Below are positions 1 to 64,000 of a stretch of 64,000 bases of DNA, piece by piece. A program made the translations under genes and the position numbers. Source of the stretch: Methanosarcina mazei S-6 (GTDB taxonomy: Archaea > Halobacteriota > Methanosarcinia > Methanosarcinales > Methanosarcinaceae); NCBI RefSeq assembly GCF_000970205.1, contig NZ_CP009512.1, positions 2,790,001 to 2,854,000 on the forward strand, written 5' to 3'. Under the pieces are notes generated by a model that saw only the letters and a list, made by a program, of their open reading frames with translations, did not search any database and was not told the DNA's origin. How positions within the stretch are numbered: the first letter of the stretch is position 1; every line of letters starts with the position of its first letter.

Positions 1-10
1 ATCGGTCATC

Positions 11-457
11 TCAGGAAAATCCCCTTTTCTTAAATCTTTTAACAAATTCTCTGTTCAGAAAGTCTTCGTGATGCTTCCGGTCATAATACCTGGACATAAT
101 ATATACTTCCACTTCTACTCTCAAATCGTGATTTTTTTCAAAAATCAGGCAATTAGGCTCAATAACTTTGAAATTAAGCACAGGGGGAGAATCATTCATA
201 ACTACCAGATCCAGATTGCTGGTTTGAAGTAAAGTGCTCAGGACACTTATTAGTTCCAGCCTTTTTTCGAACCTCTCTTTTTTGTCCAGCTTTCTGGAAA
301 GATATACACCTACATCGATATCACTGAGAGGACCTGATTTTCCTTTTGCATGAGAACCAAAAAGGTATGCAAGCTCCACATACTCTTGAGATCTGAAAAA
401 CTCTGCAAGTCCGGAGACCAGAGTTTCTTTTTCCAGCTTACAAATCTCAGGGATCAT
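11..457 (-). CDS. MNT-type minimal nucleotidyltransferase (MntA/antitoxin-like)
   Basis: A 148-residue protein of the minimal nucleotidyltransferase family. The fold signature is visible near residues 34-51: a GS-x-A-x-G stretch followed by SDIDVGV, which supplies the two metal-binding aspartates, with a third acidic position at NLDLVVM. In characterised HEPN/MNT pairs the MNT protein adds AMP to, and so silences, a HEPN ribonuclease toxin. The partner normally lies directly next to it; here the downstream side on this strand is the window edge, so the partner cannot be checked. The protein is longer than the roughly 100-residue minimal forms, with a charged C-terminal tail of about 35 residues. 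Start chosen as ATG-ATC-CCT; no strong Shine-Dalgarno sequence is visible. Family assignment is firm; a toxin-antitoxin role is inference. Confidence 0.8.
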   Translation of the reverse strand: MIPEICKLEKETLVSGLAEFFRSQEYVELAYLFGSHAKGKSGPLSDIDVGVYLSRKLDKKERFEKRLELISVLSTLLQTSNLDLVVMNDSPPVLNFKVIEPNCLIFEKNHDLRVEVEVYIMSRYYDRKHHEDFLNREFVKRFKKRGFS

Positions 458-764
458 TTCATTGTTCTCTATGTCTTATTCTTTCAAATATATTCTGTCG
501 CATTTTCGGTCATATGTTCAGTCACATAGGACAGACCTTAACACAGGTCTCCTTTCATCTCCATTTAAAATTGGAGTTAAGGTTATCATATCTTCCAGTC
601 TTCAATTTTTAATATAAATTGGTATATAAATAATGAATTTAATCTGTATATTAGTATAAATTATAGCAGTTGCACGCAATTATGGCAGTTGCACGCAGCA
701 ACCATCGATCTGGAGTTTTCCGTCCTGAATCGATCGGCTGGAAATTATCTGGGGAGGGGCACTT
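458..764. other. Intergenic region between divergent genes; short direct repeat
   Basis: AT-rich spacer between the divergent MNT gene and the beta-helix gene. A 13-base direct repeat GCAGTTGCACGCA occurs twice near 666-697, about 100 bases before the beta-helix start. A TATA-like stretch lies near 610-630. No gene is seen. Confidence 0.4.
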
Positions 765-2132
765 ATGAAAAGTATACTTATCGGAGACTGTATCAGAAAA
801 CTAACCAGCTCTTTACTGGTCGTTGCTTTGCTTCTTGTTTCTACAGGCGCTGCGGGTGCAGAAGTCATTTACGTTGAGCCCGGAGCTTCAATTCAGGCTG
901 CAGTAAATAACTCTACAACCGGGGACTTTATTATTGTGAAAGCCGGAGAATACGAAGAAAATATTGTTGTCAATGTTTCAGGGGTAACGGTCAGTTCGGA
1001 GCCTGAAAAATCTGGTAGCGTTTTTATCAGAGCAGGGGACAGGAATTCCAGCGTTTTTCAGGTTAAGGCCGACAACGTAACTATCAGCGGCTTTAACATA
1101 ACAGGGTCAGGAGAGTTTTTCAGCACACATGAGGCTTCCAGCCCCAGAGACTCTTTCCCCAAAGACCCGGATGGACAGGGTGTGTCCGATATACCGGAAC
1201 TTAGAAAAACTTACAGTCTCGGTTCAGGGGAAGTTTTTATCTCCAGATCAACTGAATTTGACTGCCCTCAGGCAGGGATCTGTCTTGATCAGGTTGAAAA
1301 CTGCACAATCGAAAGAAATCATATTTTTGAAAACCAGTACGGAGTTTACCTTCAGGGCTCCATGAACAATACCCTCTCGAACAATACCTTTTTCAGAAAC
1401 GGCATCCTGATTGATGAAGGCTGCAGCAGGAATACGGCAGAAAACAACTCCATTGAAGAGGGAAATTTAATTATCGGAGCACACTGCTGGGACAATATTA
1501 TATCCCGTAATCGGCTTTCAAACGGAGGAGGAATAGGGATCGCATGCTGCGGAGGAGGAAACCTTGTTTCGAATAATGAGATAATTAATTGCAGTACAGG
1601 GGTTGATATGTATGACACACAGGCAAGAACCGTCCTCTGTGGAAACCTGATTACGGACTGCGATTATGGTATTTACCTGATCCTTGTCTATGACTCCAGG
1701 GTATACAATAACACAATTTCAAACAGCAGCAGGGGCATTTTTTTGAGAGAAAACAGCCAGAATAATGAACTGTCCGGCAACATAATAAACTCCAGCAATG
1801 AATCCGGGATCTATTTACTGGACCATTGTGCTGACAACCGTATCTTTAACAACTACTTTAATAATACTGTAAATGTGAAAGCTGAAAACAGCAAAGGAAA
1901 CAGCTGGAACATTACAAAAGCTCCCGGAATAAATATCGCGGAAGGACCGTACCTTGGAGGCAATTTCTGGGCTGACCTTAACGGAACAGGATATTCTCAA
2001 ATTGCTGAAGATTCGGACTCTGATGGCATCTGTGACCTTCCTTACAATGTTAACGGATGTGATTATGACTATCTGCCACTTGCCAGACTTCCTTTTTCAC
2101 CTTCTTTATCCGGAGGAAACCTGAAGTTATGA
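765..2132 (+). CDS. Secreted right-handed beta-helix (NosD-like) surface protein
   Basis: A 455-residue secreted protein. Residues 1-30 form a signal peptide ending in a GAAGAE-type site. A YVEPGASIQAAVNNS segment follows, the typical opening of NosD/PbH1 right-handed beta-helix proteins of methanogens, and then many N-rich rungs (NNTFF, NNSIEEG, NNEIINC, NNTISNSS). About ten cysteines are spread through the helix, unusual for such repeats and perhaps forming disulfides outside the cell. The C-terminus has the GNFWADLNGTGYS...DSDGICDLPYN block common in these proteins, and no membrane anchor. The start follows a strong GGGGAGGGG ribosome-binding site. Likely a cell-surface carbohydrate-binding or S-layer-associated protein; the ligand is unknown. 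Confidence 0.85.
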   Translation: MKSILIGDCIRKLTSSLLVVALLLVSTGAAGAEVIYVEPGASIQAAVNNSTTGDFIIVKAGEYEENIVVNVSGVTVSSEPEKSGSVFIRAGDRNSSVFQVKADNVTISGFNITGSGEFFSTHEASSPRDSFPKDPDGQGVSDIPELRKTYSLGSGEVFISRSTEFDCPQAGICLDQVENCTIERNHIFENQYGVYLQGSMNNTLSNNTFFRNGILIDEGCSRNTAENNSIEEGNLIIGAHCWDNIISRNRLSNGGGIGIACCGGGNLVSNNEIINCSTGVDMYDTQARTVLCGNLITDCDYGIYLILVYDSRVYNNTISNSSRGIFLRENSQNNELSGNIINSSNESGIYLLDHCADNRIFNNYFNNTVNVKAENSKGNSWNITKAPGINIAEGPYLGGNFWADLNGTGYSQIAEDSDSDGICDLPYNVNGCDYDYLPLARLPFSPSLSGGNLKL

Positions 2133-3039
2133 TGAGTATTTAAAAGTCACTCGCAATATTCCGACAAATTATTCGGGAAGCGGTATGAAAAAGAGAATTC
2201 CTATTCTACAGGCTGAAAAAGCCTGAAGATTTACTTTACTGAAGGATTTATTCTGTAAAAATATTTACATTATATAAAGAATTACTTCACTGGATGATTA
2301 ATTCTGTAAGAATATTTACTTTATATAAAGGTTTACTTTATTAGAAAATTTACTTCATAATATGATCATTATTAACAATTTTGCCCGTAATAATCCTTCT
2401 TTCAGCTCTGCCGAGCCTTAAATTGAATTAAATTTTTACAATTTTTTAATTAAGTCTATTTTTTAATCAGGTATTATGATGTCAGTTTAATTTTTATCAT
2501 AGACCTGATTCCTGTGAAGATATAAATCACGATAGCCCTAATTATATACTATTTCAACAAAACTGGACAAGAAGTTGAATTTGAAGATAAATATATTTAG
2601 GAGTGTTTCAGGAATAAAGACACTGCCTGAATGTCTGAATTGTTTTAAGACTGAGATCAACAAATTTAATATACTAATTTGATGAAAATAAGAGTTGCTT
2701 GTCTTTTTGTGGGGACAAAATTGGGAGCATTTTTAGAATTTAAATTTCATAAAATTTCAGGATAAAAACAGAATATAGAGGATTCCGAATAGCCAGTAAA
2801 AGAAAAATTATTGCCGCTGAGTTTACAATTATTTCACACATTTCTGTGAAATCTTCTTTATCCGGTCATCTTCATAGCACATATGATTACGATAAACAGC
2901 TTAATTCGAAAAAACCGATCTCAGCAAATTATCAAATTACCCATTACAATAAACAGGTTATCCGTTATAATAAACCGGTAAAATTGAATTTTTTAGATTC
3001 TTAACAAATTTATTAATTCATATATTCAGGGGGGCTAAA
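2133..3039. other. Intergenic 0.9 kb with degenerate tandem repeats
   Basis: No gene is seen. Between about 2231 and 2350 an imperfect repeat of roughly 55 bases (TTCTGTAARAATATTTAC followed by TATATAAAG) is present twice with a partial third copy. A second motif, AATAAAC flanked by TTAC or CGGT, recurs near 2888-2985. Promoter elements for the large surface protein probably lie in the last 100 bases. Confidence 0.4.
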
Positions 3040-6000
3040 ATGAAAGTAACGAAATGTAATCAAATATTTGGAAAATGTAATCAAATATTTGGGGGGAAAA
3101 CCTTCAATAAAATTGTCGGGATAACCGCATTTGTTTTTTTAATGTTGATAGGCACCGCAGGAGCCTCAACTTTTGCGTATATTGCAAATTCAGAGAGTGA
3201 CAACATCTCTGTAATTGACGTCACTTCAAATAAAGTCACAGCTACGATACCTGTAGGGTCCAATCCTATGGGAGCCGTAATTAGCCCGGATGGAACAAAG
3301 GTATACGTGGCAAATGCTCATAGCAACGATGTATCCATAATTGACACGGCAACAAATAATGTTATAGCCACGGTACCTGCAGGAAGTTCTCCGCAGGGGG
3401 TTGCCGTAAGCCCCGATGGGAAACAGGTTTATGTAACAAACATGGCAAGCAGCACTCTTTCTGTAATTGATACCACATCAAATACCGTTGCAGGCACCGT
3501 GAAAACAGGAAAAAGTCCTCTGGGATTGGCCCTGAGCCCGGATGGAAAAAAGTTATATGTAACAAATAATGGGGACAAGACAGTCTCTGTAATTAATACT
3601 GTCACAAAAGCTGTTATAAACACGGTATCCGTAGGAAGAAGTCCGAAAGGAATCGCGGTCACACCGGATGGGACAAAGGTGTACGTAGCGAACTTCGACA
3701 GCATGAGCATTTCTGTAATTGACACGGTAACAAACAGCGTCATAGACACGGTAAAGGTAGAGGCGGCCCCTTCTGGAATTGCAGTCAACCCTGAGGGAAC
3801 AAAGGCGTATGTGACAAATGTTGATAAATATTTCAACACTGTTTCTATGATTGACACCGGAACAAACAAAATTACAGCCAGGATACCTGTAGGGCCCGAT
3901 CCTGCAGGAATTGCTGTCACACCGGACGGAAAAAAGGTATATGTAGCACTCAGCTTCTGTAACACTGTCTCTGTAATTGACACTGCGACCAATACAATTA
4001 CAGCCACAATGGCTGTAGGAAAGAACCCTTACGCTTCAGGCCAGTTTATAGGCTCCATTCCGGTACAGCCGGTATATCCTTCTGCGGACTTCAAGAGCAA
4101 TATTACATCGGGTTATATTTTCCTTTCCGAGCCTGTGCAGTTTACTGATTTATCGAAGGATGCGACTGAATGGAAATGGGACTTCGGAGACGGGTCCAGC
4201 TCAAAGAAGCAGAACCCCACTCATACTTATTCTGAAACAGGGATCTATACTGTCAGGCTGACGGTAAGCAATTCAAACGGCACAGATTCACAGATCTCCA
4301 CGGTAAATGTTGTATTGAAAGGCTCTCCCACGCCTTCATATGCATATATTACGGGCCTCAACAGCAACACGGTTTCTGTATTTAACACAGGAAATAATAC
4401 CCTTGCAAAAACAGTGCCGGTTGGAAACGATCCTATGGGAGTTGCAATCAGCCCGGATGGGACAAGAGTATATGTCACAAATACCAACTACGGCTACCGT
4501 GGTAGTGTCTCTGTAATTGATACAGCTCGGGGAGAGGTTATAACCATTGTAGATGTGGGAAACAAATACAGTCCCTGTGGAATTGCAGTCACGCCGGATG
4601 GGAAAAAACTGTATGTGTCGGATCGTGATATTAACGGCGTCTCGGTAATCGATACATCTACAAACACAGTTACAGCCACGGTTCCTGCCGGGATTAACCC
4701 TCTGGGGGTTGCAATCACGCCTGATGGAAGAAAAGCATATGTTGCGAACCGTTATAGCAATAATGTTTCCGTGATTGACACCGTAACAAACAATGAAATA
4801 GCAGCTGTTAAAGTCGGAACCGGTCCCTGTGGAGTTTCATTCAATCAGGATGGAACACGGCTTTATGTGACGAATTGTGAAAGCAACAGTGTTTCTGTAA
4901 TTGACACGGCGACCAACACGGTTACTGATACATTGGCTGTAGAAAAATGGCCTCTGGGAGTTTCGGTCAGCCCGGATGGAACAAAAATATATGTTGCAAA
5001 TGAACGAAGTAATAATGTCTCCGTAATCGACGCTGAAACAAAAAATGTTACAGCTGCCATAAAAGTCGGCAGAAGCCCTTATGGGATTGCAGTCACGCCG
5101 GACGGGACAAAGGTGTATGTAGCGAACTGCGGTAATAATGAGAATCTCGGAAAAACCATTTCCATAATTGATACAGCTACAAACAGGGTTATAGCTACGG
5201 AAAAAGCAGGTTTCAGCCCTGTTGCTTTCGGCCAGTTTATGGCCCCTCTCCCGGCACAGCCGTTATTTCCTGCTGCAAACTTCAGCAGCAATCTAACAGC
5301 CGGTTATGCTCCCCTTTCAGTCCAGTTTACGGATTTCTCAAGGAATGCGGAAGGGTGGAAATGGGACTTTGGAGACGGGTCGAGTTCAGCACATCAAAAT
5401 CAGGTATATACCTATTCCAGAGCAGGAAATTACAATGTAACGCTTAAAGTAAACAATAAAAACGGCACTGATTCAAAATTAGCCACGATAACCGTTCTGG
5501 CACAGCCGGTATTTTCTGCTTCCCAGGTTTCAGGAAAAACACCTCTCAGCGTTAGTTTTACCGACCAGAGCACAGGATCTCCAGCAGAATGGAACTGGAC
5601 TTTTGGAGACGGAACTTATTCAACGGAAAAGAGTCCGGTTCACATATATAAAAAACCGGGAAGATATCCTGTTACTCTGACATTAAACGAAACAGGGAAC
5701 AGGACTGCAGTGACGAAATCCGGATATATTATTGTTTCAAATGGTTTTGAAACCCCTGTAGCTGCTTTTTCTGCTTCTCCGTCTTCAGGAAAAGCACCTC
5801 TAGCAGTTAAATTTACTGATGAGAGTACAGGAGCTCCAACCTCGAGGAAGTGGAATTTTGGAGACGGTACGCGTTCAACCGCAGAGAATCCCACACATAC
5901 ATACGACAAAGCAGGGTTATACACTGTTACATTGACAGTAAGCAACGAAAAAGGCAGCAATACCCTGACAAAATCCAGTTATATTATTGTTTCAAACGCT

Positions 6001-8061
6001 CTAAATGGGCCTGTAGCCAGCTTCTCTGCATCTCCAGCTTCAGGAAAAGCTCCACTCAGTGTTAGTTTTACAGGCCAGGGAAAAGGAGCTCCAACTGAAT
6101 GGAAATGGTCTTTTGGAGACGGGAATACCTCAACAGACAAAAACCCGGTATACACATTCAATAAATCGGGGCTTTACTCCGTTAAATTGACAGCAAGTAA
6201 TGAAAAAGGCAGCAATACCCTGACAAAATCCAGCTATATCGCTGTCGCAGGCATTTCGAATACTCCCGTAGCCAGCTTCTCTGCATCCCCTGTTACAGGA
6301 AATGCGCCCCTCAATGTCCGTTTTACCGACAGGAGCACAGGGTCACCAGCTTCATGGAAATGGTATTTTGGAGATGAAACTAACTCAACAGAAAGGAATC
6401 CTGTGCACACATACAATGAATCAGGGCTATATTCTGTTACATTAACGGCAGGTGGTGCAGGAGGAACCAATTCTCTGACAAAAACCGGATTCATTGCTGT
6501 CTCAGGACCTTTATTTAGCACTCCGGTTACCAGTTTCTCTGCATCCCCTGTTACAGGAAAAGCACCTCTTACGGTCAGTTTCACGGACCAGAGCAAAGGA
6601 TCTCCGGATACATGGAAATGGTCTTTTGGAGATGGGAACGATTCAACAGAGAAAAATCCTGTACACACATACAATAAAGAGGGGAATTACACTGTTGCTC
6701 TGACAACAACCAGTCAGGGAGGCAGCAACAGGGTTCAGATATCCAGATACATAAGTGTAACTTCTGAAAACAGTATTGTGCCACAGAAAACAGTAGATGC
6801 TGTCCCTGTCACTGCCTTTTCAGCAACTCCAGCTATAGGAAGTGTGCCTCTTACTGTCAGCTTTAAAGACCAGAGTACAGGGGCGCCGACCGCATGGAAA
6901 TGGACTTTTGGAGACGGGGGCAATTCAACAGAAAAGAATCCTGTGCATACATATAATAAAGCAGGAAAATACAATGTTACGTTAACAGCAAGCAATGCAA
7001 ATGGCAACAACGCGCTGACAAAAACTGGATATATTTTAGTCTCAGGCGTTTCAGATGCTCCTCTTTCCAGATTCTCTGCATCTCCTACTTCGGGAAAAGC
7101 ACCTCTTACGGTCAGCTTTACTGACCAGAGTACAGGGGCTCCGGCTGCATGGAGATGGACTTTCGGGGACGGAAGCGGTTCAAGAGAGAAGAACCCTGTA
7201 CACACATACAATGAATCAGGGCAATATACTGTCACATTAACAGCAAGTAATGCAAACGGCAGTAACGCATTGACAAAATCCCGATATATTGTGGTCTCGA
7301 GCACTCAAAGCGGTCCTGTTGCCAATTTCTCTGCATCGCATGTTACAGGAAAAGCGCCTCTTACTGTAAGTTTTACTGACCAGAGCACAGGGGCTCCGGA
7401 TTCCTGGAAATGGGCTTTCGGGGATGGAAACAATTCAATAGAAAAGAATCCTGTATATACTTACAATAAAACAGGGCTTTATTCCGTAACATTGGCAGTA
7501 AGTAACGAAAACGGCAGTAATTCGTTAACCAGGACAGGATATATTGCTGTCTCAGATGCATTGAATACACCGGTTTCCAGCTTCTCTGCATCTCCATCTT
7601 CAGGGAACGTCCCTCTTACTGTCAGTTTTACTGACCAGAGCACAGGGGCGCCAGGCTCATGGAGATGGACTTTTGGGGATGGAAGCAATTCAACAGAAAA
7701 GAATCCTGTACATATATACAATAAGTCAGGACTTTATTCTGTTGCATTGACAACAAGTAATGAAAACGGAAGTAATTCATTAACCAGGACAGGATATATT
7801 GCTGTTTCAAACTCTCTTACGGCTGCTTTCTCTGCATCTCCAGCCTCAGGGTCTGAACCTCTCACTGTCAGTTTTATTGACAAAAGCACAGGATCGCCAG
7901 ATGCATGGAGATGGACGTTTGGAGACGGAGGCAGTTCAACAGAGAAAAACCCTGTATATACATACAATAGAACAGGACAATATACTGTTAGTTTAACAGT
8001 AAATAATTCGGAAAGCACCAGTTCTGAAACCAGGTCCAGATATATTATAGTCAGCAAGTGA
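3040..8061 (+). CDS. Giant surface protein: two seven-bladed YVTN propellers and twelve PKD domains
   Basis: A 1673-residue secreted protein. The signal peptide (about residues 1-43) has an n-region containing a duplicated KCNQIFG heptapeptide, caused by a 21-base tandem duplication at 3055-3096. Domains in order: seven YVTN beta-propeller repeats (about 44-345; blades read YVAN...VSVIDT...PDG), one PKD domain (about 350-428), seven more YVTN repeats (about 433-740), then eleven PKD domains to the C-terminus. Each PKD carries the FGDG and HTY hallmarks. The total is 14 blades and 12 PKDs. No C-terminal hydrophobic anchor or PGF-type sorting motif is visible, so attachment to the envelope is unexplained. 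The start follows GGGGGG. Proteins of this type are typical of Methanosarcina envelopes and are thought to act in adhesion or S-layer structure. The repeats make copy-number change by recombination likely. Confidence 0.93.
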   Translation: MKVTKCNQIFGKCNQIFGGKTFNKIVGITAFVFLMLIGTAGASTFAYIANSESDNISVIDVTSNKVTATIPVGSNPMGAVISPDGTKVYVANAHSNDVSIIDTATNNVIATVPAGSSPQGVAVSPDGKQVYVTNMASSTLSVIDTTSNTVAGTVKTGKSPLGLALSPDGKKLYVTNNGDKTVSVINTVTKAVINTVSVGRSPKGIAVTPDGTKVYVANFDSMSISVIDTVTNSVIDTVKVEAAPSGIAVNPEGTKAYVTNVDKYFNTVSMIDTGTNKITARIPVGPDPAGIAVTPDGKKVYVALSFCNTVSVIDTATNTITATMAVGKNPYASGQFIGSIPVQPVYPSADFKSNITSGYIFLSEPVQFTDLSKDATEWKWDFGDGSSSKKQNPTHTYSETGIYTVRLTVSNSNGTDSQISTVNVVLKGSPTPSYAYITGLNSNTVSVFNTGNNTLAKTVPVGNDPMGVAISPDGTRVYVTNTNYGYRGSVSVIDTARGEVITIVDVGNKYSPCGIAVTPDGKKLYVSDRDINGVSVIDTSTNTVTATVPAGINPLGVAITPDGRKAYVANRYSNNVSVIDTVTNNEIAAVKVGTGPCGVSFNQDGTRLYVTNCESNSVSVIDTATNTVTDTLAVEKWPLGVSVSPDGTKIYVANERSNNVSVIDAETKNVTAAIKVGRSPYGIAVTPDGTKVYVANCGNNENLGKTISIIDTATNRVIATEKAGFSPVAFGQFMAPLPAQPLFPAANFSSNLTAGYAPLSVQFTDFSRNAEGWKWDFGDGSSSAHQNQVYTYSRAGNYNVTLKVNNKNGTDSKLATITVLAQPVFSASQVSGKTPLSVSFTDQSTGSPAEWNWTFGDGTYSTEKSPVHIYKKPGRYPVTLTLNETGNRTAVTKSGYIIVSNGFETPVAAFSASPSSGKAPLAVKFTDESTGAPTSRKWNFGDGTRSTAENPTHTYDKAGLYTVTLTVSNEKGSNTLTKSSYIIVSNALNGPVASFSASPASGKAPLSVSFTGQGKGAPTEWKWSFGDGNTSTDKNPVYTFNKSGLYSVKLTASNEKGSNTLTKSSYIAVAGISNTPVASFSASPVTGNAPLNVRFTDRSTGSPASWKWYFGDETNSTERNPVHTYNESGLYSVTLTAGGAGGTNSLTKTGFIAVSGPLFSTPVTSFSASPVTGKAPLTVSFTDQSKGSPDTWKWSFGDGNDSTEKNPVHTYNKEGNYTVALTTTSQGGSNRVQISRYISVTSENSIVPQKTVDAVPVTAFSATPAIGSVPLTVSFKDQSTGAPTAWKWTFGDGGNSTEKNPVHTYNKAGKYNVTLTASNANGNNALTKTGYILVSGVSDAPLSRFSASPTSGKAPLTVSFTDQSTGAPAAWRWTFGDGSGSREKNPVHTYNESGQYTVTLTASNANGSNALTKSRYIVVSSTQSGPVANFSASHVTGKAPLTVSFTDQSTGAPDSWKWAFGDGNNSIEKNPVYTYNKTGLYSVTLAVSNENGSNSLTRTGYIAVSDALNTPVSSFSASPSSGNVPLTVSFTDQSTGAPGSWRWTFGDGSNSTEKNPVHIYNKSGLYSVALTTSNENGSNSLTRTGYIAVSNSLTAAFSASPASGSEPLTVSFIDKSTGSPDAWRWTFGDGGSSTEKNPVYTYNRTGQYTVSLTVNNSESTSSETRSRYIIVSK

Positions 8062-8140
8062 ATTCCGGATAGAAAAAAGGCTTTGTAGGAACCTATATAC
8101 ACAATATCAAAGGGGATAAAAAGATAAAAAGCCCTGATAT

Positions 8141-8170
8141 CCAGTTAAATTAATTGAAACTGGCTTTTTT
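8141..8170 (+). terminator. Terminator-like hairpin after the giant surface protein
   Basis: CCAGTT (8141-8146) and AACTGG (8158-8163) form a six-pair stem followed directly by a run of Ts at 8165-8170, about 80 bases after the stop codon. Confidence 0.5.
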
Positions 8171-8297
8171 AGAGGTTTCTACAGGCATTTCTTTTTTTAT
8201 TTTTTTTGGTTTAATCTCATTATATACCTAAATTTACATCTGGAAAACAACTGTATCAAAAAATTCATGTGTAATAAAGTACTTCATTATAAATTAT

Positions 8298-9782
8298 ATG
8301 AATCATTTATCGGGAATAAATTTAATTCTGGCACTGGGTCTGTTTTTTTGCTTTATTTCGAGTGCTGAAGCCGCAGACCCACTTGCTTTGGATGACGGAG
8401 ATGTGAATCTTTCGGAACTCAGGGCTTTTGACCTGCTGGGCAGATGTGAAACAGGGTCTATAGTAAATACTGTATCACTTTCTTCTACAGGCAATTATCT
8501 TGCAGCCGGAGGGTTTGATCACAAAGTTTATTATTATGATTCCAGGGGGACGCAACTATGGAATTATACTACAGGAGATATTGTTTATACTGTATCGATT
8601 TCTTCAGATGGATCTCGAATTGCAGCAGGAAGCAATGATAGAAAAGTGTACTTCTTTAACCGGGAAGGAGAACTCCTGTGGAGCCGAAAAACCGGAGGCA
8701 ATATTAATAGTGTAGCAGTCTCTTCTGAAGGGCTTTACATTGCAACAGGCGGCGAGGACGGAAAGGTATATTTCCTGGACAAAGATGGTAAACTTTTATG
8801 GAGCTTTAATTCAGGAGATGCTGTCCGCAGCGTAGCTATTTCCAGAGACGGGGATTACGTGGCAACAGGAAGCGCTAATAATTATGTTTACCTCCTTGAC
8901 AGTGAGGGAAAAACCCTCTGGGGGAAAAAAACAGGAAGCCTGATCAACAGTGTAACCATGACCCCTAATGCTTACTATGTGGCTGCAGGAGGGTCCAATT
9001 ATAACGTTTATCTTTTTGACCGTAAAGGGGAATTTTCATGGATGCATAATCCCGGTTACTGGGTCAGCAGTGTTTCTTTAAGCAGCAATGGATCCCATCT
9101 AGCTGCAGGAAGTTTCGACGACAGGATTTACCTCTTCAACCTTACAGGCGCAAAACTATGGGACTACCAGGTAAAAGATGACGTTTATGCTGTGGAGATA
9201 GCGCCGGATTCATCTTTCATTGCAGCCGGGAGCTGGGACGATAGCATCTATGCACTTAATATGAGCGGAAAAGAACTCTGGAACTGCAGCTGCGGAGGGA
9301 ACATCAACAGCCTGGATGTTTCACGCGACAGTTCGACCATTGCTGCAGGGAGTGAAGCAGGAGCAGTATATATATTTAAACGGAACGCAACCGCTTTTGC
9401 ACTGCTATCCGGGGATGCAAGTTTCCTGCCAGAAGAGCCTGTAAAGACAGAAGATTCCTCTCTTGAAGAAAATATCCAGCCCGTAGAAGAAACCCCCGTA
9501 GATACAGGAGGTATTGAAAACCTGGTAGAAGATGCTGCAGCTTCATCAGGTGATAAGAAAGAAAACATAAAAACCGGGGGTAAGCTGGGAATGGAGGAGT
9601 TGCCTTCAGAAAAAAGTTCTTCAAGCATTTTTGGGATATTTGATTCAATAAAGTTTCCGCTTGCCCTTCTGATCGGGTCCATGGCAGGTACGGTTTTCTT
9701 CTTAAAAAGAAGGCTTACCAAACGTCAGGAGATGGATGAGAATACCGAGGACTTTGAAAACCTTGAAGAGAGTGATACATGA
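8298..9782 (+). CDS. Membrane-anchored beta-propeller (WD40/PQQ-like) surface protein
   Basis: A 494-residue protein with a signal peptide (residues 1-25, cleavage after AEA). About eight 40-residue blades follow, reading VNTVSLSS-x-G-x-YLAAGG-x-D-x-KVYYYD-x-x-G-x-x-LW, a pattern between WD40 and PQQ-type propellers. An acidic, low-complexity linker (about 370-445) leads to a single membrane helix (about 452-470) and a short cytoplasmic tail starting KRRLTKRQE. The topology is therefore an extracellular propeller tethered to the cytoplasmic membrane. No clear Shine-Dalgarno sequence precedes the ATG at 8298; a TATA-like stretch lies about 80 bases upstream. Archaeal proteins of this build are poorly characterised; a role in envelope assembly or binding is inference. 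Confidence 0.85.
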   Translation: MNHLSGINLILALGLFFCFISSAEAADPLALDDGDVNLSELRAFDLLGRCETGSIVNTVSLSSTGNYLAAGGFDHKVYYYDSRGTQLWNYTTGDIVYTVSISSDGSRIAAGSNDRKVYFFNREGELLWSRKTGGNINSVAVSSEGLYIATGGEDGKVYFLDKDGKLLWSFNSGDAVRSVAISRDGDYVATGSANNYVYLLDSEGKTLWGKKTGSLINSVTMTPNAYYVAAGGSNYNVYLFDRKGEFSWMHNPGYWVSSVSLSSNGSHLAAGSFDDRIYLFNLTGAKLWDYQVKDDVYAVEIAPDSSFIAAGSWDDSIYALNMSGKELWNCSCGGNINSLDVSRDSSTIAAGSEAGAVYIFKRNATAFALLSGDASFLPEEPVKTEDSSLEENIQPVEETPVDTGGIENLVEDAAASSGDKKENIKTGGKLGMEELPSEKSSSSIFGIFDSIKFPLALLIGSMAGTVFFLKRRLTKRQEMDENTEDFENLEESDT

Positions 9783-9971
9783 GGGAATGATTGAGAAACA
9801 CATAGGGATAACTCCGGAAAGGAGTTTCCCAAAAACAGAACATTTTCTGCAATATTTAATTTTGAATGGAATGACGGACCCTGAAATGAACTGCAAAACA
9901 TGCTGTAAACTTTATTATACTTTTTTATCTTTTCTTACACAGAAAGCCCTGATTTTTAGTTGAAATTTTAA

Positions 9972-10592
9972 TTATTCCCTTATTTCTTGACTTGCAGCCT
10001 CCGAGAGTAACCTGATATGGAAATCCGAACCGAGTTCCTCTGAGACCTTTCTGCATTTTTCCACATCAATTTCGGGGATTTTAACAACCGTAACCCTTGT
10101 TGAGATTCCTGCTTCTTTTGCTCCTCTTACAAAATCGAGCATAGCTCTGTAAGCGTTTTTATGGACAGGCCTGCAGAGTTTGTTGTATTTTTCCTCGGAC
10201 TCGGCATTAAGGCTAACTGAAACCGAATCCAGACCAGCTTTTTTCAATTCTGCAATGACGTCCAGTTTAGGGTTAATCAGGGCAGCATGCCCGTTGGTAT
10301 CAAGTCTTACCCTTAATCCCTGGTTTTTAAGCCAGCGAGTAACTGCCAGCACAACATCTAACCTGAGGGTAGGCTCTCCAAGCCCTGTGAACACGATTTC
10401 CCTGTACTTTGAAAGGTCAAGCCCTTCAAGGGCTTCGATGATCTCTTCCGTTGACGGTTCTTTTGAAAGCCTCAGGTTGTACCCATAAACACCGTCTGCA
10501 AAGTTACGGATGCAGAAAATACAATCCGCACTGCAGCGGTTTGTGAGGTTCAGGTAAAGATTATTATGGGCTTCATAATAGATTGTGTTCAT
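9972..10592 (-). CDS. Radical SAM protein, TatD-associated type
   Basis: A 206-residue radical SAM protein starting at MNTIYYEAHN. The cluster-binding motif here is C-x3-C-x2-C (CSADCIFC), near residues 20-27. A GLGEPTLR motif follows, and the later LDTNGH and SVSLNAESEEKYNKLCRP blocks match the small family often linked to TatD-type nucleases. The substrate is unknown for the family. A start 11 codons further upstream is possible, but the homologous region begins at the chosen Met. The gene diverges from the ribosomal operon, with about 340 bases between the start codons. The C-terminus is short, without an extra iron-sulfur domain. Confidence 0.82.
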   Translation of the reverse strand: MNTIYYEAHNNLYLNLTNRCSADCIFCIRNFADGVYGYNLRLSKEPSTEEIIEALEGLDLSKYREIVFTGLGEPTLRLDVVLAVTRWLKNQGLRVRLDTNGHAALINPKLDVIAELKKAGLDSVSVSLNAESEEKYNKLCRPVHKNAYRAMLDFVRGAKEAGISTRVTVVKIPEIDVEKCRKVSEELGSDFHIRLLSEAASQEIRE

Positions 10593-10898
10593 ACAGATCA
10601 AAATCCTTACATTCCTTATAATCATGACGCATTTGTTAATTTTCGACTTATGGCGGAAGCTTTTCTTATATATTCCTATTTTTGCCGTCTCGCTCCCGGC
10701 ATCTGTCTATTATCCTTTTTTTTCAAGCAGAAGGTTTATAGGTGAGTATGTACTTTTAAGGTTCATTCTGCAGCATTTAGCTAGCAGTATCTATGTTTCA
10801 ACTCATTTACTCTCCGCATTGAAGCACTTCAGGTTCTTTTCTTAGAATTTGAATTTTCGATGTTGACAGATATGTGTTAAAAACCTATGATTGATGAA

Positions 10899-10919
10899 AA
10901 ATTGCGAGATCCGCAATTT
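10899..10919 (+). promoter_or_regulatory. Leader hairpin directly before rpl7ae
   Basis: AAATTGCG (10899-10906) and CGCAATTT (10912-10919) form a perfect eight-pair stem with a five-base loop, ending one base before the GAAGGAG ribosome-binding site of rpl7ae. A TGATGA stretch sits just 5' of the stem. L7Ae binds kink-turns and is known in Sulfolobus to repress its own mRNA; whether this hairpin forms a kink-turn is not settled by inspection. Confidence 0.5.
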
Positions 10920-10935
10920 CGAAGGAGAAACTTAA

Positions 10936-11298
<363 letters not shown>

Positions 11299-11307
11299 CC
11301 CTGATAA

Positions 11308-11544
<237 letters not shown>

Positions 11545-11563
11545 AAATAGTAGGTGAAAATAA

Positions 11564-11752
<189 letters not shown>

Positions 11753-11785
11753 ATGCCTGTTAGTTCGAATACAGAAGGTGTGCAT

Positions 11786-12235
11786 ATGGAACAGACATAC
11801 GTGATGGTAAAGCCTGACGGAGTCCAGCGCGGGCTGGTCGGAGAGGTAATTTCCAGGATCGAAAAGAGAGGCTTGAAGATTGTTGCCCTCAGGATGAACG
11901 TTATCGCCGAAGCTACTGCAAAGGAACACTACGGTGAGCACGCTGCAAGGCCATTTTTCCCCTCCCTTATCGAGTTCATTACCTCAGGTCCTTCGGTCTC
12001 GATGGTAGTTGCAGGAAAGGATGCAATAAAGGTAATGAGAGCAATAAACGGGGCTACAAACCCTGTGGATGCAGCTCCCGGAACTATCCGTGGAGACTTT
12101 GCTCTTGACGTGGGAAGGAACGTGGTTCATGCCTCCGACTCCCCTGAAGCTGCAGCAAGAGAGATTGCAATTCACTTTAAGGACTCCGAAATCGCGAATT
12201 ATTCCAGAGTCGATGAGGTCTGTCTGTACGAGTAA
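11786..12235 (+). CDS. ndk: Nucleoside diphosphate kinase
   Basis: A 149-residue enzyme, full length, that balances NTP pools by transferring phosphate between nucleotides through a phosphohistidine. The active-site region [28 protein letters not shown] carries the catalytic histidine (NVVH). The N-terminus [16 protein letters not shown] is typical. The frame is open 11 codons further upstream, but the ATG at 11786 has AGAAGGTG seven bases before it and matches the family start. Its place inside the ribosomal/initiation-factor operon is conserved in archaea and links GTP supply to translation. Confidence 0.97.
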
Positions 12236-12392
12236 TGCAGGTATATCAAATCCTTTTTCGTGTATCCAGAGTTATCCGGATATGAATTCAGGCATTTGTT
12301 TATCCTTACCTGCAAAATGGGTCCTTCCGGGGAAACCTGGGCCCTTCTGGACCTGCAGCAAATAAGAAGCGGGAATGAGAGAGGTTCTGTAT

Positions 12393-14168
12393 ATGACCGA
12401 CAAGAAAAACCTAAGGACTCCTATAGTCTGCGTGATGGGGCACGTTGACCACGGGAAAACCACCCTGCTTGACAAGATCAGAGGCACTGCGATTGTCAGC
12501 GGGGAAGCCGGTGCTATTACTCAGCACATAGGAGCAACCGAAGTCCCTATAGATGTGATTATCGATAAGCTCGGAGACCCCAGGCTCAGGGACCGCTTTA
12601 TGGTACCGGGGCTGCTTTTTATTGATACTCCGGGGCATCACGCTTTTACAACCCTCTGGAGCAGAGGAGGCGCACTTGCCGACCTCGCAATTGTGGTCGT
12701 TGACATAAACGAAGGTTTCAAGCCCCAGACCTACGAGAGCTTGCAGATCTTAAAGCGGTTCAAGACTCCTTTTGTTGTCGTTGCCAATAAAATCGACAGG
12801 ATAGGCGGCTGGGTTTCACAGAAAGACATGCCTTTTGCTGCTACTTTCAAGAAGCAGTCCAGTGATGTCCAGGCACGGCTTGAAACAAAGCTCTACGAGG
12901 TAATAGGTGAACTTTACAACCAGGGGTTTGCAGCAGAACGCTACGACAGGGTCACAAACTTCCAGAAAACCCTTGGAGTAGTTCCTGTAAGCGCTTTTAC
13001 AGGGGAAGGTATTCCTGATGTCCTTATGGTGCTTCTGGGTCTTGCCCAGAAATTCCTTGAGGCAAACCTGCAGTACAGCGCCAAAGGTCCGGGAGTAGGG
13101 ACTGTCCTTGAGGTAAAAGAAGAAAAAGGACTCGGAGCAACCCTTGATATTATCCTTTACGACGGTACATTGAAGAAAGGAGATACTGTTGTTATCGGTA
13201 GCCTTGGCGAGCCAATCCGGACAAAGGTAAGGGCTCTTTTAAAGCCGAGAGAACTTTCCGAAATCCGTTACGAGAGCAAGTTCCAGCAGGTGAGTAAAGT
13301 AACTGCTGCGGCTGGTGTTAAGATTTCGGCTCCTGGCCTTGAAGGCGCACTTGCAGGCTCTCCCATAAGGGTTGCAACGGAAGATAACCTTGAAGAAATT
13401 GCATCCCAGGTAAAGTCCGAGATTGATGAGGTAAGGATTGATACGGGTTCGGTAGGGATCATGATTAAGGCTGATACCCTCGGTTCCCTTGAAGCCCTTG
13501 TCCATGAGTTCCAGAAAGATGAAGTCCCTATCAGGAAAGCTGAAGTAGGAGACATTTCCCACAGGGATGCGGTTGAGGCTTCGACAGTTGAAGACCCCCT
13601 TTACTCGGTGATTATAGGTTTCAATGTTAAGGTTCACCCTGATGCCAGAGATTTCCTGCAGGAAAGCAGTGTAAAGGTGTTCACAAGTGACGTTATTTAC
13701 CGTCTGGTTGAAGATTACCAGAAATACGTCAAAGAACAGCAGGAAAAGGCTGAAAAGAAGATTTTCGAAACAATAATCCGTCCCGGAAAGTTCAAAATCC
13801 TTCCAGGATGTGTTTTCCGGCAGAGCAAACCTGCAGTTGTCGGGGTAAGAGTGCTTGGGGGAGTTGTTCGGACAAATACGGATGTTATGCTTGAAAACGG
13901 AAACGTTGTGGGCAAGATCAAAGGTCTGCAGTCCGAAGGGGAAAATATTCCCTCTGCAAAGGTAGGCAAGGAAGTTGCAATGGCAATTGAAGGTGCAACC
14001 GTAGGCAGGCAGATCAAAGAAGAAGATGTGCTCTACGTTAATGTGCCTGAAAGGCATGCCAAAGTCCTTGAGCACGAAATCTATGAGTCCCTTTCAACCG
14101 ATGAAAAGGAAACCCTTGATATTTTCCTGACACTTAAAAGGAAAGACAATCCTTTCTGGGCAAAGTAA
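12393..14168 (+). CDS. infB: Translation initiation factor aIF5B (IF-2 homologue)
   Basis: A 591-residue GTPase that drives subunit joining with initiator tRNA. G-motifs are visible: G1 GHVDHGKTT, G3 DTPGHHAF, G4 NKID. The C-terminal half holds the beta-barrel domains II-IV of the factor (for example VKVFTSDVIYRLVEDY). No intein or long N-terminal extension is present, unlike eukaryotic eIF5B. The ATG at 12393 (MTDKKN) is placed after GAGAGG; an ATG six codons upstream overlaps that site. A gap of about 155 bases separates it from ndk. Confidence 0.97.
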   Translation: MTDKKNLRTPIVCVMGHVDHGKTTLLDKIRGTAIVSGEAGAITQHIGATEVPIDVIIDKLGDPRLRDRFMVPGLLFIDTPGHHAFTTLWSRGGALADLAIVVVDINEGFKPQTYESLQILKRFKTPFVVVANKIDRIGGWVSQKDMPFAATFKKQSSDVQARLETKLYEVIGELYNQGFAAERYDRVTNFQKTLGVVPVSAFTGEGIPDVLMVLLGLAQKFLEANLQYSAKGPGVGTVLEVKEEKGLGATLDIILYDGTLKKGDTVVIGSLGEPIRTKVRALLKPRELSEIRYESKFQQVSKVTAAAGVKISAPGLEGALAGSPIRVATEDNLEEIASQVKSEIDEVRIDTGSVGIMIKADTLGSLEALVHEFQKDEVPIRKAEVGDISHRDAVEASTVEDPLYSVIIGFNVKVHPDARDFLQESSVKVFTSDVIYRLVEDYQKYVKEQQEKAEKKIFETIIRPGKFKILPGCVFRQSKPAVVGVRVLGGVVRTNTDVMLENGNVVGKIKGLQSEGENIPSAKVGKEVAMAIEGATVGRQIKEEDVLYVNVPERHAKVLEHEIYESLSTDEKETLDIFLTLKRKDNPFWAK

Positions 14169-14216
14169 AGGCTGATATGCAGGCAGAGCATATTCAGGAT
14201 GCAGCAGGACGGGTAA

Positions 14217-14699
<483 letters not shown>

Positions 14700-14708
14700 T
14701 TTCAAATT

Positions 14709-14728
14709 CCGCCTTCGGGCGGGATTTA
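14709..14728 (+). terminator. Terminator hairpin of the ribosomal operon
   Basis: CCGCC (14709-14713), a TTCG tetraloop, and GGCGG (14718-14722) form a stable stem-loop ten bases after the rps6e stop. Confidence 0.65.
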
Positions 14729-14850
14729 ATAACTCTTTGATTTTCATTTGTAAATTCTTTTTTTTCTAACTCTTAAGTTTTTTTACATTCTTTGCGCTTT
14801 TTGTATCGTATTACTAACTGCGCATAGTTAAAATTGTCTGATTTCACTGA

Positions 14851-15105
14851 TCATTTATTAGCAGCTTCGCGGTAAGTCCTGATAAATTCAATGACAGACA
14901 CAAAAATTAACATTAAAATTCCGATGTTGGCCAATGAACCCAAAAACATACCCAGGAAAGGATAGTTGACTCCAATTGATACATTTTTTCCGCTTATATG
15001 AGAGAATAAAACAATTATAAAGAAAACTAGCGCCAGAACCATATAACTGAATACTATGATTTTACCCGCTTTTTCAATATTTTTTAGATCTAATATATGA
15101 GGCAT
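14851..15105 (-). CDS. Small two-helix membrane protein of unknown function
   Basis: An 84-residue protein with two clear membrane segments (about residues 17-36 and 53-72) separated by a short polar loop, and a charged tail ending REAANK. The ATG follows GAGGG at a good distance, which supports real translation. I do not recognise the family. It sits alone and antisense to its surroundings, between two near-identical 51-base copies of the 3' end of rps6e, which suggests it arrived with the insertion or duplication that made the repeat. Confidence 0.65.
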   Translation of the reverse strand: MPHILDLKNIEKAGKIIVFSYMVLALVFFIIVLFSHISGKNVSIGVNYPFLGMFLGSLANIGILMLIFVSVIEFIRTYREAANK

Positions 15106-15142
15106 TATAACCCTCTATTATGAGTTTAAGGGAACGACACAA

Positions 15143-15205
15143 ACTCAGTAATCTATAACATAAACCCAGTAATCTATAACATAAATTCAGTAATCTATAC
15201 ACACT
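15143..15205. repeat. Short tandem repeat, about 21 bases, three copies
   Basis: The unit CAGTAATCTATAACATAAA with two or three variable bases occurs twice fully and a third time truncated (CAGTAATCTATACAC), directly upstream of the small membrane-protein gene. Confidence 0.7.
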
Positions 15206-15232
15206 TTAATCCATCATATTATTCCTCAGTTT

Positions 15233-15283
15233 TCCAGCAGCAGAATAATTTCAAATTCCGCCTTCAAGCGGGATTTAACAATT
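15233..15283 (+). repeat. Duplicate of the rps6e 3' end and its terminator
   Basis: The segment matches 14684-14734: 33 identical bases, then two substitutions in the hairpin loop, then the GCGGGATTTAA arm. It covers the last four codons, stop codon and terminator of rps6e. The hairpin survives as CCGC/GCGG. The two direct repeats bracket about 500 bases with the small membrane-protein gene. Confidence 0.85.
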
Positions 15284-15552
15284 CTCTGGTTTACTCTTAT
15301 CTGGTTCCTTTTTACATTGTTTTACACATTTTTAAATTATTTTATCACCAGACTCCTGTTCTCTACCAAACGAGCTTTTAGCTTTATAAGCCCATTTTAC
15401 TTGGATGAAAGTGCTCTCAAGTACTTTCATTTTATGGACATGTTATTCGAAGAATATCATGTGCGTTTTTATATATGCCATATTAAGTCAGTAATATGTT
15501 TTAACTTTATAATTCTATTTTAGATTGATAATCTCATTTTAGCTTTAATTCC

Positions 15553-15674
15553 AGTTTAGCTTTATAATCCCGTTTTAGATTGAGAATTCCAGTTTAGCTT
15601 TATAATCCCGTTTTAGATTGAGAATTCCATAATTTCAGTTTAGCTTTATAATCCCATTTTAGATTGAGAATTCC
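15553..15674. repeat. 38-bp tandem repeat, three copies plus partial units
   Basis: A unit beginning AGTTTAGCTTTATAATCCC and ending GATTGAGAATTCC occurs at 15553-15590, 15591-15628 and, after an eight-base insertion, 15637-15674. Degenerate half-units precede it from about 15500. There is no spacer structure as in CRISPR. The remainder of 15284-16006 shows no gene; the ABC operon promoter should lie in its last 150 bases. Confidence 0.8.
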
Positions 15675-16006
15675 ATTTATGCTTTCATCCGGTTCACAGC
15701 GCAGATTTCCGGCTCTCTTTTTATTTTCCGGTTTCCAGGACATTGAGTCTACTGCAGATTAAATCGCAGTATTCGGTATGAGTTCAGGCCAAAAAACATC
15801 CATTGATATATTAAATTATATAATTAAATTCAGAACTTAAGTATAAGCTGATTATATTAAATTATGATATCTGCAATATATTTATTGATTATAAGATCAT
15901 TTAGTAATACTCATATATGTTTAGGTATTAACACCTACGTGCTATCAGTATTATTATTCATATTACAGGTTATTTGTAGTAATTTACAAAAATAGGGTGT
16001 TCTTTA

Positions 16007-17686
16007 ATGGAGAAAAAAAAGTTACTGACATTATTTTCTGTTTTCCTGACAGCCCTGGTCGTAATTACGGCTGGCTGTTCTGATAAGGACAGTGCTCAGG
16101 CTGGAACAATGGGTGGAAATTCGCTGGCAGAGGAAACAGTGGTTGAGAATGGTGATGAAGGTTCACAGCATGTTGATGTTGTTTATCTGAGCGGCGGAGA
16201 CTGCGGCTATCCACAGCCGTTCACAATATATCCGAGAGGTCCGGGGTCATCAAAAGTTGGGATGATCTTTGACAGCCTGTTAGAAAGAGATGAAATTGGC
16301 ATAATCCCCTGGCTGGCTGAAAGCTGGGATGTCAGCCCTGATGGAACAGAATATACGGTTCATCTCCGCGAAGGTGTCGTGTGGAGTGATGGAGAACCTT
16401 TCACGGCAAATGATGTTAAATTTACTTTTGATTATGAGCAGAAGAATGTGCCTATCTCAGGTGGAATTGAGGCAGGAGTTGTAAATAATGTTCAGGTTGT
16501 GGATCCCGGTACGGTCAAATTCGTACTTAACCAGCCTGTTTCAACCTTCCTGTACAAGCTTACCGGTTTTAGAATCATACCCGAGCACATATACAAAGAT
16601 GTATCGGACCCTGCCAGTTTCCTTGATCCAGAAGCGGTTACCGGTACCGGCCCGTTCATCCTTGACCAGTACAACAAAGAACATGGGACATACCGTTTTG
16701 TAGCAAATGAGAATTTCTGGGGACCGGAAGCTACCGTTAAATCCGTGGAATTTATTCCGGTCAGCGACCCGCTTGTAGCTTTTGAACAGGGAAAAATAGA
16801 TTTCACAGGGGTATCACCCGATACTCTTGACCGGTTCAAATCGGACTCTGACATAAGAATTGTGCAGCAGCCAGCTTTCTGGGGTTACCAGTTTTATTTC
16901 AACATGAAAAAATGTCCTGAGCTTAATGACAGCCTGGTAAGACAGGCTTTTGCTTACGCCATTGACCGTGATGAACTGGTAGAAAAGATCGCAAGAGGTG
17001 CCGGAAAAGCCGGGAAAATGGGAATCCTCTCAGAAGACCACGTCTGGTATAACCCTGACCAGCCCGGGTACAGCTATGACCCGGATAAAGCCGGAGCATT
17101 GCTCGAAGAGGCAGGATGGTCTGATACGGACGGGGATGGAATACGTGACAAAGGCGGAGAAAAACTGTCATATGTACTATCCCTTAGCAGCGGCGAAGTC
17201 CGTATAGGCGAACTTATAAAAGAAAGGCTGAGTGAAGTGGGAATTGATGTTCAGGTGAAGTCCCTCGAGAGCAAATCCCGCGATTCCAACCTGAAGAACG
17301 GAGACTTTGAGCTTCTGATCAGCGGCTTTGGAGGCTGGGGACAGGATGCAGATTATCTCCGTACAAGGTACTGTGATACGGATTCACAGTCATCAAACAG
17401 TGTGTCATCCGGAGCAGCAGTGTATGGTTACCACAATGACACCCTGAACGCCCTTGGTACCCGGGAACTGCAGGAACTTGACGATGATAAACGTAAAGAA
17501 ATAGTATATGAGATGCAAACCGTAATTGCGAATGATGTGCCTGCAATACCGCTCTATTATACCACATCGTACGATGCATGGAGAATTTCAAAATATGACG
17601 GCTGGATGAATATGTACGACCACCATGCGAGGACACACAGCATTCTGTCGTATCTTGAGAGGGATGGGATTGCAGAAAAAAGATAA
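16007..17686 (+). CDS. ABC transporter substrate-binding lipoprotein, nickel/peptide family
   Basis: A 559-residue lipoprotein: signal peptide with lipobox VITAGC (lipidated Cys at about residue 24), an acidic linker, then a SBP_bac_5 domain (about 60-545). Family signs are [37 protein letters not shown] and a late [15 protein letters not shown]-like block. This family binds oligopeptides, nickel chelates or other small ligands outside the membrane and delivers them to a DppB/DppC-type permease. The next genes supply the methyltransferase, two permeases and a fused ATPase, so the operon is complete. The ligand cannot be read from sequence; nickel or a nickel chelate is plausible because methanogens need nickel for F430 and the operon includes a small-molecule-type methyltransferase. 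Confidence 0.88.
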
Positions 17687-18527
17687 CCTCAATAACCTGA
17701 TCGAATGCTGGAAAAAAACTGCCAGCGATGCTCTTAACATCCGGGATGAGGGCAGGATGGCAGATTTCTGGAATAAGCGTTCCGAGAACTATGCCAACAA
17801 TATTGGCAAAGATAATAGAAAGAAAAGAACCGATGAGATTCTCGAATTTCTTGAGGAATCCGGTTTTGATCCGGAGGGTTCCAGAGTTCTGGATATCGGG
17901 TGTGGGCCCGGTACCCTTTCTCTCCCTCTTTCAAAGCTTGGAGCAGAGGTGACCGCACTTGACATATCTTCCGGAATGCTCAAAAGACTGAAGGATACTG
18001 TAAAAGAAGAATCACTCCCGGTAGATGTCATAGAAACTTCCTGGTGGACGGCAGACATAGATTCCCTGGGCTTCCGGGACAGGTTTGACCTTGTGATTGC
18101 ATCCATGACTCCCGCGATAAAAGATATTGAGAATTTTGATAAGATGATGGCATGCTCGAAAAATTTCTGTTACTACAGCAATTTTTTGAGAAGAGGAGAG
18201 GACAGAGCTTACCGTGAGATCCGGAGCTCAATACTCGGGGAAAACTCTGCGAACAATATGAATGGCATGACTTTTCCGTTCATGTATCTTTACCTTTCAG
18301 GCTACATGCCATCTGTCAGGATCAACCACTCGGAATGGAAAGAAGAAACAAACTGGAGAGAAGCTGCAGACCAGGCAATAGAGTTCATCGGGAGGGGCAG
18401 GGATTTTGATGAGGAAACAAAGGAAAAAATAAGGGATTATTATCAAAACGCCTCTCAGGATGGGATCTACCGTTCCAAATCCGATGTATATACCGGCATG
18501 ATGGTCTGGGAAGTTAACGGCAAATGA
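17667..18527 (+). CDS. Class I SAM-dependent methyltransferase embedded in ABC importer operon
   Basis: A protein of about 286 residues with the class I methyltransferase Rossmann motif [17 protein letters not shown] near residues 78-93, an acidic end of strand two (VTALDIS) and motif [11 protein letters not shown]. The N-terminal 60 residues are helical, the C-terminus carries a helical cap, and there are no membrane segments, so it acts in the cytoplasm. The gene overlaps the end of the binding-protein gene by 20 bases and is followed 27 bases later by the first permease, so it is clearly part of the operon. The start is uncertain: the ATG at 17667 has its purine-rich stretch directly abutting it, and an ATG at 17757 is an alternative. 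The substrate is unknown; a methylated ligand or chelator handled by the transporter is inference. Confidence 0.82.
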
Positions 18528-18554
18528 TCGGATAATGAAGGGGCAGATGATTGG

Positions 18555-19538
18555 ATGGAAAAGGACAGGAATTCGTTTATTTTCAGGTTATTATCGACCC
18601 TTTTTGTAATTCTTGCCATAAACTTTTTTCTTCCAAGAATGATGCCAGGTGACCCTTTCGCAACCACTTCCGCGGATGAGGTAGGGGAAGAAATTATTGT
18701 AATGACAGAAGAGCAGCGCCTTTATTACCTGAACTATTACGGGCTTGACAGACCCCTGTATGAACAGTTTTTAGTATATATAAAAAATCTGATGACTGGA
18801 AATCTGGGAAAGAGCATTTATTACAAAATGCCTGTCAGCGACGTAATACTGCTGCATCTCCCCTGGACCGTGCTGATTGTCATGGGAGCGACTGTAATAA
18901 GTACAGTCTCAGGTGTGCTTCTCGGGACACTTTCGGCTAAAAACAGGAAAAATGGAAGTGACAGGATTATGATGACAGGTATGATAGCTTTTGCAGAAAT
19001 TCCCTCATTTCTGCTTGGCCTGATCCTTCTTCTTATTTTCAGTGTGCACCTAAGGCTTTTCCCACTTGCGGGTGCCATTACTCCCTTCGCAGATTATACT
19101 GGTCTGGCAGAACAGGCATGGGACATACTGTATCATGCCTTCCTTCCTGTTGTGACCCTCTCCCTTTCCCAGCTGACCGGAGTTTACCTGCTAACCAGAA
19201 ATACTCTGATTACAGTGACCACAAAGGACTACATCAGGACTGCGAGAGCCAAAGGCCTGGGAGAAAAAACCGTATGGACACGGCATGCTCTCAGGAACGC
19301 ACTTCTTCCTGTGGTGACAAGGACAGGGTTTATGATCGGAATAATGATGGGCGGTGTTGTGCTGGTTGAGAGTGTTTTTTCCTATCCCGGGATAGGGATG
19401 ACACTCAGAAGTGCTGTAATCGGCAGGGATTATCCTCTTATCCAGGGAATTCTGCTGGTAATTGCAGTCTCCATACTCGTCTGCAACCTGATGGTTGACA
19501 AAATATACGGGAAACTTGATCCGAGAGTTGTGGTATGA
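18555..19538 (+). CDS. ABC transporter permease, DppB/NikB type
   Basis: A 327-residue integral membrane protein with six predicted helices. The N-terminal helix is followed by the long external segment typical of DppB/NikB, and the family motif GLGEKTVWTRHALRNALLPVVT (about 235-256) is the cytoplasmic coupling loop that meets the ATPase. A GAAGGGG stretch lies 12 or more bases before the ATG. Its stop overlaps the start of the next permease (ATGA), indicating translational coupling. Confidence 0.92.
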   Translation: MEKDRNSFIFRLLSTLFVILAINFFLPRMMPGDPFATTSADEVGEEIIVMTEEQRLYYLNYYGLDRPLYEQFLVYIKNLMTGNLGKSIYYKMPVSDVILLHLPWTVLIVMGATVISTVSGVLLGTLSAKNRKNGSDRIMMTGMIAFAEIPSFLLGLILLLIFSVHLRLFPLAGAITPFADYTGLAEQAWDILYHAFLPVVTLSLSQLTGVYLLTRNTLITVTTKDYIRTARAKGLGEKTVWTRHALRNALLPVVTRTGFMIGIMMGGVVLVESVFSYPGIGMTLRSAVIGRDYPLIQGILLVIAVSILVCNLMVDKIYGKLDPRVVV

Positions 19539-20464
19539 TAAAGGATGTTGCTGCCTCTGGAAATGCCAGAATTATTTCATTTGCTCAGGCGTTAAATATT
19601 GACAAATTTGTAAGCGGTACAGCTGAAACATTTTCGAAGTTCAGCACTGAAGGTAAAATTGCTGTCTTTGGCATCATCTGTATCATTTTAATGGCAGTTT
19701 TTGCTCCTGTGATAACAATTTATCCCCCCCAGAAGATTACAGGGAATTCACTTGAACCCCCAGGTCCGGAACACATACTTGGAACGGATGAACTGGGCAT
19801 GGACATCTGGTCACAGATATGTTACGGGGCAAGGATGAGCCTTACAATAGGGCTTGCAGTAGCGTTTGCGGCAGGTTTTGGAGGAGGGGCTGTCGGGATA
19901 CTGGCAGGATACATAGGAGGGAATGTTGACGAGGCACTGATGAGAGTAATCGATATAACAATGGCTCTCCCGAGTTTTCCTCTCCTTATCGTAATATCCG
20001 CTTTTCTCGGACCGAGCATTCTTAACGTAATTCTTATTCTTGTCCTTTTCAGCTGGGCAAAACCCGCACGAATTGCACGTTCCCAGACCCTGGCATTAAA
20101 GAAGAACGACTACATCACTGCAGCCCGAAATTACGGTGCAAAACCATTTTACCTGCTCTGGAGGCATATATTTCCCGAAGTTATGCCTGTCCTGCTTGTG
20201 CTTGTAATCGGTATATCCTCACACGCAATCATAGCCGAAACTGGGCTTGCTTTTCTGGGGCTTGGGGACCCTACTTCCAAGAGCTGGGGGATGATGCTTA
20301 ACCATGCAACCGGCTTCAGGTCGATATATTTTACACCCTACTGGCAATGGTGGCTGTTGCCTCCGCTGTTTATGCTTATTTTCCTCCTGCTCTGTCTTGC
20401 GTTCATAAGCAGGGATATGGAAAGGATACTTGATCCCAAACTAAAAATAAAGAAAGGTTTCTGA
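19535..20464 (+). CDS. ABC transporter permease, DppC/NikC type
   Basis: A 309-residue partner permease. It has the N-terminal helix, then the GTDELGMDIWSQICYGARMSL block that marks DppC/NikC proteins, and the coupling loop AARNYGAKPFYLLWRHIFPEVMP. Six membrane helices are expected. It overlaps the upstream permease by four bases, and the ATPase gene begins two bases after its stop. Confidence 0.93.
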   Translation: MIKDVAASGNARIISFAQALNIDKFVSGTAETFSKFSTEGKIAVFGIICIILMAVFAPVITIYPPQKITGNSLEPPGPEHILGTDELGMDIWSQICYGARMSLTIGLAVAFAAGFGGGAVGILAGYIGGNVDEALMRVIDITMALPSFPLLIVISAFLGPSILNVILILVLFSWAKPARIARSQTLALKKNDYITAARNYGAKPFYLLWRHIFPEVMPVLLVLVIGISSHAIIAETGLAFLGLGDPTSKSWGMMLNHATGFRSIYFTPYWQWWLLPPLFMLIFLLLCLAFISRDMERILDPKLKIKKGF

Positions 20465-20466
20465 TT

Positions 20467-22188
20467 ATGAGTCTGCTTAAAGTAAATGACCTTAAATGCC
20501 ACTACATAACTGACATTAACACGGTCAGGGCTGTAGACGGAATTTCTTTTGAAATTGAAGAGGGAGAAATTCTTGGCATTGTAGGGGAATCGGGAAGCGG
20601 CAAAACCACTGTTGCACTGAGTATCATGGGGCTTTTGCCGGAAAATACAGCCGTTTCCGGTGAAACTCTTTACAGGGACCATGTAATATCTTCTTTGCCT
20701 GAATCAGAAATGGACAGGTTCAGGTGGAAAGATATTGCAATAGTTTTCCAGAACAGCCTGGAAGTGATGAACCCGGTTCTGAAAGTGGGCTTTCAGGTAA
20801 TGGAACCGATGATAAGGCACCTTGGTATCAGCCCGGAAAGAGCCCGGAGTAAATGTGCTGACCTGTTCAGGACTGTAGGCCTTGATCCTGAATGGATGGA
20901 TTCATTTCCTCACCAGCTCTCAGGGGGCATGAGGCAGAGGGTTCTTCTGGCAATGGCACTTTCATGCGATCCGAAACTGCTGATCCTTGATGAGGTTACC
21001 TCTGCACTTGATGCATTTACCCGAAAGGAGATAAGGGACCTTCTGGTAAGCCTGCAGAAGAAGAACGGGTATACGATGTTAATGATCTCTCATGACATCA
21101 CTTTTGTGTCTTCCGTGGCGTCCAGGATTGCTGTTATGTATTCGGGTAAGGTTGTGGAAACCGGACCTGTAAGGGATATTCTTGTATCTCCGCTTCACCC
21201 TTATACCAGAGGCCTTGTTCATTCGACCCCTGATATTTTTGTGTATAAGGACTTATGGGGAATTCCCGGAGATGTTCCGGCAGGGGATGGGTTTAACGGC
21301 TGTCCTTTCAGCCCGAGGTGTACACAGAAAATCGGTATATGCAACAGTGTTTCCCCTGCCCTGAAACCAGCAGGAAACGGGAGAGAAATCGCGTGCCACA
21401 GAGGAGGCATAGCAGGCATTATGGTAGCCAGAAACCTGAGCTTCAGTTATCGGCTGCCGGACGGTGGATATCTTCAGGCAGTAGAGGATGTTAGCCTGGA
21501 AGTGAGGGAAGGGGAGGTTCTTGCAATTGTCGGCCAGACAGGTTCAGGAAAGTCAACACTTGCACATATCCTTGCAAACGTAATAAAACCCGAAAGGGGA
21601 GAGGTCCTGTTTATGGAAGGGGATGTCAGGAAAGGAAAATACGGAAACAGGGTCAATGGCATTCAGATAGTATTCCAGGACCCGTTCAGTTCGACAAGCA
21701 ACAGGTTTACCGTGCTTGATGCGGTCAAAGAGCCCCTTTATATCAATAAGATCGGGTCCAATGGAAACAGATTGCAGATGGTTAAAAGTGCCCTTGAACT
21801 TGTTCGCCTTCCCACAACAGATAATTTTCTCAGGAAATACTGCGGGGAACTCAGCGGCGGGCAGAGGCAAAGGGTTGCACTTGCAAGAGCAATGGTTATG
21901 GAACCGAAACTCCTTATCGCCGATGAGATAACTTCGGCTCTGGATGTCTCAACCTCTGCAAATATATTACGCCTTTTAAAAGGACTTCAGAACAGGAGAG
22001 GGTTTGCAATGATATATATTTCACACGACCTCTCCCTGACTCTGAAGATTGCTGACAGGATAGCAGTTATGAATTCCGGAAAGATTGTAGAGATGGGAAA
22101 TTCACATGACGTTATGCTTTCGCCCTCTGATGAGTATACAAAAAGGCTTGTAGGATCAAGAATAGGGCTGTGCTGTCACAACCATTGA
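20467..22188 (+). CDS. Fused double ATPase (DppD-DppF type) of the importer
   Basis: A 573-residue protein carrying two ABC ATPase domains in one chain, where most members of the family use two subunits. First domain: Walker A GESGSGKTT (about 39-47), signature LSGGMRQR, Walker B LLILDEVTSALD. It ends with the oligopeptide-ABC tail containing CPFSPRC, then IC and IACH, a four-cysteine motif that in related DppD proteins holds an iron-sulfur cluster. Second domain (about 320-565): Walker A GQTGSGKST, signature LSGGQRQR, Walker B LLIADEITSALD. The fusion fixes heterodimer stoichiometry. It is the last gene of the importer operon. Confidence 0.93.
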   Translation: MSLLKVNDLKCHYITDINTVRAVDGISFEIEEGEILGIVGESGSGKTTVALSIMGLLPENTAVSGETLYRDHVISSLPESEMDRFRWKDIAIVFQNSLEVMNPVLKVGFQVMEPMIRHLGISPERARSKCADLFRTVGLDPEWMDSFPHQLSGGMRQRVLLAMALSCDPKLLILDEVTSALDAFTRKEIRDLLVSLQKKNGYTMLMISHDITFVSSVASRIAVMYSGKVVETGPVRDILVSPLHPYTRGLVHSTPDIFVYKDLWGIPGDVPAGDGFNGCPFSPRCTQKIGICNSVSPALKPAGNGREIACHRGGIAGIMVARNLSFSYRLPDGGYLQAVEDVSLEVREGEVLAIVGQTGSGKSTLAHILANVIKPERGEVLFMEGDVRKGKYGNRVNGIQIVFQDPFSSTSNRFTVLDAVKEPLYINKIGSNGNRLQMVKSALELVRLPTTDNFLRKYCGELSGGQRQRVALARAMVMEPKLLIADEITSALDVSTSANILRLLKGLQNRRGFAMIYISHDLSLTLKIADRIAVMNSGKIVEMGNSHDVMLSPSDEYTKRLVGSRIGLCCHNH

Positions 22189-22287
22189 GTTTTACAGTCT
22201 TATTCATCAATTTAAATTTTTACTGCTTCTTTTATAACTAAGGCAAATTTAAAGAGTAAATTTTAAAGAGTAAATTTTGGAAGAATG

Positions 22288-22422
22288 TTTTGAAAGGTAG
22301 ATTTTGAAAAGTGAACTTATGATGATTTTGAAAGGTAGGTTTTGAAAAGTGAACTTATGATGGTTGTTCTAAAATTCATGTTTGAAGGTTTTGTTTAAAT
22401 TCATGTTTGAAGGTTTTGTTTA
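22288..22422 (+). repeat. Two tandem duplications upstream of the ABC-2 genes
   Basis: A 38-base unit beginning TTTTGAAAGGTAG is present at 22288 and 22326 with one or two differences. A 25-base unit containing TTCATGTTTGAAGG occurs at 22375 and again at 22400, the second copy providing the GAAGG upstream of the ATG at 22425. The first copy leaves a short decoy ATG. Confidence 0.75.
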
Positions 22423-22424
22423 AT

Positions 22425-23417
22425 ATGAGTGCGATAATGGTTAAAGAACTGACAAAAAGATTCGGGGAGTTTACTGCTGTTGACCGGGTCTCATTTTCGG
22501 TTGAGACCGGGGAGCTTTTCGGTTTATTAGGCCCCAATGGTGCGGGAAAAACGACCATAATCAATATGCTGACCACTCTTCTTCTTCCTACGGCAGGCGA
22601 TGCTGAAATTGCAGGGTATGACCTTAGAAGGGATCCTGCCAGGGTTAGAAATAATATCGGGATAATATTTCAGGACCCTTCACTGGATATCGGGCTTACA
22701 GGGAGGGAAAATCTTGAGTTTCATGCCATGATGTACAGCATCGTGTCAGATGAAAGGGAAGAAAGAATAAGGGAAGTCCTTGAGGTTGTGGGCCTGTCCG
22801 ATAAAGCTGATATTCTTGTTGAATATTATTCGGGCGGGATGAAGAGACGGCTTGAAATCGCAAGAGGGCTTATCCACTACCCGAAGGTTCTGTTTCTGGA
22901 TGAGCCCACTCTCGGGCTTGATGCGCAGACCAGGAGATCAATATGGGACCATATCAGAAAGCTGAACCGGAATTACGGGACATCTGTCATACTGACCACA
23001 CATTATATGGAAGAGGCTGATTACCTCTGTGACCGTATTGCGATAATTGACCAAGGAAAGATAATTGCACTTGATACCCCCTCAGGACTGAAAAAACGTC
23101 TTAAAGGAGATTGTGTCAGCCTGGATATTGAAGGAAAGGTTGACCTCATCGCTTCTGCACTTGGGAAGAAAGAATGGGTGAAAGAAGTTGCCCGGAACGA
23201 AAAAATGCTTGACGTAATTATATCGGATTATGAAAAAAATATTCCTGATATTTTTCGGACTGCTTCCAGCCTGGGAATTGGGATCAGATCGATAAATTTC
23301 AGTAAACCAAGCCTTGAAGACGTTTTTCTCCGCCTGACGGGTTCGACAATAAGGGAGCAGGAAGGAAGCAGGCTGTCAGTCAGGCGTGAGCGTATGAGAA
23401 GGAGGATGCTCCGGTGA
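22425..23417 (+). CDS. ABC-2 type transporter ATPase (DrrA-like)
   Basis: A 330-residue ATPase of the drug/polysaccharide exporter (DrrA/CcmA) class. Walker A GPNGAGKTT, Q-loop FQDPSLDIGLTGREN, signature YSGGMKRR and Walker B LFLDEPTLGLD are all present. The last 90 residues form the usual accessory domain, ending in a very basic tail (RRERMRRRM). Start chosen as ATG-AGT at 22425; an in-frame ATG six codons upstream lies within the duplicated sequence. It is coupled to the following permease by a GTGA overlap. Whether it belongs functionally to the importer upstream is unclear; a 236-base gap with repeats suggests a separate transcript. Confidence 0.92.
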   Translation: MSAIMVKELTKRFGEFTAVDRVSFSVETGELFGLLGPNGAGKTTIINMLTTLLLPTAGDAEIAGYDLRRDPARVRNNIGIIFQDPSLDIGLTGRENLEFHAMMYSIVSDEREERIREVLEVVGLSDKADILVEYYSGGMKRRLEIARGLIHYPKVLFLDEPTLGLDAQTRRSIWDHIRKLNRNYGTSVILTTHYMEEADYLCDRIAIIDQGKIIALDTPSGLKKRLKGDCVSLDIEGKVDLIASALGKKEWVKEVARNEKMLDVIISDYEKNIPDIFRTASSLGIGIRSINFSKPSLEDVFLRLTGSTIREQEGSRLSVRRERMRRRMLR

Positions 23418-24178
23418 TTCAGGGAAAAGTCATCTATGTCCTCTGGCGGCGTGAGATGATAAAGTACTTCAGGGCAAGGTCAAGGGTTGCGGGTGCTATT
23501 GGCATGCCGGCTTTTATGCTGGTATTTCAGGGAATGGGCTTTAGAAAAGTGGAATTTCCGGGCCTGCCCGACTCGATAGGATATTTTCAATACCTGGTGC
23601 CGGGCATTATAGGGATGACCCTTCTTTTTACGGCTGCTTATGCAGGCATGAGCGTCATAATGGATAAGCAGTTTGGGTTTTTAAAAGAAGTAATGGTGAC
23701 GCCTGCAAGCAGAATCTCTATTGTCCTCGGGATGATATCCGGAAGTGCAACCACTTCACTCATTCAGGCACTTATTATTATGATGATGTCGGTATTACTT
23801 GGTTTCAGGCTGCCTCTTATTCCTGCAATTCTGTCCTCTCTGGTGATAATGGTTCTTATATCGATGATCTTTATAAATATAGGATTGATTCTGTCATCCG
23901 TACTGAAAGACTTTCACGGGTTCAGCACGGTTATTAATTTTATTGCGTTCCCTCTGTTTCTTTTATCCGGGGCTTTATTTCCGGTCTCAAATTTGCCAGC
24001 CCCAATCAGGATTCTGTCTTATTTTGATCCGCTGACATACGGTGTGGATGCTTTAAGGGGAGTATTGATTGGTCATTGTGAATTCTCAATTGTTCTGGAT
24101 GTATGTGTCCTTTTAACACTCTCGGTCCTGATGATCTGCGCCAGTGGTTATTTCTTCCAGAGGGCAGAGATGATATAA
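23414..24178 (+). CDS. ABC-2 type transporter permease (DrrB-like)
   Basis: A 254-residue membrane protein with six helices and the ABC2_membrane pattern: an N-terminal cytoplasmic helix (REMIKYFRARSR), a FPGLPDSIGYFQYLVPGIIGMTLLF block, and the late FIAFPLFLLSGALFPVSNLP...LSYFDPLTYGVDALRG region that is diagnostic for DrrB proteins. It starts with GTG overlapping the ATPase stop. Together the two genes form a full exporter; the substrate is unknown. Confidence 0.92.
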   Translation: MIQGKVIYVLWRREMIKYFRARSRVAGAIGMPAFMLVFQGMGFRKVEFPGLPDSIGYFQYLVPGIIGMTLLFTAAYAGMSVIMDKQFGFLKEVMVTPASRISIVLGMISGSATTSLIQALIIMMMSVLLGFRLPLIPAILSSLVIMVLISMIFINIGLILSSVLKDFHGFSTVINFIAFPLFLLSGALFPVSNLPAPIRILSYFDPLTYGVDALRGVLIGHCEFSIVLDVCVLLTLSVLMICASGYFFQRAEMI

Positions 24179-24310
24179 ATGTGTGCCTGTAAAGGAAGAG
24201 CCAAGTTTTGTTTTAAACCAAAATAATTCTGAACTTCTCAGGCCAGGACCCGGGGTCTGAAGAACTGTTATAAAAAAAAATAGCAGTCAAAAAAACATCA
24301 TAATATAATT

Positions 24311-24378
24311 TATCCAGAATATTTTGTTGTCCAGAATATTTTGTTATCCAGAATATTTTGTTATCCAGAATATTTCGT
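24311..24378. repeat. 17/18-bp tandem repeat, four copies
   Basis: The unit TATCCAGAATATTTTGT is repeated four times head to tail with minor changes, between the ABC-2 genes and the accessory island. Confidence 0.85.
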
Positions 24379-24460
24379 CAAAAAAGTAAGGTTATGAGGA
24401 TGCTTTATCACCCTCAGGATCATGAAATGCCTAAATTTTTATATTAATTTTTAAAGTTAT

Positions 24461-24595
24461 TTAGAGAAGCTGCTTTCCAGCTCCATCGCCGGATTTGCAC
24501 TCGTAAACTTCTGTGATCTTCATGACAGCAAGGGCTTTTGCAGAGAATTTGTCTACATGCTCCAAATCATTTTTAGCAATTTTCTAAAAATTTGG
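24461..24595 (-). pseudogene. C-terminal fragment of a PPOX-like flavin-binding protein
   Basis: Reading the minus strand gives HVDKFSAKALAVMKITEVY, then ECKSGDGAGKQLL and a stop. The last 30 residues almost match the end of the intact gene at 40771-41178. About 85 bases are near-identical at DNA level, after which similarity fades and a TAG interrupts the frame upstream. The fragment marks the left edge of the duplicated island. Confidence 0.75.
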
Positions 24596-24684
24596 AACTA
24601 AAAATGAAAATATTAGCCCAAGTAAATTTGAAGTATACACCCTATCAGACATGATAATACTCCTTTTGTTTTGTTGTTACAGAA

Positions 24685-25344
24685 TTAAATGCTTCCTGAA
24701 GTAAACAGGAATAAATATAATAGGTAAACAACGTACAGGCCTACTGGAATACCGACAGCAAGGGTGGCATTTTTAATTGACATATTTCGCGCGTGTAAAA
24801 GTGCAAATACCCATATGTATGCAGACAGTAAGAGGCATAAAATTCCAACTATTTGTGAGGTATAATACAGGGGATTATTTGAGAACATCTGTGTTGTACT
24901 TTCAGCTATAAGCTGCGGGTCCTGTAATGAAAAATCTATCGAAGGTGTAAGTTTGTATGTTACAAAAACATTTATTAAACTGCTAAATATTTTTGGCACA
25001 AATCCATAACCTACAAACTCTAACGTCCTTTTGAAAGAACCTTTTGATTCAAACACATATGATATTGAATATAAAATTCCAGCTACTATAACCCAGATTA
25101 GAAAGACCCAGATCAAACCCCAAATGACACCGAAAAGAATTGCTGTAGTCGATATATATGAACTCATCTCAGAAGGAAGCAGTCCACGCAATTGATTCAT
25201 AGCCAGAAAACTTGAAACCATTGCAATTACAGCAACTACAAGTAATATCAATACAGGATACTTAAGATCGACATCATTTCTCGACTTTTCCTCGAAAAAT
25301 GAATTTGGATCAAATAACAGATTATTCAGGTTTAAATTATCCAT
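24685..25344 (-). CDS. Yip1-domain integral membrane protein
   Basis: A protein of about 219 residues with five membrane helices and a Yip1-like arrangement: a cytoplasmic N-terminus ending in a DP-x-x-FFEE segment, the helix pair around residues 30-80, and the F-x-GxGxVPKIFSSLINV loop. Such proteins are common and uncharacterised in Methanosarcina. A GTG three codons upstream is an alternative start; no good ribosome-binding site is visible for either. It is the last gene of cassette A on this strand, about 100 bases after the CcdA-like pseudogene, and has no counterpart in cassette B. Confidence 0.75.
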   Translation of the reverse strand: MDNLNLNNLLFDPNSFFEEKSRNDVDLKYPVLILLVVAVIAMVSSFLAMNQLRGLLPSEMSSYISTTAILFGVIWGLIWVFLIWVIVAGILYSISYVFESKGSFKRTLEFVGYGFVPKIFSSLINVFVTYKLTPSIDFSLQDPQLIAESTTQMFSNNPLYYTSQIVGILCLLLSAYIWVFALLHARNMSIKNATLAVGIPVGLYVVYLLYLFLFTSGSI

Positions 25345-25458
25345 ATTTTTCACATTATTGCATATTATATGTAATGGTTGTCACATGATTAATAAATATT
25401 ATTATATGTTAATCAGTTTTTTAGATTTTACTTCTTATTTTGTCTTTTATCTTACGAC

Positions 25459-26517
25459 TTAAATCATAATCCATAATCCAAAAAATATGAGCACAAGTCC
25501 ACTGATTTTTTTCAGATATATTTTATATGAACGGACCTGTTTAGGTAAAGTATAACCCCCTATCAAACCAACCCCAATAAAAGGAGTTAATACTCCGCCA
25601 CTGAAAGCAAGCAATAGAGCCAGATCATTAACAGTCCCGTTTGTAATAGTTTTACAATCTCGTTTGTAACAGTTTTGTTAAGCAGTACAGGGTATTGAGG
25701 CAGTGCAGGGAACTTTTACAAACGAAAACAATATCCCAAGAAAGAAAACTCCACCCAGAGTACCTGCATATTTCCTGGCAGAACTCTGAAAATAATTATC
25801 CAGAACTACAGGAGATTTCAAGACCCCCAGAAGGTTTAATCCAATGAGAATTACAATGACGCCTGTAACAAAAGAAAAGCTTTCCAAATCTGGAATTGAC
25901 TTTCGGAATGAGAGTAAACACAGGCCCAATAATAAGTAAGAACCCACCAGCCCTAATCCAAACACTGTTGCACGTACCATTCCACTTTTCGCACTATTGC
26001 TCGTCCCTGCAGTAAAGCTTAAAAGAAATCCAAGTATAGCCATCAGGCAGGGTGAAAAACCTGCAAAAAGTCCGAGAGAATAGGCAAATGGCAAATTCAG
26101 GTCTGTGTTTATATACTCGATTTCCTGTTCTTTTCTCGTTACCTCTTCTGTAGTATATTCAGTAATATTTTCCTCTTCCACAAGATATTCATCAATTAAA
26201 GTTTTTAGCTTTTCTTCAGTAATTTCTTCTTTGGGAATTTTTGTTTCATTGTTTATCACAATAGCCGGGACTTCAAGAAAACCATACTTGTTCCATTGAT
26301 TGAAACCGTCAGCAGTACTGGTTTCAATTCTTGTTATAACCATGTTCTCATATTGAGCTTCTATTCGATCGACAATAGGATCGGTTATTTCACAATCATG
26401 ACAACCTTTTTGATGGAAATACTGGATTGTGACAGGTTCTGCACAGGCCACCGGTATAAAAATAAGAGATAAATAAATTACGGCTAGTAAACTAATTGTA
26501 TGAGAACTACTTTTCAT
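25459..26517 (-). pseudogene. Frameshifted thioredoxin-CcdA fusion (cassette A copy)
   Basis: Residues 1-275 match the intact paralogue at 34317-35354 almost exactly, including the signal peptide, the GCHDC thioredoxin-type motif and the GFSPC membrane motif. At about 25645-25690 the copy has an insertion of some 22 bases that repeats nearby sequence (CTCGTTTGTAACAGT after CCCGTTTGTAATAGT) plus small indels, so the reading frame ends within VPCTA. The remaining C-terminal helices can be followed out of frame to a stop at 25459. The product would lack the second half of the CcdA channel and is probably inactive. Confidence 0.88.
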
Positions 26518-26576
26518 AAAATCCCAACAAGTATTCTTTTTATTTCACAAACCTGTGTATGCTAATGACGGGAAAC

Positions 26577-27161
26577 CTAATTATCTGAGTTCTGTTTGCG
26601 TTGTGACCATTTTATTCCTAAAACCAAAAGTACTAGTAGTATTCCAAAAATTATACTTCCTTTCAAAATAGGAAGGATGGGATAATCAAGTACAAGGTAG
26701 CGTACAAAAATGAAGACACATGCGATTACGTAGAAAACCAGCAATCTCACAGGATCTTTTTGATCTTCTTTCCTTTCGCCGTATATAATTTTTGACAATG
26801 CGCCCCCAGTAAATAATATAATCAAAATCCAGAATACTTGATCTATATTATAAACTAAAGAAGCATAGAGGTAAATAATATACAGCAGTATTGTAAGAAT
26901 TAGAAGGCGCATATTTTTTCGAATAGAGGAAAAGATGCTGATTTCTTCTTTTTCATGAGGCTCTACAGTTTTTTCTTTATCAAATTTGGATTCAAAAATA
27001 TGAATTATTATTGAGGAAATAGATGAGTTCAAAAGTTGTTCCTTTTTCCTATACCAGACCAAGAGTGAAAAAATTATTATTGTGAAAAAGAAAGCTAGAA
27101 TAAAAGTTGTCTGAGCTTCTATTAAGATGTATCCTTCCTTATATAAATAGATAAAAAAAAG
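26577..27161 (-). pseudogene. Six-helix membrane protein (cassette A copy) cut by IS66
   Basis: The C-terminal three quarters are nearly identical to the intact 216-residue protein at 35415-36065. Upstream of MVWYRKKEQ-like LVWYRKKEQ the frame stays open and homologous (KEGYILIEA against REGYIPLEM in the intact copy) until it meets the left end of the IS66 element at 27162, so the first helix and start codon are lost. An internal ATG-like start would yield a 161-residue remnant with four helices. Confidence 0.8.
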
Positions 27162-28697
27162 GTAACTATTCAGGCAGCCTTTTAAAGGCTACAATTTTTC
27201 CTCTTTTCGAGGAAAAATTGGATATAAATTGAATCCTATTTTGTTTCGTTATCATGCTTACACGTGAAGAGATTCTTGCTTTGTGTGCTTCAAACCCTGA
27301 AGTCATTGCTTACATTGTGAGTCTTGAAACTCAAATTAAAGAACTTACTGAAAGGTTGATAGCCTTAGAATCTCGTTTAAACCAAAACAGTCGTAACAGC
27401 AGTCGCCCTCCTTCTACTGATTTTTTTATCAAGGAGAAACCTAACCCCAAGAGTCTCCGTAAAAAGAGTGGCAAAAAACCTGGAGGTCAAGATGGTCATC
27501 CAGGAACAACTCTTGAAATGGTTGATCATCCTGAGTAGGTAATAGAACATTCTTTGAGTTGCTGCAAAGAATGTGGCCATACTCTTGAGAATGTTGAAGT
27601 TGAAGCCTATGAGAAAAGACAGGTCTTTGATATTCCCTCCCTGTAAATCTGATTGTTACAGAACACAAAAGTCAGATAAAGACCTGCCCTTACTGTGGAA
27701 AAATAAATAAAGCTGTTTTTCCTGAATCAGTTAAATATCCAGTTCAGTATGGTCCAAATATTTTAGCTTCAGCTATTTACTGTAAAAATCACCATTTTAT
27801 CCCCTATGAAAGAATTTCCGAATTTTTTGAGGACATAATGGGAATAAAAATCTGTCCTGCTACGATAATTAGAGCAGAAAGAGAATGTTTCCAGAATTTA
27901 GAGGAATTTGAAAACGTTATTAGAGAGAAATTAATGATTTCTCATGTTGTCCATTTTGATGAAACTGGTATGAAGATCGAAGGAAAACGACACTGGCTTC
28001 ATGTAGCTTCTAATGAGAAATACACCTGTTATTTACCTCACTCAAAAAGAGGAGCAGAAGCAATAGACGCTATGGGTATTCTTCCGGAGTTTAAGGGAGT
28101 AGCAGTTCACGACGGATGGAAACCTTACAACGTTTATGACTGTGATCATGCTCTCTGTAATGCTCATTTACAGAGAGAACTTACTGGAATTGAAGAGAAC
28201 TATAAACAGCAGTGGGCTAAAGAAATGAATGAATTGCTCACTGAGATGAAAAAGTATACCGATGAATGCAAGGATCAAGTCAAAGAACTGGATTTTGAGC
28301 AAATTAAAGCATTGGAAGAAAGGTTCGATGCTATCATAATTAAAGGAATTGAAGAAAATCCACAATCTCTAAATCCTGAAAAGAAAGGAAAACGTGGAAA
28401 AAATCCAAAAACAAAAGCAAGGAATCTGCTAGATAGGTTTATAGAACACAAAGAAAATATTCTGAGATTCCTGACAGATTTGAAAGTTCCGTTTGAGAAT
28501 AATCAAGCAGAAAGAGATATCAGGATGATGAAATTACAGCAGAAAATATCAGGAACTTTCAGAACTATACAAGGAGCGGAAGCTTTCTGCAGAATTAGAG
28601 CTTACATCTCTACAATTAGAAAGAACGGATTACCTGTTTTGGAGGGTATTATAGCGGCGCTCAAGAGAGCGCCGTTAACTATACCCTGAATAGTTAC
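27162..28697 (+). mobile_element. IS66-family insertion sequence, copy 1 (decayed)
   Basis: A 1536-bp element bounded by the inverted repeat GTAACTATTCAGG (27162-27174) and CCTGAATAGTTAC (28685-28697). It is flanked by an eight-base target duplication AAAAAAAG at 27154-27161 and 28698-28705, the length usual for IS66. A 5' region with two stem-loops (AGCC/GGCT and AATTTTTCCTC/GAGGAAAAATT) precedes the transposase gene; GGCGCTC/GAGCGCC forms a 3' hairpin. It sits in the cassette A membrane-protein gene. Confidence 0.92.
27254..28689 (+). pseudogene. IS66 transposase with conserved in-frame TAG and a frameshift
   Basis: Homologous along its length to the copy at 51352-52785. The first 94 codons end DHPE, followed by TAG at 27536-27538. 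The frame continues after the TAG exactly as in the other copy (VIEHSLSCCKECG), so the amber codon is ancestral. A two-base insertion at about 27633-27640 (CCCTCCCTG against CCTCCCG) then breaks the frame, which resumes to encode the DDE domain (FDETGMK, VHDGWKP, NNQAERDIRMMK). This copy is therefore inactive even with amber readthrough. Confidence 0.88.
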
Positions 28698-28799
28698 AAA
28701 AAAAGAAGAGAAAAGAAATAAGTTGCAATTGAACGCCATATTTCTTGTTTTACAATATCATCGATTTTCATGGCCCTACCATCACCGAGCTATTGGATA

Positions 28800-28995
28800 C
28801 TTTAAAATCAAGTTTTCACTTTTCCAGTTTTAAACAATCCTTTATGAGTTTTCCGGCCAATAAATTCGAAACTTCAGTGATTTTCATAACGACAAGAGAT
28901 ATTCCAGGGAATTTATCCACTGAATTTTGATCTGCTTAATATTTTCTAGAACCTTCCCTTTGGTTTCAATCTCGAAGTTCCCTTTTAAATTTCCT
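28800..28995 (-). pseudogene. Degenerate PPOX-like fragment
   Basis: The minus strand reads LKGNFEIETKGKVLENI, shifts frame once, and continues KFPGISLVVMKITEVSNLLAGK. These match IKGDFEIKTDGEEYENM and FPAKALAIMKITEV of the intact protein at 40771-41178. It is more diverged than the 24461 fragment. It lies between the IS66 copy and the LolA-like gene; the rest of 28706-29041 has no gene. Confidence 0.6.
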
Positions 28996-29041
28996 TTTTT
29001 ATTTTGATAGCATATAGATTGTCAAGTGAATACGATGTTGT

Positions 29042-29818
29042 TCAAATAATAGCTATCATGGTTGTTTCTTTCCCTCCATCGGCAGTAACCTTTATTTGTT
29101 CCTCGGACATATTTTTATTAAGCAAATCTTCAAAGTTCATTGTAACTACTTCTGCTCCTTCAGGTATATCAAACACAAATTCGGAATCCTGAACTCCGGT
29201 GTTAATCTTTAAGTTTTGAATCTCGATTTCCATTCTTTGCTTACCCTGGTAAATTTCATACTTCAGGGGTATCCAGGTTTCTTCATCAACCCAGATATTA
29301 ATCTCGTCAATCAAAATGCTTTCTTCTCTTCCCTCTTTCGGTTTCGCTTCAAGGAAATATACAATTCTCCCATCAATCGTATCATTCCCATGCACAGAAA
29401 TATTATATTCACTTAAAGTATCGTTAAAGAGCTTGAAGTAATCAATTTCGAATTGATACTCTTCAGGAACTATTATTTTCTGGACAACATTTGTTTCGGG
29501 ATCGTACAACCACTCAATTTTTCCATCGTAAATCATTACACTTTCATTCTCTGTCCCTTTTGTAATTGTTTTCTTCATATTCGGCTTTTTGTACATGATA
29601 TCAAATTCACTTTCCTGTGTTTTCTCTCCTTCAAAATACGTCGTCATACAAAGAGTATATGAAGAATCCTCAATGCTGTTTTCTTTTTCCTGCATCTTTG
29701 CTGCAATTTCTTCTGCAATCAGTTCAGTGTCTTCTGCGTCCGATTCATTCATGCAACCAGATGTAAAAACAATACAAATTATCAAAAAAAGCATAGAAAC
29801 AATTTTCTTCTTTATCAT
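29042..29818 (-). CDS. LolA-like lipoprotein (cassette A)
   Basis: A 258-residue lipoprotein: signal peptide with lipobox FTSGC (lipidated Cys at about 22), then a LolA/outer-membrane-lipoprotein-sorting type fold. Recognisable segments are FDIMYKKPNMKKTITKGTEN, a YDGKIEWLYDPETN strand, and WVDEETWIPLKYEIY...QNLKINTGVQDSEFVFDIPEGAEVV. Archaea have no outer membrane, so the fold probably binds a lipidic or peptidic ligand at the outer face of the cytoplasmic membrane. The paralogue at 36062-36730 sits at the same place in cassette B. It follows the ABC ATPase gene by about 115 bases. A role in handling or neutralising the cassette peptide is inference. Confidence 0.78.
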   Translation of the reverse strand: MIKKKIVSMLFLIICIVFTSGCMNESDAEDTELIAEEIAAKMQEKENSIEDSSYTLCMTTYFEGEKTQESEFDIMYKKPNMKKTITKGTENESVMIYDGKIEWLYDPETNVVQKIIVPEEYQFEIDYFKLFNDTLSEYNISVHGNDTIDGRIVYFLEAKPKEGREESILIDEINIWVDEETWIPLKYEIYQGKQRMEIEIQNLKINTGVQDSEFVFDIPEGAEVVTMNFEDLLNKNMSEEQIKVTADGGKETTMIAII

Positions 29819-29935
29819 ATTCCTCATTCCAAATATTAATTAGCCTCAATTTGGCTCTGTAGAAAACCTATCTAAACCAGCTTCAAGAGGCTGAAGATAG
29901 ATAAGCAAAAATGAAGATGGACTGTCTACCCGAAA

Positions 29936-30868
29936 TTAAAATTTTATTCCGGTAGCATCAAAGAACGCATCTTCCAATGAGAGAGAGTTTTCTATAAGTT
30001 TGAAAACTTTGCCTCCACTTTCAACAATTAATCTGTTTATTTCTGGTTTGAAATCTATTCCGGAGTTTACATAAATATCCAGAGTATGTTCAGCTTTCAA
30101 TTCGGTTTTTACTACGAATTCCAGACTTTCAATTAAAGAAATCATTTCAGATGAGAGATTGTAGACCCCAACCGTAATAACCCCATTTGACTCTAAGTGG
30201 CGGATTTTTTCAATTGCACTTTCAGCAATAAGCTTGCCTTTATCCAGAATTCCGACATGGGTACAGATTTCCTGTATTTCCAGAAGGTTATGGGACGAAA
30301 GAAATACCGTGATTCCCTTGTTATTGCACTCACGAAGAATTTGCCGGATTTGCCGGATTCCAACAGGGTCAAGGCCGTTTGTGGGTTCATCAAGGATCAG
30401 TACTTTTGGATTATTCAAAAGAGCCTGCGCAATTCCCAGTCGTGTTTTCATACCATGGGAAAAATAGCCCACCCTTTTGAAAATTTCATTGCCAAGTCCA
30501 ACCTGGTCCAATAAAACCCTGGATTGTTCCACGCTTTCTTTTTTGCTCAGGCCTTTCAATCTGCCGTAATAGATCATGTGGCTTAAGGCAGTCCGTTCGT
30601 CGTAAAAACCGGAATCCTGGGGGACCAGTCCCAGAATCTGTTTAATCTTTCCTGATTCGGAAGAAAGGTCCATGCCATCAACAAAAACTTGCCCCTGCGT
30701 AGGTGTTGAAAGCCCTGAAAGTAATTTTATTGTAGTTGTTTTTCCGGCACCGTTCTGGCCCAAAAAACCATAGATACTCCCTTTTTCTACATTTAGGGAA
30801 AGATTTTCGAGAACAAAACGAGAGCCGTATTTTTTGTACAGGTTTTTGGTAGAAATAGCCGCGGAAAT
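29936..30868 (-). CDS. ABC-2 exporter ATPase (cassette A), no canonical start codon
   Basis: An ATPase with a complete ABC domain: Walker A GQNGAGKTT, Q-loop VPQDSGFYDERTALSHM, signature FSHGMKTRLG, Walker B LILDEPTNGLDP, and a C-terminal accessory domain. The first in-frame ATG falls inside Walker A, so it cannot be the true start. The frame is open and homologous upstream (ISTKNLYKKYGSRFVLENLSL) to the stop of the permease gene, where an AGGAGG site sits five to eight bases before ATA and ATT codons. No ATG, GTG or TTG is available in that stretch. I place the start at ATT (30868), giving 310 residues, normal for the family. Either a rare start is used or the start was lost by mutation. Confidence 0.82.
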   Translation of the reverse strand: MSAAISTKNLYKKYGSRFVLENLSLNVEKGSIYGFLGQNGAGKTTTIKLLSGLSTPTQGQVFVDGMDLSSESGKIKQILGLVPQDSGFYDERTALSHMIYYGRLKGLSKKESVEQSRVLLDQVGLGNEIFKRVGYFSHGMKTRLGIAQALLNNPKVLILDEPTNGLDPVGIRQIRQILRECNNKGITVFLSSHNLLEIQEICTHVGILDKGKLIAESAIEKIRHLESNGVITVGVYNLSSEMISLIESLEFVVKTELKAEHTLDIYVNSGIDFKPEINRLIVESGGKVFKLIENSLSLEDAFFDATGIKF

Positions 30869-31617
30869 TATAAATCCCTCCTTTTAATGGCCAGCAAACT
30901 CATGGATAAAAAGACCAGTATGTACAGGAACATTGAAAACAGGCTTTCAAAAGCCGTGAGGTATCCAGCTCCAACCGGGAAGCCTTTCATGAACTCCATA
31001 TTTTTAATCCCGTAAAAGAAGGGGGTGATATATTTCAGATAACTCTCATTTCCCTGTAAAATGAAAAATATCAAAATCCCAAGAAAGACCACGGACATTG
31101 TAAATGAAATTTTGTTGTTTGCAGACAATGTTGAGATGAATAAAAAAATACCTATGAAGCATCCCAGATAAAGGCTTGAGGAAATCCAGAATAAAATAAT
31201 ACTTTCGAACTGAAAGGCATTTCCTGTGGAATACTGATATATCAGGCTTATAAGTGCAATTCCGGAGGAAGCGGACATAAATACCAGAAATAGAAAGAAA
31301 AATTTCCCTAAAATAAAAGATGACCTCTGGACCTTGGAGAGAATGTATCTTACCGACCCTGTTTCAGTTTCGCTGCTTACGATATCAAAAGATGATATCA
31401 AAGTCATAAAAGGTCCGATAGACAATACTACAATATACGAAATCAAAATATACGGGATGCCCCCGGAATTCGAAAACAAAAAAGAGATGTAAGTACTGAA
31501 GCGCATTGCCAGAAAACAAAAAAAGATAAATATTCCACCAAAAAAGCATACATACTTGCTTTTTGAACCTCTCAATATTTCATCTTCCCCAATAATCCGT
31601 ATTTCCGAGAAATTCAT
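30868..31617 (-). CDS. ABC-2 exporter permease (cassette A)
   Basis: A protein of about 249 residues with six membrane helices, of the ABC2_membrane_5/NatB-like kind: the N-terminal EDEILRGSKSKY segment, helix one with FFCFLAMRF, a helix-loop with SSETETGSVRYILSKVQRSSFILGKFFFL (the usual loop before helix three in gliding/bacteriocin-type permeases), and further helices up to LLAIKRRDL. Start ATG 31617, with CAGGG nine bases upstream; a TTG three codons earlier overlaps the stop of the preceding gene. The 3' end contains the AGGAGG that serves the ATPase. Together they form an exporter likely to expel or give immunity to the cassette peptide. Confidence 0.83.
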   Translation of the reverse strand: MNFSEIRIIGEDEILRGSKSKYVCFFGGIFIFFCFLAMRFSTYISFLFSNSGGIPYILISYIVVLSIGPFMTLISSFDIVSSETETGSVRYILSKVQRSSFILGKFFFLFLVFMSASSGIALISLIYQYSTGNAFQFESIILFWISSSLYLGCFIGIFLFISTLSANNKISFTMSVVFLGILIFFILQGNESYLKYITPFFYGIKNMEFMKGFPVGAGYLTAFESLFSMFLYILVFLSMSLLAIKRRDL

Positions 31618-31622
31618 AATCT

Positions 31623-31991
31623 TCAACCCTGTTCACTTCTGCTCAGGCTGCAGGTAACAAATGCTCCGAAGGATCCGATCATCGAATAGAAAAAAAACAG
31701 AACGAGCAAAGATCCAATGAAAACAGATACAGCCACACCTCCGGATTGTAACACAAGCTTTCCATCGGAGGTAAGCAAAAAAGTTACAATCCAAGCAATA
31801 AGGTTGTACGTAAATATTGAAAGAAAAGCATATTTTACCGAGCCTTTGCCTATGATTTTACCAATTAATGTACCTACAATAATTGCACCTATAATCCCTC
31901 CGTATATCGGATCAAACTCTAAAAATTCAAAAAATTCGAATAATACAAGCCCAACCATTATCCCTATAAATAATAAATTTCCAGTTTTCAT
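31623..31991 (-). CDS. Four-helix small membrane protein (cassette A)
   Basis: A 122-residue membrane protein (start MKTGNLLFIG) with about four helices and glycine-rich segments (GGIIGAIIVGTLIGKIIGKGS), resembling small DUF5518-like archaeal membrane proteins. It lies between the secreted peptide and the ABC permease, with overlapping or touching reading frames, so it is cotranscribed with them. Many bacteriocin operons carry a small membrane protein beside the ABC pair for immunity; a similar role here is inference. Confidence 0.7.
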   Translation of the reverse strand: MKTGNLLFIGIMVGLVLFEFFEFLEFDPIYGGIIGAIIVGTLIGKIIGKGSVKYAFLSIFTYNLIAWIVTFLLTSDGKLVLQSGGVAVSVFIGSLLVLFFFYSMIGSFGAFVTCSLSRSEQG

Positions 31992-32062
31992 GATATCACA
32001 TTCAAAAAAATGCTGGGTTTTAAACCCAGCAAGATATAGACTTAACCTAACAAGATATAGAC

Positions 32063-32509
32063 TCAAGAGTACTGATCAATAAAGTCCTCCGCTTCATTCA
32101 GCAAATCAACCAGTTCATTGTACAGCCAGCTGGGAATCTGAGAAACCCAATCATATAAAATATCCCATATGGTGTTTAAAGCAAAATCTAAATAATCCAT
32201 TCCTCTTGATATATTATTGTTTCTGAATGCATCAGCAGCTTCAGAGAGTTCATCTTGAGCATCTTCAATTCGATCGTCATCGATAACCTCATCCAGCACC
32301 CAAAGTGCTGCAATCAGCCCATCACAGATATTTTCACCTAGCTCTCCAACTACTGATTTCGGTGTTATTTGACCGTTGCTATCAATAATGAATCCGTCTG
32401 CTAGTTCTTTCTCTGGCTGTGCCGTCACAGCTGGCACAAATGCCATGCTCACCAATAGCATTGAGGCAAGCAATACACTCAACATAAATTTTTGGTTTTT
32501 TATTATCAT
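32063..32509 (-). CDS. Secreted peptide/protein, cargo of cassette A, unknown family
   Basis: A 148-residue protein with a clear signal peptide (residues 1-30, cleavage after VTA). The mature part is acidic and mostly helical: EVIDDDRIEDAQDELSEAADAF, then an aromatic amphipathic C-terminal region (IWDILYDWVSQIPSWLYNELV) ending IDQYS. Only one cysteine is present. I do not recognise the family. The gene takes the same position, behind the same 690-base leader, as the halocin-C8-like precursor of cassette B, and is followed by a small membrane protein and an ABC exporter. This suggests a second secreted, possibly antimicrobial, product of a different type. The ATG follows AGGTAAAACAA. Confidence 0.7.
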   Translation of the reverse strand: MIIKNQKFMLSVLLASMLLVSMAFVPAVTAQPEKELADGFIIDSNGQITPKSVVGELGENICDGLIAALWVLDEVIDDDRIEDAQDELSEAADAFRNNNISRGMDYLDFALNTIWDILYDWVSQIPSWLYNELVDLLNEAEDFIDQYS

Positions 32510-32519
32510 TTGTTTTACC

Positions 32520-32790
32520 TCTTTTATTTTTGTTTAAGAGGCAAGGAACAAACCTTAAAATAGCTTTAAAGTAATCTGTTTCTTGCCTTTGGGCACGCAG
32601 GATTCAGGGGAGGGCTCAATCTTTACTGAATCCTGCAGAACATTCCCACATTCGAAAGATCCATAATCCTTTAAAAGTTTTATGTGTAAACTCTCAAACA
32701 ATCAGGCATAAGAGAAGAATACAAATCTGAAATAAGTTAAGAGAAAAATAGTTTGAGAACTTGCACAGAAGTTATAAATAATGTTACTTA
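32520..32790 (-). promoter_or_regulatory. Cassette A promoter and structured leader
   Basis: Read on the minus strand: a TATA box TATTTATAA (32772-32780), a 16-base half-site (32751-32766) just after it, its inverted partner at 32684-32699, then two stem-loops. Stem 2 pairs GCAGGATTCAG (32597-32607) with CTGAATCCTGC (32626-32636), eleven perfect pairs. Stem 1 pairs GGCAAG (32540-32545) with CTTGCC (32582-32587) and extends inward imperfectly. All are conserved at 37906-38146. The remainder up to 33199 is homologous to the cassette B spacer and has no gene. Confidence 0.7.
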
Positions 32791-33199
32791 CAGCCATCGA
32801 TTTGTGTCTGCATCTTCGATGTTTGGATATTCCTTTTAGGAAAAAATAGCAATATTTTTTAAGACACTATATTTCTCTATGGTAAGAATTGAGTAAAACT
32901 GAAATCTACAAGATTTTCTAGCTCTTAGTATCGCTACTAACTACTTTTTAGTTATAAAATGAGAAAAGCCGGCTCCAATAGGGAAAGTCGTAAAATAAGC
33001 AGTGTGATCAGTACAAGGGGAATCTCACTTTATTATTGAAGCTGCAATCAATATTTAATTCCTTATTCCAAAATAAGGCAGGTTAGAAGTTCAAGAAATT
33101 AGGAATTGAAAAAACAAAAGTATTCTGATACAAAAAGAAATTCTAGTAAACTTTTCTAAAAGCTTTTTAGTACACAATACCGTGAAGTGGATCAGATGC

Positions 33200-33757
33200 T
33201 TACTTGTATCTTTCTATCAAGTGTTTGTACGAAATGTTTATTTTATAGATTATATTTTTTCCTCTTTTTGTTTCCTTTATAAAACCAATTTCCTTAAGAT
33301 TTTTCATATACCAGCTAACTGTGCCCTTGGAAATTCCAATCTCACGCGCAAGAGCTACGTTTGTATTACACTTACCATTTAATATTTCTGAAATTATCCT
33401 TTTATTCGTTATGTTTTGAGAGGTAACAAGAATTTTCTTTTCCTTTTCACTATATGTTGAGTTTTGGAAACACCTTATTCTTCCGCCCTCCTTGTAAACT
33501 TCAATTTTATATTGAGTTTCCAGAACTTGTATGTGATACTGGACTGTCCTCCTGTTCAAGCCAGTATTTTTTGCAATGTCACTAAAACAAACTCCAGGGT
33601 TGGCTTCAATATAGGTATAAACGCTATCTCGGTTAGGATTATTAAGTACATTTGTTTTCCCTACAATTGTTGTTAAAAGGAAAAATAGCAAACAGACGAT
33701 AAGCTTCTTTTGAAGCTTAATGCTGGTAAAGACTAAATGTCTAGTTTTCGGTTTCAC
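33200..33757 (-). CDS. Double winged-helix regulator (cassette A), sensor segment deleted
   Basis: A protein of 185 residues if started at the GTG of 33757, preceded by GAGGAG; the same GTG and a similar site are conserved in cassette B. One membrane helix (about residues 17-33) is followed by two winged helix-turn-helix domains: NPGVCFSDIAKNTGLNRRTVQYHIQVLE (about 55-82) and NTNVALAREIGISKGTVSWYMKNLKEIG (about 133-160). Compared with the 254-residue paralogue at 38569-39333, about 69 residues are missing, namely the extracytoplasmic loop and the next membrane segments. It probably binds the shared promoter element but may no longer sense an outside signal. Confidence 0.8.
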   Translation of the reverse strand: MKPKTRHLVFTSIKLQKKLIVCLLFFLLTTIVGKTNVLNNPNRDSVYTYIEANPGVCFSDIAKNTGLNRRTVQYHIQVLETQYKIEVYKEGGRIRCFQNSTYSEKEKKILVTSQNITNKRIISEILNGKCNTNVALAREIGISKGTVSWYMKNLKEIGFIKETKRGKNIIYKINISYKHLIERYK

Positions 33758-33916
33758 TGACCGATTCTCCTCAAACCTTTTTCTATCCAGGGACTGACAT
33801 GTATTCTTTTTCGGCAGAAACAGGAGAATCTTCCTTATCAGAGCTTTCCAAGTATTCACCTCGGTTGAAACTTCAGGAATGTCTATCAGTCCTATGAATA
33901 TGAATAATACAAACAT
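33758..33916 (-). pseudogene. Remnant of a PPC-domain protein gene (cassette A)
   Basis: The minus strand retains the signal-peptide end (PVSAEKEYMSV, shifted frame) and the last codons (TFSLYQH, with TAG in place of a TAC codon) of the PPC-domain protein intact at 39293-39793; the middle is deleted. A reading frame running through it into the regulator gene is an artefact of the deletion. Confidence 0.65.
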
Positions 33917-34316
33917 CTTCCGGGTTTTTGTTATGTTAGTCAGTAATTTAAAAAGTCAAAGAATATAAGCTTTCCGACCAGAACCCCTAACAATCAGTAC
34001 CTTCTATCTTAATCTGTATTATTGATTTTTATGAGAGTTATTCATTGGTCATCGGTTAAGGAATTTTCTTGCCCGAAAGCTATCGATTTTGCACCAGAAG
34101 CCTGCCTTAAGTTTTGGCCTATTTACATGAAATCGATACCTTTCCCAGCCTATAATAGGATTAAAGATTTGACAACTGTTATGAAAGTGGAGGCAATTTA
34201 TCATGATTCTTCACTTAACCGAAGACGCATGAATAGATTATATATAAATTACACAAGTTTCATATGTTAATCAATTATTTAGATTTAACTTCGATGTTTT
34301 GTCTTCATTAGTTAAT
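33917..34316. other. Junction between cassettes A and B, no gene seen
   Basis: AT-rich 400-base spacer. The last 60 bases resemble the sequence downstream of the cassette A CcdA pseudogene (25385-25450), with a shared TATGTTAATCA stretch, so the duplicated unit extends past the CcdA stop. A short open frame at 34022-34270 lacks coding signs. Confidence 0.45.
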
Positions 34317-35354
34317 TCAGGCCATAATCCATAAACCCAGTAAAATAAGCACAAATCCACTAATTTTTTTTAGATACATTTTATATGAACGAATCTGCTT
34401 GGACAGAGTATAGCCCCCTATCATACCAACTCCAATAAAAGGTGTCAACACCCCTCCGCTGAAAGCAAGCAATAGAGCCAGATCATTAACAGTCCCGTTT
34501 GTAATAGTCTTGTTGAGCAGTACAAGGAGCATTGGAGCAGTGCAGGGAACTTTTACAAACGAAAACAATATCCCAAGAAAGAAAACTCCACCCAGAGTAC
34601 CTGCATATTTCCTGGCAGAACTCTGAAAATAATTATCCAGAACTACAGGAGATTTTAAGATCCCCAGAAGGTTTAACCCGATGAGAATTACAATGATGCC
34701 TGTAACAAAAGAAAAGCTTTCCAAATCTGGAATTGACTTTCGGAATGAGAGTAAACACAGGCCCAATAATAAGTAAGAACCCACCAGCCCTAATCCAAAC
34801 ACTGTTGCACGTACCATTCCACTTTTCGCACTATTGCTCGTCCCTGCAGTAAAGCTTAAAAGAAATCCAAGTATAGCCATCAGGCAGGGTGAAAAACCTG
34901 CAAAAAGTCCGAGAGAATAGGCAAATGGCAAATTCAGGTCTGTGTTTATATACTCGATTTCCTGTTCTTTTCTCGTTACCTCTTCTGTAGTATATTCAGT
35001 AATATTTTCCTCTTCCACAAGATATTCATCAATTAAAGTTTTTAGCTTTTCTTCAGTAATTTCTTCTTTGGGAATTTTTGTTTCATTGTTTATCACAATA
35101 GCCGGGACTTCAAGAAAACCATATTTATTCCATTGGTTGAAACCGTCAGCAGTACTGGTTTCAATTTTTGATATAACCATGTTCTCATATTGAGCTTCTA
35201 TTCGATCGACAATAGGATCAGTTATTTCACAATCATGACAACCTTTTTGATGGAAATACTGGATTGTGACAGGTTCTGCACAGGCCACCGGTATAAAAAT
35301 AAGAGATAAATAAATTACGGCTAGTAAACTAATTGTATGAGAACTACTTTTCAT
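34317..35354 (-). CDS. Thioredoxin-CcdA fusion, transmembrane thiol-disulfide carrier (cassette B)
   Basis: A 345-residue protein: signal peptide (1-26), an extracytoplasmic thioredoxin-like domain with C39-H-D-C42 (about 28-112) and the cis-proline region EVPAIVINN, a linker, and a six-helix CcdA/DsbD-type domain (about 140-345). The two channel cysteines are visible as GFSPC (C157) and VPCTAP (C271). Proteins of this class draw electrons from cytoplasmic thioredoxin and pass them to an outer thioredoxin partner; here the partner is fused. In this cassette the obvious client is the ten-cysteine peptide encoded upstream, whose disulfides would need reduction or reshuffling. It lies 60 bases after the six-helix protein and is the last gene of cassette B. 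Confidence 0.9.
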   Translation of the reverse strand: MKSSSHTISLLAVIYLSLIFIPVACAEPVTIQYFHQKGCHDCEITDPIVDRIEAQYENMVISKIETSTADGFNQWNKYGFLEVPAIVINNETKIPKEEITEEKLKTLIDEYLVEEENITEYTTEEVTRKEQEIEYINTDLNLPFAYSLGLFAGFSPCLMAILGFLLSFTAGTSNSAKSGMVRATVFGLGLVGSYLLLGLCLLSFRKSIPDLESFSFVTGIIVILIGLNLLGILKSPVVLDNYFQSSARKYAGTLGGVFFLGILFSFVKVPCTAPMLLVLLNKTITNGTVNDLALLLAFSGGVLTPFIGVGMIGGYTLSKQIRSYKMYLKKISGFVLILLGLWIMA

Positions 35355-35414
35355 AAAATCCCCAACAAGTATTCTTTTTATTTCACAAACCTGTGTATGC
35401 TAATGACAGGAAAC

Positions 35415-36065
35415 CTAATTATCTGAGTTCTGTTTGCGTTGTGACCATTTTATTCCTAAAACCAAAAGTACTAGTAGTATTCCAAAAATTATACTTCCTT
35501 TCAAAATAGGAAGGATGGGATAATCAAGTACAAGGTAGCGTACAAAAATGAAGACACATGCGATTACGTAGAAAACCAGCAATCTCACAGGATCTTTTTG
35601 ATCTTCTTTCCTTTCGCCGTATATAATTTTTGACAATGCGCCCCCAGTAAATAATATAATCAAAATCCAGAATACTTGATCTATATTATAAACTAAAGAA
35701 GCATAGAGGTAAATAATATACAGCAGTATTGTAAGAATTAGAAGGCGCATATTTTTTCGAATTGATGAGGAAATTTTAGTTTTTTCATCTTTGTTGATCT
35801 CTGTGATTTTTTCATCATGAGATTTTGAGCTCAAAATATGATCAATTATATTGAAAAAATTATTGTCATCAATCTGTTCCTTTTTTCTATACCAGACCAT
35901 AAAAAAGAAATGGACAGCTGTAACAAAGAGGGCAAGAATAAACACCCTTGACATCTCTAACGGAATATATCCTTCCCTAATCAGTAGCCCGATTATTAAA
36001 AAACTAACAAATAGTACTGGAAATGAACGTAATAATTCTTCTTTAACGATATGGTCTATATTCAT
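35415..36065 (-). CDS. Six-helix membrane protein of unknown function (cassette B)
   Basis: A 216-residue membrane protein. Two helices lie near the N-terminus (about 11-27 and 37-55), then a polar, charged loop of about 45 residues (WYRKKEQIDDNN...KDEKTKISSSIRKN), then four helices to SQRKQNSDN. I do not recognise the family. Its start overlaps the stop of the LolA-like gene (ATGA), so translation is coupled. The C-terminal two thirds are almost identical to the IS-disrupted copy in cassette A, while the loop and N-terminus differ, suggesting recent gene conversion of one part. An immunity role is possible but not shown by sequence. Confidence 0.82.
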   Translation of the reverse strand: MNIDHIVKEELLRSFPVLFVSFLIIGLLIREGYIPLEMSRVFILALFVTAVHFFFMVWYRKKEQIDDNNFFNIIDHILSSKSHDEKITEINKDEKTKISSSIRKNMRLLILTILLYIIYLYASLVYNIDQVFWILIILFTGGALSKIIYGERKEDQKDPVRLLVFYVIACVFIFVRYLVLDYPILPILKGSIIFGILLVLLVLGIKWSQRKQNSDN

Positions 36066-36730
36066 ATATTAATCACCTCAGTACCTTCTATAGGTTTAAA
36101 TTTAAATTCAGTATCTTTTATGCCTGAATTTATAGAATAATTCTCATATTCTAGTGTCATCAGAAGTTTGTCACCGTTATAACTTTGGATCTTTAACGGC
36201 ATCCAGATTTTGGGATCAATCCATAATAGACGACTCCAGCTTTCAGGCTCGTTTAGTTTACTCGAAATTACTTCTAGTTTATAAGTTTTGACTTCTCCTA
36301 AATATTCAATACCTTTGTAGTTTATAGTACAATTATCTGATATAGAATTAATAAATTCACTATATGTTGGAGTGGTCTGTATAGAATTCTGTGAAGTGTC
36401 ATTGATTAACCATGTTTTGTTTGTAATTGGATCATACTCCCATGTTAGTATCCCATCTGAGCCAATTGTTAAACATGTGGAAGAATTTACCCGATCGACT
36501 CTTTTATACATATTGGGATTTTTGATAAGAAAACTAGATTCAGTGATTATAGATTCATTTCCTATAAACATAGTCAATTTTTCATCATAAGATATATCAT
36601 ATATATCTTGTTGTTTATTTATTAAGTTCTTAGAGATCGATTCTGAGTTTGCTCTTTCCTCAAAACCACAATAAATAATTGCAAAAATAATTATTGTAAA
36701 AGCAAGGAATAAACTCTTTTTTGATGCCAT
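36062..36730 (-). CDS. LolA-like secreted protein (cassette B)
   Basis: A 222-residue protein paralogous to 29042-29818. An N-terminal hydrophobic segment (residues 6-21, ending YCGFEE) serves as signal or anchor; the single Cys in that stretch could be lipidated, though the lipobox (IIYCG) is weak. The fold markers are the same: SSFLIKNPNMYKRV, SDGILTWEYDPITNKTW and LWIDPKIWMPLKIQSYNG...YENYSINSGIKDTEFKFKP. GAGGAGA lies before the ATG. It is the first gene after the precursor and a terminator-like hairpin, and is coupled to the six-helix protein. It may bind the mature peptide at the cell surface; this is inference from position. Confidence 0.8.
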   Translation of the reverse strand: MASKKSLFLAFTIIIFAIIYCGFEERANSESISKNLINKQQDIYDISYDEKLTMFIGNESIITESSFLIKNPNMYKRVDRVNSSTCLTIGSDGILTWEYDPITNKTWLINDTSQNSIQTTPTYSEFINSISDNCTINYKGIEYLGEVKTYKLEVISSKLNEPESWSRLLWIDPKIWMPLKIQSYNGDKLLMTLEYENYSINSGIKDTEFKFKPIEGTEVINI

Positions 36731-36743
36731 ATTCTCTCCTCAT

Positions 36744-36770
36744 AAAAAATGAGAGGTGAAAACCTCTCAT
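36744..36770 (-). terminator. Hairpin plus T-run between precursor and LolA-like gene
   Basis: On the minus strand ATGAGAGGT (36770-36762) pairs perfectly with ACCTCTCAT (36757-36749) around a four-base loop and is followed directly by six Ts. It lies about 330 bases after the precursor stop and 19 bases before the LolA-like start. It may act as a partial terminator setting high precursor and low downstream expression. The rest of 36771-37098 has no gene. Confidence 0.6.
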
Positions 36771-37098
36771 AAACATTAAGTATTTTTCAGTTCAGACACA
36801 CAATTATCTGAAGCGCATGAAAAATATTAAGTTATATGTGTTTTTTCCGGAACTTGATTGTTAATAGATATCCATATGTTCCTAAATATTCGCAACTATT
36901 AATTCCAACAAGTAACCCTAATGATTCAACTTTGCCCACTAAATAAAACCAAGATAGAATTTATCTACATATTGAAAAGGACTAACAGTAGTAGTTCGAG
37001 GGTTTATTGAAGTGAACAGTTACTAATATTCATTTATTATGTGCATCAATTAGCAATTAGTTCTAATGTTATTGGATTTGAACCTTTTATGTGTTATG

Positions 37099-37875
37099 TT
37101 AATAACACATTGCCATCACATATATTATTTCAACACCCATGCAAACTGCAGCTGGTGAACAAGTTAGAAGCGAAGGCATATAGAAACAAGGCGAAAGCAC
37201 TGTTAAACAAACATCACATATTGATGGCGTTCCAGGAGGACAAACAATACCTAAAACTGAGCAAAGACAATCATCGATAAGCTCATTCGCAACACAGGTC
37301 CAGTAACCATCTTCTGTATTAGTGGTAAAGAAGTCTGCATTGGTATCTCCAATTATAGCCCCGTTGTCCACAACTTGTGTATTGAGAATTTCTCCATCGT
37401 CACCTACTCTATTTAAAGTTAATTCTTTTAATGTTTTATCTTCAAAAATTTGTGTAGCACTCATTACTTGTGCAGGTTTTTCACCACTCCATATTACAAA
37501 AACATTGGATATTTGGACAGAGATATTATCTTCAGCAATAACTTCTACTGGCAATATAACTCCTGTCACATAATCTGCAGACCCATCTTCCAGTGTTTTT
37601 TCTATGGAATAAACTTTAGCACCATCTTCAATTTGTTTCAAGTCTGTGGCAGAAGGACTTCCGGAAAGTTTTTGAACATCTTTAAGATTTAGGGCAAAAG
37701 CAATTTTTTCGTACTTTTCCATTCCTGTTATTTCTTTCTTTTCAACTCCACTTGCAGTGGAACCGCAAGGTGTTCCAGCCGGACACGCCATCGCAGGCGT
37801 AACCAGTATCATACCTATAACGAGCATTATCATGAAAAGCCCGCTGATTTTTCTAACTTTGCTGTTTAGTTTCAA
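37099..37875 (-). CDS. Halocin-C8-like archaeocin precursor with ten-cysteine C-terminal peptide
   Basis: A 258-residue secreted precursor. Residues 1-30 are a signal peptide (cleavage after PAMA). The mature N-domain (31-190) is soluble, beta-rich and begins CPAGTPCG. Residues 190-258 switch to a compact hydrophobic segment with exactly ten cysteines (C194, 203, 205, 212, 220, 223, 230, 239, 245, 257), including CLC, CDVC and IVCPPGTPSIC. Halocin C8 is a ten-cysteine, 76-residue peptide released from the C-terminus of a larger precursor whose N-part gives immunity; the architecture here is the same. It starts with TTG after AGAGGTGG. The leader is shared with cassette A; a LolA-like protein, a membrane protein and a thioredoxin-CcdA fusion follow. 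Activity and the processing site are unproven. Confidence 0.78.
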   Translation of the reverse strand: MKLNSKVRKISGLFMIMLVIGMILVTPAMACPAGTPCGSTASGVEKKEITGMEKYEKIAFALNLKDVQKLSGSPSATDLKQIEDGAKVYSIEKTLEDGSADYVTGVILPVEVIAEDNISVQISNVFVIWSGEKPAQVMSATQIFEDKTLKELTLNRVGDDGEILNTQVVDNGAIIGDTNADFFTTNTEDGYWTCVANELIDDCLCSVLGIVCPPGTPSICDVCLTVLSPCFYMPSLLTCSPAAVCMGVEIIYVMAMCY

Positions 37876-37889
37876 TTTATTCCACCTCT

Positions 37890-38150
37890 TTATTTTTGTT
37901 TAAGAGGCAAGGAACAAACCTTAAAATAGCTTTAAAGTAATTTGTTTCTTGCCTTTGGGCACGCAGGATTCAGGGGAGGGCTCAAACTTTGCTGAATCCT
38001 GCAGAACATTCCCACATTTGAAAACCCCATAATCCTTTAAAAGTTTTATGTGTAAACTCTCAAACAATCAGGCATAAGAGAAGAATACAAATCTGAAATA
38101 AATTAACAGAAAAATAGTTTGAGAGCTTACACAGAAGCTATAAATAATGT
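37890..38150 (-). promoter_or_regulatory. Cassette B promoter and structured leader
   Basis: Homologous to 32520-32790. TATA box TATTTATAG (38138-38146, minus strand). Half-sites GTTTGAGAGCTTACAC (38117-38132) and GTGTAAACTCTCAAAC (38050-38065) are inverted copies matching at 15 of 16 positions. Stem 2: GCAGGATTCAG (37963-37973) with CTGAATCCTGC (37992-38002). Stem 1: GGCAAG (37906-37911) with CTTGCC (37948-37953). The remaining spacer to 38568 has no gene but is conserved between cassettes. Confidence 0.7.
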
Positions 38151-38568
38151 TACTTACAGCCTGTCGATTTGTGTCTGCGTCTTCGATGTTTGGACATTCC
38201 TTTTAGAAAAAAATAGCAATATTTTTTAAGACATTACATTTCTCTATAGTGAGAATTAAGTAAGACTGAATTCTACAAGATTTTCTAGCCTTGAAATATT
38301 GCTACTAACTACTTTTTTAGTTATAAAATAGGAAAAATTAACTTCAAAGGTAAAGTCATAAAACACTGATCAGTTAAAGGGAATGTCATTCTATTACTGA
38401 AATCATAACAAGATTCAATTTCCTATTCCAAAAAGAAGGTAGTTTTGGGGTTTAAAAGATGATGAATTGAAAAACAAAAGTATTCTGACATAAAAAAAGA
38501 TGGCAGTAAATTGCGGTTAACTTTTCTAGATCCTTTTTGTATGTAACATATGCAGAGCAATTAAATAT

Positions 38569-39333
38569 TTACTTGTATCTTTCTATCAGGTTTTTGTACG
38601 AAATGTTTATTTTATAGATTATACTTCTTCCTCTTTTTGTTTCCTTTATAAGGCCTATTTCCTTAAGGTTTTTCATATACCAGCTAATCGTACCCCTTGA
38701 GACTCCAATTTCACGCGCAAGCTCCACGTTTGTATTGCATTTACCATTTAATATTTCTGAGATTATCCTTTGATTCGTTATGCTTTGAGAAGCCACAAGA
38801 ACTTTCTTTTCTCTTTCACCATACATGGAGTTATTCTGGAAATACCTTATTTTTCCACTGTCTTTATAAACATCAATTTTTTTTTGAGTTTCCAGAATTT
38901 GTATGTGATACTTAACCGTTCCCCTGTTCAAGCCCATACTTTTCGCAATATCACTAAAACAGACTCCAGGATTAGCTTTAATATAGGCATAAATGCTATC
39001 CCGGGCAGGATTGTCAAGTACGTTTACTCCATCTACAATTCGGAACCCGAGTATTGCGAAAATAAGCTTTGCAGGGTTCAGCAGTATATCTATTATCGAT
39101 AATACGTGCATCAGGGCCAGCCACAGGAGGAACTGCCAGTAAACTGTAAAGTCCTTAAGTTCTATTACTTCTTCTCCATTAATTGAAGCTCCAGATTGAT
39201 CGCTCGGAAAAGGACTTACAGTATATTCGGTAGCCTCGGCTGTTGTTGCTAGAATAAAAAATAGTAAACAGATGATAAGCTTTTTTTCAAGCTTAGTGCT
39301 GGTAAAGATTAAATGTGTAGTCCTCGGTTCCAC
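38569..39333 (-). CDS. Membrane-tethered double winged-helix regulator (cassette B)
   Basis: A 254-residue protein starting at the GTG of 39333 with GGGGA upstream, inside the end of the PPC gene; an ATG five codons earlier is possible. Layout: a first membrane helix (about 17-33), an external segment (TEYTVSPFPSDQSGAS...), one or two further helices (about 68-100), then two winged-helix domains, NPGVCFSDIAKSMGLNRGTVKYHIQILE and NTNVELAREIGVSRGTISWYMKNLKEIG, ending ISYKNLIERYK. This is a one-component sensor-regulator type frequent in Methanosarcina. Its position just upstream of the shared leader makes it the likely controller of the precursor, perhaps sensing the peptide or envelope state outside the cell. 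Confidence 0.83.
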   Translation of the reverse strand: MEPRTTHLIFTSTKLEKKLIICLLFFILATTAEATEYTVSPFPSDQSGASINGEEVIELKDFTVYWQFLLWLALMHVLSIIDILLNPAKLIFAILGFRIVDGVNVLDNPARDSIYAYIKANPGVCFSDIAKSMGLNRGTVKYHIQILETQKKIDVYKDSGKIRYFQNNSMYGEREKKVLVASQSITNQRIISEILNGKCNTNVELAREIGVSRGTISWYMKNLKEIGLIKETKRGRSIIYKINISYKNLIERYK

Positions 39334-39793
39334 TAACCGATTCCCCATAAACCTTGAACTCCCAGCTTCCCTGTTCTACATACCCCTGGGAAGGGTCGAT
39401 ACTGAAATGTATCCTGCCATTTACGCTTCCATCAGAATTATCACGGTAGGGTCCCAAGTTACTTCCCGATGGGGTAGAGATCCTAAGCGTAAGAGAATCA
39501 CTCGTATCTCCCCAGTTCAAGTCCACTTCAAGATAATTTATTCCTGAACCTACACTTACATAGTGAGTTTTAGTCTGTCCTTGAGTTATGTACTGGGTTG
39601 ACAGCACAGAGAAAATGGGGTTTTCTGCATCAGATGAATTTTCTACCCAAGGGCTAATAATATAATCTTTTCCGGCAGAAGTAAAAGTATCTTCTGTGTC
39701 AGAATTTACCGTGTATTCCTCTTCGGCTGAAACTGCAGGAATAAAAATCAGTCCCATAATTATACATATTATTAATATTTTCCATCTTTTCAT
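39293..39793 (-). CDS. Secreted PPC-domain protein (cassette B)
   Basis: A 166-residue protein: signal peptide (MKRWKILII... cleavage after VSA), then a bacterial pre-peptidase C-terminal (PPC) beta-sandwich with the usual YVSVGSGINYLEVDLNWGDTSDSLTLRISTPSGSNLGPY core and the final GSWEFKVYGESVSGTEDYTFNLY strand. Such domains are found on secreted peptidases and surface proteins; here the domain stands alone. The start at 39793 is preferred over one 20 codons upstream because the signal peptide begins there. It overlaps the regulator start by about 40 bases. The counterpart in cassette A is a remnant. A partner in peptide processing or binding is possible. Confidence 0.8.
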   Translation of the reverse strand: MKRWKILIICIIMGLIFIPAVSAEEEYTVNSDTEDTFTSAGKDYIISPWVENSSDAENPIFSVLSTQYITQGQTKTHYVSVGSGINYLEVDLNWGDTSDSLTLRISTPSGSNLGPYRDNSDGSVNGRIHFSIDPSQGYVEQGSWEFKVYGESVSGTEDYTFNLYQH

Positions 39794-39906
39794 ATTACTA
39801 CCCAAAAAAAGGTTAAAAGCCCGACTATATATAACTTCTGTGCAAATTCTCAAACAATCAGCATGCCTGCTTTTATGAAAGAATATTACAAAATCAAAAT
39901 CAAATT

Positions 39907-40605
39907 GCGGGCGGCCACCCCACCCTAAAGGATGGGGTATGCTTCGGGCCGCCCGCCCGGTTGTTTTGGTAGTTAGAAATCATCAAGTTTTCTTTGCTCG
40001 GATCTCATGAATCTATACAATTGAGACTCTTCACTCGGTTTTCCTTGCGATTCTTTAATGTAATGCTTAATTGTATCAGCAGTTACGTTTCCAACGGATC
40101 GATAGAACTTTCCATTTGACCATAGACTTCCACCCCAATACTGTTTTTTAAGATCAGGATGGAGCTTGAACAGTCTGTAAGAACTGCCTCCTTTCAAATA
40201 TTGAATTACCTCTGACAGAGAATTACTTGGATGGAATTCCAGAAACAAGTGAACATGATTGTCTACTACTTCCATTGCATGTATTTTGTAGCCATTTTTA
40301 GTGCAAATGTTACTGAAAATTAACTCGCAATCTTTTTTAATTCGCTTATTGTAGAATATACTGTATCGATACTTAGGCACCAACACGATGTGGTAGGTAA
40401 TCTGACCATAGCCATGGCTAAAACTGTGTAATTCCAACTGATATCACATCCTAGCCATAGATGGATGGCACCATCGGTGGCTATGGTGCCAAAAACAAGC
40501 TTATTTTACAAAAAAAGCAAGGATTAAGATATTTAAAGTGAAAAACGAAGAGGCGAGGGTTCACTTCATCCCCACCCTAAAGGATGGGGTATTCGTGACC
40601 CTCTG
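39907..40605 (-). mobile_element. IS200/IS605-type insertion sequence (TnpA only)
   Basis: The right end (39907-39956) folds as GCGGGCGGC pairing with GCCGCCCGC around an inner CCCCACCC/GGATGGGG hairpin. The left end (about 40553-40603) has a similar fold with GAGGGTTCAC and GTGACCCTC around the same inner hairpin. These are the subterminal palindromes recognised by Y1 transposases. No inverted repeats or target duplication are expected. A further GGCACCAT/ATGGTGCC hairpin lies before the transposase start. Exact ends are approximate. Confidence 0.82.
39973..40437 (-). CDS. tnpA: IS200-type Y1 transposase TnpA
   Basis: A 154-residue HUH-family transposase that cuts and joins single-stranded DNA. 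The HUH motif is NHVHLFLEF (about 61-69) and the catalytic tyrosine is in TIKHYIKESQG. Length and the opening HGYGQITYHIVLVPKYR match the IS200 group. The frame is intact, so the element may be active. It has no accompanying TnpB. It lies between the intact PPOX gene and cassette B. Confidence 0.94.
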   Translation of the reverse strand: MELHSFSHGYGQITYHIVLVPKYRYSIFYNKRIKKDCELIFSNICTKNGYKIHAMEVVDNHVHLFLEFHPSNSLSEVIQYLKGGSSYRLFKLHPDLKKQYWGGSLWSNGKFYRSVGNVTADTIKHYIKESQGKPSEESQLYRFMRSEQRKLDDF

Positions 40606-40770
40606 CGCTCCCTTAGTAATAATTGTCTGAAGAAAGACATCAGATAACATTTATTCGGTGTACTATGTCGAATCTCATCGAAAAAAGAGATGATATGAGG
40701 ACGAAAATAACATCCTCATAATCAGAATAAAATCAGAAATTTTATTACCTATTAAGAGAAACGAAAGGAC

Positions 40771-41178
40771 TTAGAGAAGCTGCTTTCCAGCTCCATCGCC
40801 GGATTTGCACTCGTAAACTTCCGTGATCTTCATGATGGCAAGGGCTTTTGCAGGGAACCTCTCTCCCATTTTCTTGACAGTCTTATACATATTCTCATAT
40901 TCTTCCCCGTCAGTTTTAATCTCGAAATCCCCTTTTATCTGATAGCAGCCCTTGATCTCGGGACCCCATACATAGATTGCTCCCCTTGGATTTTCTTCAA
41001 GGTTGTGGCGAGTCTTATGGAAGTAGTTATCCGCAATCCATATTGTCTCTCGATCTTCCTGAAGCTTACAAAAGCCAATTGGTATGACATTCGGATCTCC
41101 ATTTCTGGAAGCAGTTGCAAAGGGAAAGATCTTCATTTTTGCAAAGTCTTCTACCATTTCGTTGCTTAATTTTACCAT
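40771..41178 (-). CDS. PPOX-family flavin-binding split-barrel protein
   Basis: A 135-residue protein of the pyridoxamine-phosphate-oxidase-like superfamily. It begins KLSNEMVEDFAKMKIFPFATASRNGDPNVIPIGF, the standard opening of FMN- or F420-binding split barrels, followed by IWIADNYFHKTRHNLEENPRGAIYVWG, where the basic residues usually contact the phosphate of the cofactor. The end GDGAGKQLL is shared with the fragment at 24461. GGGGTGA lies upstream of the ATG. The cofactor and substrate are unknown. Two broken relatives within 16 kb show that this gene was carried along in the local duplications. Confidence 0.85.
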   Translation of the reverse strand: MVKLSNEMVEDFAKMKIFPFATASRNGDPNVIPIGFCKLQEDRETIWIADNYFHKTRHNLEENPRGAIYVWGPEIKGCYQIKGDFEIKTDGEEYENMYKTVKKMGERFPAKALAIMKITEVYECKSGDGAGKQLL

Positions 41179-41419
41179 TTAATTCACCCCTTCATTAGAT
41201 CTATATTTACCAGAATAAATTTTTACACATTACACTATCACACTATCACCCTATCACTTATTTAATAATTTAGAGGGTTGATGGTGTTTTGAATTATAAC
41301 TAACTAAAGAGCGACAAATATATAAAAAATTGGTTATCAGGGATTGGAGCAAAGAAGAATACTGTTCTAAAATTCGTAAAATTAAAGTCAATTGAAGCAT
41401 CTTGAAAAAAATCCATCTT

Positions 41420-41523
41420 AAAGGTCTAAAGTCACTGAACTTACTGCCCCCCAGGAGCCTCTTTAAATCTTATGCTCACACAAGCATTTAATTTTAAGAA
41501 ATATCAGTGACTTCAGACCTTTT
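41420..41523. repeat. 104-bp element with 19-20 bp inverted ends
   Basis: AAAGGTCTAAAGTCACTGA (41420-41438) is matched in inverse by TCAGTGACTTCAGACCTTT (41504-41522) with one mismatch. The 65 bases between them carry no gene. It could be a small hairpin RNA, a bidirectional terminator or a tiny non-autonomous transposon. The rest of 41179-41988 has no gene that I can support. Confidence 0.7.
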
Positions 41524-41988
41524 ATAATGGTAGTACTTGCTTTTGTGGGTTTACTGTACTGGTTTGTTACAAGTTTGGGTATGTTTGTGGTAGAGTTAAG
41601 TGGTCTTACTTCTTAACCCGAAATATAATGGATAATCATTATATATCAACTTATTTATATAAAATTTTTCAGTGTATTAAAAGTTATGTTTGAGTAAAAA
41701 GTTTCAAAGTAAAGAAAAAAACTTCAAACACATATTAAGGTTGATAACACCATTTTTGTTAAACAGCATTAGTTCAAAAAGAAAATAATGTTTATCACTC
41801 TTTCGTCACCACCATTAACTCCATTAAACAGACTTTCTTTAATAGTTCAGACCAGGACAGATTTAGCTCAGGTTTAAGGGAGTTTATCCTGTCAGTCTGA
41901 GGCCCTTTTGAACTCCTATTGCTGAAAACCATTTGAATTTTATCCAGTAGCTCTTTCCATGAAAGCTTTAAATCCGATCTGAGAGCAT

Positions 41989-42075
41989 TTATTTTTCAAG
42001 TTCGTGGTCGGAAAGCCCTACTGTCATATCCATTGCATATAGTCCCGCACCATGTTTAACCGGTTCTTCAGTCAT
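41989..42075 (-). CDS. Candidate 28-residue small protein
   Basis: An ATG preceded by a near-consensus AGGAGGAATAGGG opens a 28-codon frame encoding MTEEPVKHGAGLYAMD, then MTVGLSDHELEK and TAA. The strong ribosome-binding site and balanced composition argue for translation. I do not recognise it; it could also be the intact 5' end of a decayed larger gene. It stands alone between the PPOX gene and the histidine kinase. Confidence 0.45.
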   Translation of the reverse strand: MTEEPVKHGAGLYAMDMTVGLSDHELEK

Positions 42076-42578
42076 CCCTATTCCTCCTGTTCCCTTTCTA
42101 TGTCTTCCAGTTCTTCCTTAATATAAAATGTATTTACTCTTCTTAAAAACACCTGATAATTAGATAATTCGTAGGATAGTTACTAATTAATAATTATCAA
42201 TACCTTTTTATACAATTATACTTATGGTAATCCCCGACAGGTCGATTGTTCCATTCAGACACAAAAACTTCCTCCTTAATCATTTGTTGTCACAAGACCC
42301 CTACTAAACTCCCGGTTATCGACCTGTCATTTCCTCTGTTTTTAGAAAAAGTTTATTCTGTAAAAAGTTCGAATACTACAACTTGCACCAAATTATGGGG
42401 ATATATAATAACAAAAAAGTATAGGCTGTATTGTAGAGATTGTGCACAAAAGTTTTTTCAAAAATTATCCTGATAAATGTATAATGCTCTCTTTTTAAGA
42501 ATCATTCAAATTAATATAAGGAAATCAGTTTTCTAATTGTTCGGATATCTAAGTAAATCTATTTTTATTTATTTTTCT

Positions 42579-45377
42579 TTAATCTCCGTTATTGCATGTA
42601 TTAAAACAGATATTAAATTCTGTCCCTTGATCTCTTCCAATTTTTATTTTACCGTCTAACTGATCGACAAGGGTACTTACAAGTTGCAGACCGAGTGTGT
42701 CTGTGTTTTCTAAATTAATATTGTCTGGGATGCCAATTCCGTTATCTGAGACTGTAAGGGTGTATTTTGTGTTTTTTCTTTTAAGCTCGTCTTTACTATT
42801 CGACTCATTTATAACCCCTTCACTGAAGAGCTTAATTCTAATTGTACCTTTATCCCGCCCCTGGAATGCATATTTGAGGGAGTTTGAAATAAGTTCGTTA
42901 ACAATCATTCCTAAAGGAACTGCAATATCTGTATCAAAGAACACATTATCCTCAAGATCCAGATCTAAACTAATACCGGAATGTCCAACACTATAAGTCT
43001 GGAAAAGGTTTTCAGCAAGCTTCTCAAGATATAACGAGAAATTCAGCTTTTCAAGCCCTTCACCTTCATGCAGTTCCTTATGGATATACGCGATAGACAT
43101 TACTCTGTTCTGGCTTTCCCTGAAGGCTTCAAGAACTTCGTAGCTATCTAAATGGTTTTTATTTCTGAATTTTTCAGCTGCAAGGTCCAGAAGAGAGGAG
43201 ATAACCTGTAGATTATTCTTAATCCTGTGATGAATTTCCTTATTACGGGCAGTCTCAATTTTTGCAAGGGCTTCTTGAGCCACTTTTTTCTCAGTAATAT
43301 CCCTGAATGTTACTGCAAATTGACCTTTTTCAATCCTATCGATTTGAATAGTAAACCATTTGCCTGGCATGTTGCCAAAATTCTCAAACTGAATAGATTC
43401 GCCTGTCTGGTCAACTTTTTGATAAGCTTCAAACCAGTAATCTTCAACATCAGGCCATATTTCACGCATGGTTTTACCAATTTGTGCTTCCCGCTCACAA
43501 CCTGAAAGTCTTGCTCCAGCAGGGTTTATATCCAAAATTAATAAGTCACAGAGTGTACCATGCTCATTATAGATTGCTTTGCAATTTGCAAAGCCTTCAC
43601 TGATAGAATTGAATAAAGTTTGATACTGTTCTTTACTCTTGCGTAGGGCTTCCTCTGCTTTTTTACTTCTGGTTATGTCTTTGACAATAGCCGAGATAGC
43701 AGTCAGTTTTCCAGTGACATCGAAAACTGGGGAAAGAGAGAGTGAGACATTTATTATTATACCATCTTTTCTTAATCGCAAAGTCTCATAATGCTCAACT
43801 TTTTCTCCCTTTTTAATTCTCTCAATTAATGCTTCCATTTCGTGATCTGATGGGAATGGCACCAGAGTAGTCATATTCTTTCCGAGAATTTCTTCGGCTG
43901 TATAGCCGTATATCTGCTCTGCTCCTTTGTTCCAGCTTGTGATAATACCATCAAGGGACTTAGTTATGATAGCATCATTTGATGATTCTACGATATTCGC
44001 TAGATACCGAATTTTTTCTTCTGCCTGCTTGCGTTCGGTGATATCTGTAGTGATGCCCATTAGTTGACGGATTCCTGAATGCAGTTCGATTACCGAACCT
44101 TTTGAGCTCAGCCAGTGGATACTGCCATCCGGCAAGAATATGCGGTACTCCTGATCGTAGAAGTCTTTACATTCAATCGCTTTATTCCAGGCTTGTGCAA
44201 CCCGCTCCTGATCCTCGGGATGGATCATAGAAATAAATTCCTCGTACTTTATGGGTGAGCTTTCGGATCTACCAAGCAGAGCATTCATTTGAGGCGTTAT
44301 TTTCCAGTTCGCCCGAAGATCCCACATCCACATTCCAGCTTTTGAACCCTCCAATGTTAACCGCAGATGCTCTTCGCTTTCCTTTAAAGAATCATAAGCC
44401 TTCTCAAGCTCTTCTGTACGTTGTTTAACGAGCTCTTCTAAATTGTCGAGGGTTTCTTTTAGTTTAGCTTCTGCTTTTTTTCTTTGAGTGATATCCATAA
44501 ATGCGGCAACACCGCCACGCACATTACCTTCGGCATCATGTAATGGACTGGCTGATCCCAGAAGGGCCCTCCATTCCCCACCTGGCAGCAGTACATCTAT
44601 CTCTTCGTTGCGCACGTCGATGCCTTTAAAAGCAGCTTTTTGCATGGGTAATTCGTCTGTAGCCAATTCATGGCTTTTATGGAAGTAACGCCGTACAGGT
44701 ACGATATTAGCTGATACGTTTTCTCCAGTTTTAACTCCATAGAACTCGTTTGCCATCTTGTTGCCGGTTATATTATCGCATTGAGGGTCGTGACTAATCA
44801 AGATGGCAATAGGCGCAACTTCCATAACTGTCTCTATTTCTTCGGCCCGCTGATGAGTTTTCTCTTCAATCTGCTTTCGTTCGGTAATATCTATAAAAAT
44901 TATAGCAATCTTTCCTTTCTCAGGACTGAATACGTAAACATCAAGGTATTTACACATTTTCTGGCTAAAAACTTCAAAATGCTTTGCTTTGTCTGTGAAC
45001 GCTATTTCTAAATACTTTTCAACTCGCTTGCGGTCTACATGAGGGAACACTTCCAGTACAGTTCTGCCTAATATTTGTTCCCTCTTCATCCCTGTATGGA
45101 GTTCAAAAGCAGGATTTACCTCAAGGTAACGATAGTCATAGGGCTTACCTTCTTTGTTACAGATAATTTCTGCAAGGAGGAAACCATCTGTCATATTCAT
45201 AAAGAGTGTGCGATATCGCTCCTCACTTTTTCGCAACTCCTCTTCTGCATGCCTGAGTTCTTCATCTTCCGTTAAGCGCGTTCTCAGGCTATTTAATTCT
45301 TTTTTCAAGGAATTATTCTCATATAAGAGTGCCTGATATGATATAGGCTCTTGGCTATCTGTTCTTTTAAAAACCAT
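42579..45377 (-). CDS. Multi-PAS sensory histidine kinase (HisKA_2 type)
   Basis: A soluble kinase of about 932 residues. After an N-terminal coiled-coil (about 15-55) come five PAS/PAC modules, each ending in a D-I-T-x-x-K motif (FIDITERK, FMDITQRK, TTDITERK, VKDITRSK, FRDITEKK). They lead to a HisKA_2 dimerisation domain EIHHRIKNNLQVISSLLDL with the phosphorylated His, and a HATPase_c domain with N-box NELISNSLKYAF and SDNGIGIP. No membrane segments or receiver domain are present. This is the typical Methanosarcina cytoplasmic sensor. The ATG at 45377 follows GAGG; a TTG four codons upstream is the alternative. No response regulator gene is adjacent, so the partner and signal are unknown. 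Confidence 0.92.
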   Translation of the reverse strand: MVFKRTDSQEPISYQALLYENNSLKKELNSLRTRLTEDEELRHAEEELRKSEERYRTLFMNMTDGFLLAEIICNKEGKPYDYRYLEVNPAFELHTGMKREQILGRTVLEVFPHVDRKRVEKYLEIAFTDKAKHFEVFSQKMCKYLDVYVFSPEKGKIAIIFIDITERKQIEEKTHQRAEEIETVMEVAPIAILISHDPQCDNITGNKMANEFYGVKTGENVSANIVPVRRYFHKSHELATDELPMQKAAFKGIDVRNEEIDVLLPGGEWRALLGSASPLHDAEGNVRGGVAAFMDITQRKKAEAKLKETLDNLEELVKQRTEELEKAYDSLKESEEHLRLTLEGSKAGMWMWDLRANWKITPQMNALLGRSESSPIKYEEFISMIHPEDQERVAQAWNKAIECKDFYDQEYRIFLPDGSIHWLSSKGSVIELHSGIRQLMGITTDITERKQAEEKIRYLANIVESSNDAIITKSLDGIITSWNKGAEQIYGYTAEEILGKNMTTLVPFPSDHEMEALIERIKKGEKVEHYETLRLRKDGIIINVSLSLSPVFDVTGKLTAISAIVKDITRSKKAEEALRKSKEQYQTLFNSISEGFANCKAIYNEHGTLCDLLILDINPAGARLSGCEREAQIGKTMREIWPDVEDYWFEAYQKVDQTGESIQFENFGNMPGKWFTIQIDRIEKGQFAVTFRDITEKKVAQEALAKIETARNKEIHHRIKNNLQVISSLLDLAAEKFRNKNHLDSYEVLEAFRESQNRVMSIAYIHKELHEGEGLEKLNFSLYLEKLAENLFQTYSVGHSGISLDLDLEDNVFFDTDIAVPLGMIVNELISNSLKYAFQGRDKGTIRIKLFSEGVINESNSKDELKRKNTKYTLTVSDNGIGIPDNINLENTDTLGLQLVSTLVDQLDGKIKIGRDQGTEFNICFNTCNNGD

Positions 45378-46263
45378 ATATAGCCTCAAATTTAGATTTC
45401 CTGATTATTTAGCATCAGACTCAAAGATACAGGTTTACCTTTGAATGATTTTAAATTCAAAGTTTGTTAATTTTCCAGTCTTTCTTAGAGAACAATACAT
45501 CCATCAAATTACCTGTATCTAACCCAAATTTGACAGAAGCACATATTTTGTAATGTCTAAATAGGCTTCATGCTTCTGTTTTCTTTATACAATTCAATGT
45601 TTTGTCTTGCATCTTATGATTTTTGACATTTTTCATTTTGTCAAAATATAATGTGTCAATGCAATGTGTTTTGTGTAATAAAATACTATATTAATTAGTA
45701 GATTCTGTCAAATTAGGGATCTAACAGAATAGCAGAATCTATTATTTATCCCCCAACTTTATATATAAAATCACTTATATATAATTTCTACAAATCTAAT
45801 CGTTTATTATTCAGAGTCTGTAGTATATATTTTTTTGTTTCAAAAAAGATTTTTAACTTAATAGAAGTGTATCGTCTTAAAAAATTAATTGATTATCCTG
45901 ACTCCCCTGAATAAGTTATCCCGATCCTTAACCCTCTTCAATTCTGAACCATTTAACTGAATTTTACTAAACTATGTAACTAATTTTTCAATCCTTTTAC
46001 TGCTTCTTCTTAGGCTATTTTTACTATTTTTCTGTATAATTTACATATTTACATATTGTACGTGAATACATACGCATTTTCATATTTCACAGTAAAAACT
46101 ATACATACGTTCACTGTTAATCTGAAACCAATGCTCCCATTTATTTTCCGTAAACAGCCAAAAAAATACCTGGATTTTTTACCTCTAATATCTTTATGGT
46201 ACTTATCTCTAGGTGTTTTTCCCTTTAGATATCCCATAATGCAATTACAGGGAAAGAAATAAT

Positions 46264-46305
46264 ACGATAGTTGAATATTTAAGAGTCATCAACTATCGTT
46301 TTGCT
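46264..46305 (+). terminator. Isolated hairpin with T-rich tail
   Basis: ACGATAGTTGA (46264-46274) and TCAACTATCGT (46289-46299) form an eleven-pair perfect stem with a 14-base loop, followed by TTTG. No gene ends nearby, so it may terminate or form a small RNA. Confidence 0.45.
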
Positions 46306-46449
46306 TCTTGTTCAAGACCCTTCGGGTTCGGACAGAATGTCCAAGTTCTGTCATGGAGGTTATTATTTTTAATTATTGGGGTTCGATAACATTTTTTACC
46401 GTTTTTTCGGGTCTATCTTAGGACATCTTTTAGGCTAAATGAATTCTTG

Positions 46450-46540
46450 CCATTTTTGAATCAATCCGTTTTTAGAATGTGCCGTTTTTAGATTGTTCCG
46501 TTTTTAGGGTGTGCCATTTTAAATTGCGCCATTTTTAATG
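46450..46540. repeat. 16-bp tandem array, six units
   Basis: Units begin CCGTTTTTAG or CCATTTTTGA and recur every 15-16 bases from 46450 to 46540; the last eight positions of each unit vary (AATGTG, ATTGTT, GGTGTG). Confidence 0.75.
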
Positions 46541-46918
46541 TTTTCTACATATCCTACTTATTAACTCCCTGACTCTCTAGAATCTGCCTTCCAGTATCTA
46601 GAGAACTTTGGTGGTGTGTTTAAACTACTCTATTTTATGGTATGACTGCCATATGTGCCGAAATAAAGTCTCCCTCTTTTAGCCTAAAATTATGTTAGAA
46701 GTATTTTTCTCCTGACATCGCCCTCTTGTATATATCTGATAATATATAGCCTAAACCATGATGTTTCTTCAGTTAACTATGGATGGAGAAAGGGACTCTG
46801 GATATTACCATTTTTATGAGTTTTTCCAATAAATTGAAAACAATGAAATTAAAATTTTCTCAGGCTTTAAAATTTCAGATATAGATTCAAAAGAAGATAT
46901 AAATTCATAGAACCGACC

Positions 46919-47158
46919 TTCCGCAGATGTCTTCAAAAAAATAACATTTTTACTGTTATCGTTTTTGAAGAATTATTCTAAAATCTGCAGTTAATTTCTC
47001 GAATGAAGTTTCGAAAAATAGGTGCCGGAAGTATTCAATGAAGGCAAAAAATCGAAAATAATGGGATATTTCAAAAACACATATTGAGCAGCCAAGAAAT
47101 TTTTTATAAAAAAACGACAGCAGCAAAAATTGTAAAAATTGAAGGGACATCTGCGGAA
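46919..47158. mobile_element. MITE-like 240-bp element with 13-bp inverted ends
   Basis: TTCCGCAGATGTC (46919-46931) is perfectly inverted as GACATCTGCGGAA (47146-47158). Inside is a non-coding or degenerate sequence with an accidental 98-codon frame. No clear target duplication is seen. Element status is a hypothesis based on the terminal repeats. Confidence 0.4.
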
Positions 47159-47321
47159 AGTGGGATAGAATAGACGACTCAGTTCCAAAATCTAGTGATT
47201 TTTGCATTTTTTGATTGAAACGTTGAATTTCCAAAAAGAATTCAGTCTTCAATCTAATTCAATATTCGAGCTCTACCGGCATCAATTAAAAGGTAATATT
47301 CAAAAGTTGCGACAATTTTCA

Positions 47322-47363
47322 AAATCTAGTGATTTTTAATATTAAGTTCATCACTAGATTTTA
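47322..47363. repeat. 13-bp inverted repeat, with a third copy nearby
   Basis: AAAATCTAGTGAT (47322-47334) pairs with ATCACTAGATTTT (47351-47363). The same AAAATCTAGTGATTTTT also occurs directly at 47187-47203. Confidence 0.7.
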
Positions 47364-47942
47364 GCATTGTGTCGAATAGACCAAAAATAATAAAACTAAA
47401 TACATTTTAAAGTAAAATCTATAACATTTTATTTTTGGCTTGAAACTAACGCGTCCCACTGATTCACTCATTCCAAAAAATGGCTTTTAAGGGTAAAAGG
47501 TTTATCAGACTTGGTATTTTGTTTCGTATAATACAAAGTCCTTTTAGAAAACCTTAGCATCTTCCAACCAACATAAAAAATATTGAGAATCTTTTGCCTT
47601 ATGTCATAAGAATCAATTTTCTCAATTTCATATTCAGGTCGTGTCCACAAGTTATTGATCAATTCAAAAAAAGCAAGTATATCCTCTCTATTTGAGAGAA
47701 ATTTAAAGATATTCATATGGATGTGATTTTCAATAACTCATGCCCATTACAGGAGATTGTTGAAACGAAAATATTCTCAGTTGACGAGCGTATAACAATA
47801 ATTAGTAGAATTATCACAATTATTGGAAAAAAAGAAGGAGAGAGTACGTGATGAGTTTTCTCATCACGTATTTTCATGCCAAACGCAAATAAATTGGGTA
47901 GGTTTCGGAAAAAAACCCATGAACCTGATCCATACTGTAATT

Positions 47943-48542
47943 CTAGCAGTTCAAAACTTTATCCAGGAAATACTGGTGAATTCTAAGGTCATCGGTTAAT
48001 TCCGGATGGAATGCAAGTGCCAGCACATTTCCCTGCTCTGCAGCAACGATCATGCCTTCAAGCCTGGAAAGCACCTTCACGCCCGGCCCGCAGCTCACGA
48101 TTCCCGGAGCCCGGATAAACACGCCCGTAAATGGAGAGTCAAGGATAAACACCTCAAGTTCTGCCTCAAAAGAATCCCTCTGCCTCCCAAAGGCGTTCCT
48201 GTTGACCCTGGTATCCATAATCCCGAGCAGTTCCTGACCTGTCTTTTCTACCTGCCGGTCTCCTTCCTTTGCAATGACAATCAGCCCTGCACAGGTCCCG
48301 AGGATAGGAACTCCCTTTGCAGCCGCTTCTTTTATCTCCTCTGCAATTCCCTCGCGGGCAAGCAGCCTGCAAAGCGTTGTACTCTCCCCGCCAGGAATCA
48401 CAATTCCGCTGCACTCCGGCACAATTCCTTTGTGCTTTATCTCAACTACCTCAGCCTCAACCCCTCTCTCTTTAAGGGCTCTCCTTAAAGCATCAACATG
48501 CTCAGAAACCGCTCCCTGAATAGCGATTACACCTATTTTCAT
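47943..48542 (-). CDS. pdxT: Pyridoxal 5'-phosphate synthase glutaminase subunit PdxT
   Basis: A 199-residue class I glutaminase that supplies ammonia to PdxS for making pyridoxal 5'-phosphate. Visible motifs: IPGGESTT (oxyanion region), the nucleophile Cys in GTCAGL (about residue 78), and the catalytic His/Glu pair in AFHPEL near the C-terminus. Start MKIGVIAIQG, four codons inside the longest frame, matching the family. It lies about 315 bases downstream of pdxS on the same strand, with repeats and a hairpin between, so the pair may be cotranscribed with attenuation or have separate promoters. Confidence 0.96.
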   Translation of the reverse strand: MKIGVIAIQGAVSEHVDALRRALKERGVEAEVVEIKHKGIVPECSGIVIPGGESTTLCRLLAREGIAEEIKEAAAKGVPILGTCAGLIVIAKEGDRQVEKTGQELLGIMDTRVNRNAFGRQRDSFEAELEVFILDSPFTGVFIRAPGIVSCGPGVKVLSRLEGMIVAAEQGNVLALAFHPELTDDLRIHQYFLDKVLNC

Positions 48543-48815
48543 TAAAAACACCATTTTCCAGAATTAATCCGGCTTATAGAATCGAAAAATATAAAGATTA
48601 AACTGGTTTATTCTTACAAACCTGCAAGAATAAATCTGTTTTTAAAAATTGAATTTTAGCCTCTTGAAAGAGACTCGTTTTATATCTGGTAATTAGTCCG
48701 TTTCAGCTAAGCTCAGTAGAACCCGTAAATTAGTCCCCTTGAGTTTATCTCACCGAAATAACTTATAAATTAGTCCTCTTGAGCGAAGCGAAGCGAGCGA
48801 AAAGGACACCGTCCT

Positions 48816-48833
48816 CCCGAGACGGGACTCGGG
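48816..48833 (-). terminator. GC-rich hairpin after pdxS
   Basis: CCCGAG (48816-48821) and CTCGGG (48828-48833) form a six-pair GC-rich stem 22 bases past the pdxS stop. The pdxS-pdxT spacer also holds two copies of TAAATTAGTCC(C/T)CTTGAG and a GAGCGAAGCGAAGCGAGCGA stretch. Confidence 0.5.
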
Positions 48834-48855
48834 CGAGACGGAAATCGGGTTGGTT

Positions 48856-49752
48856 TTACCAGCCGCGTTCCTGAAGGGCTTCCTGCACAGGGATCATGTC
48901 TGCGCTGATGCCTTTCATTCCTGCACCCACGCCTTTTGAGATTTCTGCAAGTTTTGCAGGGTTATCGTAGTTATTGACGGCTTCAACAACTGCTTTTGCC
49001 ATCTTTTCCGGATTTTCGGCTTTGAAAATACCTGAACCGACAAAGACTCCGTCTGCACCAAGGCGCATCATGAGAGCTGCGTCGGCAGGGGTTGCAACTC
49101 CACCGGCTGCAAAGTTCACCACAGGCAGGCGCTGCATTTTTGCGGTTTCGACCACGAGTTCGATAGGAGCTTCAATCTCTCTTGCGACCATTATAAGCTC
49201 TTCTTTGGTCTTGCCTGCAAGGGCGCGGATTTCTCCCTGGATCTGCTTCATGTGCTTTACTGCCTGGCTGACGTCGCCTGTTCCGGCTTCTCCTTTGGTC
49301 CGGATCATGGCTGCACCTTCGTTAATCCTGCGGAGGGCTTCTCCAAGGTTTCTTGCCCCGCAGACAAAAGGCACTGTAAACTGTGTTTTGTCTATGTGGT
49401 AGAAGGGGTCGGCAGGAGTAAGGACTTCGGACTCATCTACCATGTCAACGCCAAGTGCCTCTAAAATTTCGGCTTCTACAAAGTGCCCGATCCTTGCCTT
49501 TGCCATAACAGGAATGGTAACCGTATCAATAATCTGCTGGACAATTTCGGGGTCTGCCATACGTGCAACCCCTCCTGCTTTTCTGAGATCTGCAGGGACG
49601 GCCTGAAGGGCCATAACAGCAACTGCTCCGGCTTCTTCTGCGATCCTGGCCTGTTCGGGGGTTGTAACGTCCATGATCACACCCCCTTTCTGCATCCGTG
49701 CAAAGCCCCGCTTGATAAGTTCGGTTCCATGTCTCAATTTTTCAAATTCCAT
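48856..49752 (-). CDS. pdxS: Pyridoxal 5'-phosphate synthase subunit PdxS
   Basis: A 298-residue TIM-barrel enzyme that builds pyridoxal 5'-phosphate from ribose 5-phosphate, glyceraldehyde 3-phosphate and ammonia. Signatures: [27 protein letters not shown] with the catalytic Lys region, [23 protein letters not shown] (second catalytic Lys), and the phosphate-binding [17 protein letters not shown]...[10 protein letters not shown]. Length is normal. Start [10 protein letters not shown], three codons inside the longest frame. It forms a 12-mer with up to 12 PdxT subunits. The 387-base upstream region (49762-50148) holds its promoter and no gene. Confidence 0.97.
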
Positions 49753-50148
49753 GAATGTCATCCTCGTTGTTTTGATCAGGTATATATGATATATAAGTTA
49801 TACTGCCGTGAGAAATATGTTCCACAGGTGAAACGGCCGCAAAGTCCTTTCCACCAGTTACAACCAGCAGGTTGCGGTTTTCAGTTTGATGTTTCTCAAG
49901 TGAATTGTGAATACGCTCAATAGTAAAAAGCATTATTTAAGCTATTCCTTAATTGTAGATTACAGATTAAATTAACTTACGATGATTTAAAATTTGTTGT
50001 TTTTTATACTGGAAGTCAACATTAAACTGTCTTTTGTATCAACAGGGTCTGGTTATCTACGAAATAATATTATTTTAACCTTCTCAATATAATAGTGCAT
50101 TTAACACCGGGTAAGGGGCTTTATCCTCGACCCCCTTATATCTTTTCT

Positions 50149-51231
50149 TTACTCAATCTGCTCCGTGGAGGCTATATTATACAGGCCCAGCTTTATACAG
50201 ATACTGACAGAAATCCAGATGGTAAATGCAGGGATGAATGATTTTAAAAATTCAATAAGTGTATCGTCAGGGTAACCTGCAATGCCGATAATACCAAACC
50301 CCGCGTCAAGAACGAGAGCTGATAACCCGAACATCATCAGTGTAATAAATACCCTGAGAGCCCTCTGCCCGGTACTTCCTTCATCTTCCGGGAGCCCCTT
50401 TCTGATTATAAGAAGATATGCCGTGTTTGTCCCAAGGAAAAAACCCGCTACTTCCCCGCTTATAAGTGACAGGGATACAAAAACTACAGGGACGGCAAAC
50501 ATAGCCGAATAAAAAAAGAGGTTCTTTTGCCTGAAAGCGAGTTTAAAATTCTCTTTTTCAAAAAAATCGTCCTTTAGTGGGCTTTTTAAGAAGTATGTGA
50601 AGACAACCAGAAGAGTTAAACCCAGGGCAGCCCCGCCGATCACGTCCCCTAAAAAATGCCTTCCAAGGTACATCCTTGAAAAAGCCATGAGCAACACCAC
50701 CATGGGAGCCAGTCTGCCAGCTGTCCTGCTATTGAAGACACGGGAAGCCCCTCCCCAGAGGGCAGTGGTAAGTGCAACATGCCCTGAAGGAAAACCGAAA
50801 GGGGAATCAGGAAATACTTTCTGGAGGCGAAACGACTCCAGAATCTCCCTGTCCGGAAGTTTAAAAAAGCCTGATTCGCCGTTTCCATTAAAAGGAGATG
50901 TATTTTCTATACCATCTTCCAAGTTAAGTACCCGGCTGTCCACAAAATCCGGCCTCGGGAAAGCGATCAGTGCTTTAATGGTCTCGGTTAGAAGAGCAGT
51001 CCAGAGCAGCAGCTGGAACAGAAGAAAACCCTTTTTAAAATCAATCCCGAGGGTGGCAATGATTATTATGCCTGCAAAAAAAGCAGAAGACCCCATTGAA
51101 GTTATTATAATCATGAGAAAAGTGAACCATTCGGTTCCAAGGGACTGGAGGTAAAGTATAGGCTCGGTCTGGAACAAGAAAATAACTCCTGATTTAATAT
51201 TTCTCGGCAGAAATCTATCCGACTTTACCAA
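50149..51231 (-). CDS. PAP2-family membrane phosphatase
   Basis: A 360-residue integral membrane protein with eight to nine helices. The PAP2 phosphatase motifs are in order: K-x6-RP as KALIAFPRPDF, PSGH as FPSGHVAL, and SR-x5-H-x3-D as SRMYLGRHFLGDVIGG. The family removes phosphate from lipid or polyprenol phosphates; in archaea a likely substrate is an isoprenoid lipid phosphate. About 120 C-terminal residues with further helices follow the catalytic part. The TTG start at 51231 is the best available because the first ATG falls well inside; no ribosome-binding site is obvious. The IS66 copy 2 lies 110 bases upstream. Confidence 0.88.
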   Translation of the reverse strand: MVKSDRFLPRNIKSGVIFLFQTEPILYLQSLGTEWFTFLMIIITSMGSSAFFAGIIIIATLGIDFKKGFLLFQLLLWTALLTETIKALIAFPRPDFVDSRVLNLEDGIENTSPFNGNGESGFFKLPDREILESFRLQKVFPDSPFGFPSGHVALTTALWGGASRVFNSRTAGRLAPMVVLLMAFSRMYLGRHFLGDVIGGAALGLTLLVVFTYFLKSPLKDDFFEKENFKLAFRQKNLFFYSAMFAVPVVFVSLSLISGEVAGFFLGTNTAYLLIIRKGLPEDEGSTGQRALRVFITLMMFGLSALVLDAGFGIIGIAGYPDDTLIEFLKSFIPAFTIWISVSICIKLGLYNIASTEQIE

Positions 51232-51343
51232 AAAGCCGGGAACCTGTAAAAAGTTTGTGCTGACAATATAATATTTGGTTTATAAAAAGATTGGACCGGG
51301 TAATTGTCCGATTAAAAAAATTGAAGAAAAGGAAAAAATAAAG

Positions 51344-52872
51344 GTAACTGCTCAGAGTATAGTTAACGGCGCTCCTATGAGCGCCGCACGAATACCCTCT
51401 AAAACAGGTAAACCGTTCTTTTTTCCTGTAGAAATGTACGCCCTAATTCTGCAGAAAGCTTGCGCTCCCATTGCTTTTCTGAAAGTTCCCGATATTTTCT
51501 GCTGTAGTTTCATCATCCTGATATCTCTTTCTGCCTGATTATTATCAAATGGAACTTTCAAATCTGTCAGGAATCTCAGAATCTTTTCTTTGTGTTCTAT
51601 AAACCTATCCAGCAGATTCCTTGATTTTGTTTTTGGATTTTTACCGCGTTTTCCCTGTTTTTCAGGATTTAGAGAATGCGGATTTTCTTCAAGCGCTCTA
51701 ATGATAATTGCATCAAACCTTTCTTCCAATGCTTTAATTTGCTCAAAATCAGGTTCTCTTAATTGCTCTTTACACTCATCAGTGTATTTCTTCATCTCAG
51801 TGAGCAGTTCATTCATCTCTTTAGCCCATGTCTGTTTATAGTTCTCTTCAATTCCTGTAAGTTCTCTCTGTAAATGAGCGTTACACAGAGCATGATCACA
51901 ATCATAAACGTTGTAAGGTTTCCATCCATCATGAACTGCTACTCCCTTAAACTTCGGAAGAATTCCCATAGCATCTATTGCTTCTGCTCCTCTTTTTGTA
52001 TGAGCAAAATAACATGTGTATTTTTCATTAGAAGCTACATGAAGCCAGTGTCTTTTTCCTTCAATCTTCATACCAGTTTCATCAAAATTGATTACAGGCG
52101 AGGCTAATAACTTCTCTCTAATAACGTTTTCAAATTCCTCTAAATTCTGGAAACATTCTCTTTCTGCTCTAATTATCGTAGCAGGACAGATTTTTATTCC
52201 CATAATGTCTTCAAATAACTCAGAAATTCTATCATAAGGAACAAACTGGTAATTTTTACAGTAAATAGCTGAAGCTAAAATATTAGGGCCATACTGAACC
52301 GGATATTTCACTGATTCGGGAAAAACGGCTTTATTCAACTTTCCACAACAAGGACAGGTTTTAATCTGACTTTTATGTTCTGTAACAATTAGATTTACGG
52401 GAGGAATGTCAAAGACCTGTCTTCTCTCATAAGCTTCAACTTCAACATTCTCAAGGGTAGATCCGCATTCTTTGCAGCAGGTCAAAGAATGTTCTATTAC
52501 CTACTCAGGATGATCAACCATATCAAGAGTCGTGCCTGGATGACCTTCCTGACCTCCAGGTTTCTTCCCGCTTGGTTTACGCAGACTCTTGGGATTAGGT
52601 TTCTCTTTGACAAAATAATCAGTAGAAGGAGGTCGACTGCTGTTACGACTGTTTTGATTTAAACGAGATTCTAAGGCTACAAGTCTTTCAGTGAGTTCTT
52701 TAACTTGAGATTCTAAACTCTCAATGTAAGCTACAATAATTTCAGGATTTGAAGCACAGTAAGAAAGAATCTCATCACGTTTCATAAAGCTAAAAAGGAA
52801 TCATTTTATATCCAATTTTTCCTCGGAACGAGGAAAAATGTGTAGCCTCGTTAAGGCTACCTGAATAGTTAC
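51344..52872 (-). mobile_element. IS66-family insertion sequence, copy 2 (apparently intact)
   Basis: A 1529-bp element. The right end CCTGAATAGTTAC (52860-52872) equals that of copy 1; the left end begins GTAACTGCTCAGAG, a diverged inverse. The flanks carry an eight-base target duplication AAATAAAG (51336-51343 and 52873-52880). A structured leader (AATTTTTCCTC/GAGGAAAAAT, AGCC/GGCT) precedes the transposase; a GGCGCTC/GAGCGCC-type hairpin follows it. It inserted between the PAP2 gene and the corrinoid-protein gene without breaking either. Confidence 0.94.
51352..52785 (-). CDS. IS66-family transposase read through an in-frame TAG (probable pyrrolysine)
   Basis: Residues 1-94 (coiled-coil and PGGQEGHPGTT linker) end DHPE; the next codon is TAG (52503-52501). 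The same frame then runs VIEHSL and 377 more residues without a break: zinc-binding CCKECG and CPCCG, then the DDE_Tnp_IS66 domain with FDETGMK, VHDGWKP and NNQAERDIRMMK. Readthrough gives about 477 residues, the normal length for the family, while stopping gives a 94-residue peptide without the catalytic core. Copy 1 has TAG at the same position with a conserved context. Methanosarcina decodes TAG as pyrrolysine in methylamine methyltransferases, and in-frame TAG in transposases of this genus has been noted before. Pyrrolysine insertion here is inference. Confidence 0.88.
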
Positions 52873-52923
52873 AAATAAAGAACTGAAAAAAGAAAAAAAT
52901 AAGGGAAGGAAAAGGAAAGAAAA

Positions 52924-53751
52924 TCAGTGAAGGTCATTGCGGACTTCTTTCCAGCTCTTTCCTGCACAGATATTTTTTGCAATTTTTACTGCGTCAAGCG
53001 GGGTTTTTCCATACACTGAGTTACAGAAGGTCTCAACAAAGCGTCTGTCTACGGCAGCCCCTCCACAGGCTACAGGGACATCTTCGGATTCCAGAACCTC
53101 TGCAAGAACTTTGAGTCCCTCTTTTGTTGTACTCATGAGGGTTGTTCCCACAACAAGGTCGGCATTTGCTGCTTTTACGGCTTTGACGGCTGCTTCCACT
53201 GTTATGTCGTTTCCGAGGTCAACCACTTCGAAACCGTTTGCCCTGAGGATAGCTGCTACAATGTTCTTGCCTATATCGTGAAGGTCTCCTTCAATAACAA
53301 GGGATACCACTTTTCCCTCGTAACGGATCTCTCCGATCCTTTCCTGACAGAGTTTTACCCCTCCTATGAGAGCCTCATTTGCCAGCAGGATCTCAGGCAT
53401 ATAACTCTCTCCGATATCGTAAAGCTCACAAACGGTCTGAATTCCCGGCATAAGGGCATTTAAGACAAGGTCCGTAGGGTCTTTTCCTTTTTCAAGCAGG
53501 GCAACTGTGAGTCTTACAGTTTCCTCGCTATCTCCTTCAATCACTGCCTCTGTTACGGCTGCATAATCGGGGTCTTTCGGCCTGCTCTGCTCCTTAATGT
53601 GCCCTGCAGTGTACTCTTCCCGGCTCCTGTCTCCAAGGTCCACTCCGAGGCCGATCATGATCCCTTCATCAATAAGTTTTTTGAATTTCGCAGGTTCTTT
53701 TTCTTTCATCTCGAAAATCTTCTGGACTGCGATGTCAATATGCCTGATCAT
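52924..53751 (-). CDS. Methyltransferase cognate corrinoid protein (MtbC/MtmC-like)
   Basis: A 275-residue corrinoid protein. After a 60-residue N-terminal extension comes the helical cap domain (about 65-150, [23 protein letters not shown]...[15 protein letters not shown]), then the Rossmann domain with the cobalamin ligand motif [12 protein letters not shown] (D-x-H-x-x-G) and VGTTLMSTT, and the GGAAV turn. Such proteins carry the methyl group between a substrate methyltransferase and a methylcobamide:CoM methyltransferase. Its start overlaps the stop of the MtaA-like gene (ATGA). No substrate-specific methyltransferase lies next to it in the window, so the methyl donor is unknown. Confidence 0.92.
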
Positions 53752-54851
53752 TCCTGCATCCCTCCCAGAACGTTTTCTTTCATGTTTCGCCCGATGCCGA
53801 CTCCAATCTGCCTGATAAGATCTTCAACGTCATCATATCTTGGGATTGGAGTCTCTTTGCAGGCCCTGACATATGCTCTGAGATTTTCAAGCGGGGTCCC
53901 GTATGATACACCACATGCAGTCCCTACAATATCTGTCCCCTGCAGTATGCATTCCCGGGTCCTGTTATAAACCTGTTCTGGGGTTCCGTTTGGCATCAGG
54001 TCTATGACGTCCAGGCTTCCGAGTATGGACATATCGTTGCCAATTACCTGACGGCAGTACCAGACCGGGACGGTATCAAAGGAGAAGCAGTCGATTCCGC
54101 TCTGCTTGATATAAGGCAGCAGTTTACTGGAATCTCCGCAGATATGCAGGATCTGGGGGCAGCTTATTTCCTTTGCCAGTCTTCTGTGGGCAGGGAGTAC
54201 AAATTCCCGGTATGTTTCCGCAGAAATCAGGCTGCTGGAAGCCGAAGGATCTGCAAGGAAGAGGATATGCGCCCCGTAAGCAGCCTGCAGCTTTCCGTAA
54301 GCTACAACAAAATCTGTTGCTGCATCAATGAAGGCATGGGCTTTTTCAGGATCGGTTTTTGTCCACCGGGCCATATTTTCAACGCCTGCTATGTGACCTG
54401 CTACCGTAAAGGGGGCGGTCAGTAAGGGGATGATAGGGAGCATCCCGTCGTAACGTTTCCTGAGTTCATCAATTGCTCCAAGAACTACCGGAATCCTTCC
54501 GGTTTCTTCCAGTTTGTCGGGCCAGGTCACATCTTCAGGGTTCGTATAAGCTGGTCCTGTTACCGGAGGCCTGTCTGGCTTATCCCAGTCAAGTTTACAC
54601 CCCAGAACTTCAGCTTCAAGAGAGATGTCAAACTGGGGTCGCGCAGCCTCAATGCCACAAACTTCGTAAGAAGCGGCTGCAAGATCTGCCATCATTTTGC
54701 TGTCAAAATGGGCTTTTGGCCAGGAAGCATTGCAGATTGCCATTAATTCTGTTGTGGTCTGAGCCAGGGGGTTTGCAGGGGGTACATAATCGACCCTGCC
54801 TCCGAGCACTGCTGCCAGAGCTCGGCGGGTTGGAGTCATCTCGCTTACCAT
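53748..54851 (-). CDS. MtaA/uroporphyrinogen-decarboxylase-family methyltransferase
   Basis: A 367-residue TIM-barrel protein of the URO-D/MtaA superfamily. The zinc site expected for methylcobamide:CoM methyltransferases is visible: H-x-C as LHICGDSS and a distal Cys in [15 protein letters not shown]. It begins with the usual [19 protein letters not shown]. It is slightly longer than MtaA/MtbA (about 340). It is coupled to the corrinoid protein by a four-base overlap, so the two probably act together, passing methyl from the corrinoid to CoM or another thiol, or the reverse. The 760-base upstream region separates it from the divergent hydrolase gene. Confidence 0.88.
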
Positions 54852-55608
54852 ATTTTGGGTCTCCTTTTTTAATTCACACTTTTACATAAGATAGAATATT
54901 TAATAATATATTAAAGAGAATATATTTTACATTCAGATTACAGATTGAGGGTTTCGTTCTTTGAATGAAAATCGGGCTAAAGGAGTACTGGCCTGCTGCC
55001 AGGCAGGAGCCTGAAAAGCTCCGTTTTTGCTAACCCCTTTACCATCTCCTTTTCTATATTATGCAAGAAAATGCAAAATAAAATCGCGATTTTATAAAAG
55101 TCCACAGTTTTACTGTTTACTATTATTAGTATGTTTATCAAAATATTTAAACCGGATATATTTTGATAAAGTAGAAAAAATCATATAGATCTAAAATTTA
55201 CGTTGAAAATTAATCAGTTTGGGAAGTTAAGTTTCAAATCGGCAGGCTTCAAGAGCCCTTTTCCTTATCCCTCCATAATAACATAGCACAAACAATTTTA
55301 CTTGATATCTTCATGTAAGACCTTAAAATGATTTATCTTATTTTATGCTGAATCAGTTAAACAATTAGCTTAATCAGTTAGGCAATGACAGAAATAGACA
55401 ATGACAGAAATTTCGGTTCTTATCTTTCAGGAATATTTCTCTTTAAAAATTATAACTATTGAGATATAAATCGTGCATACTTATATTATGACCAATAAAA
55501 TTGAATGTAATTGCAGAATGGGAAGTGTTGTGTTCCAGGTTCAAAGTAGATTCGGAACATCATGAGAGCGTGACACCTTCCGGTAAAAAGATTACATGAG
55601 GGGGTTAT
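54852..55608. other. Divergent 757-bp intergenic region
   Basis: No gene is seen. A hairpin GGAGC (55006-55010)/GCTCC (55018-55022) followed by GTTTTT resembles a plus-strand terminator without an evident upstream gene. AT-rich TATA-like stretches occur near 54900 and 55470-55490, the latter suiting the hydrolase gene. Confidence 0.4.
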
Positions 55609-56529
55609 ATGAGTCGAACCAGATTACTAATCGTGATTATGCTTCTGTTGAGTTTTTTAAGCGCTTCAGGCTGCACCGGGACTTCTGATACTGATGATGC
55701 ACCTGAACAGCCTGATTCGCCGGAACCTATCCCGGAAGGGCCGGAGGCTGAAGAGGAAGTGGAAAAAGGAACCGGAGGCAATGCCCTTGCTTCTGAGCCT
55801 GAGACAGTGAATTCTGAAACTACAGGTCAGATCCAGACCCTAACTGTTAATATCACAGCTGAAGATCAGGAATATCCTGCATATATTTCTGCTCCGGCTG
55901 AAGATGGAGAGTATCCGGCTGTAGTGCTGATACATTCATTTAACGGCCTTGAGCAGGGTTATCAGGACATGGCAGACAGGCTGGCAGCAGATGGGTTTGT
56001 CGTGGTTGCTCCTCAATGGCAGACCTATTCCCGCTCTCCTTCGGATTCCGGAGTTGAAGCTCTTGTCAGGAGCAGCATCAATTATCTGAAAAACAGGGAT
56101 GATGTTGACCCGGAAAAGCTGGGCTTAACAGGTTTTTGTGCAGGCGGCAGGTATACCATGCTTTTTCTGCCCCAGGTGGAGGAATTTAAATCCGGGGTTG
56201 CATGGTACGGTTTTCCTTACTCGGGCGGAACTGAAGTACAGCCTGACGAGCCTGCAAGCATGATTGACCAGCTTGAAGACCCGATGCTTATCATACACGG
56301 GACAAGAGACGAGCCAAGTAATATCTCAGAAATTTACAGGTATGCAGGCGAACTGGATGCAGCTGACAAATATTTTGAGCTGAAAGTCTACCAGGGCGAA
56401 CCTCACGGCTTCATGATTAAAGAAGGAGAACTTTCAGAAAGTTTTGTGGCACAGGACGCGTACGATGAGATGGTTGATTTCTTTAACAGGACTCTGAGCA
56501 ACCCGGCACCGGGGAATTCTTCCCGGTGA
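55609..56529 (+). CDS. Dienelactone-hydrolase-like lipoprotein
   Basis: A 306-residue lipoprotein: signal peptide with lipobox SASGC (Cys about 22), an acidic linker rich in E, P and D (about 25-65), then an alpha/beta-hydrolase of the dienelactone hydrolase type. The nucleophile is Cys in GFCAGG (about 180-185), the acid is in HGTRDEP, and the His is in GEPHGF. It is anchored on the outside of the membrane. Substrate unknown; a carboxylic ester or lactone is expected. GGGGG lies before the ATG. The 350 bases after it (56530-56880) have no gene. Confidence 0.9.
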   Translation: MSRTRLLIVIMLLLSFLSASGCTGTSDTDDAPEQPDSPEPIPEGPEAEEEVEKGTGGNALASEPETVNSETTGQIQTLTVNITAEDQEYPAYISAPAEDGEYPAVVLIHSFNGLEQGYQDMADRLAADGFVVVAPQWQTYSRSPSDSGVEALVRSSINYLKNRDDVDPEKLGLTGFCAGGRYTMLFLPQVEEFKSGVAWYGFPYSGGTEVQPDEPASMIDQLEDPMLIIHGTRDEPSNISEIYRYAGELDAADKYFELKVYQGEPHGFMIKEGELSESFVAQDAYDEMVDFFNRTLSNPAPGNSSR

Positions 56530-56880
56530 GATTTACTTTCAGAAGTCTTCTAGAAAGCATAACCCGGAATATGAGGATTGTCTCTGAAAGCGGGCAGGAA
56601 GATATATCTGAAACCGGGGATGCGACCATTCTATCAGTAAATTTTATTTTTTTAAAATTTTAATCCGTTCAGTTCTGCAAAATTTTACTTTTTTCAGGGA
56701 AAACAGAGATATATTTATCACTTTCAAGAAGATTTTTCTTAAAAAATTAATTTTTATCGTATAATTATTATAGATTATTAAATACAACTTTGCAACTCCC
56801 AAACACGATTTTTCAAAAAGCAAATATAGCTTTAATTAATATAATTAAATAAAAACGCTTTTTTTCCAGGAACACAGTCC

Positions 56881-57933
56881 ATGGTAAACTCAATATCTCA
56901 CCTGGGAGTGGGTATTCTTATTGGCCTGGCTCTGGGCCTGAGAGGGAAGAAGCTGAAAATAGTAGCTTTTCTGTCCGTTCTCCCTGATCTGGATGTTATT
57001 CCATACTCGGTATTTATTTCTGTTAGCAATAGCCTTACCCATGACATAAGAACCCAGTTTTTTTATCTTTTTGGCCACAGGGAGTTCATGCATTCAATTC
57101 TTTTTATCGCCCTGGTTACATTTTTAATCTGGATTAAGACAAGAGACCCGATATTTACCTTTGGAGGGTTTCAGTCCATTTCATCCCATGTTTACCTGGA
57201 TTATATAACGACCTGGAAAATGAGACCCTTCTATCCGTTCAGTACAGACGCATCCATAATTGGAGCTGTCTATTTTTATGACCCATTCATAAATCTTCTT
57301 CCGGTCCTGCCCCTCTTAATCATGATTGTGATAGGTTTAAAGCAAAGAGGGATGCTGAATGGCAGGTTAAATAACTTTTATAATTTTATTAATAAGATTG
57401 ATGACAAACTTTATGCCTCCCTGATTCTCGTTTTCCTGCTCTGGCTTGTTTTTATGCCGGTTTCAAAAGCCTTTCTTATCAACCATATATCAGGGACAGA
57501 AGAAGCTCAGATAAGTTACCAGAATACCTACCCCGAATCCACAAATAAATTCCTGACTGCATACTCTTATAATTCAACCCATTACAAAATTATGAAGATC
57601 AGCTACCTTTCAGGAATCGAAAAGTGCGAGTACATTGAAAAAGTCTCGATAAACGGAAATATCCCTGATGCTCCGACCTATATTGAAAGAGCCAGTAACC
57701 TCTACAGTTCCGCTGTCCCCCAGGAAATTGACTATCCGGTTTATGAAGTCTCCAAAGACGGCGGCTTTGTAACCGTGACTCTGAGTGATGCAAGAAACCC
57801 TTATGTCGAAAACTGGGCTTATTTTAAATCTGTTTACAGATTTATTTTTAATGAAGAAAATGGAGAATACCAGGTTTATGCGAGTGTCCAGGGGGGAAGT
57901 GAAGAAAAACTGGGTGAAAACTGGTTCAGGTAA
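56881..57933 (+). CDS. YdjM-type membrane-bound metal-dependent hydrolase, paralogue 1
   Basis: A 350-residue membrane protein of the YdjM/DUF457 family. The N-terminal half has the family core: SHLGVGILIGLALG, LPDLDVIPY, HREFMHS and HVYLDYITTWKMRPFYPF, giving several His and Asp residues placed to bind metal near the membrane. A helix follows at about 180-200, then a 150-residue extracytoplasmic domain (SYQNTYPESTNKFLTAYSY...LSDARNPYVENWAYFKSVYRF). It is the first of three paralogues at 56.9, 58.2 and 61.0 kb. Members are annotated as hydrolases only by motif; no substrate is established. Confidence 0.85.
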   Translation: MVNSISHLGVGILIGLALGLRGKKLKIVAFLSVLPDLDVIPYSVFISVSNSLTHDIRTQFFYLFGHREFMHSILFIALVTFLIWIKTRDPIFTFGGFQSISSHVYLDYITTWKMRPFYPFSTDASIIGAVYFYDPFINLLPVLPLLIMIVIGLKQRGMLNGRLNNFYNFINKIDDKLYASLILVFLLWLVFMPVSKAFLINHISGTEEAQISYQNTYPESTNKFLTAYSYNSTHYKIMKISYLSGIEKCEYIEKVSINGNIPDAPTYIERASNLYSSAVPQEIDYPVYEVSKDGGFVTVTLSDARNPYVENWAYFKSVYRFIFNEENGEYQVYASVQGGSEEKLGENWFR

Positions 57934-57948
57934 AACTTTTGGAATAAT

Positions 57949-58021
57949 AATTTAACAGGCAAAACATAATTTAACAGGTCAAATATAATTTAAAGGGTCA
58001 AATATAAATTAAAAGGTCAAA
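57949..58021. repeat. Tandem repeat, about 19 bp, four units
   Basis: Degenerate copies of AATTTAACAGGTCAAATAT run head to tail directly after paralogue 1. The rest of the 313-base spacer before paralogue 2 has no gene. Confidence 0.7.
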
Positions 58022-58246
58022 CTTTTCCTTTCATAATATTTTAGATATTTTCACACTGAGATAGGAATTATCCATTTATTTATATAATATAAAGTAAATA
58101 TAAGCGGAGAGTTATATGTAAGAATTAAAGGTATCAGACCTTCTCTGCTTGCATTAATTTCCATTAAAATTTTAATACTGGATTCACCAGAATGACAACT
58201 ATTAAGCGCGTTATAATAGCACGGAATATAAATTCATGGTAGATAT

Positions 58247-59404
58247 ATGGTAAACACGTTATCCCATATTGGAATTGGTCTGCTTCTTGCCCACGCCCTC
58301 GGTCTTAAGGGGAGGAAAAGGCTTGGCCTTGTCCTTCTCTCCATAGTCCCTGACATCGATTATTTTAGCTATTCGTTATTTACGCTTATCAGCGGCAGCG
58401 TAAGCCACGAAGCGAGAAACCAGCTATTTTACCTGCTCGGGCACAGGGAGTTGACACATTCTGTTTTTTTTGCAGTTATTCTTGCAGTTCTTATCTGGAT
58501 AAAAACCAGAGACAGAACTTATACATTCGGAGGTTTTCTGGCTGTCTTCCTTCACAGCTTCCTGGACTATACAACAAGCGCAAAAATGCGCCCATTTTAC
58601 CCTTTCAGCTTAAACGAGTCCGCTCTCAGAGCAATCTATCCTTTCGACCCCGTGGTAAATGTCATTCCCCTTCTGCCTCTCTTTATTGTAGCTGCGGAAT
58701 ACATTAAGAGCCGTGGCGTAAGAAAATATAAAAAGAAGCATGCCTGGAATATCAAAGATTTGTATCCGTGGGATTTGAAAATCAGGGGAAAATGGAGTGT
58801 TCGGGACAGAGATGTCTGGGACCGGAGATTAAAAAGGCTGAATATTTTCCACAGCTTTGTGAACAGAAACGAAGACAAATTCTATGCCTCTTTCATCATA
58901 GTCCTGCTGATATGGACCACAATGTTTCCGGTGGCAAAAATCTTCCTTATAGACCGCATCTCAAGGACCGAAGGTACAGAAATAAGTTACAATGATACCT
59001 ACCCTATATCTACCGGAAAATTCCTGGCAGCGTATCCCGCCGATGATTCCCGCTATAAACTCCTTGAAATAAGCTACTGGGCAGGAGTAGAAAAGAGCTT
59101 TTATGTAGACAGGGTTACCGTTGAAGGAGATGTCCCGGACGCTTCCAGATATGCAGAAAGAGCCGGTAATTTATACAGTAACTCAGTGCCTCAGGCTATC
59201 GATTACCCTGTATATTCAGTATCCGAAAAGGACGGCGCGGTAACCGTAATTTTGAGCGATGCAAGAAATCCTTATGTTAAAAAGTGGCCTTATTTCGACA
59301 CGGTTTACAGGTTTGTGTTTGACAGGGAAAGTAGAGATTACGAGGTGTACGAAAGCCACTACGGTAGACCGGAAAAAAAGCTTGATAAAAATTATTTTGA
59401 GTGA
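58247..59404 (+). CDS. YdjM-type membrane-bound metal-dependent hydrolase, paralogue 2
   Basis: A 385-residue member of the same family, with SHIGIGLLLAHALG, VPDIDYFSYS, HRELTHS and HSFLDYTTSAKMRPFYPF. It is longer than its neighbours because of about 35 extra basic and aromatic residues between the membrane part and the outer domain (RKYKKKHAWNIKDLYPWDLK...RDRDVWDRR). The outer domain ends LSDARNPYVKKWPYFDTVYRFVFDRES like the other paralogues. No clear ribosome-binding site precedes the ATG; a start nine bases upstream is out of frame. Confidence 0.85.
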   Translation: MVNTLSHIGIGLLLAHALGLKGRKRLGLVLLSIVPDIDYFSYSLFTLISGSVSHEARNQLFYLLGHRELTHSVFFAVILAVLIWIKTRDRTYTFGGFLAVFLHSFLDYTTSAKMRPFYPFSLNESALRAIYPFDPVVNVIPLLPLFIVAAEYIKSRGVRKYKKKHAWNIKDLYPWDLKIRGKWSVRDRDVWDRRLKRLNIFHSFVNRNEDKFYASFIIVLLIWTTMFPVAKIFLIDRISRTEGTEISYNDTYPISTGKFLAAYPADDSRYKLLEISYWAGVEKSFYVDRVTVEGDVPDASRYAERAGNLYSNSVPQAIDYPVYSVSEKDGAVTVILSDARNPYVKKWPYFDTVYRFVFDRESRDYEVYESHYGRPEKKLDKNYFE

Positions 59405-59423
59405 TTTCGGAAGCTCATGGGCA

Positions 59424-59519
59424 TTACAGGGAATTTTTATTAATAATTTACAGAGAATTTTTATTAATAATTTACAGAGAATTTTTATTAATAATTTACA
59501 GAGAATTTTTATTAATAAA
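59424..59519. repeat. 24-bp tandem repeat, four copies
   Basis: The unit ACAGAGAATTTTTATTAAT followed by AATTT repeats almost perfectly four times, just after paralogue 2. Near-identity suggests recent expansion. Confidence 0.9.
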
Positions 59520-59701
59520 AATCAATTCATGTTGTAGTTTCCGGCAAAATAAGAGAAAAATAAAAAGACTGAAACCGAAAATAAAAAAACTGCAACCGGG
59601 ATCAACGCCTCGCTGGCAATGAAATAAAAAATATTTCCCTGGTTAACCTGTCAGGGAAGTTCCCGGTACTGCAGCCGTACTATTTTATTGAGGATATGGA
59701 A

Positions 59702-60325
59702 TTATTCCATTTTCATGCTTTGAAGTTTCTTGAAATACCTGTCGATTTCTTCCCAGTTAATTATATTCCAGAACCCTTCTATGAATTTGCCCCTATCATT
59801 CTTGTAGTCAATATAGTAAGCATGTTCCCATACGTCCAGAACCATAAGGATCGGATAATCAGGGACTACGTTCACGTTGTGCTTTTCTATCTGCATTATC
59901 CCGAGCCTTTTGGTGTCGTTGCAGTATGTTACTGCTGCCCAGCCCGAACCTTCCACGCCTGACGCAATCTGGGTAAATTCTTTTTTAAACCTTTCAAAGC
60001 TTCCGAAATCCTCTTTGATAACGTCAGCCAGGTCGCCGACAGGCTCTTTGCTGGCATTGCTTGCAGGAGTCATCTCCCACCAGAAATAGTCATGAAGGAC
60101 ATGCCCTCCCAGATTAAAAGCCAGAGCTTTTGCAGTTGCCTTATAATCAAAGTCTGTTCCGTCTTTCCTGGCTTTGTCCATCATTTCCATCAGTGAGTTG
60201 GTGTTGTTCACATAACCCTGATGGTGCTTGTCATGGTGTATGCGCAGCTGTTCTTCGGAAATGTAAGGTTCGAGGTCTGCATATCCGTATTTTAACGGTG
60301 GTAATTTGTATAACTCTTTAGCCAT
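59702..60325 (-). CDS. sod: Superoxide dismutase, Fe/Mn type
   Basis: A 207-residue enzyme that converts superoxide to oxygen and hydrogen peroxide in the cytoplasm. Metal ligands are visible: His in [13 protein letters not shown], His in [14 protein letters not shown], and Asp/His in [16 protein letters not shown]. Length and the N-terminus [17 protein letters not shown] are normal. Which metal is used cannot be decided here, though methanogen enzymes are usually iron-type. Start MAKELYK; an ATG three codons upstream is possible. It is monocistronic, antisense to the YdjM paralogues. The upstream 60335-60980 region has no gene. Confidence 0.96.
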
Positions 60326-60763
60326 GTTATTCAACCCTCTTTAAAATATCAACTGGCTTGCAAAATGTGATAGGGAACCTCTGCAGGGCTGTATCCGTAC
60401 TCCAGGCGTATATGCATTGTTGCCTTTATTTCCACGCCTGTGTACGTCCGGCTCCAGAAATCCCATTCTCAAACTCTGCTAACCAATCTTCCCCTTAACT
60501 GCTTAACAGAAATCCGTCTTTCAAACCTGTCTGCACGTATCTCCTCAAATACACGTCAAATCGCCGCCAGGCAATTTTATGTGTTAAATACAGATGCAGA
60601 GCTTAAATTAAACCAGATGCACGTTTAATGCAGAATATAATTATACATCGAACCTATTTAAAGGTAAAAGATAAAACTTATGTTATATTTTTGTAAAAGC
60701 AAACCTGAGAATCCGGCAAACGCTTATAATGCAAAGTATTTGAAAGTAGCATAAATGAAACAA

Positions 60764-60893
60764 ATTGAATAGGAAATAAATTTAACAAGAAGCAGATTGA
60801 ATAAGAATCTAATTTAACAAGAAACAAATTGAGTAAGAAACAAATTGAATAAGAATCTAATTTAGCAGGAAACTAATTAAACAGGAAACGAAT
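60764..60893. repeat. Degenerate tandem repeat before paralogue 3
   Basis: Units of about 20 bases of the form GAAACAAATTGAATAAGAA and ATCTAATTTAACAA alternate five to six times with substitutions. Confidence 0.65.
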
Positions 60894-60981
60894 TTGCCCG
60901 GGAATATAAAAAGTAAAAATAATAGGAAAAAGAAAGTAAAGAGTGAGAATAAAAGCAAAAGAAAACTCGGGATAAAAGTAA

Positions 60982-62040
60982 ATGGTAAATACACTCTCCC
61001 ATCTTGGAGTCGGTCTCCTGATCGCTCTTGCTCTCGGATTCAAAGGAAAAAAACGAAATGTTGTGGCATTCCTGTCAATCCTCCCTGACCTCGATTTTAT
61101 CCCATACACCCTTTTTTTCCTTCTCAGCAGCAGCGTGAGCCACGAGACAAGAACCCATCTCTTTTACTTCCTGGGCCACAGGGAGTTCATGCATTCCATC
61201 CTGTTTATCTTTCTTGTCACGCTTTTCATCTGGCTCAGGACTAAAGACCGCCTGTTCACAGCCGCGGGGTTTGCAGCCATTCTGTCCCACAGCTACCTTG
61301 ATTATGCCACAAGCTGGAAAATGCGCCCCCTTTTCCCGTTCAGCACAGAATCATCTATCATGGGAGCAGTCTATTTTTTCGACCCCATTGCAAACCTACT
61401 GCCCCTGCTGCCCATTTTTATTGTGCTTGTGGGATATCAGAAAAACCGGGGCAGATGGAACGGCAAATTCAACAGGTTCTGTACTTTCGTAACCAATAAC
61501 CGGCGCAGCCTTTACAGGACGCTTGCAGTTGTGCTTCTGGTCTGGATTACAGTCCTCCCGGTAGCCAAGTTTTTCCTTGTCAACCAGATTTCCGAAGCCG
61601 AAGGAACGAGAATAAGCTACCAGGGGACCTACCCGGTTTCACCCGGAAAATTCCTGGCTGCATACGAATATAACGACACACATTTCAAGATTATGGAAAT
61701 CGGCTACCTTTCAGGCATCGAAAGAAGTGATTTTATCGAAAAAATTAACTCAACCGGCAGCGTCCCCGATGCGTCCACCTACGCTGAAAGAGCAGGAAAA
61801 CTTTACAGCACAGCCGTTCCTCAGGAAATCGATTATCCTGTTTTTTCGGTTTCCGAAAATGGAGATAACGGCACGGTTACTGTCCTGCTGAGCGATGCAA
61901 GGAATTCTTATGTTGAAAACTGGGCTTATTTCAGGACGGTTTACAGGTTTGTTTTTGATAAGGAAAGCGGGGAATATGAGGCTTATGCGAGTGAACAGAC
62001 GGGAAGGGAGAGGAGGTTGGAGAGGAATTATTTTGGGTGA
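60982..62040 (+). CDS. YdjM-type membrane-bound metal-dependent hydrolase, paralogue 3
   Basis: A 352-residue paralogue closest to number 1. Core motifs: SHLGVGLLIALALG, LPDLDFIPY, HREFMHS, HSYLDYATSWKMRPLFPF; outer domain SYQGTYPVSPGKFLAAYEY to LSDARNSYVENWAYFRTVYRF. GGGA lies about eight bases before the ATG. The superoxide dismutase gene stands between paralogues 2 and 3 on the other strand, so the family probably expanded by tandem duplication and was later split or rearranged. Confidence 0.85.
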   Translation: MVNTLSHLGVGLLIALALGFKGKKRNVVAFLSILPDLDFIPYTLFFLLSSSVSHETRTHLFYFLGHREFMHSILFIFLVTLFIWLRTKDRLFTAAGFAAILSHSYLDYATSWKMRPLFPFSTESSIMGAVYFFDPIANLLPLLPIFIVLVGYQKNRGRWNGKFNRFCTFVTNNRRSLYRTLAVVLLVWITVLPVAKFFLVNQISEAEGTRISYQGTYPVSPGKFLAAYEYNDTHFKIMEIGYLSGIERSDFIEKINSTGSVPDASTYAERAGKLYSTAVPQEIDYPVFSVSENGDNGTVTVLLSDARNSYVENWAYFRTVYRFVFDKESGEYEAYASEQTGRERRLERNYFG

Positions 62041-62170
62041 GATTAAAAAAATAACTTATAGAATATTCCGTTGCTGCGTATTTGTTTAAATGTATTTTTG
62101 GTTTTGAGTAATTTTGTCGAACTTTATAATTCTGTAATTCATTAGAAAAATCAACTACAGTAAAGATAAC

Positions 62171-64000
62171 TCATTTTGGTTCACAATTCCAAAACCAAGG
62201 TAGATCGTCTAATGTAAGACCACAAAATTTTTCTTCCATATAAACTACCCCTTGAGATTGAGCTTCCTTCCAAAATTCCTGTACTGCTTCATTAAATTCC
62301 TCAAATACTTCAGGATAATATCTTGTTACTCCAATTAACCGATGATTTATATCGCGACAGCTTCCCATTTCGTTTTTTCGTTCATAATAACCGGATAGTA
62401 CTATATCCCACACAATAGCTAGAGCATTATCTATACAATGAGTTAGGATTTTGATTGCTTTTAAAGAAAGTTCATCTTTTGGCTGTTGATCATTAAAAAA
62501 TCTAGATAGTAACCAATGCTCTGAATTAAAAATCACATCAAATGGAAGATTGCGTTCTAAACTGTGAACAAAAAGAGGTTTAATGTTTTCATTTACATTG
62601 TGAATTTTGGATATGAACGTATGCCCATCAATCTTGAAAGCCTTTGATTCTTTTTCACTACTTGAAAAAAGACTAATAACAACTCCTGGAATTGAAGTGA
62701 TGTAAATTTCTGAAGGTCCTCCCAGTATATAATTAAAAAACTCCAACTTTGTGAAATGACCTTTCTCTTCGTCTAATAAAAGAACTGGTCTTGGATAGAT
62801 CAGTTTCTTTGTTTCCTCTTCAATTTTTATTTCAGATATTTTTTCAGGCCAATCACTTGAAGCCGTTATTGCTACAGTTGTTAGTTTATCCAAGTTTTTA
62901 ATTATTTCGTAAGATCTTTCTCCATTTTCAGAGAGGACTAATAAGGGAACATTATTTAAGAAAATTTTTTTCATATATTCATTTATTTCGTGTTCCCTGT
63001 AACTAAACACTTGGGGTATATAGCCTGTTTCAAGACTTAAGACCCTCTTATCAAGTAATTCGTTTATATATTTTGCATATTCTGCAGGTTTCATTGAATC
63101 TTTACAATGTATCAAATGCATCTCAAGTCCAGAAAGTATCTCTGATTGTAGTTTATCAGTTAATTTACAAAAATTTTCATTTATAATTACAGAAGATCTG
63201 TTAGGAGACAGTGTTAATTTCGCTCTACCTGAAATGTTTACAGATGCGTCAACATGACGGAATAAACAAGCTCCAAAAGCTACATAGTACGGAATTGAAA
63301 AACCTCTTTGGGCAACTAATTTAATATTTTTTTCCTCTTCTGTTACTCTCAAAACGCCTTGTATGCCTTCAAATTTGTTAATTTCGCTGAGATGAACTTT
63401 AAAATATTCGTTTACACGATTATCATCTTCTGGCATTTCTCCTGGCAAAAGAGGTTTATATTTACTTTCTGCTTTATCGGTGTTAATTTTTATTTGATAT
63501 TCTATAAATGGAGCTATTTTTGAAATTATTTCCATTAGCGCTTCAGCAGAAAATGGATGATTGGGCTTTAAGTGCAAAGTTATTTTCGTTCCAGGCTTAG
63601 AGCGTTTAGATTGCCTTTTTATAAAATAATCATAAGCTGTTGGGATTTCAAAATATATTGGTTCGGATAGATTGAACTCATCTTCAAAAGTTTTTCTTCT
63701 ACTCTCAACGGCAAACTTATCGGCAACCATAAAAACTGACAAAATACCGATCCCAAATTCGCTTACAGGATCTATGTCTACATTTTTTTCACGGAAATCT
63801 GAGCTTTGGTAATAACTTCTACCGACTTTCATGAAATAATTCTTAAATATCTCCTCATCCATTCCGATGCCATTATCTTCAACAATTAGTTCATTATTTT
63901 TCAAAGAGACTTCTATACTAGGACGATATCCATTTCCGTCTCTTTTCTCCAGAGATTCTCTATAACGTACAGCATCTACCGAATTCTGTAAAAGCTCTCT
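62171..64000 (-). CDS. GHKL/Hsp90-like ATPase, partial (5' end beyond window)
   Basis: At least 609 residues, open at the window edge. The visible N-terminus carries the ATP-binding N-box ELLQNSVDAVRYRE, then VEDNGIGMDEEIFKNYFMKVGRSYYQS and EFGIGILSVFMVADKF, the Bergerat-fold motifs of Hsp90/HtpG. KPGTKITLHLK matches the end of the ATPase domain. The middle and C-terminal parts do not look like HtpG and end CEPK. Stand-alone Hsp90-like ATPases of this type are scattered in archaea and bacteria, often in accessory or defence regions; function unknown. The 130-base spacer to paralogue 3 has no gene. Confidence 0.8.
   Translation of the reverse strand, partial: RELLQNSVDAVRYRESLEKRDGNGYRPSIEVSLKNNELIVEDNGIGMDEEIFKNYFMKVGRSYYQSSDFREKNVDIDPVSEFGIGILSVFMVADKFAVESRRKTFEDEFNLSEPIYFEIPTAYDYFIKRQSKRSKPGTKITLHLKPNHPFSAEALMEIISKIAPFIEYQIKINTDKAESKYKPLLPGEMPEDDNRVNEYFKVHLSEINKFEGIQGVLRVTEEEKNIKLVAQRGFSIPYYVAFGACLFRHVDASVNISGRAKLTLSPNRSSVIINENFCKLTDKLQSEILSGLEMHLIHCKDSMKPAEYAKYINELLDKRVLSLETGYIPQVFSYREHEINEYMKKIFLNNVPLLVLSENGERSYEIIKNLDKLTTVAITASSDWPEKISEIKIEEETKKLIYPRPVLLLDEEKGHFTKLEFFNYILGGPSEIYITSIPGVVISLFSSSEKESKAFKIDGHTFISKIHNVNENIKPLFVHSLERNLPFDVIFNSEHWLLSRFFNDQQPKDELSLKAIKILTHCIDNALAIVWDIVLSGYYERKNEMGSCRDINHRLIGVTRYYPEVFEEFNEAVQEFWKEAQSQGVVYMEEKFCGLTLDDLPWFWNCEPK

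Follow-up and report, generated by a model that had tools for sequence, protein, structure and literature searches.

A gene cluster of Methanosarcina mazei S-6 is probably, at a rough 70%, one allele of an archaeocin island that is polymorphic and controlled by an antisense RNA. It lies within the 64,000-nucleotide stretch of DNA analyzed here (NZ_CP009512.1, positions 2,790,001 to 2,854,000), referred to as the window, whose own numbering is used throughout. This reading draws on sequence comparisons, which revealed a precursor family with swapped C-terminal cores, partner genes paired with those cores, conserved gene linkage, a fixed chromosomal site with empty alleles, a precursor of low dS and an antisense RNA. 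For the peptide at the center of the locus, the T1 core, we infer killing, immunity, processing and disulfide formation.

A secreted ten-cysteine precursor

The precursor gene (37099-37875, minus strand) starts with TTG and encodes a 258-residue protein that sequence comparison assigns to an archaeocin-type family. The protein consists of a signal peptide (residues 1-30), a C-x5-C element and pro-domain (31-187), and the ten-cysteine T1 core (188-258, at about 37102-37314 on the minus strand). The sequence-only reading had described a secreted protein of this length with ten cysteines in a hydrophobic C-terminal segment, and these are indeed present: ten cysteines (C194, C203, C205, C212, C220, C223, C230, C239, C245 and C257) fall within the final 65 residues, while C31 and C37 stand directly behind the signal peptide. 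Since 12/12 precursor cysteines are invariant across five relatives (T1 proteins), down to about 38-44% identity, their pattern is not due to chance. The TTG start is backed by a AGAGGTGG ribosome site, by the conservation of residues 2-14 in relatives, and by a spacing of 74-77 nt to the antisense RNA that is common to ATG-starting genes. The signal peptide, which begins MKLNSKVRKISG..., is Sec-like and lacks a twin arginine.

A PDB sequence search gave no significant match and a plasmid search no match, and no relative of known function was detected for the T1 core in family, PDB sequence or profile searches. Two weak T1-core matches (L024 and L025) were dropped as short frames with an unconvincing cysteine pattern. 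AlphaFold modeled the pro-domain with moderate confidence (block pLDDT mostly 63-87), but structure prediction of the ten-cysteine domain gave no usable model, with pLDDT of about 22-32 along most of its length; Foldseek comparison of the precursor model with the PDB found no match below E 0.001. We propose that the Sec-exported precursor would carry a disulfide-rich, hydrophobic T1 peptide at its C-terminus, from which a protease would presumably free it. The released peptide would be expected to weigh about 7 kDa and to hold five disulfides. A candidate for its processing is a C39-like peptidase encoded behind a third element resembling the antisense RNA sRNA162.

Partner genes downstream and upstream

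The neighboring reading frames named in the sequence-only reading were all found, every one on the minus strand. Behind the precursor lie genes for a LolA-like exported protein (36062-36730; PF17131 over cut-off) and a six-TM membrane protein (35415-36065; no family over cut-off), both candidate core-specific immunity partners, and for a thioredoxin fused to DsbD_TM/CcdA (34317-35354), a redox partner common to most core types. The LolA-like and six-TM genes stand behind the T1 precursor in 5/5 T1 loci; they overlap by 4 bp here and in locus L153, and the six-TM gene of T1 locus L043 is split by a frameshift. AlphaFold modeled the six-TM protein with a pTM of 0.36, and no meaningful match to this model was found. 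The order precursor, LolA-like, six-TM, Trx-CcdA is kept down to a Methanomicrobiales MAG at about 32-45% identity, and the proposed link to the downstream genes holds across genera and orders.

The CxxC and CcdA cysteines of the fusion protein are invariant in 24/24. Trx-CcdA genes are found no more than 5 kb from a precursor in 23 of 27 cases, a count that ignores common ancestry. This surface protein may help form or proofread the T1 disulfides, although a disulfide-forming role is not obvious because CcdA proteins normally carry reductant. Self-protection would most likely come from the LolA-like and six-TM proteins, through sequestration and membrane protection, and we infer that immunity is better assigned to these core-specific genes than to the N-terminal part of the precursor.

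Upstream, a membrane-tethered double winged-helix regulator (HVO_0163_N and HTH_24 domains, two TM segments) is encoded on the minus strand. Its reading frame spans 38569-39348, and the protein probably begins at an internal GTG near 39333 (38569-39333), as published for its M. mazei counterpart, MM2441. Next to it is a gene for a PPC-like secreted protein (39293-39853, minus strand, with 39293-39793 counted to the locus), the MM2440 counterpart, whose PF04151 match (E 2.4e-4) falls below the curated cut-off; a PPC-like gene adjoins the regulator in distant loci as well.

sRNA162 lies antisense to the precursor leader

On the opposite strand, an sRNA162 antisense RNA (37951-38140, plus strand), which the sequence-only reading had missed, overlaps the 5' leader of the precursor gene. 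It matches the Rfam covariance model RF02792 at full length with 214.8 bits (E 4.9e-45), exceeding the gathering score of 78. The conserved leader/promoter region itself (37876-38095, minus strand) is common to precursors of all core types and to a 148-residue protein encoded further along the window. Since nearly every Methanosarcina precursor leader carries sRNA162 in antisense, the precursor gene seems to correspond to M. mazei MM2442, which has been published as an sRNA162 target with no function assigned. We propose that this RNA and the membrane-tethered regulator would set the timing of peptide production.

A rival reading makes sRNA162 chiefly a carbon-source switch (methanol/methylamines) that targets the regulator in trans, in which case it would overlap the precursor leader only incidentally. 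In published work on M. mazei, overexpression of sRNA162 affected methyltransferase genes, and in vitro the RNA bound both the leader of MM2442 and the mRNA of MM2440-41 (PMC3510493). However, sRNA162-family RNAs are antisense to precursors of many core types and to other exported proteins, at a distance from the start that hardly varies (74-77 nt); what is conserved is therefore the cis arrangement. When compared with shuffled sequences, the sRNA162 linker paired moderately with the regulator ribosome site in the window (z -2.4), and no such pairing was seen in several relatives tested. We therefore consider a primary role in carbon switching unlikely.

Between 25.4 and 33.9 kb of the window, a second module, likewise missed by the sequence-only reading and decayed in part, repeats some of this arrangement. 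It includes a second regulator copy (33200-33916, minus strand), and 32499-33653 repeats 37865-39025 at 84%. A second sRNA162-family RNA, sRNA171-like (32585-32774, plus strand; 204.7 bits at full length, cut-off 78), is antisense to the leader of the 148-residue secreted protein (32063-32509, minus strand), which occupies the precursor slot and starts 75 nt from the RNA, as the precursor does. This protein has a single cysteine, which puts it outside the cysteine-rich class, and had no match in Pfam. Its partners (29042-32066, minus strand) are a small membrane protein, an ABC-2 permease, an ABC ATPase and a LolA-like lipoprotein, a membrane/ABC set that recurs in three other loci (L123, L052 and L158). 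Further along, 25404-27061 (minus strand) holds a decayed duplicate of the Trx-CcdA and six-TM genes, a 92.5% repeat of 34262-35899. An IS66 element adjoins this duplicate.

Probable exchange of cores and partners at one chromosomal site

Members of the precursor family, which are mostly from Methanosarcinales, have a common signal peptide and pro-domain, and their C-terminal cores are swapped: the N-terminal part stays constant and the C-terminal domains are exchangeable. Most Methanosarcina modules sit at one site, rpS6e-PNPox, where related species carry different peptides and which is empty in two genomes (G171 and G162). At this locus dS is 0.12-0.13 in the precursor versus 0.39-1.06 in most flanking genes. 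The membrane and exported partners vary with core type: LolA plus six-TM with T1 (5/5), c8 with C8b (5/5), c10 plus c5 with T3 (6/6), c5 with T4 (7/7) and c17 with T5 (4/4), all in counts that ignore common ancestry. The pairing is not exclusive, as six-TM and LolA-like genes occur beside other core types too. Judged from sequence, partners that change with the core behave as cognate immunity genes would, and species may swap core-plus-immunity cassettes at the fixed site while retaining the leader, signal peptide, regulator and redox gene.

These patterns bear on whether the precursor is a weapon at all, rather than a cysteine-rich surface or signaling protein (a redox or metal sensor, an adhesin or a pheromone) that has folding and export partners of its own. 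Cysteine-rich secreted proteins serve many roles, this one is linked to a redox gene (Trx-CcdA) and to a regulator tethered to the membrane, and leaders of the sRNA162 type are also found ahead of exported peptidases and PPC-like proteins. Nevertheless, swapped cores whose partners match, exchanged cassettes, empty sites and relics suit conflict genes better than housekeeping ones, and siblings of the precursor bear a known antimicrobial domain. We consider a surface or signaling role unlikely.

A probable link to halocin C8 by way of the precursor family

Halocin C8 is an antimicrobial released from the C-terminus of its precursor (PMC11509114, PMC12893001). The sequence-only reading had taken the locus for a halocin-C8-like archaeocin module, which stands as regards the secreted precursor, the pro-part, the C-terminal cysteine-rich core and the redox and membrane partners, but not as regards the core's own sequence. 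TIGR04449 (halocin_C8_dom) had no match over cut-off in the window precursor or its genome, and the precursor core matched nothing in Pfam over cut-off. Profile comparison of the T1 and C8 cores gave a probability of 0.6%, at the level of the reversed control (0.2%), so the similarity claimed for residues 190-258 was not borne out; the same comparison linked the C8 core to the T5, T7 and C8b cores at 85-96%. By sequence, the T1 core is outside the halocin C8 family.

Across residues 1-173, signal included, the T1 precursor profile did, on the other hand, match that of C8-type precursors (probability 97.5, E 5.9e-12). Pro-domain comparisons were rerun on trimmed regions, since heterogeneous C8 N-termini gave one-column artefact matches, reversed profiles included. 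Without the signal peptide, the direct T1-C8 probability was 20% or less, and the link passed mostly via intermediates (T4). Genuine TIGR04449 cores occur in paralogues that have the same leader and lie at the same site. The connection to halocin C8 probably passes through the precursor family rather than the core. That the locus encodes a plain halocin C8 homologue, with a diverged C8 peptide as core and the precursor N-part as immunity protein like HalI, is very unlikely: the ten C-terminal cysteines, the precursor profile match and the paralogues' cores favor it, but the T1 core lacks C8 similarity, partner genes specific to core type exist, and the signal is Sec-like, whereas ProC8 leaves the cell by the Tat pathway (PMC11509114).

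Implications

We give about even odds to the fuller proposal that cassettes are exchanged behind one leader in a polymorphic island, that the ancestral role of sRNA162 is to control archaeocin production (MM2442) as a cis-antisense RNA and not to act as a carbon switch, and that the T1 core represents a new class of antimicrobial peptide in archaea. Makarova et al. 2019 (mBio) reportedly expanded the halocin C8 family; our literature searches, whose scope did not include that paper's coverage of these genes, found no characterised methanogen archaeocin. If true, the proposal would give a function to a gene that looks like a target of a much-studied regulatory RNA of archaea, help explain the duplication and variability of the sRNA162 locus, and predict which genes confer immunity. 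Halocin-C8 cores would be one of several interchangeable cargoes beyond haloarchaea, and archaeal peptide warfare would become testable in M. mazei, for which deletion and plasmid-expression strains have already been made.

Comparison with known systems

Lantibiotic immunity involves LanI lipoproteins and LanFEG ABC transporters. The present locus is comparable in having an exported lipid-binding-like protein and a multi-TM protein beside the peptide gene, with an ABC transporter in the second module. The likeness is one of gene arrangement, and no lanthionine enzymes were seen here. With halocin C8/ProC8-HalI (TIGR04449) it has in common a secreted precursor with a pro-part at its N-terminus and a hydrophobic ten-cysteine peptide at its C-terminus, together with a precursor family related by profile when the signal peptide is included and true C8 cores in paralogues behind the same leader; it differs in a T1 core with no sequence relation, a Sec-like rather than Tat signal, and an operon with Trx-CcdA, LolA-like and six-TM partners and antisense sRNA162.

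Another close arrangement is MM2440-MM2442, the locus of sRNA162 in M. mazei (Jaeger et al. 2012, PMC3510493), which has the same gene order, the overlapping GTG start of the regulator, an antisense RNA in the gap ahead of the precursor gene and a duplicate RNA nearby. That study read the locus as a carbon switch, left the function of MM2442 open and did not link antimicrobial peptides to it. Finally, although small disulfide-rich peptides take the place of enzymatic toxin domains here and no delivery machine was seen, the locus resembles polymorphic toxin-immunity systems (colicin-like, CDI/Rhs-like) in its constant N-terminal part, exchangeable C-terminal part and matched neighbors, and in its relics and cassette exchange at one site.

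Organization of the precursor locus

The genome that holds the window (2,790,001-2,854,000) is a single contig of 4,142,816 bases. Inspection of the open reading frames confirmed that the genes named in the sequence-only reading exist and that all lie on the minus strand. In the order of transcription, they encode a PPC-like secreted protein, a membrane-tethered double winged-helix regulator, the 258-residue precursor (37099-37875), a LolA-like protein, a six-transmembrane (six-TM) protein, and a thioredoxin-CcdA (Trx-CcdA) fusion. The regulator and precursor are separated by a 693-bp gap, while the LolA-like and six-TM genes overlap by 4 bp. Pfam backed the assignments of the regulator, the LolA-like protein, and DsbD_TM; matches to PPC and Thioredoxin_3 were significant, yet below curated cut-offs, and the domain-model search returned no family above cut-off for the precursor or the six-TM protein. 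An IS200-type transposase (39973-40437; Y1_Tnp, E = 4.2e-37) directly adjoins the module, between it and the flanking PNPox gene. A PYLIS_5 element (RF02512) overlaps each of two IS66-type transposases (27254-28689 and 51352-52785), both of which are therefore probably single genes whose in-frame UAG is read through as pyrrolysine.

Exchangeable cores behind a shared leader and pro-domain

When 186 genomes of the order were searched in six frames, relatives of the precursor were identified in 25 genomes with a single-protein query and in 39 with an alignment query, the weakest of these matches resting mainly on the signal region. Family members share a signal peptide, a cysteine element right behind it, and a pro-domain, while the C-terminal cysteine-rich core varies. 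We sorted the cores into types, the window's type being T1, which is also found in genomes G156 and G153, a Methanoperedens contig, and a Methanomicrobiales MAG. None of the 12 cysteines varies among these five proteins.

The sequence-only reading had described the locus as halocin-C8-like. Cores matching the halocin C8 domain model (TIGR04449) occur in 5 of 21 family members, and the model matched 10 places in 9 genomes. When core profiles were compared with one another against reversed controls, C8 grouped with C8b, T5, and T7, and T3 grouped with T4; no related core type was found for T1, which by sequence is not halocin C8. Over residues 1-173, the profile of the whole T1 precursor matched that of C8-type precursors (probability 97.5, E = 5.9e-12). 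With the signal removed, the T1 and T4 pro-domains matched at 90% (reversed control, 2.7%) and the T4 pro-domain matched two C8 groups at 86% and 67%, whereas direct comparison of the T1 pro-domain with the C8 groups was weak (20% and 1.6%). Judged from this chain of profile matches, T1-C8 pro-domain homology is transitive rather than direct.

Partner genes follow the core type

Taking loci as independent, such that shared ancestry may inflate the pairing, we found LolA-like and six-TM genes after the precursor at 5/5 T1 loci (the six-TM gene being split in one, L043), a three-TM protein (c8) at 5/5 C8b loci, small-TM c10 and exported c5 at 6/6 T3 loci, c5 at 7/7 T4 loci with small-TM c12 alongside in five, and c17 at 4/4 T5 loci. 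Trx-CcdA is common to most core types, and six-TM genes are also present outside T1 loci. This pattern is the one expected if immunity comes from the core-specific genes and folding is the role of the shared gene. Elsewhere in the phylum, four-TM c33 and twelve-TM c13 follow the precursor at halocin-C8-type loci (L135, L138, and L146); they are candidate immunity or export proteins besides HalI, the immunity protein of the halocin C8 precursor.

The proposed link between the precursor and its downstream genes held in the Methanomicrobiales MAG (locus L153), where tightly packed precursor, LolA-like, six-TM, and Trx-CcdA genes keep the window's order (44, 33, 41, and 45% identity, respectively) and the 4-bp LolA-like/six-TM overlap. 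In independent searches, a precursor lay within 5 kb of 23 of the 27 Trx-CcdA genes of this family, one of these precursors having come from reading neighbourhoods rather than from the precursor search. The four exceptions are a partly decayed second copy in the window, locus L113, where 17 residues of precursor signal are all that remain, and two members of a branch of 72% identity with no precursor nearby. The Trx CxxC motif and two CcdA cysteines are invariant (24/24).

Proposed precursor movement at a fixed site

Methanosarcina modules mostly lie between rpS6e/IF2 and the PNPox gene, an exception being genome G155, whose intact precursor is at another site. At the empty site, these markers are 269 bp (G171) and 342 bp (G162) apart; in two other genomes, the distance is ~1.3 and ~1.7 kb. 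In comparisons of the window with its two close T1 relatives, dS was 0.12-0.13 for the precursor, 0.21 for LolA, 0.39-0.42 for six-TM, 0.42-0.73 for Trx-CcdA, at least 0.9 for the regulator, and 0.42-1.06 for pdxT, pdxS, IF2, and rpS6e. The dN/dS of the core was 0.9-1.1, with wide intervals, compared to 0.05-0.34 for its neighbours. With precursor dS far below that of flanking genes, the simplest reading would be that the precursor was transferred between species later than its flanks; constraint at synonymous sites, rather than recent transfer, is a possible cause of the low value.

An antisense RNA and a second module

The ~220-300 bp located 5' of Methanosarcina precursors are conserved whatever the core type, and the same stretch precedes a 148-residue secreted protein in the window. 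Rfam placed sRNA162 at 37951-38140 on the strand opposite to the precursor (214.8 bits, E = 4.9e-45), with a second copy at 32585-32774. Such copies are antisense to nearly all Methanosarcina precursors, an exception being the G155 T4 precursor, and intact genes mostly have their start codon at a distance of 74-77 nt from the 5' end of the RNA. Pairing of the sRNA162 linker with the regulator ribosome site was moderate in the window (z -2.4) and was not seen in several relatives tested; thus, it is the cis arrangement that is conserved.

The second copy belongs to a second module like that of the precursor (25404-33916), which comprises a duplicated regulator, the 148-residue protein in the precursor slot, an ABC transporter, and a LolA-like lipoprotein, followed by an IS66 element and by six-TM/Trx-CcdA copies that have decayed. 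This module, which may represent another class of peptide with immunity of the ABC type, is also present at locus L123, and its ABC part at L052 and L158.

A third, sRNA162-like element in this genome (L208, G000:C1:3536578-3536778; 78.4 bits) runs antisense to the leader of a gene encoding a secreted C39-like peptidase (PF13529, E = 1.5e-10), and an element at L200 in genome G151 is likewise tied to such a peptidase. The peptidase is a candidate maturation protease that would be controlled in the same manner. Elements at L206, L207, L209, L201, and L158, some below cut-off, precede other exported proteins (an M12-type metallopeptidase, PPC-like proteins, and uncharacterised proteins), which suggests that sRNA162-type elements mark a wider regulon of secreted proteins.

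Proposed function and comparison with known systems

What can be read from sequence alone is that the leader and pro-part are constant, that cores are swapped and partners match them, that the precursor has low dS, and that an antisense RNA is present. We consider an archaeocin function for the locus likely, with a probability of roughly 70%. The core would be released and then kill or inhibit related archaea, while the LolA-like and six-TM proteins may protect the producer, Trx-CcdA could help set disulfides, and the regulator and sRNA162 would time production. Since CcdA normally carries reductant, isomerisation is a more likely role for Trx-CcdA than oxidation. No characterised methanogen archaeocin was found in the literature searched, a set outside which falls Makarova et al. 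2019, reportedly the main earlier survey of archaeal antimicrobial peptides.

In M. mazei, the gap of 739 bp that holds sRNA162 separates MM2441, the regulator, from MM2442, which is annotated as a conserved protein of unknown function (PMC3510493). In vitro, the first 65 nt of sRNA162 bind the MM2442 leader and its linker binds the MM2440-41 mRNA; the RNA has a duplicate, sRNA171, and the annotated MM2442 start has no ribosome site upstream (PMC3510493). No later work assigning MM2442 a function was found in the literature searched. The window shares with this locus its gene order, a regulator that begins at an overlapping GTG, and a duplicated RNA, so from locus layout the window's precursor is the apparent MM2442 counterpart. 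The precursor's TTG start lies 42 nt upstream of an internal ATG, is preceded by AGAGGTGG, and is followed by conserved residues; this start would remove the puzzle of MM2442's missing ribosome site.
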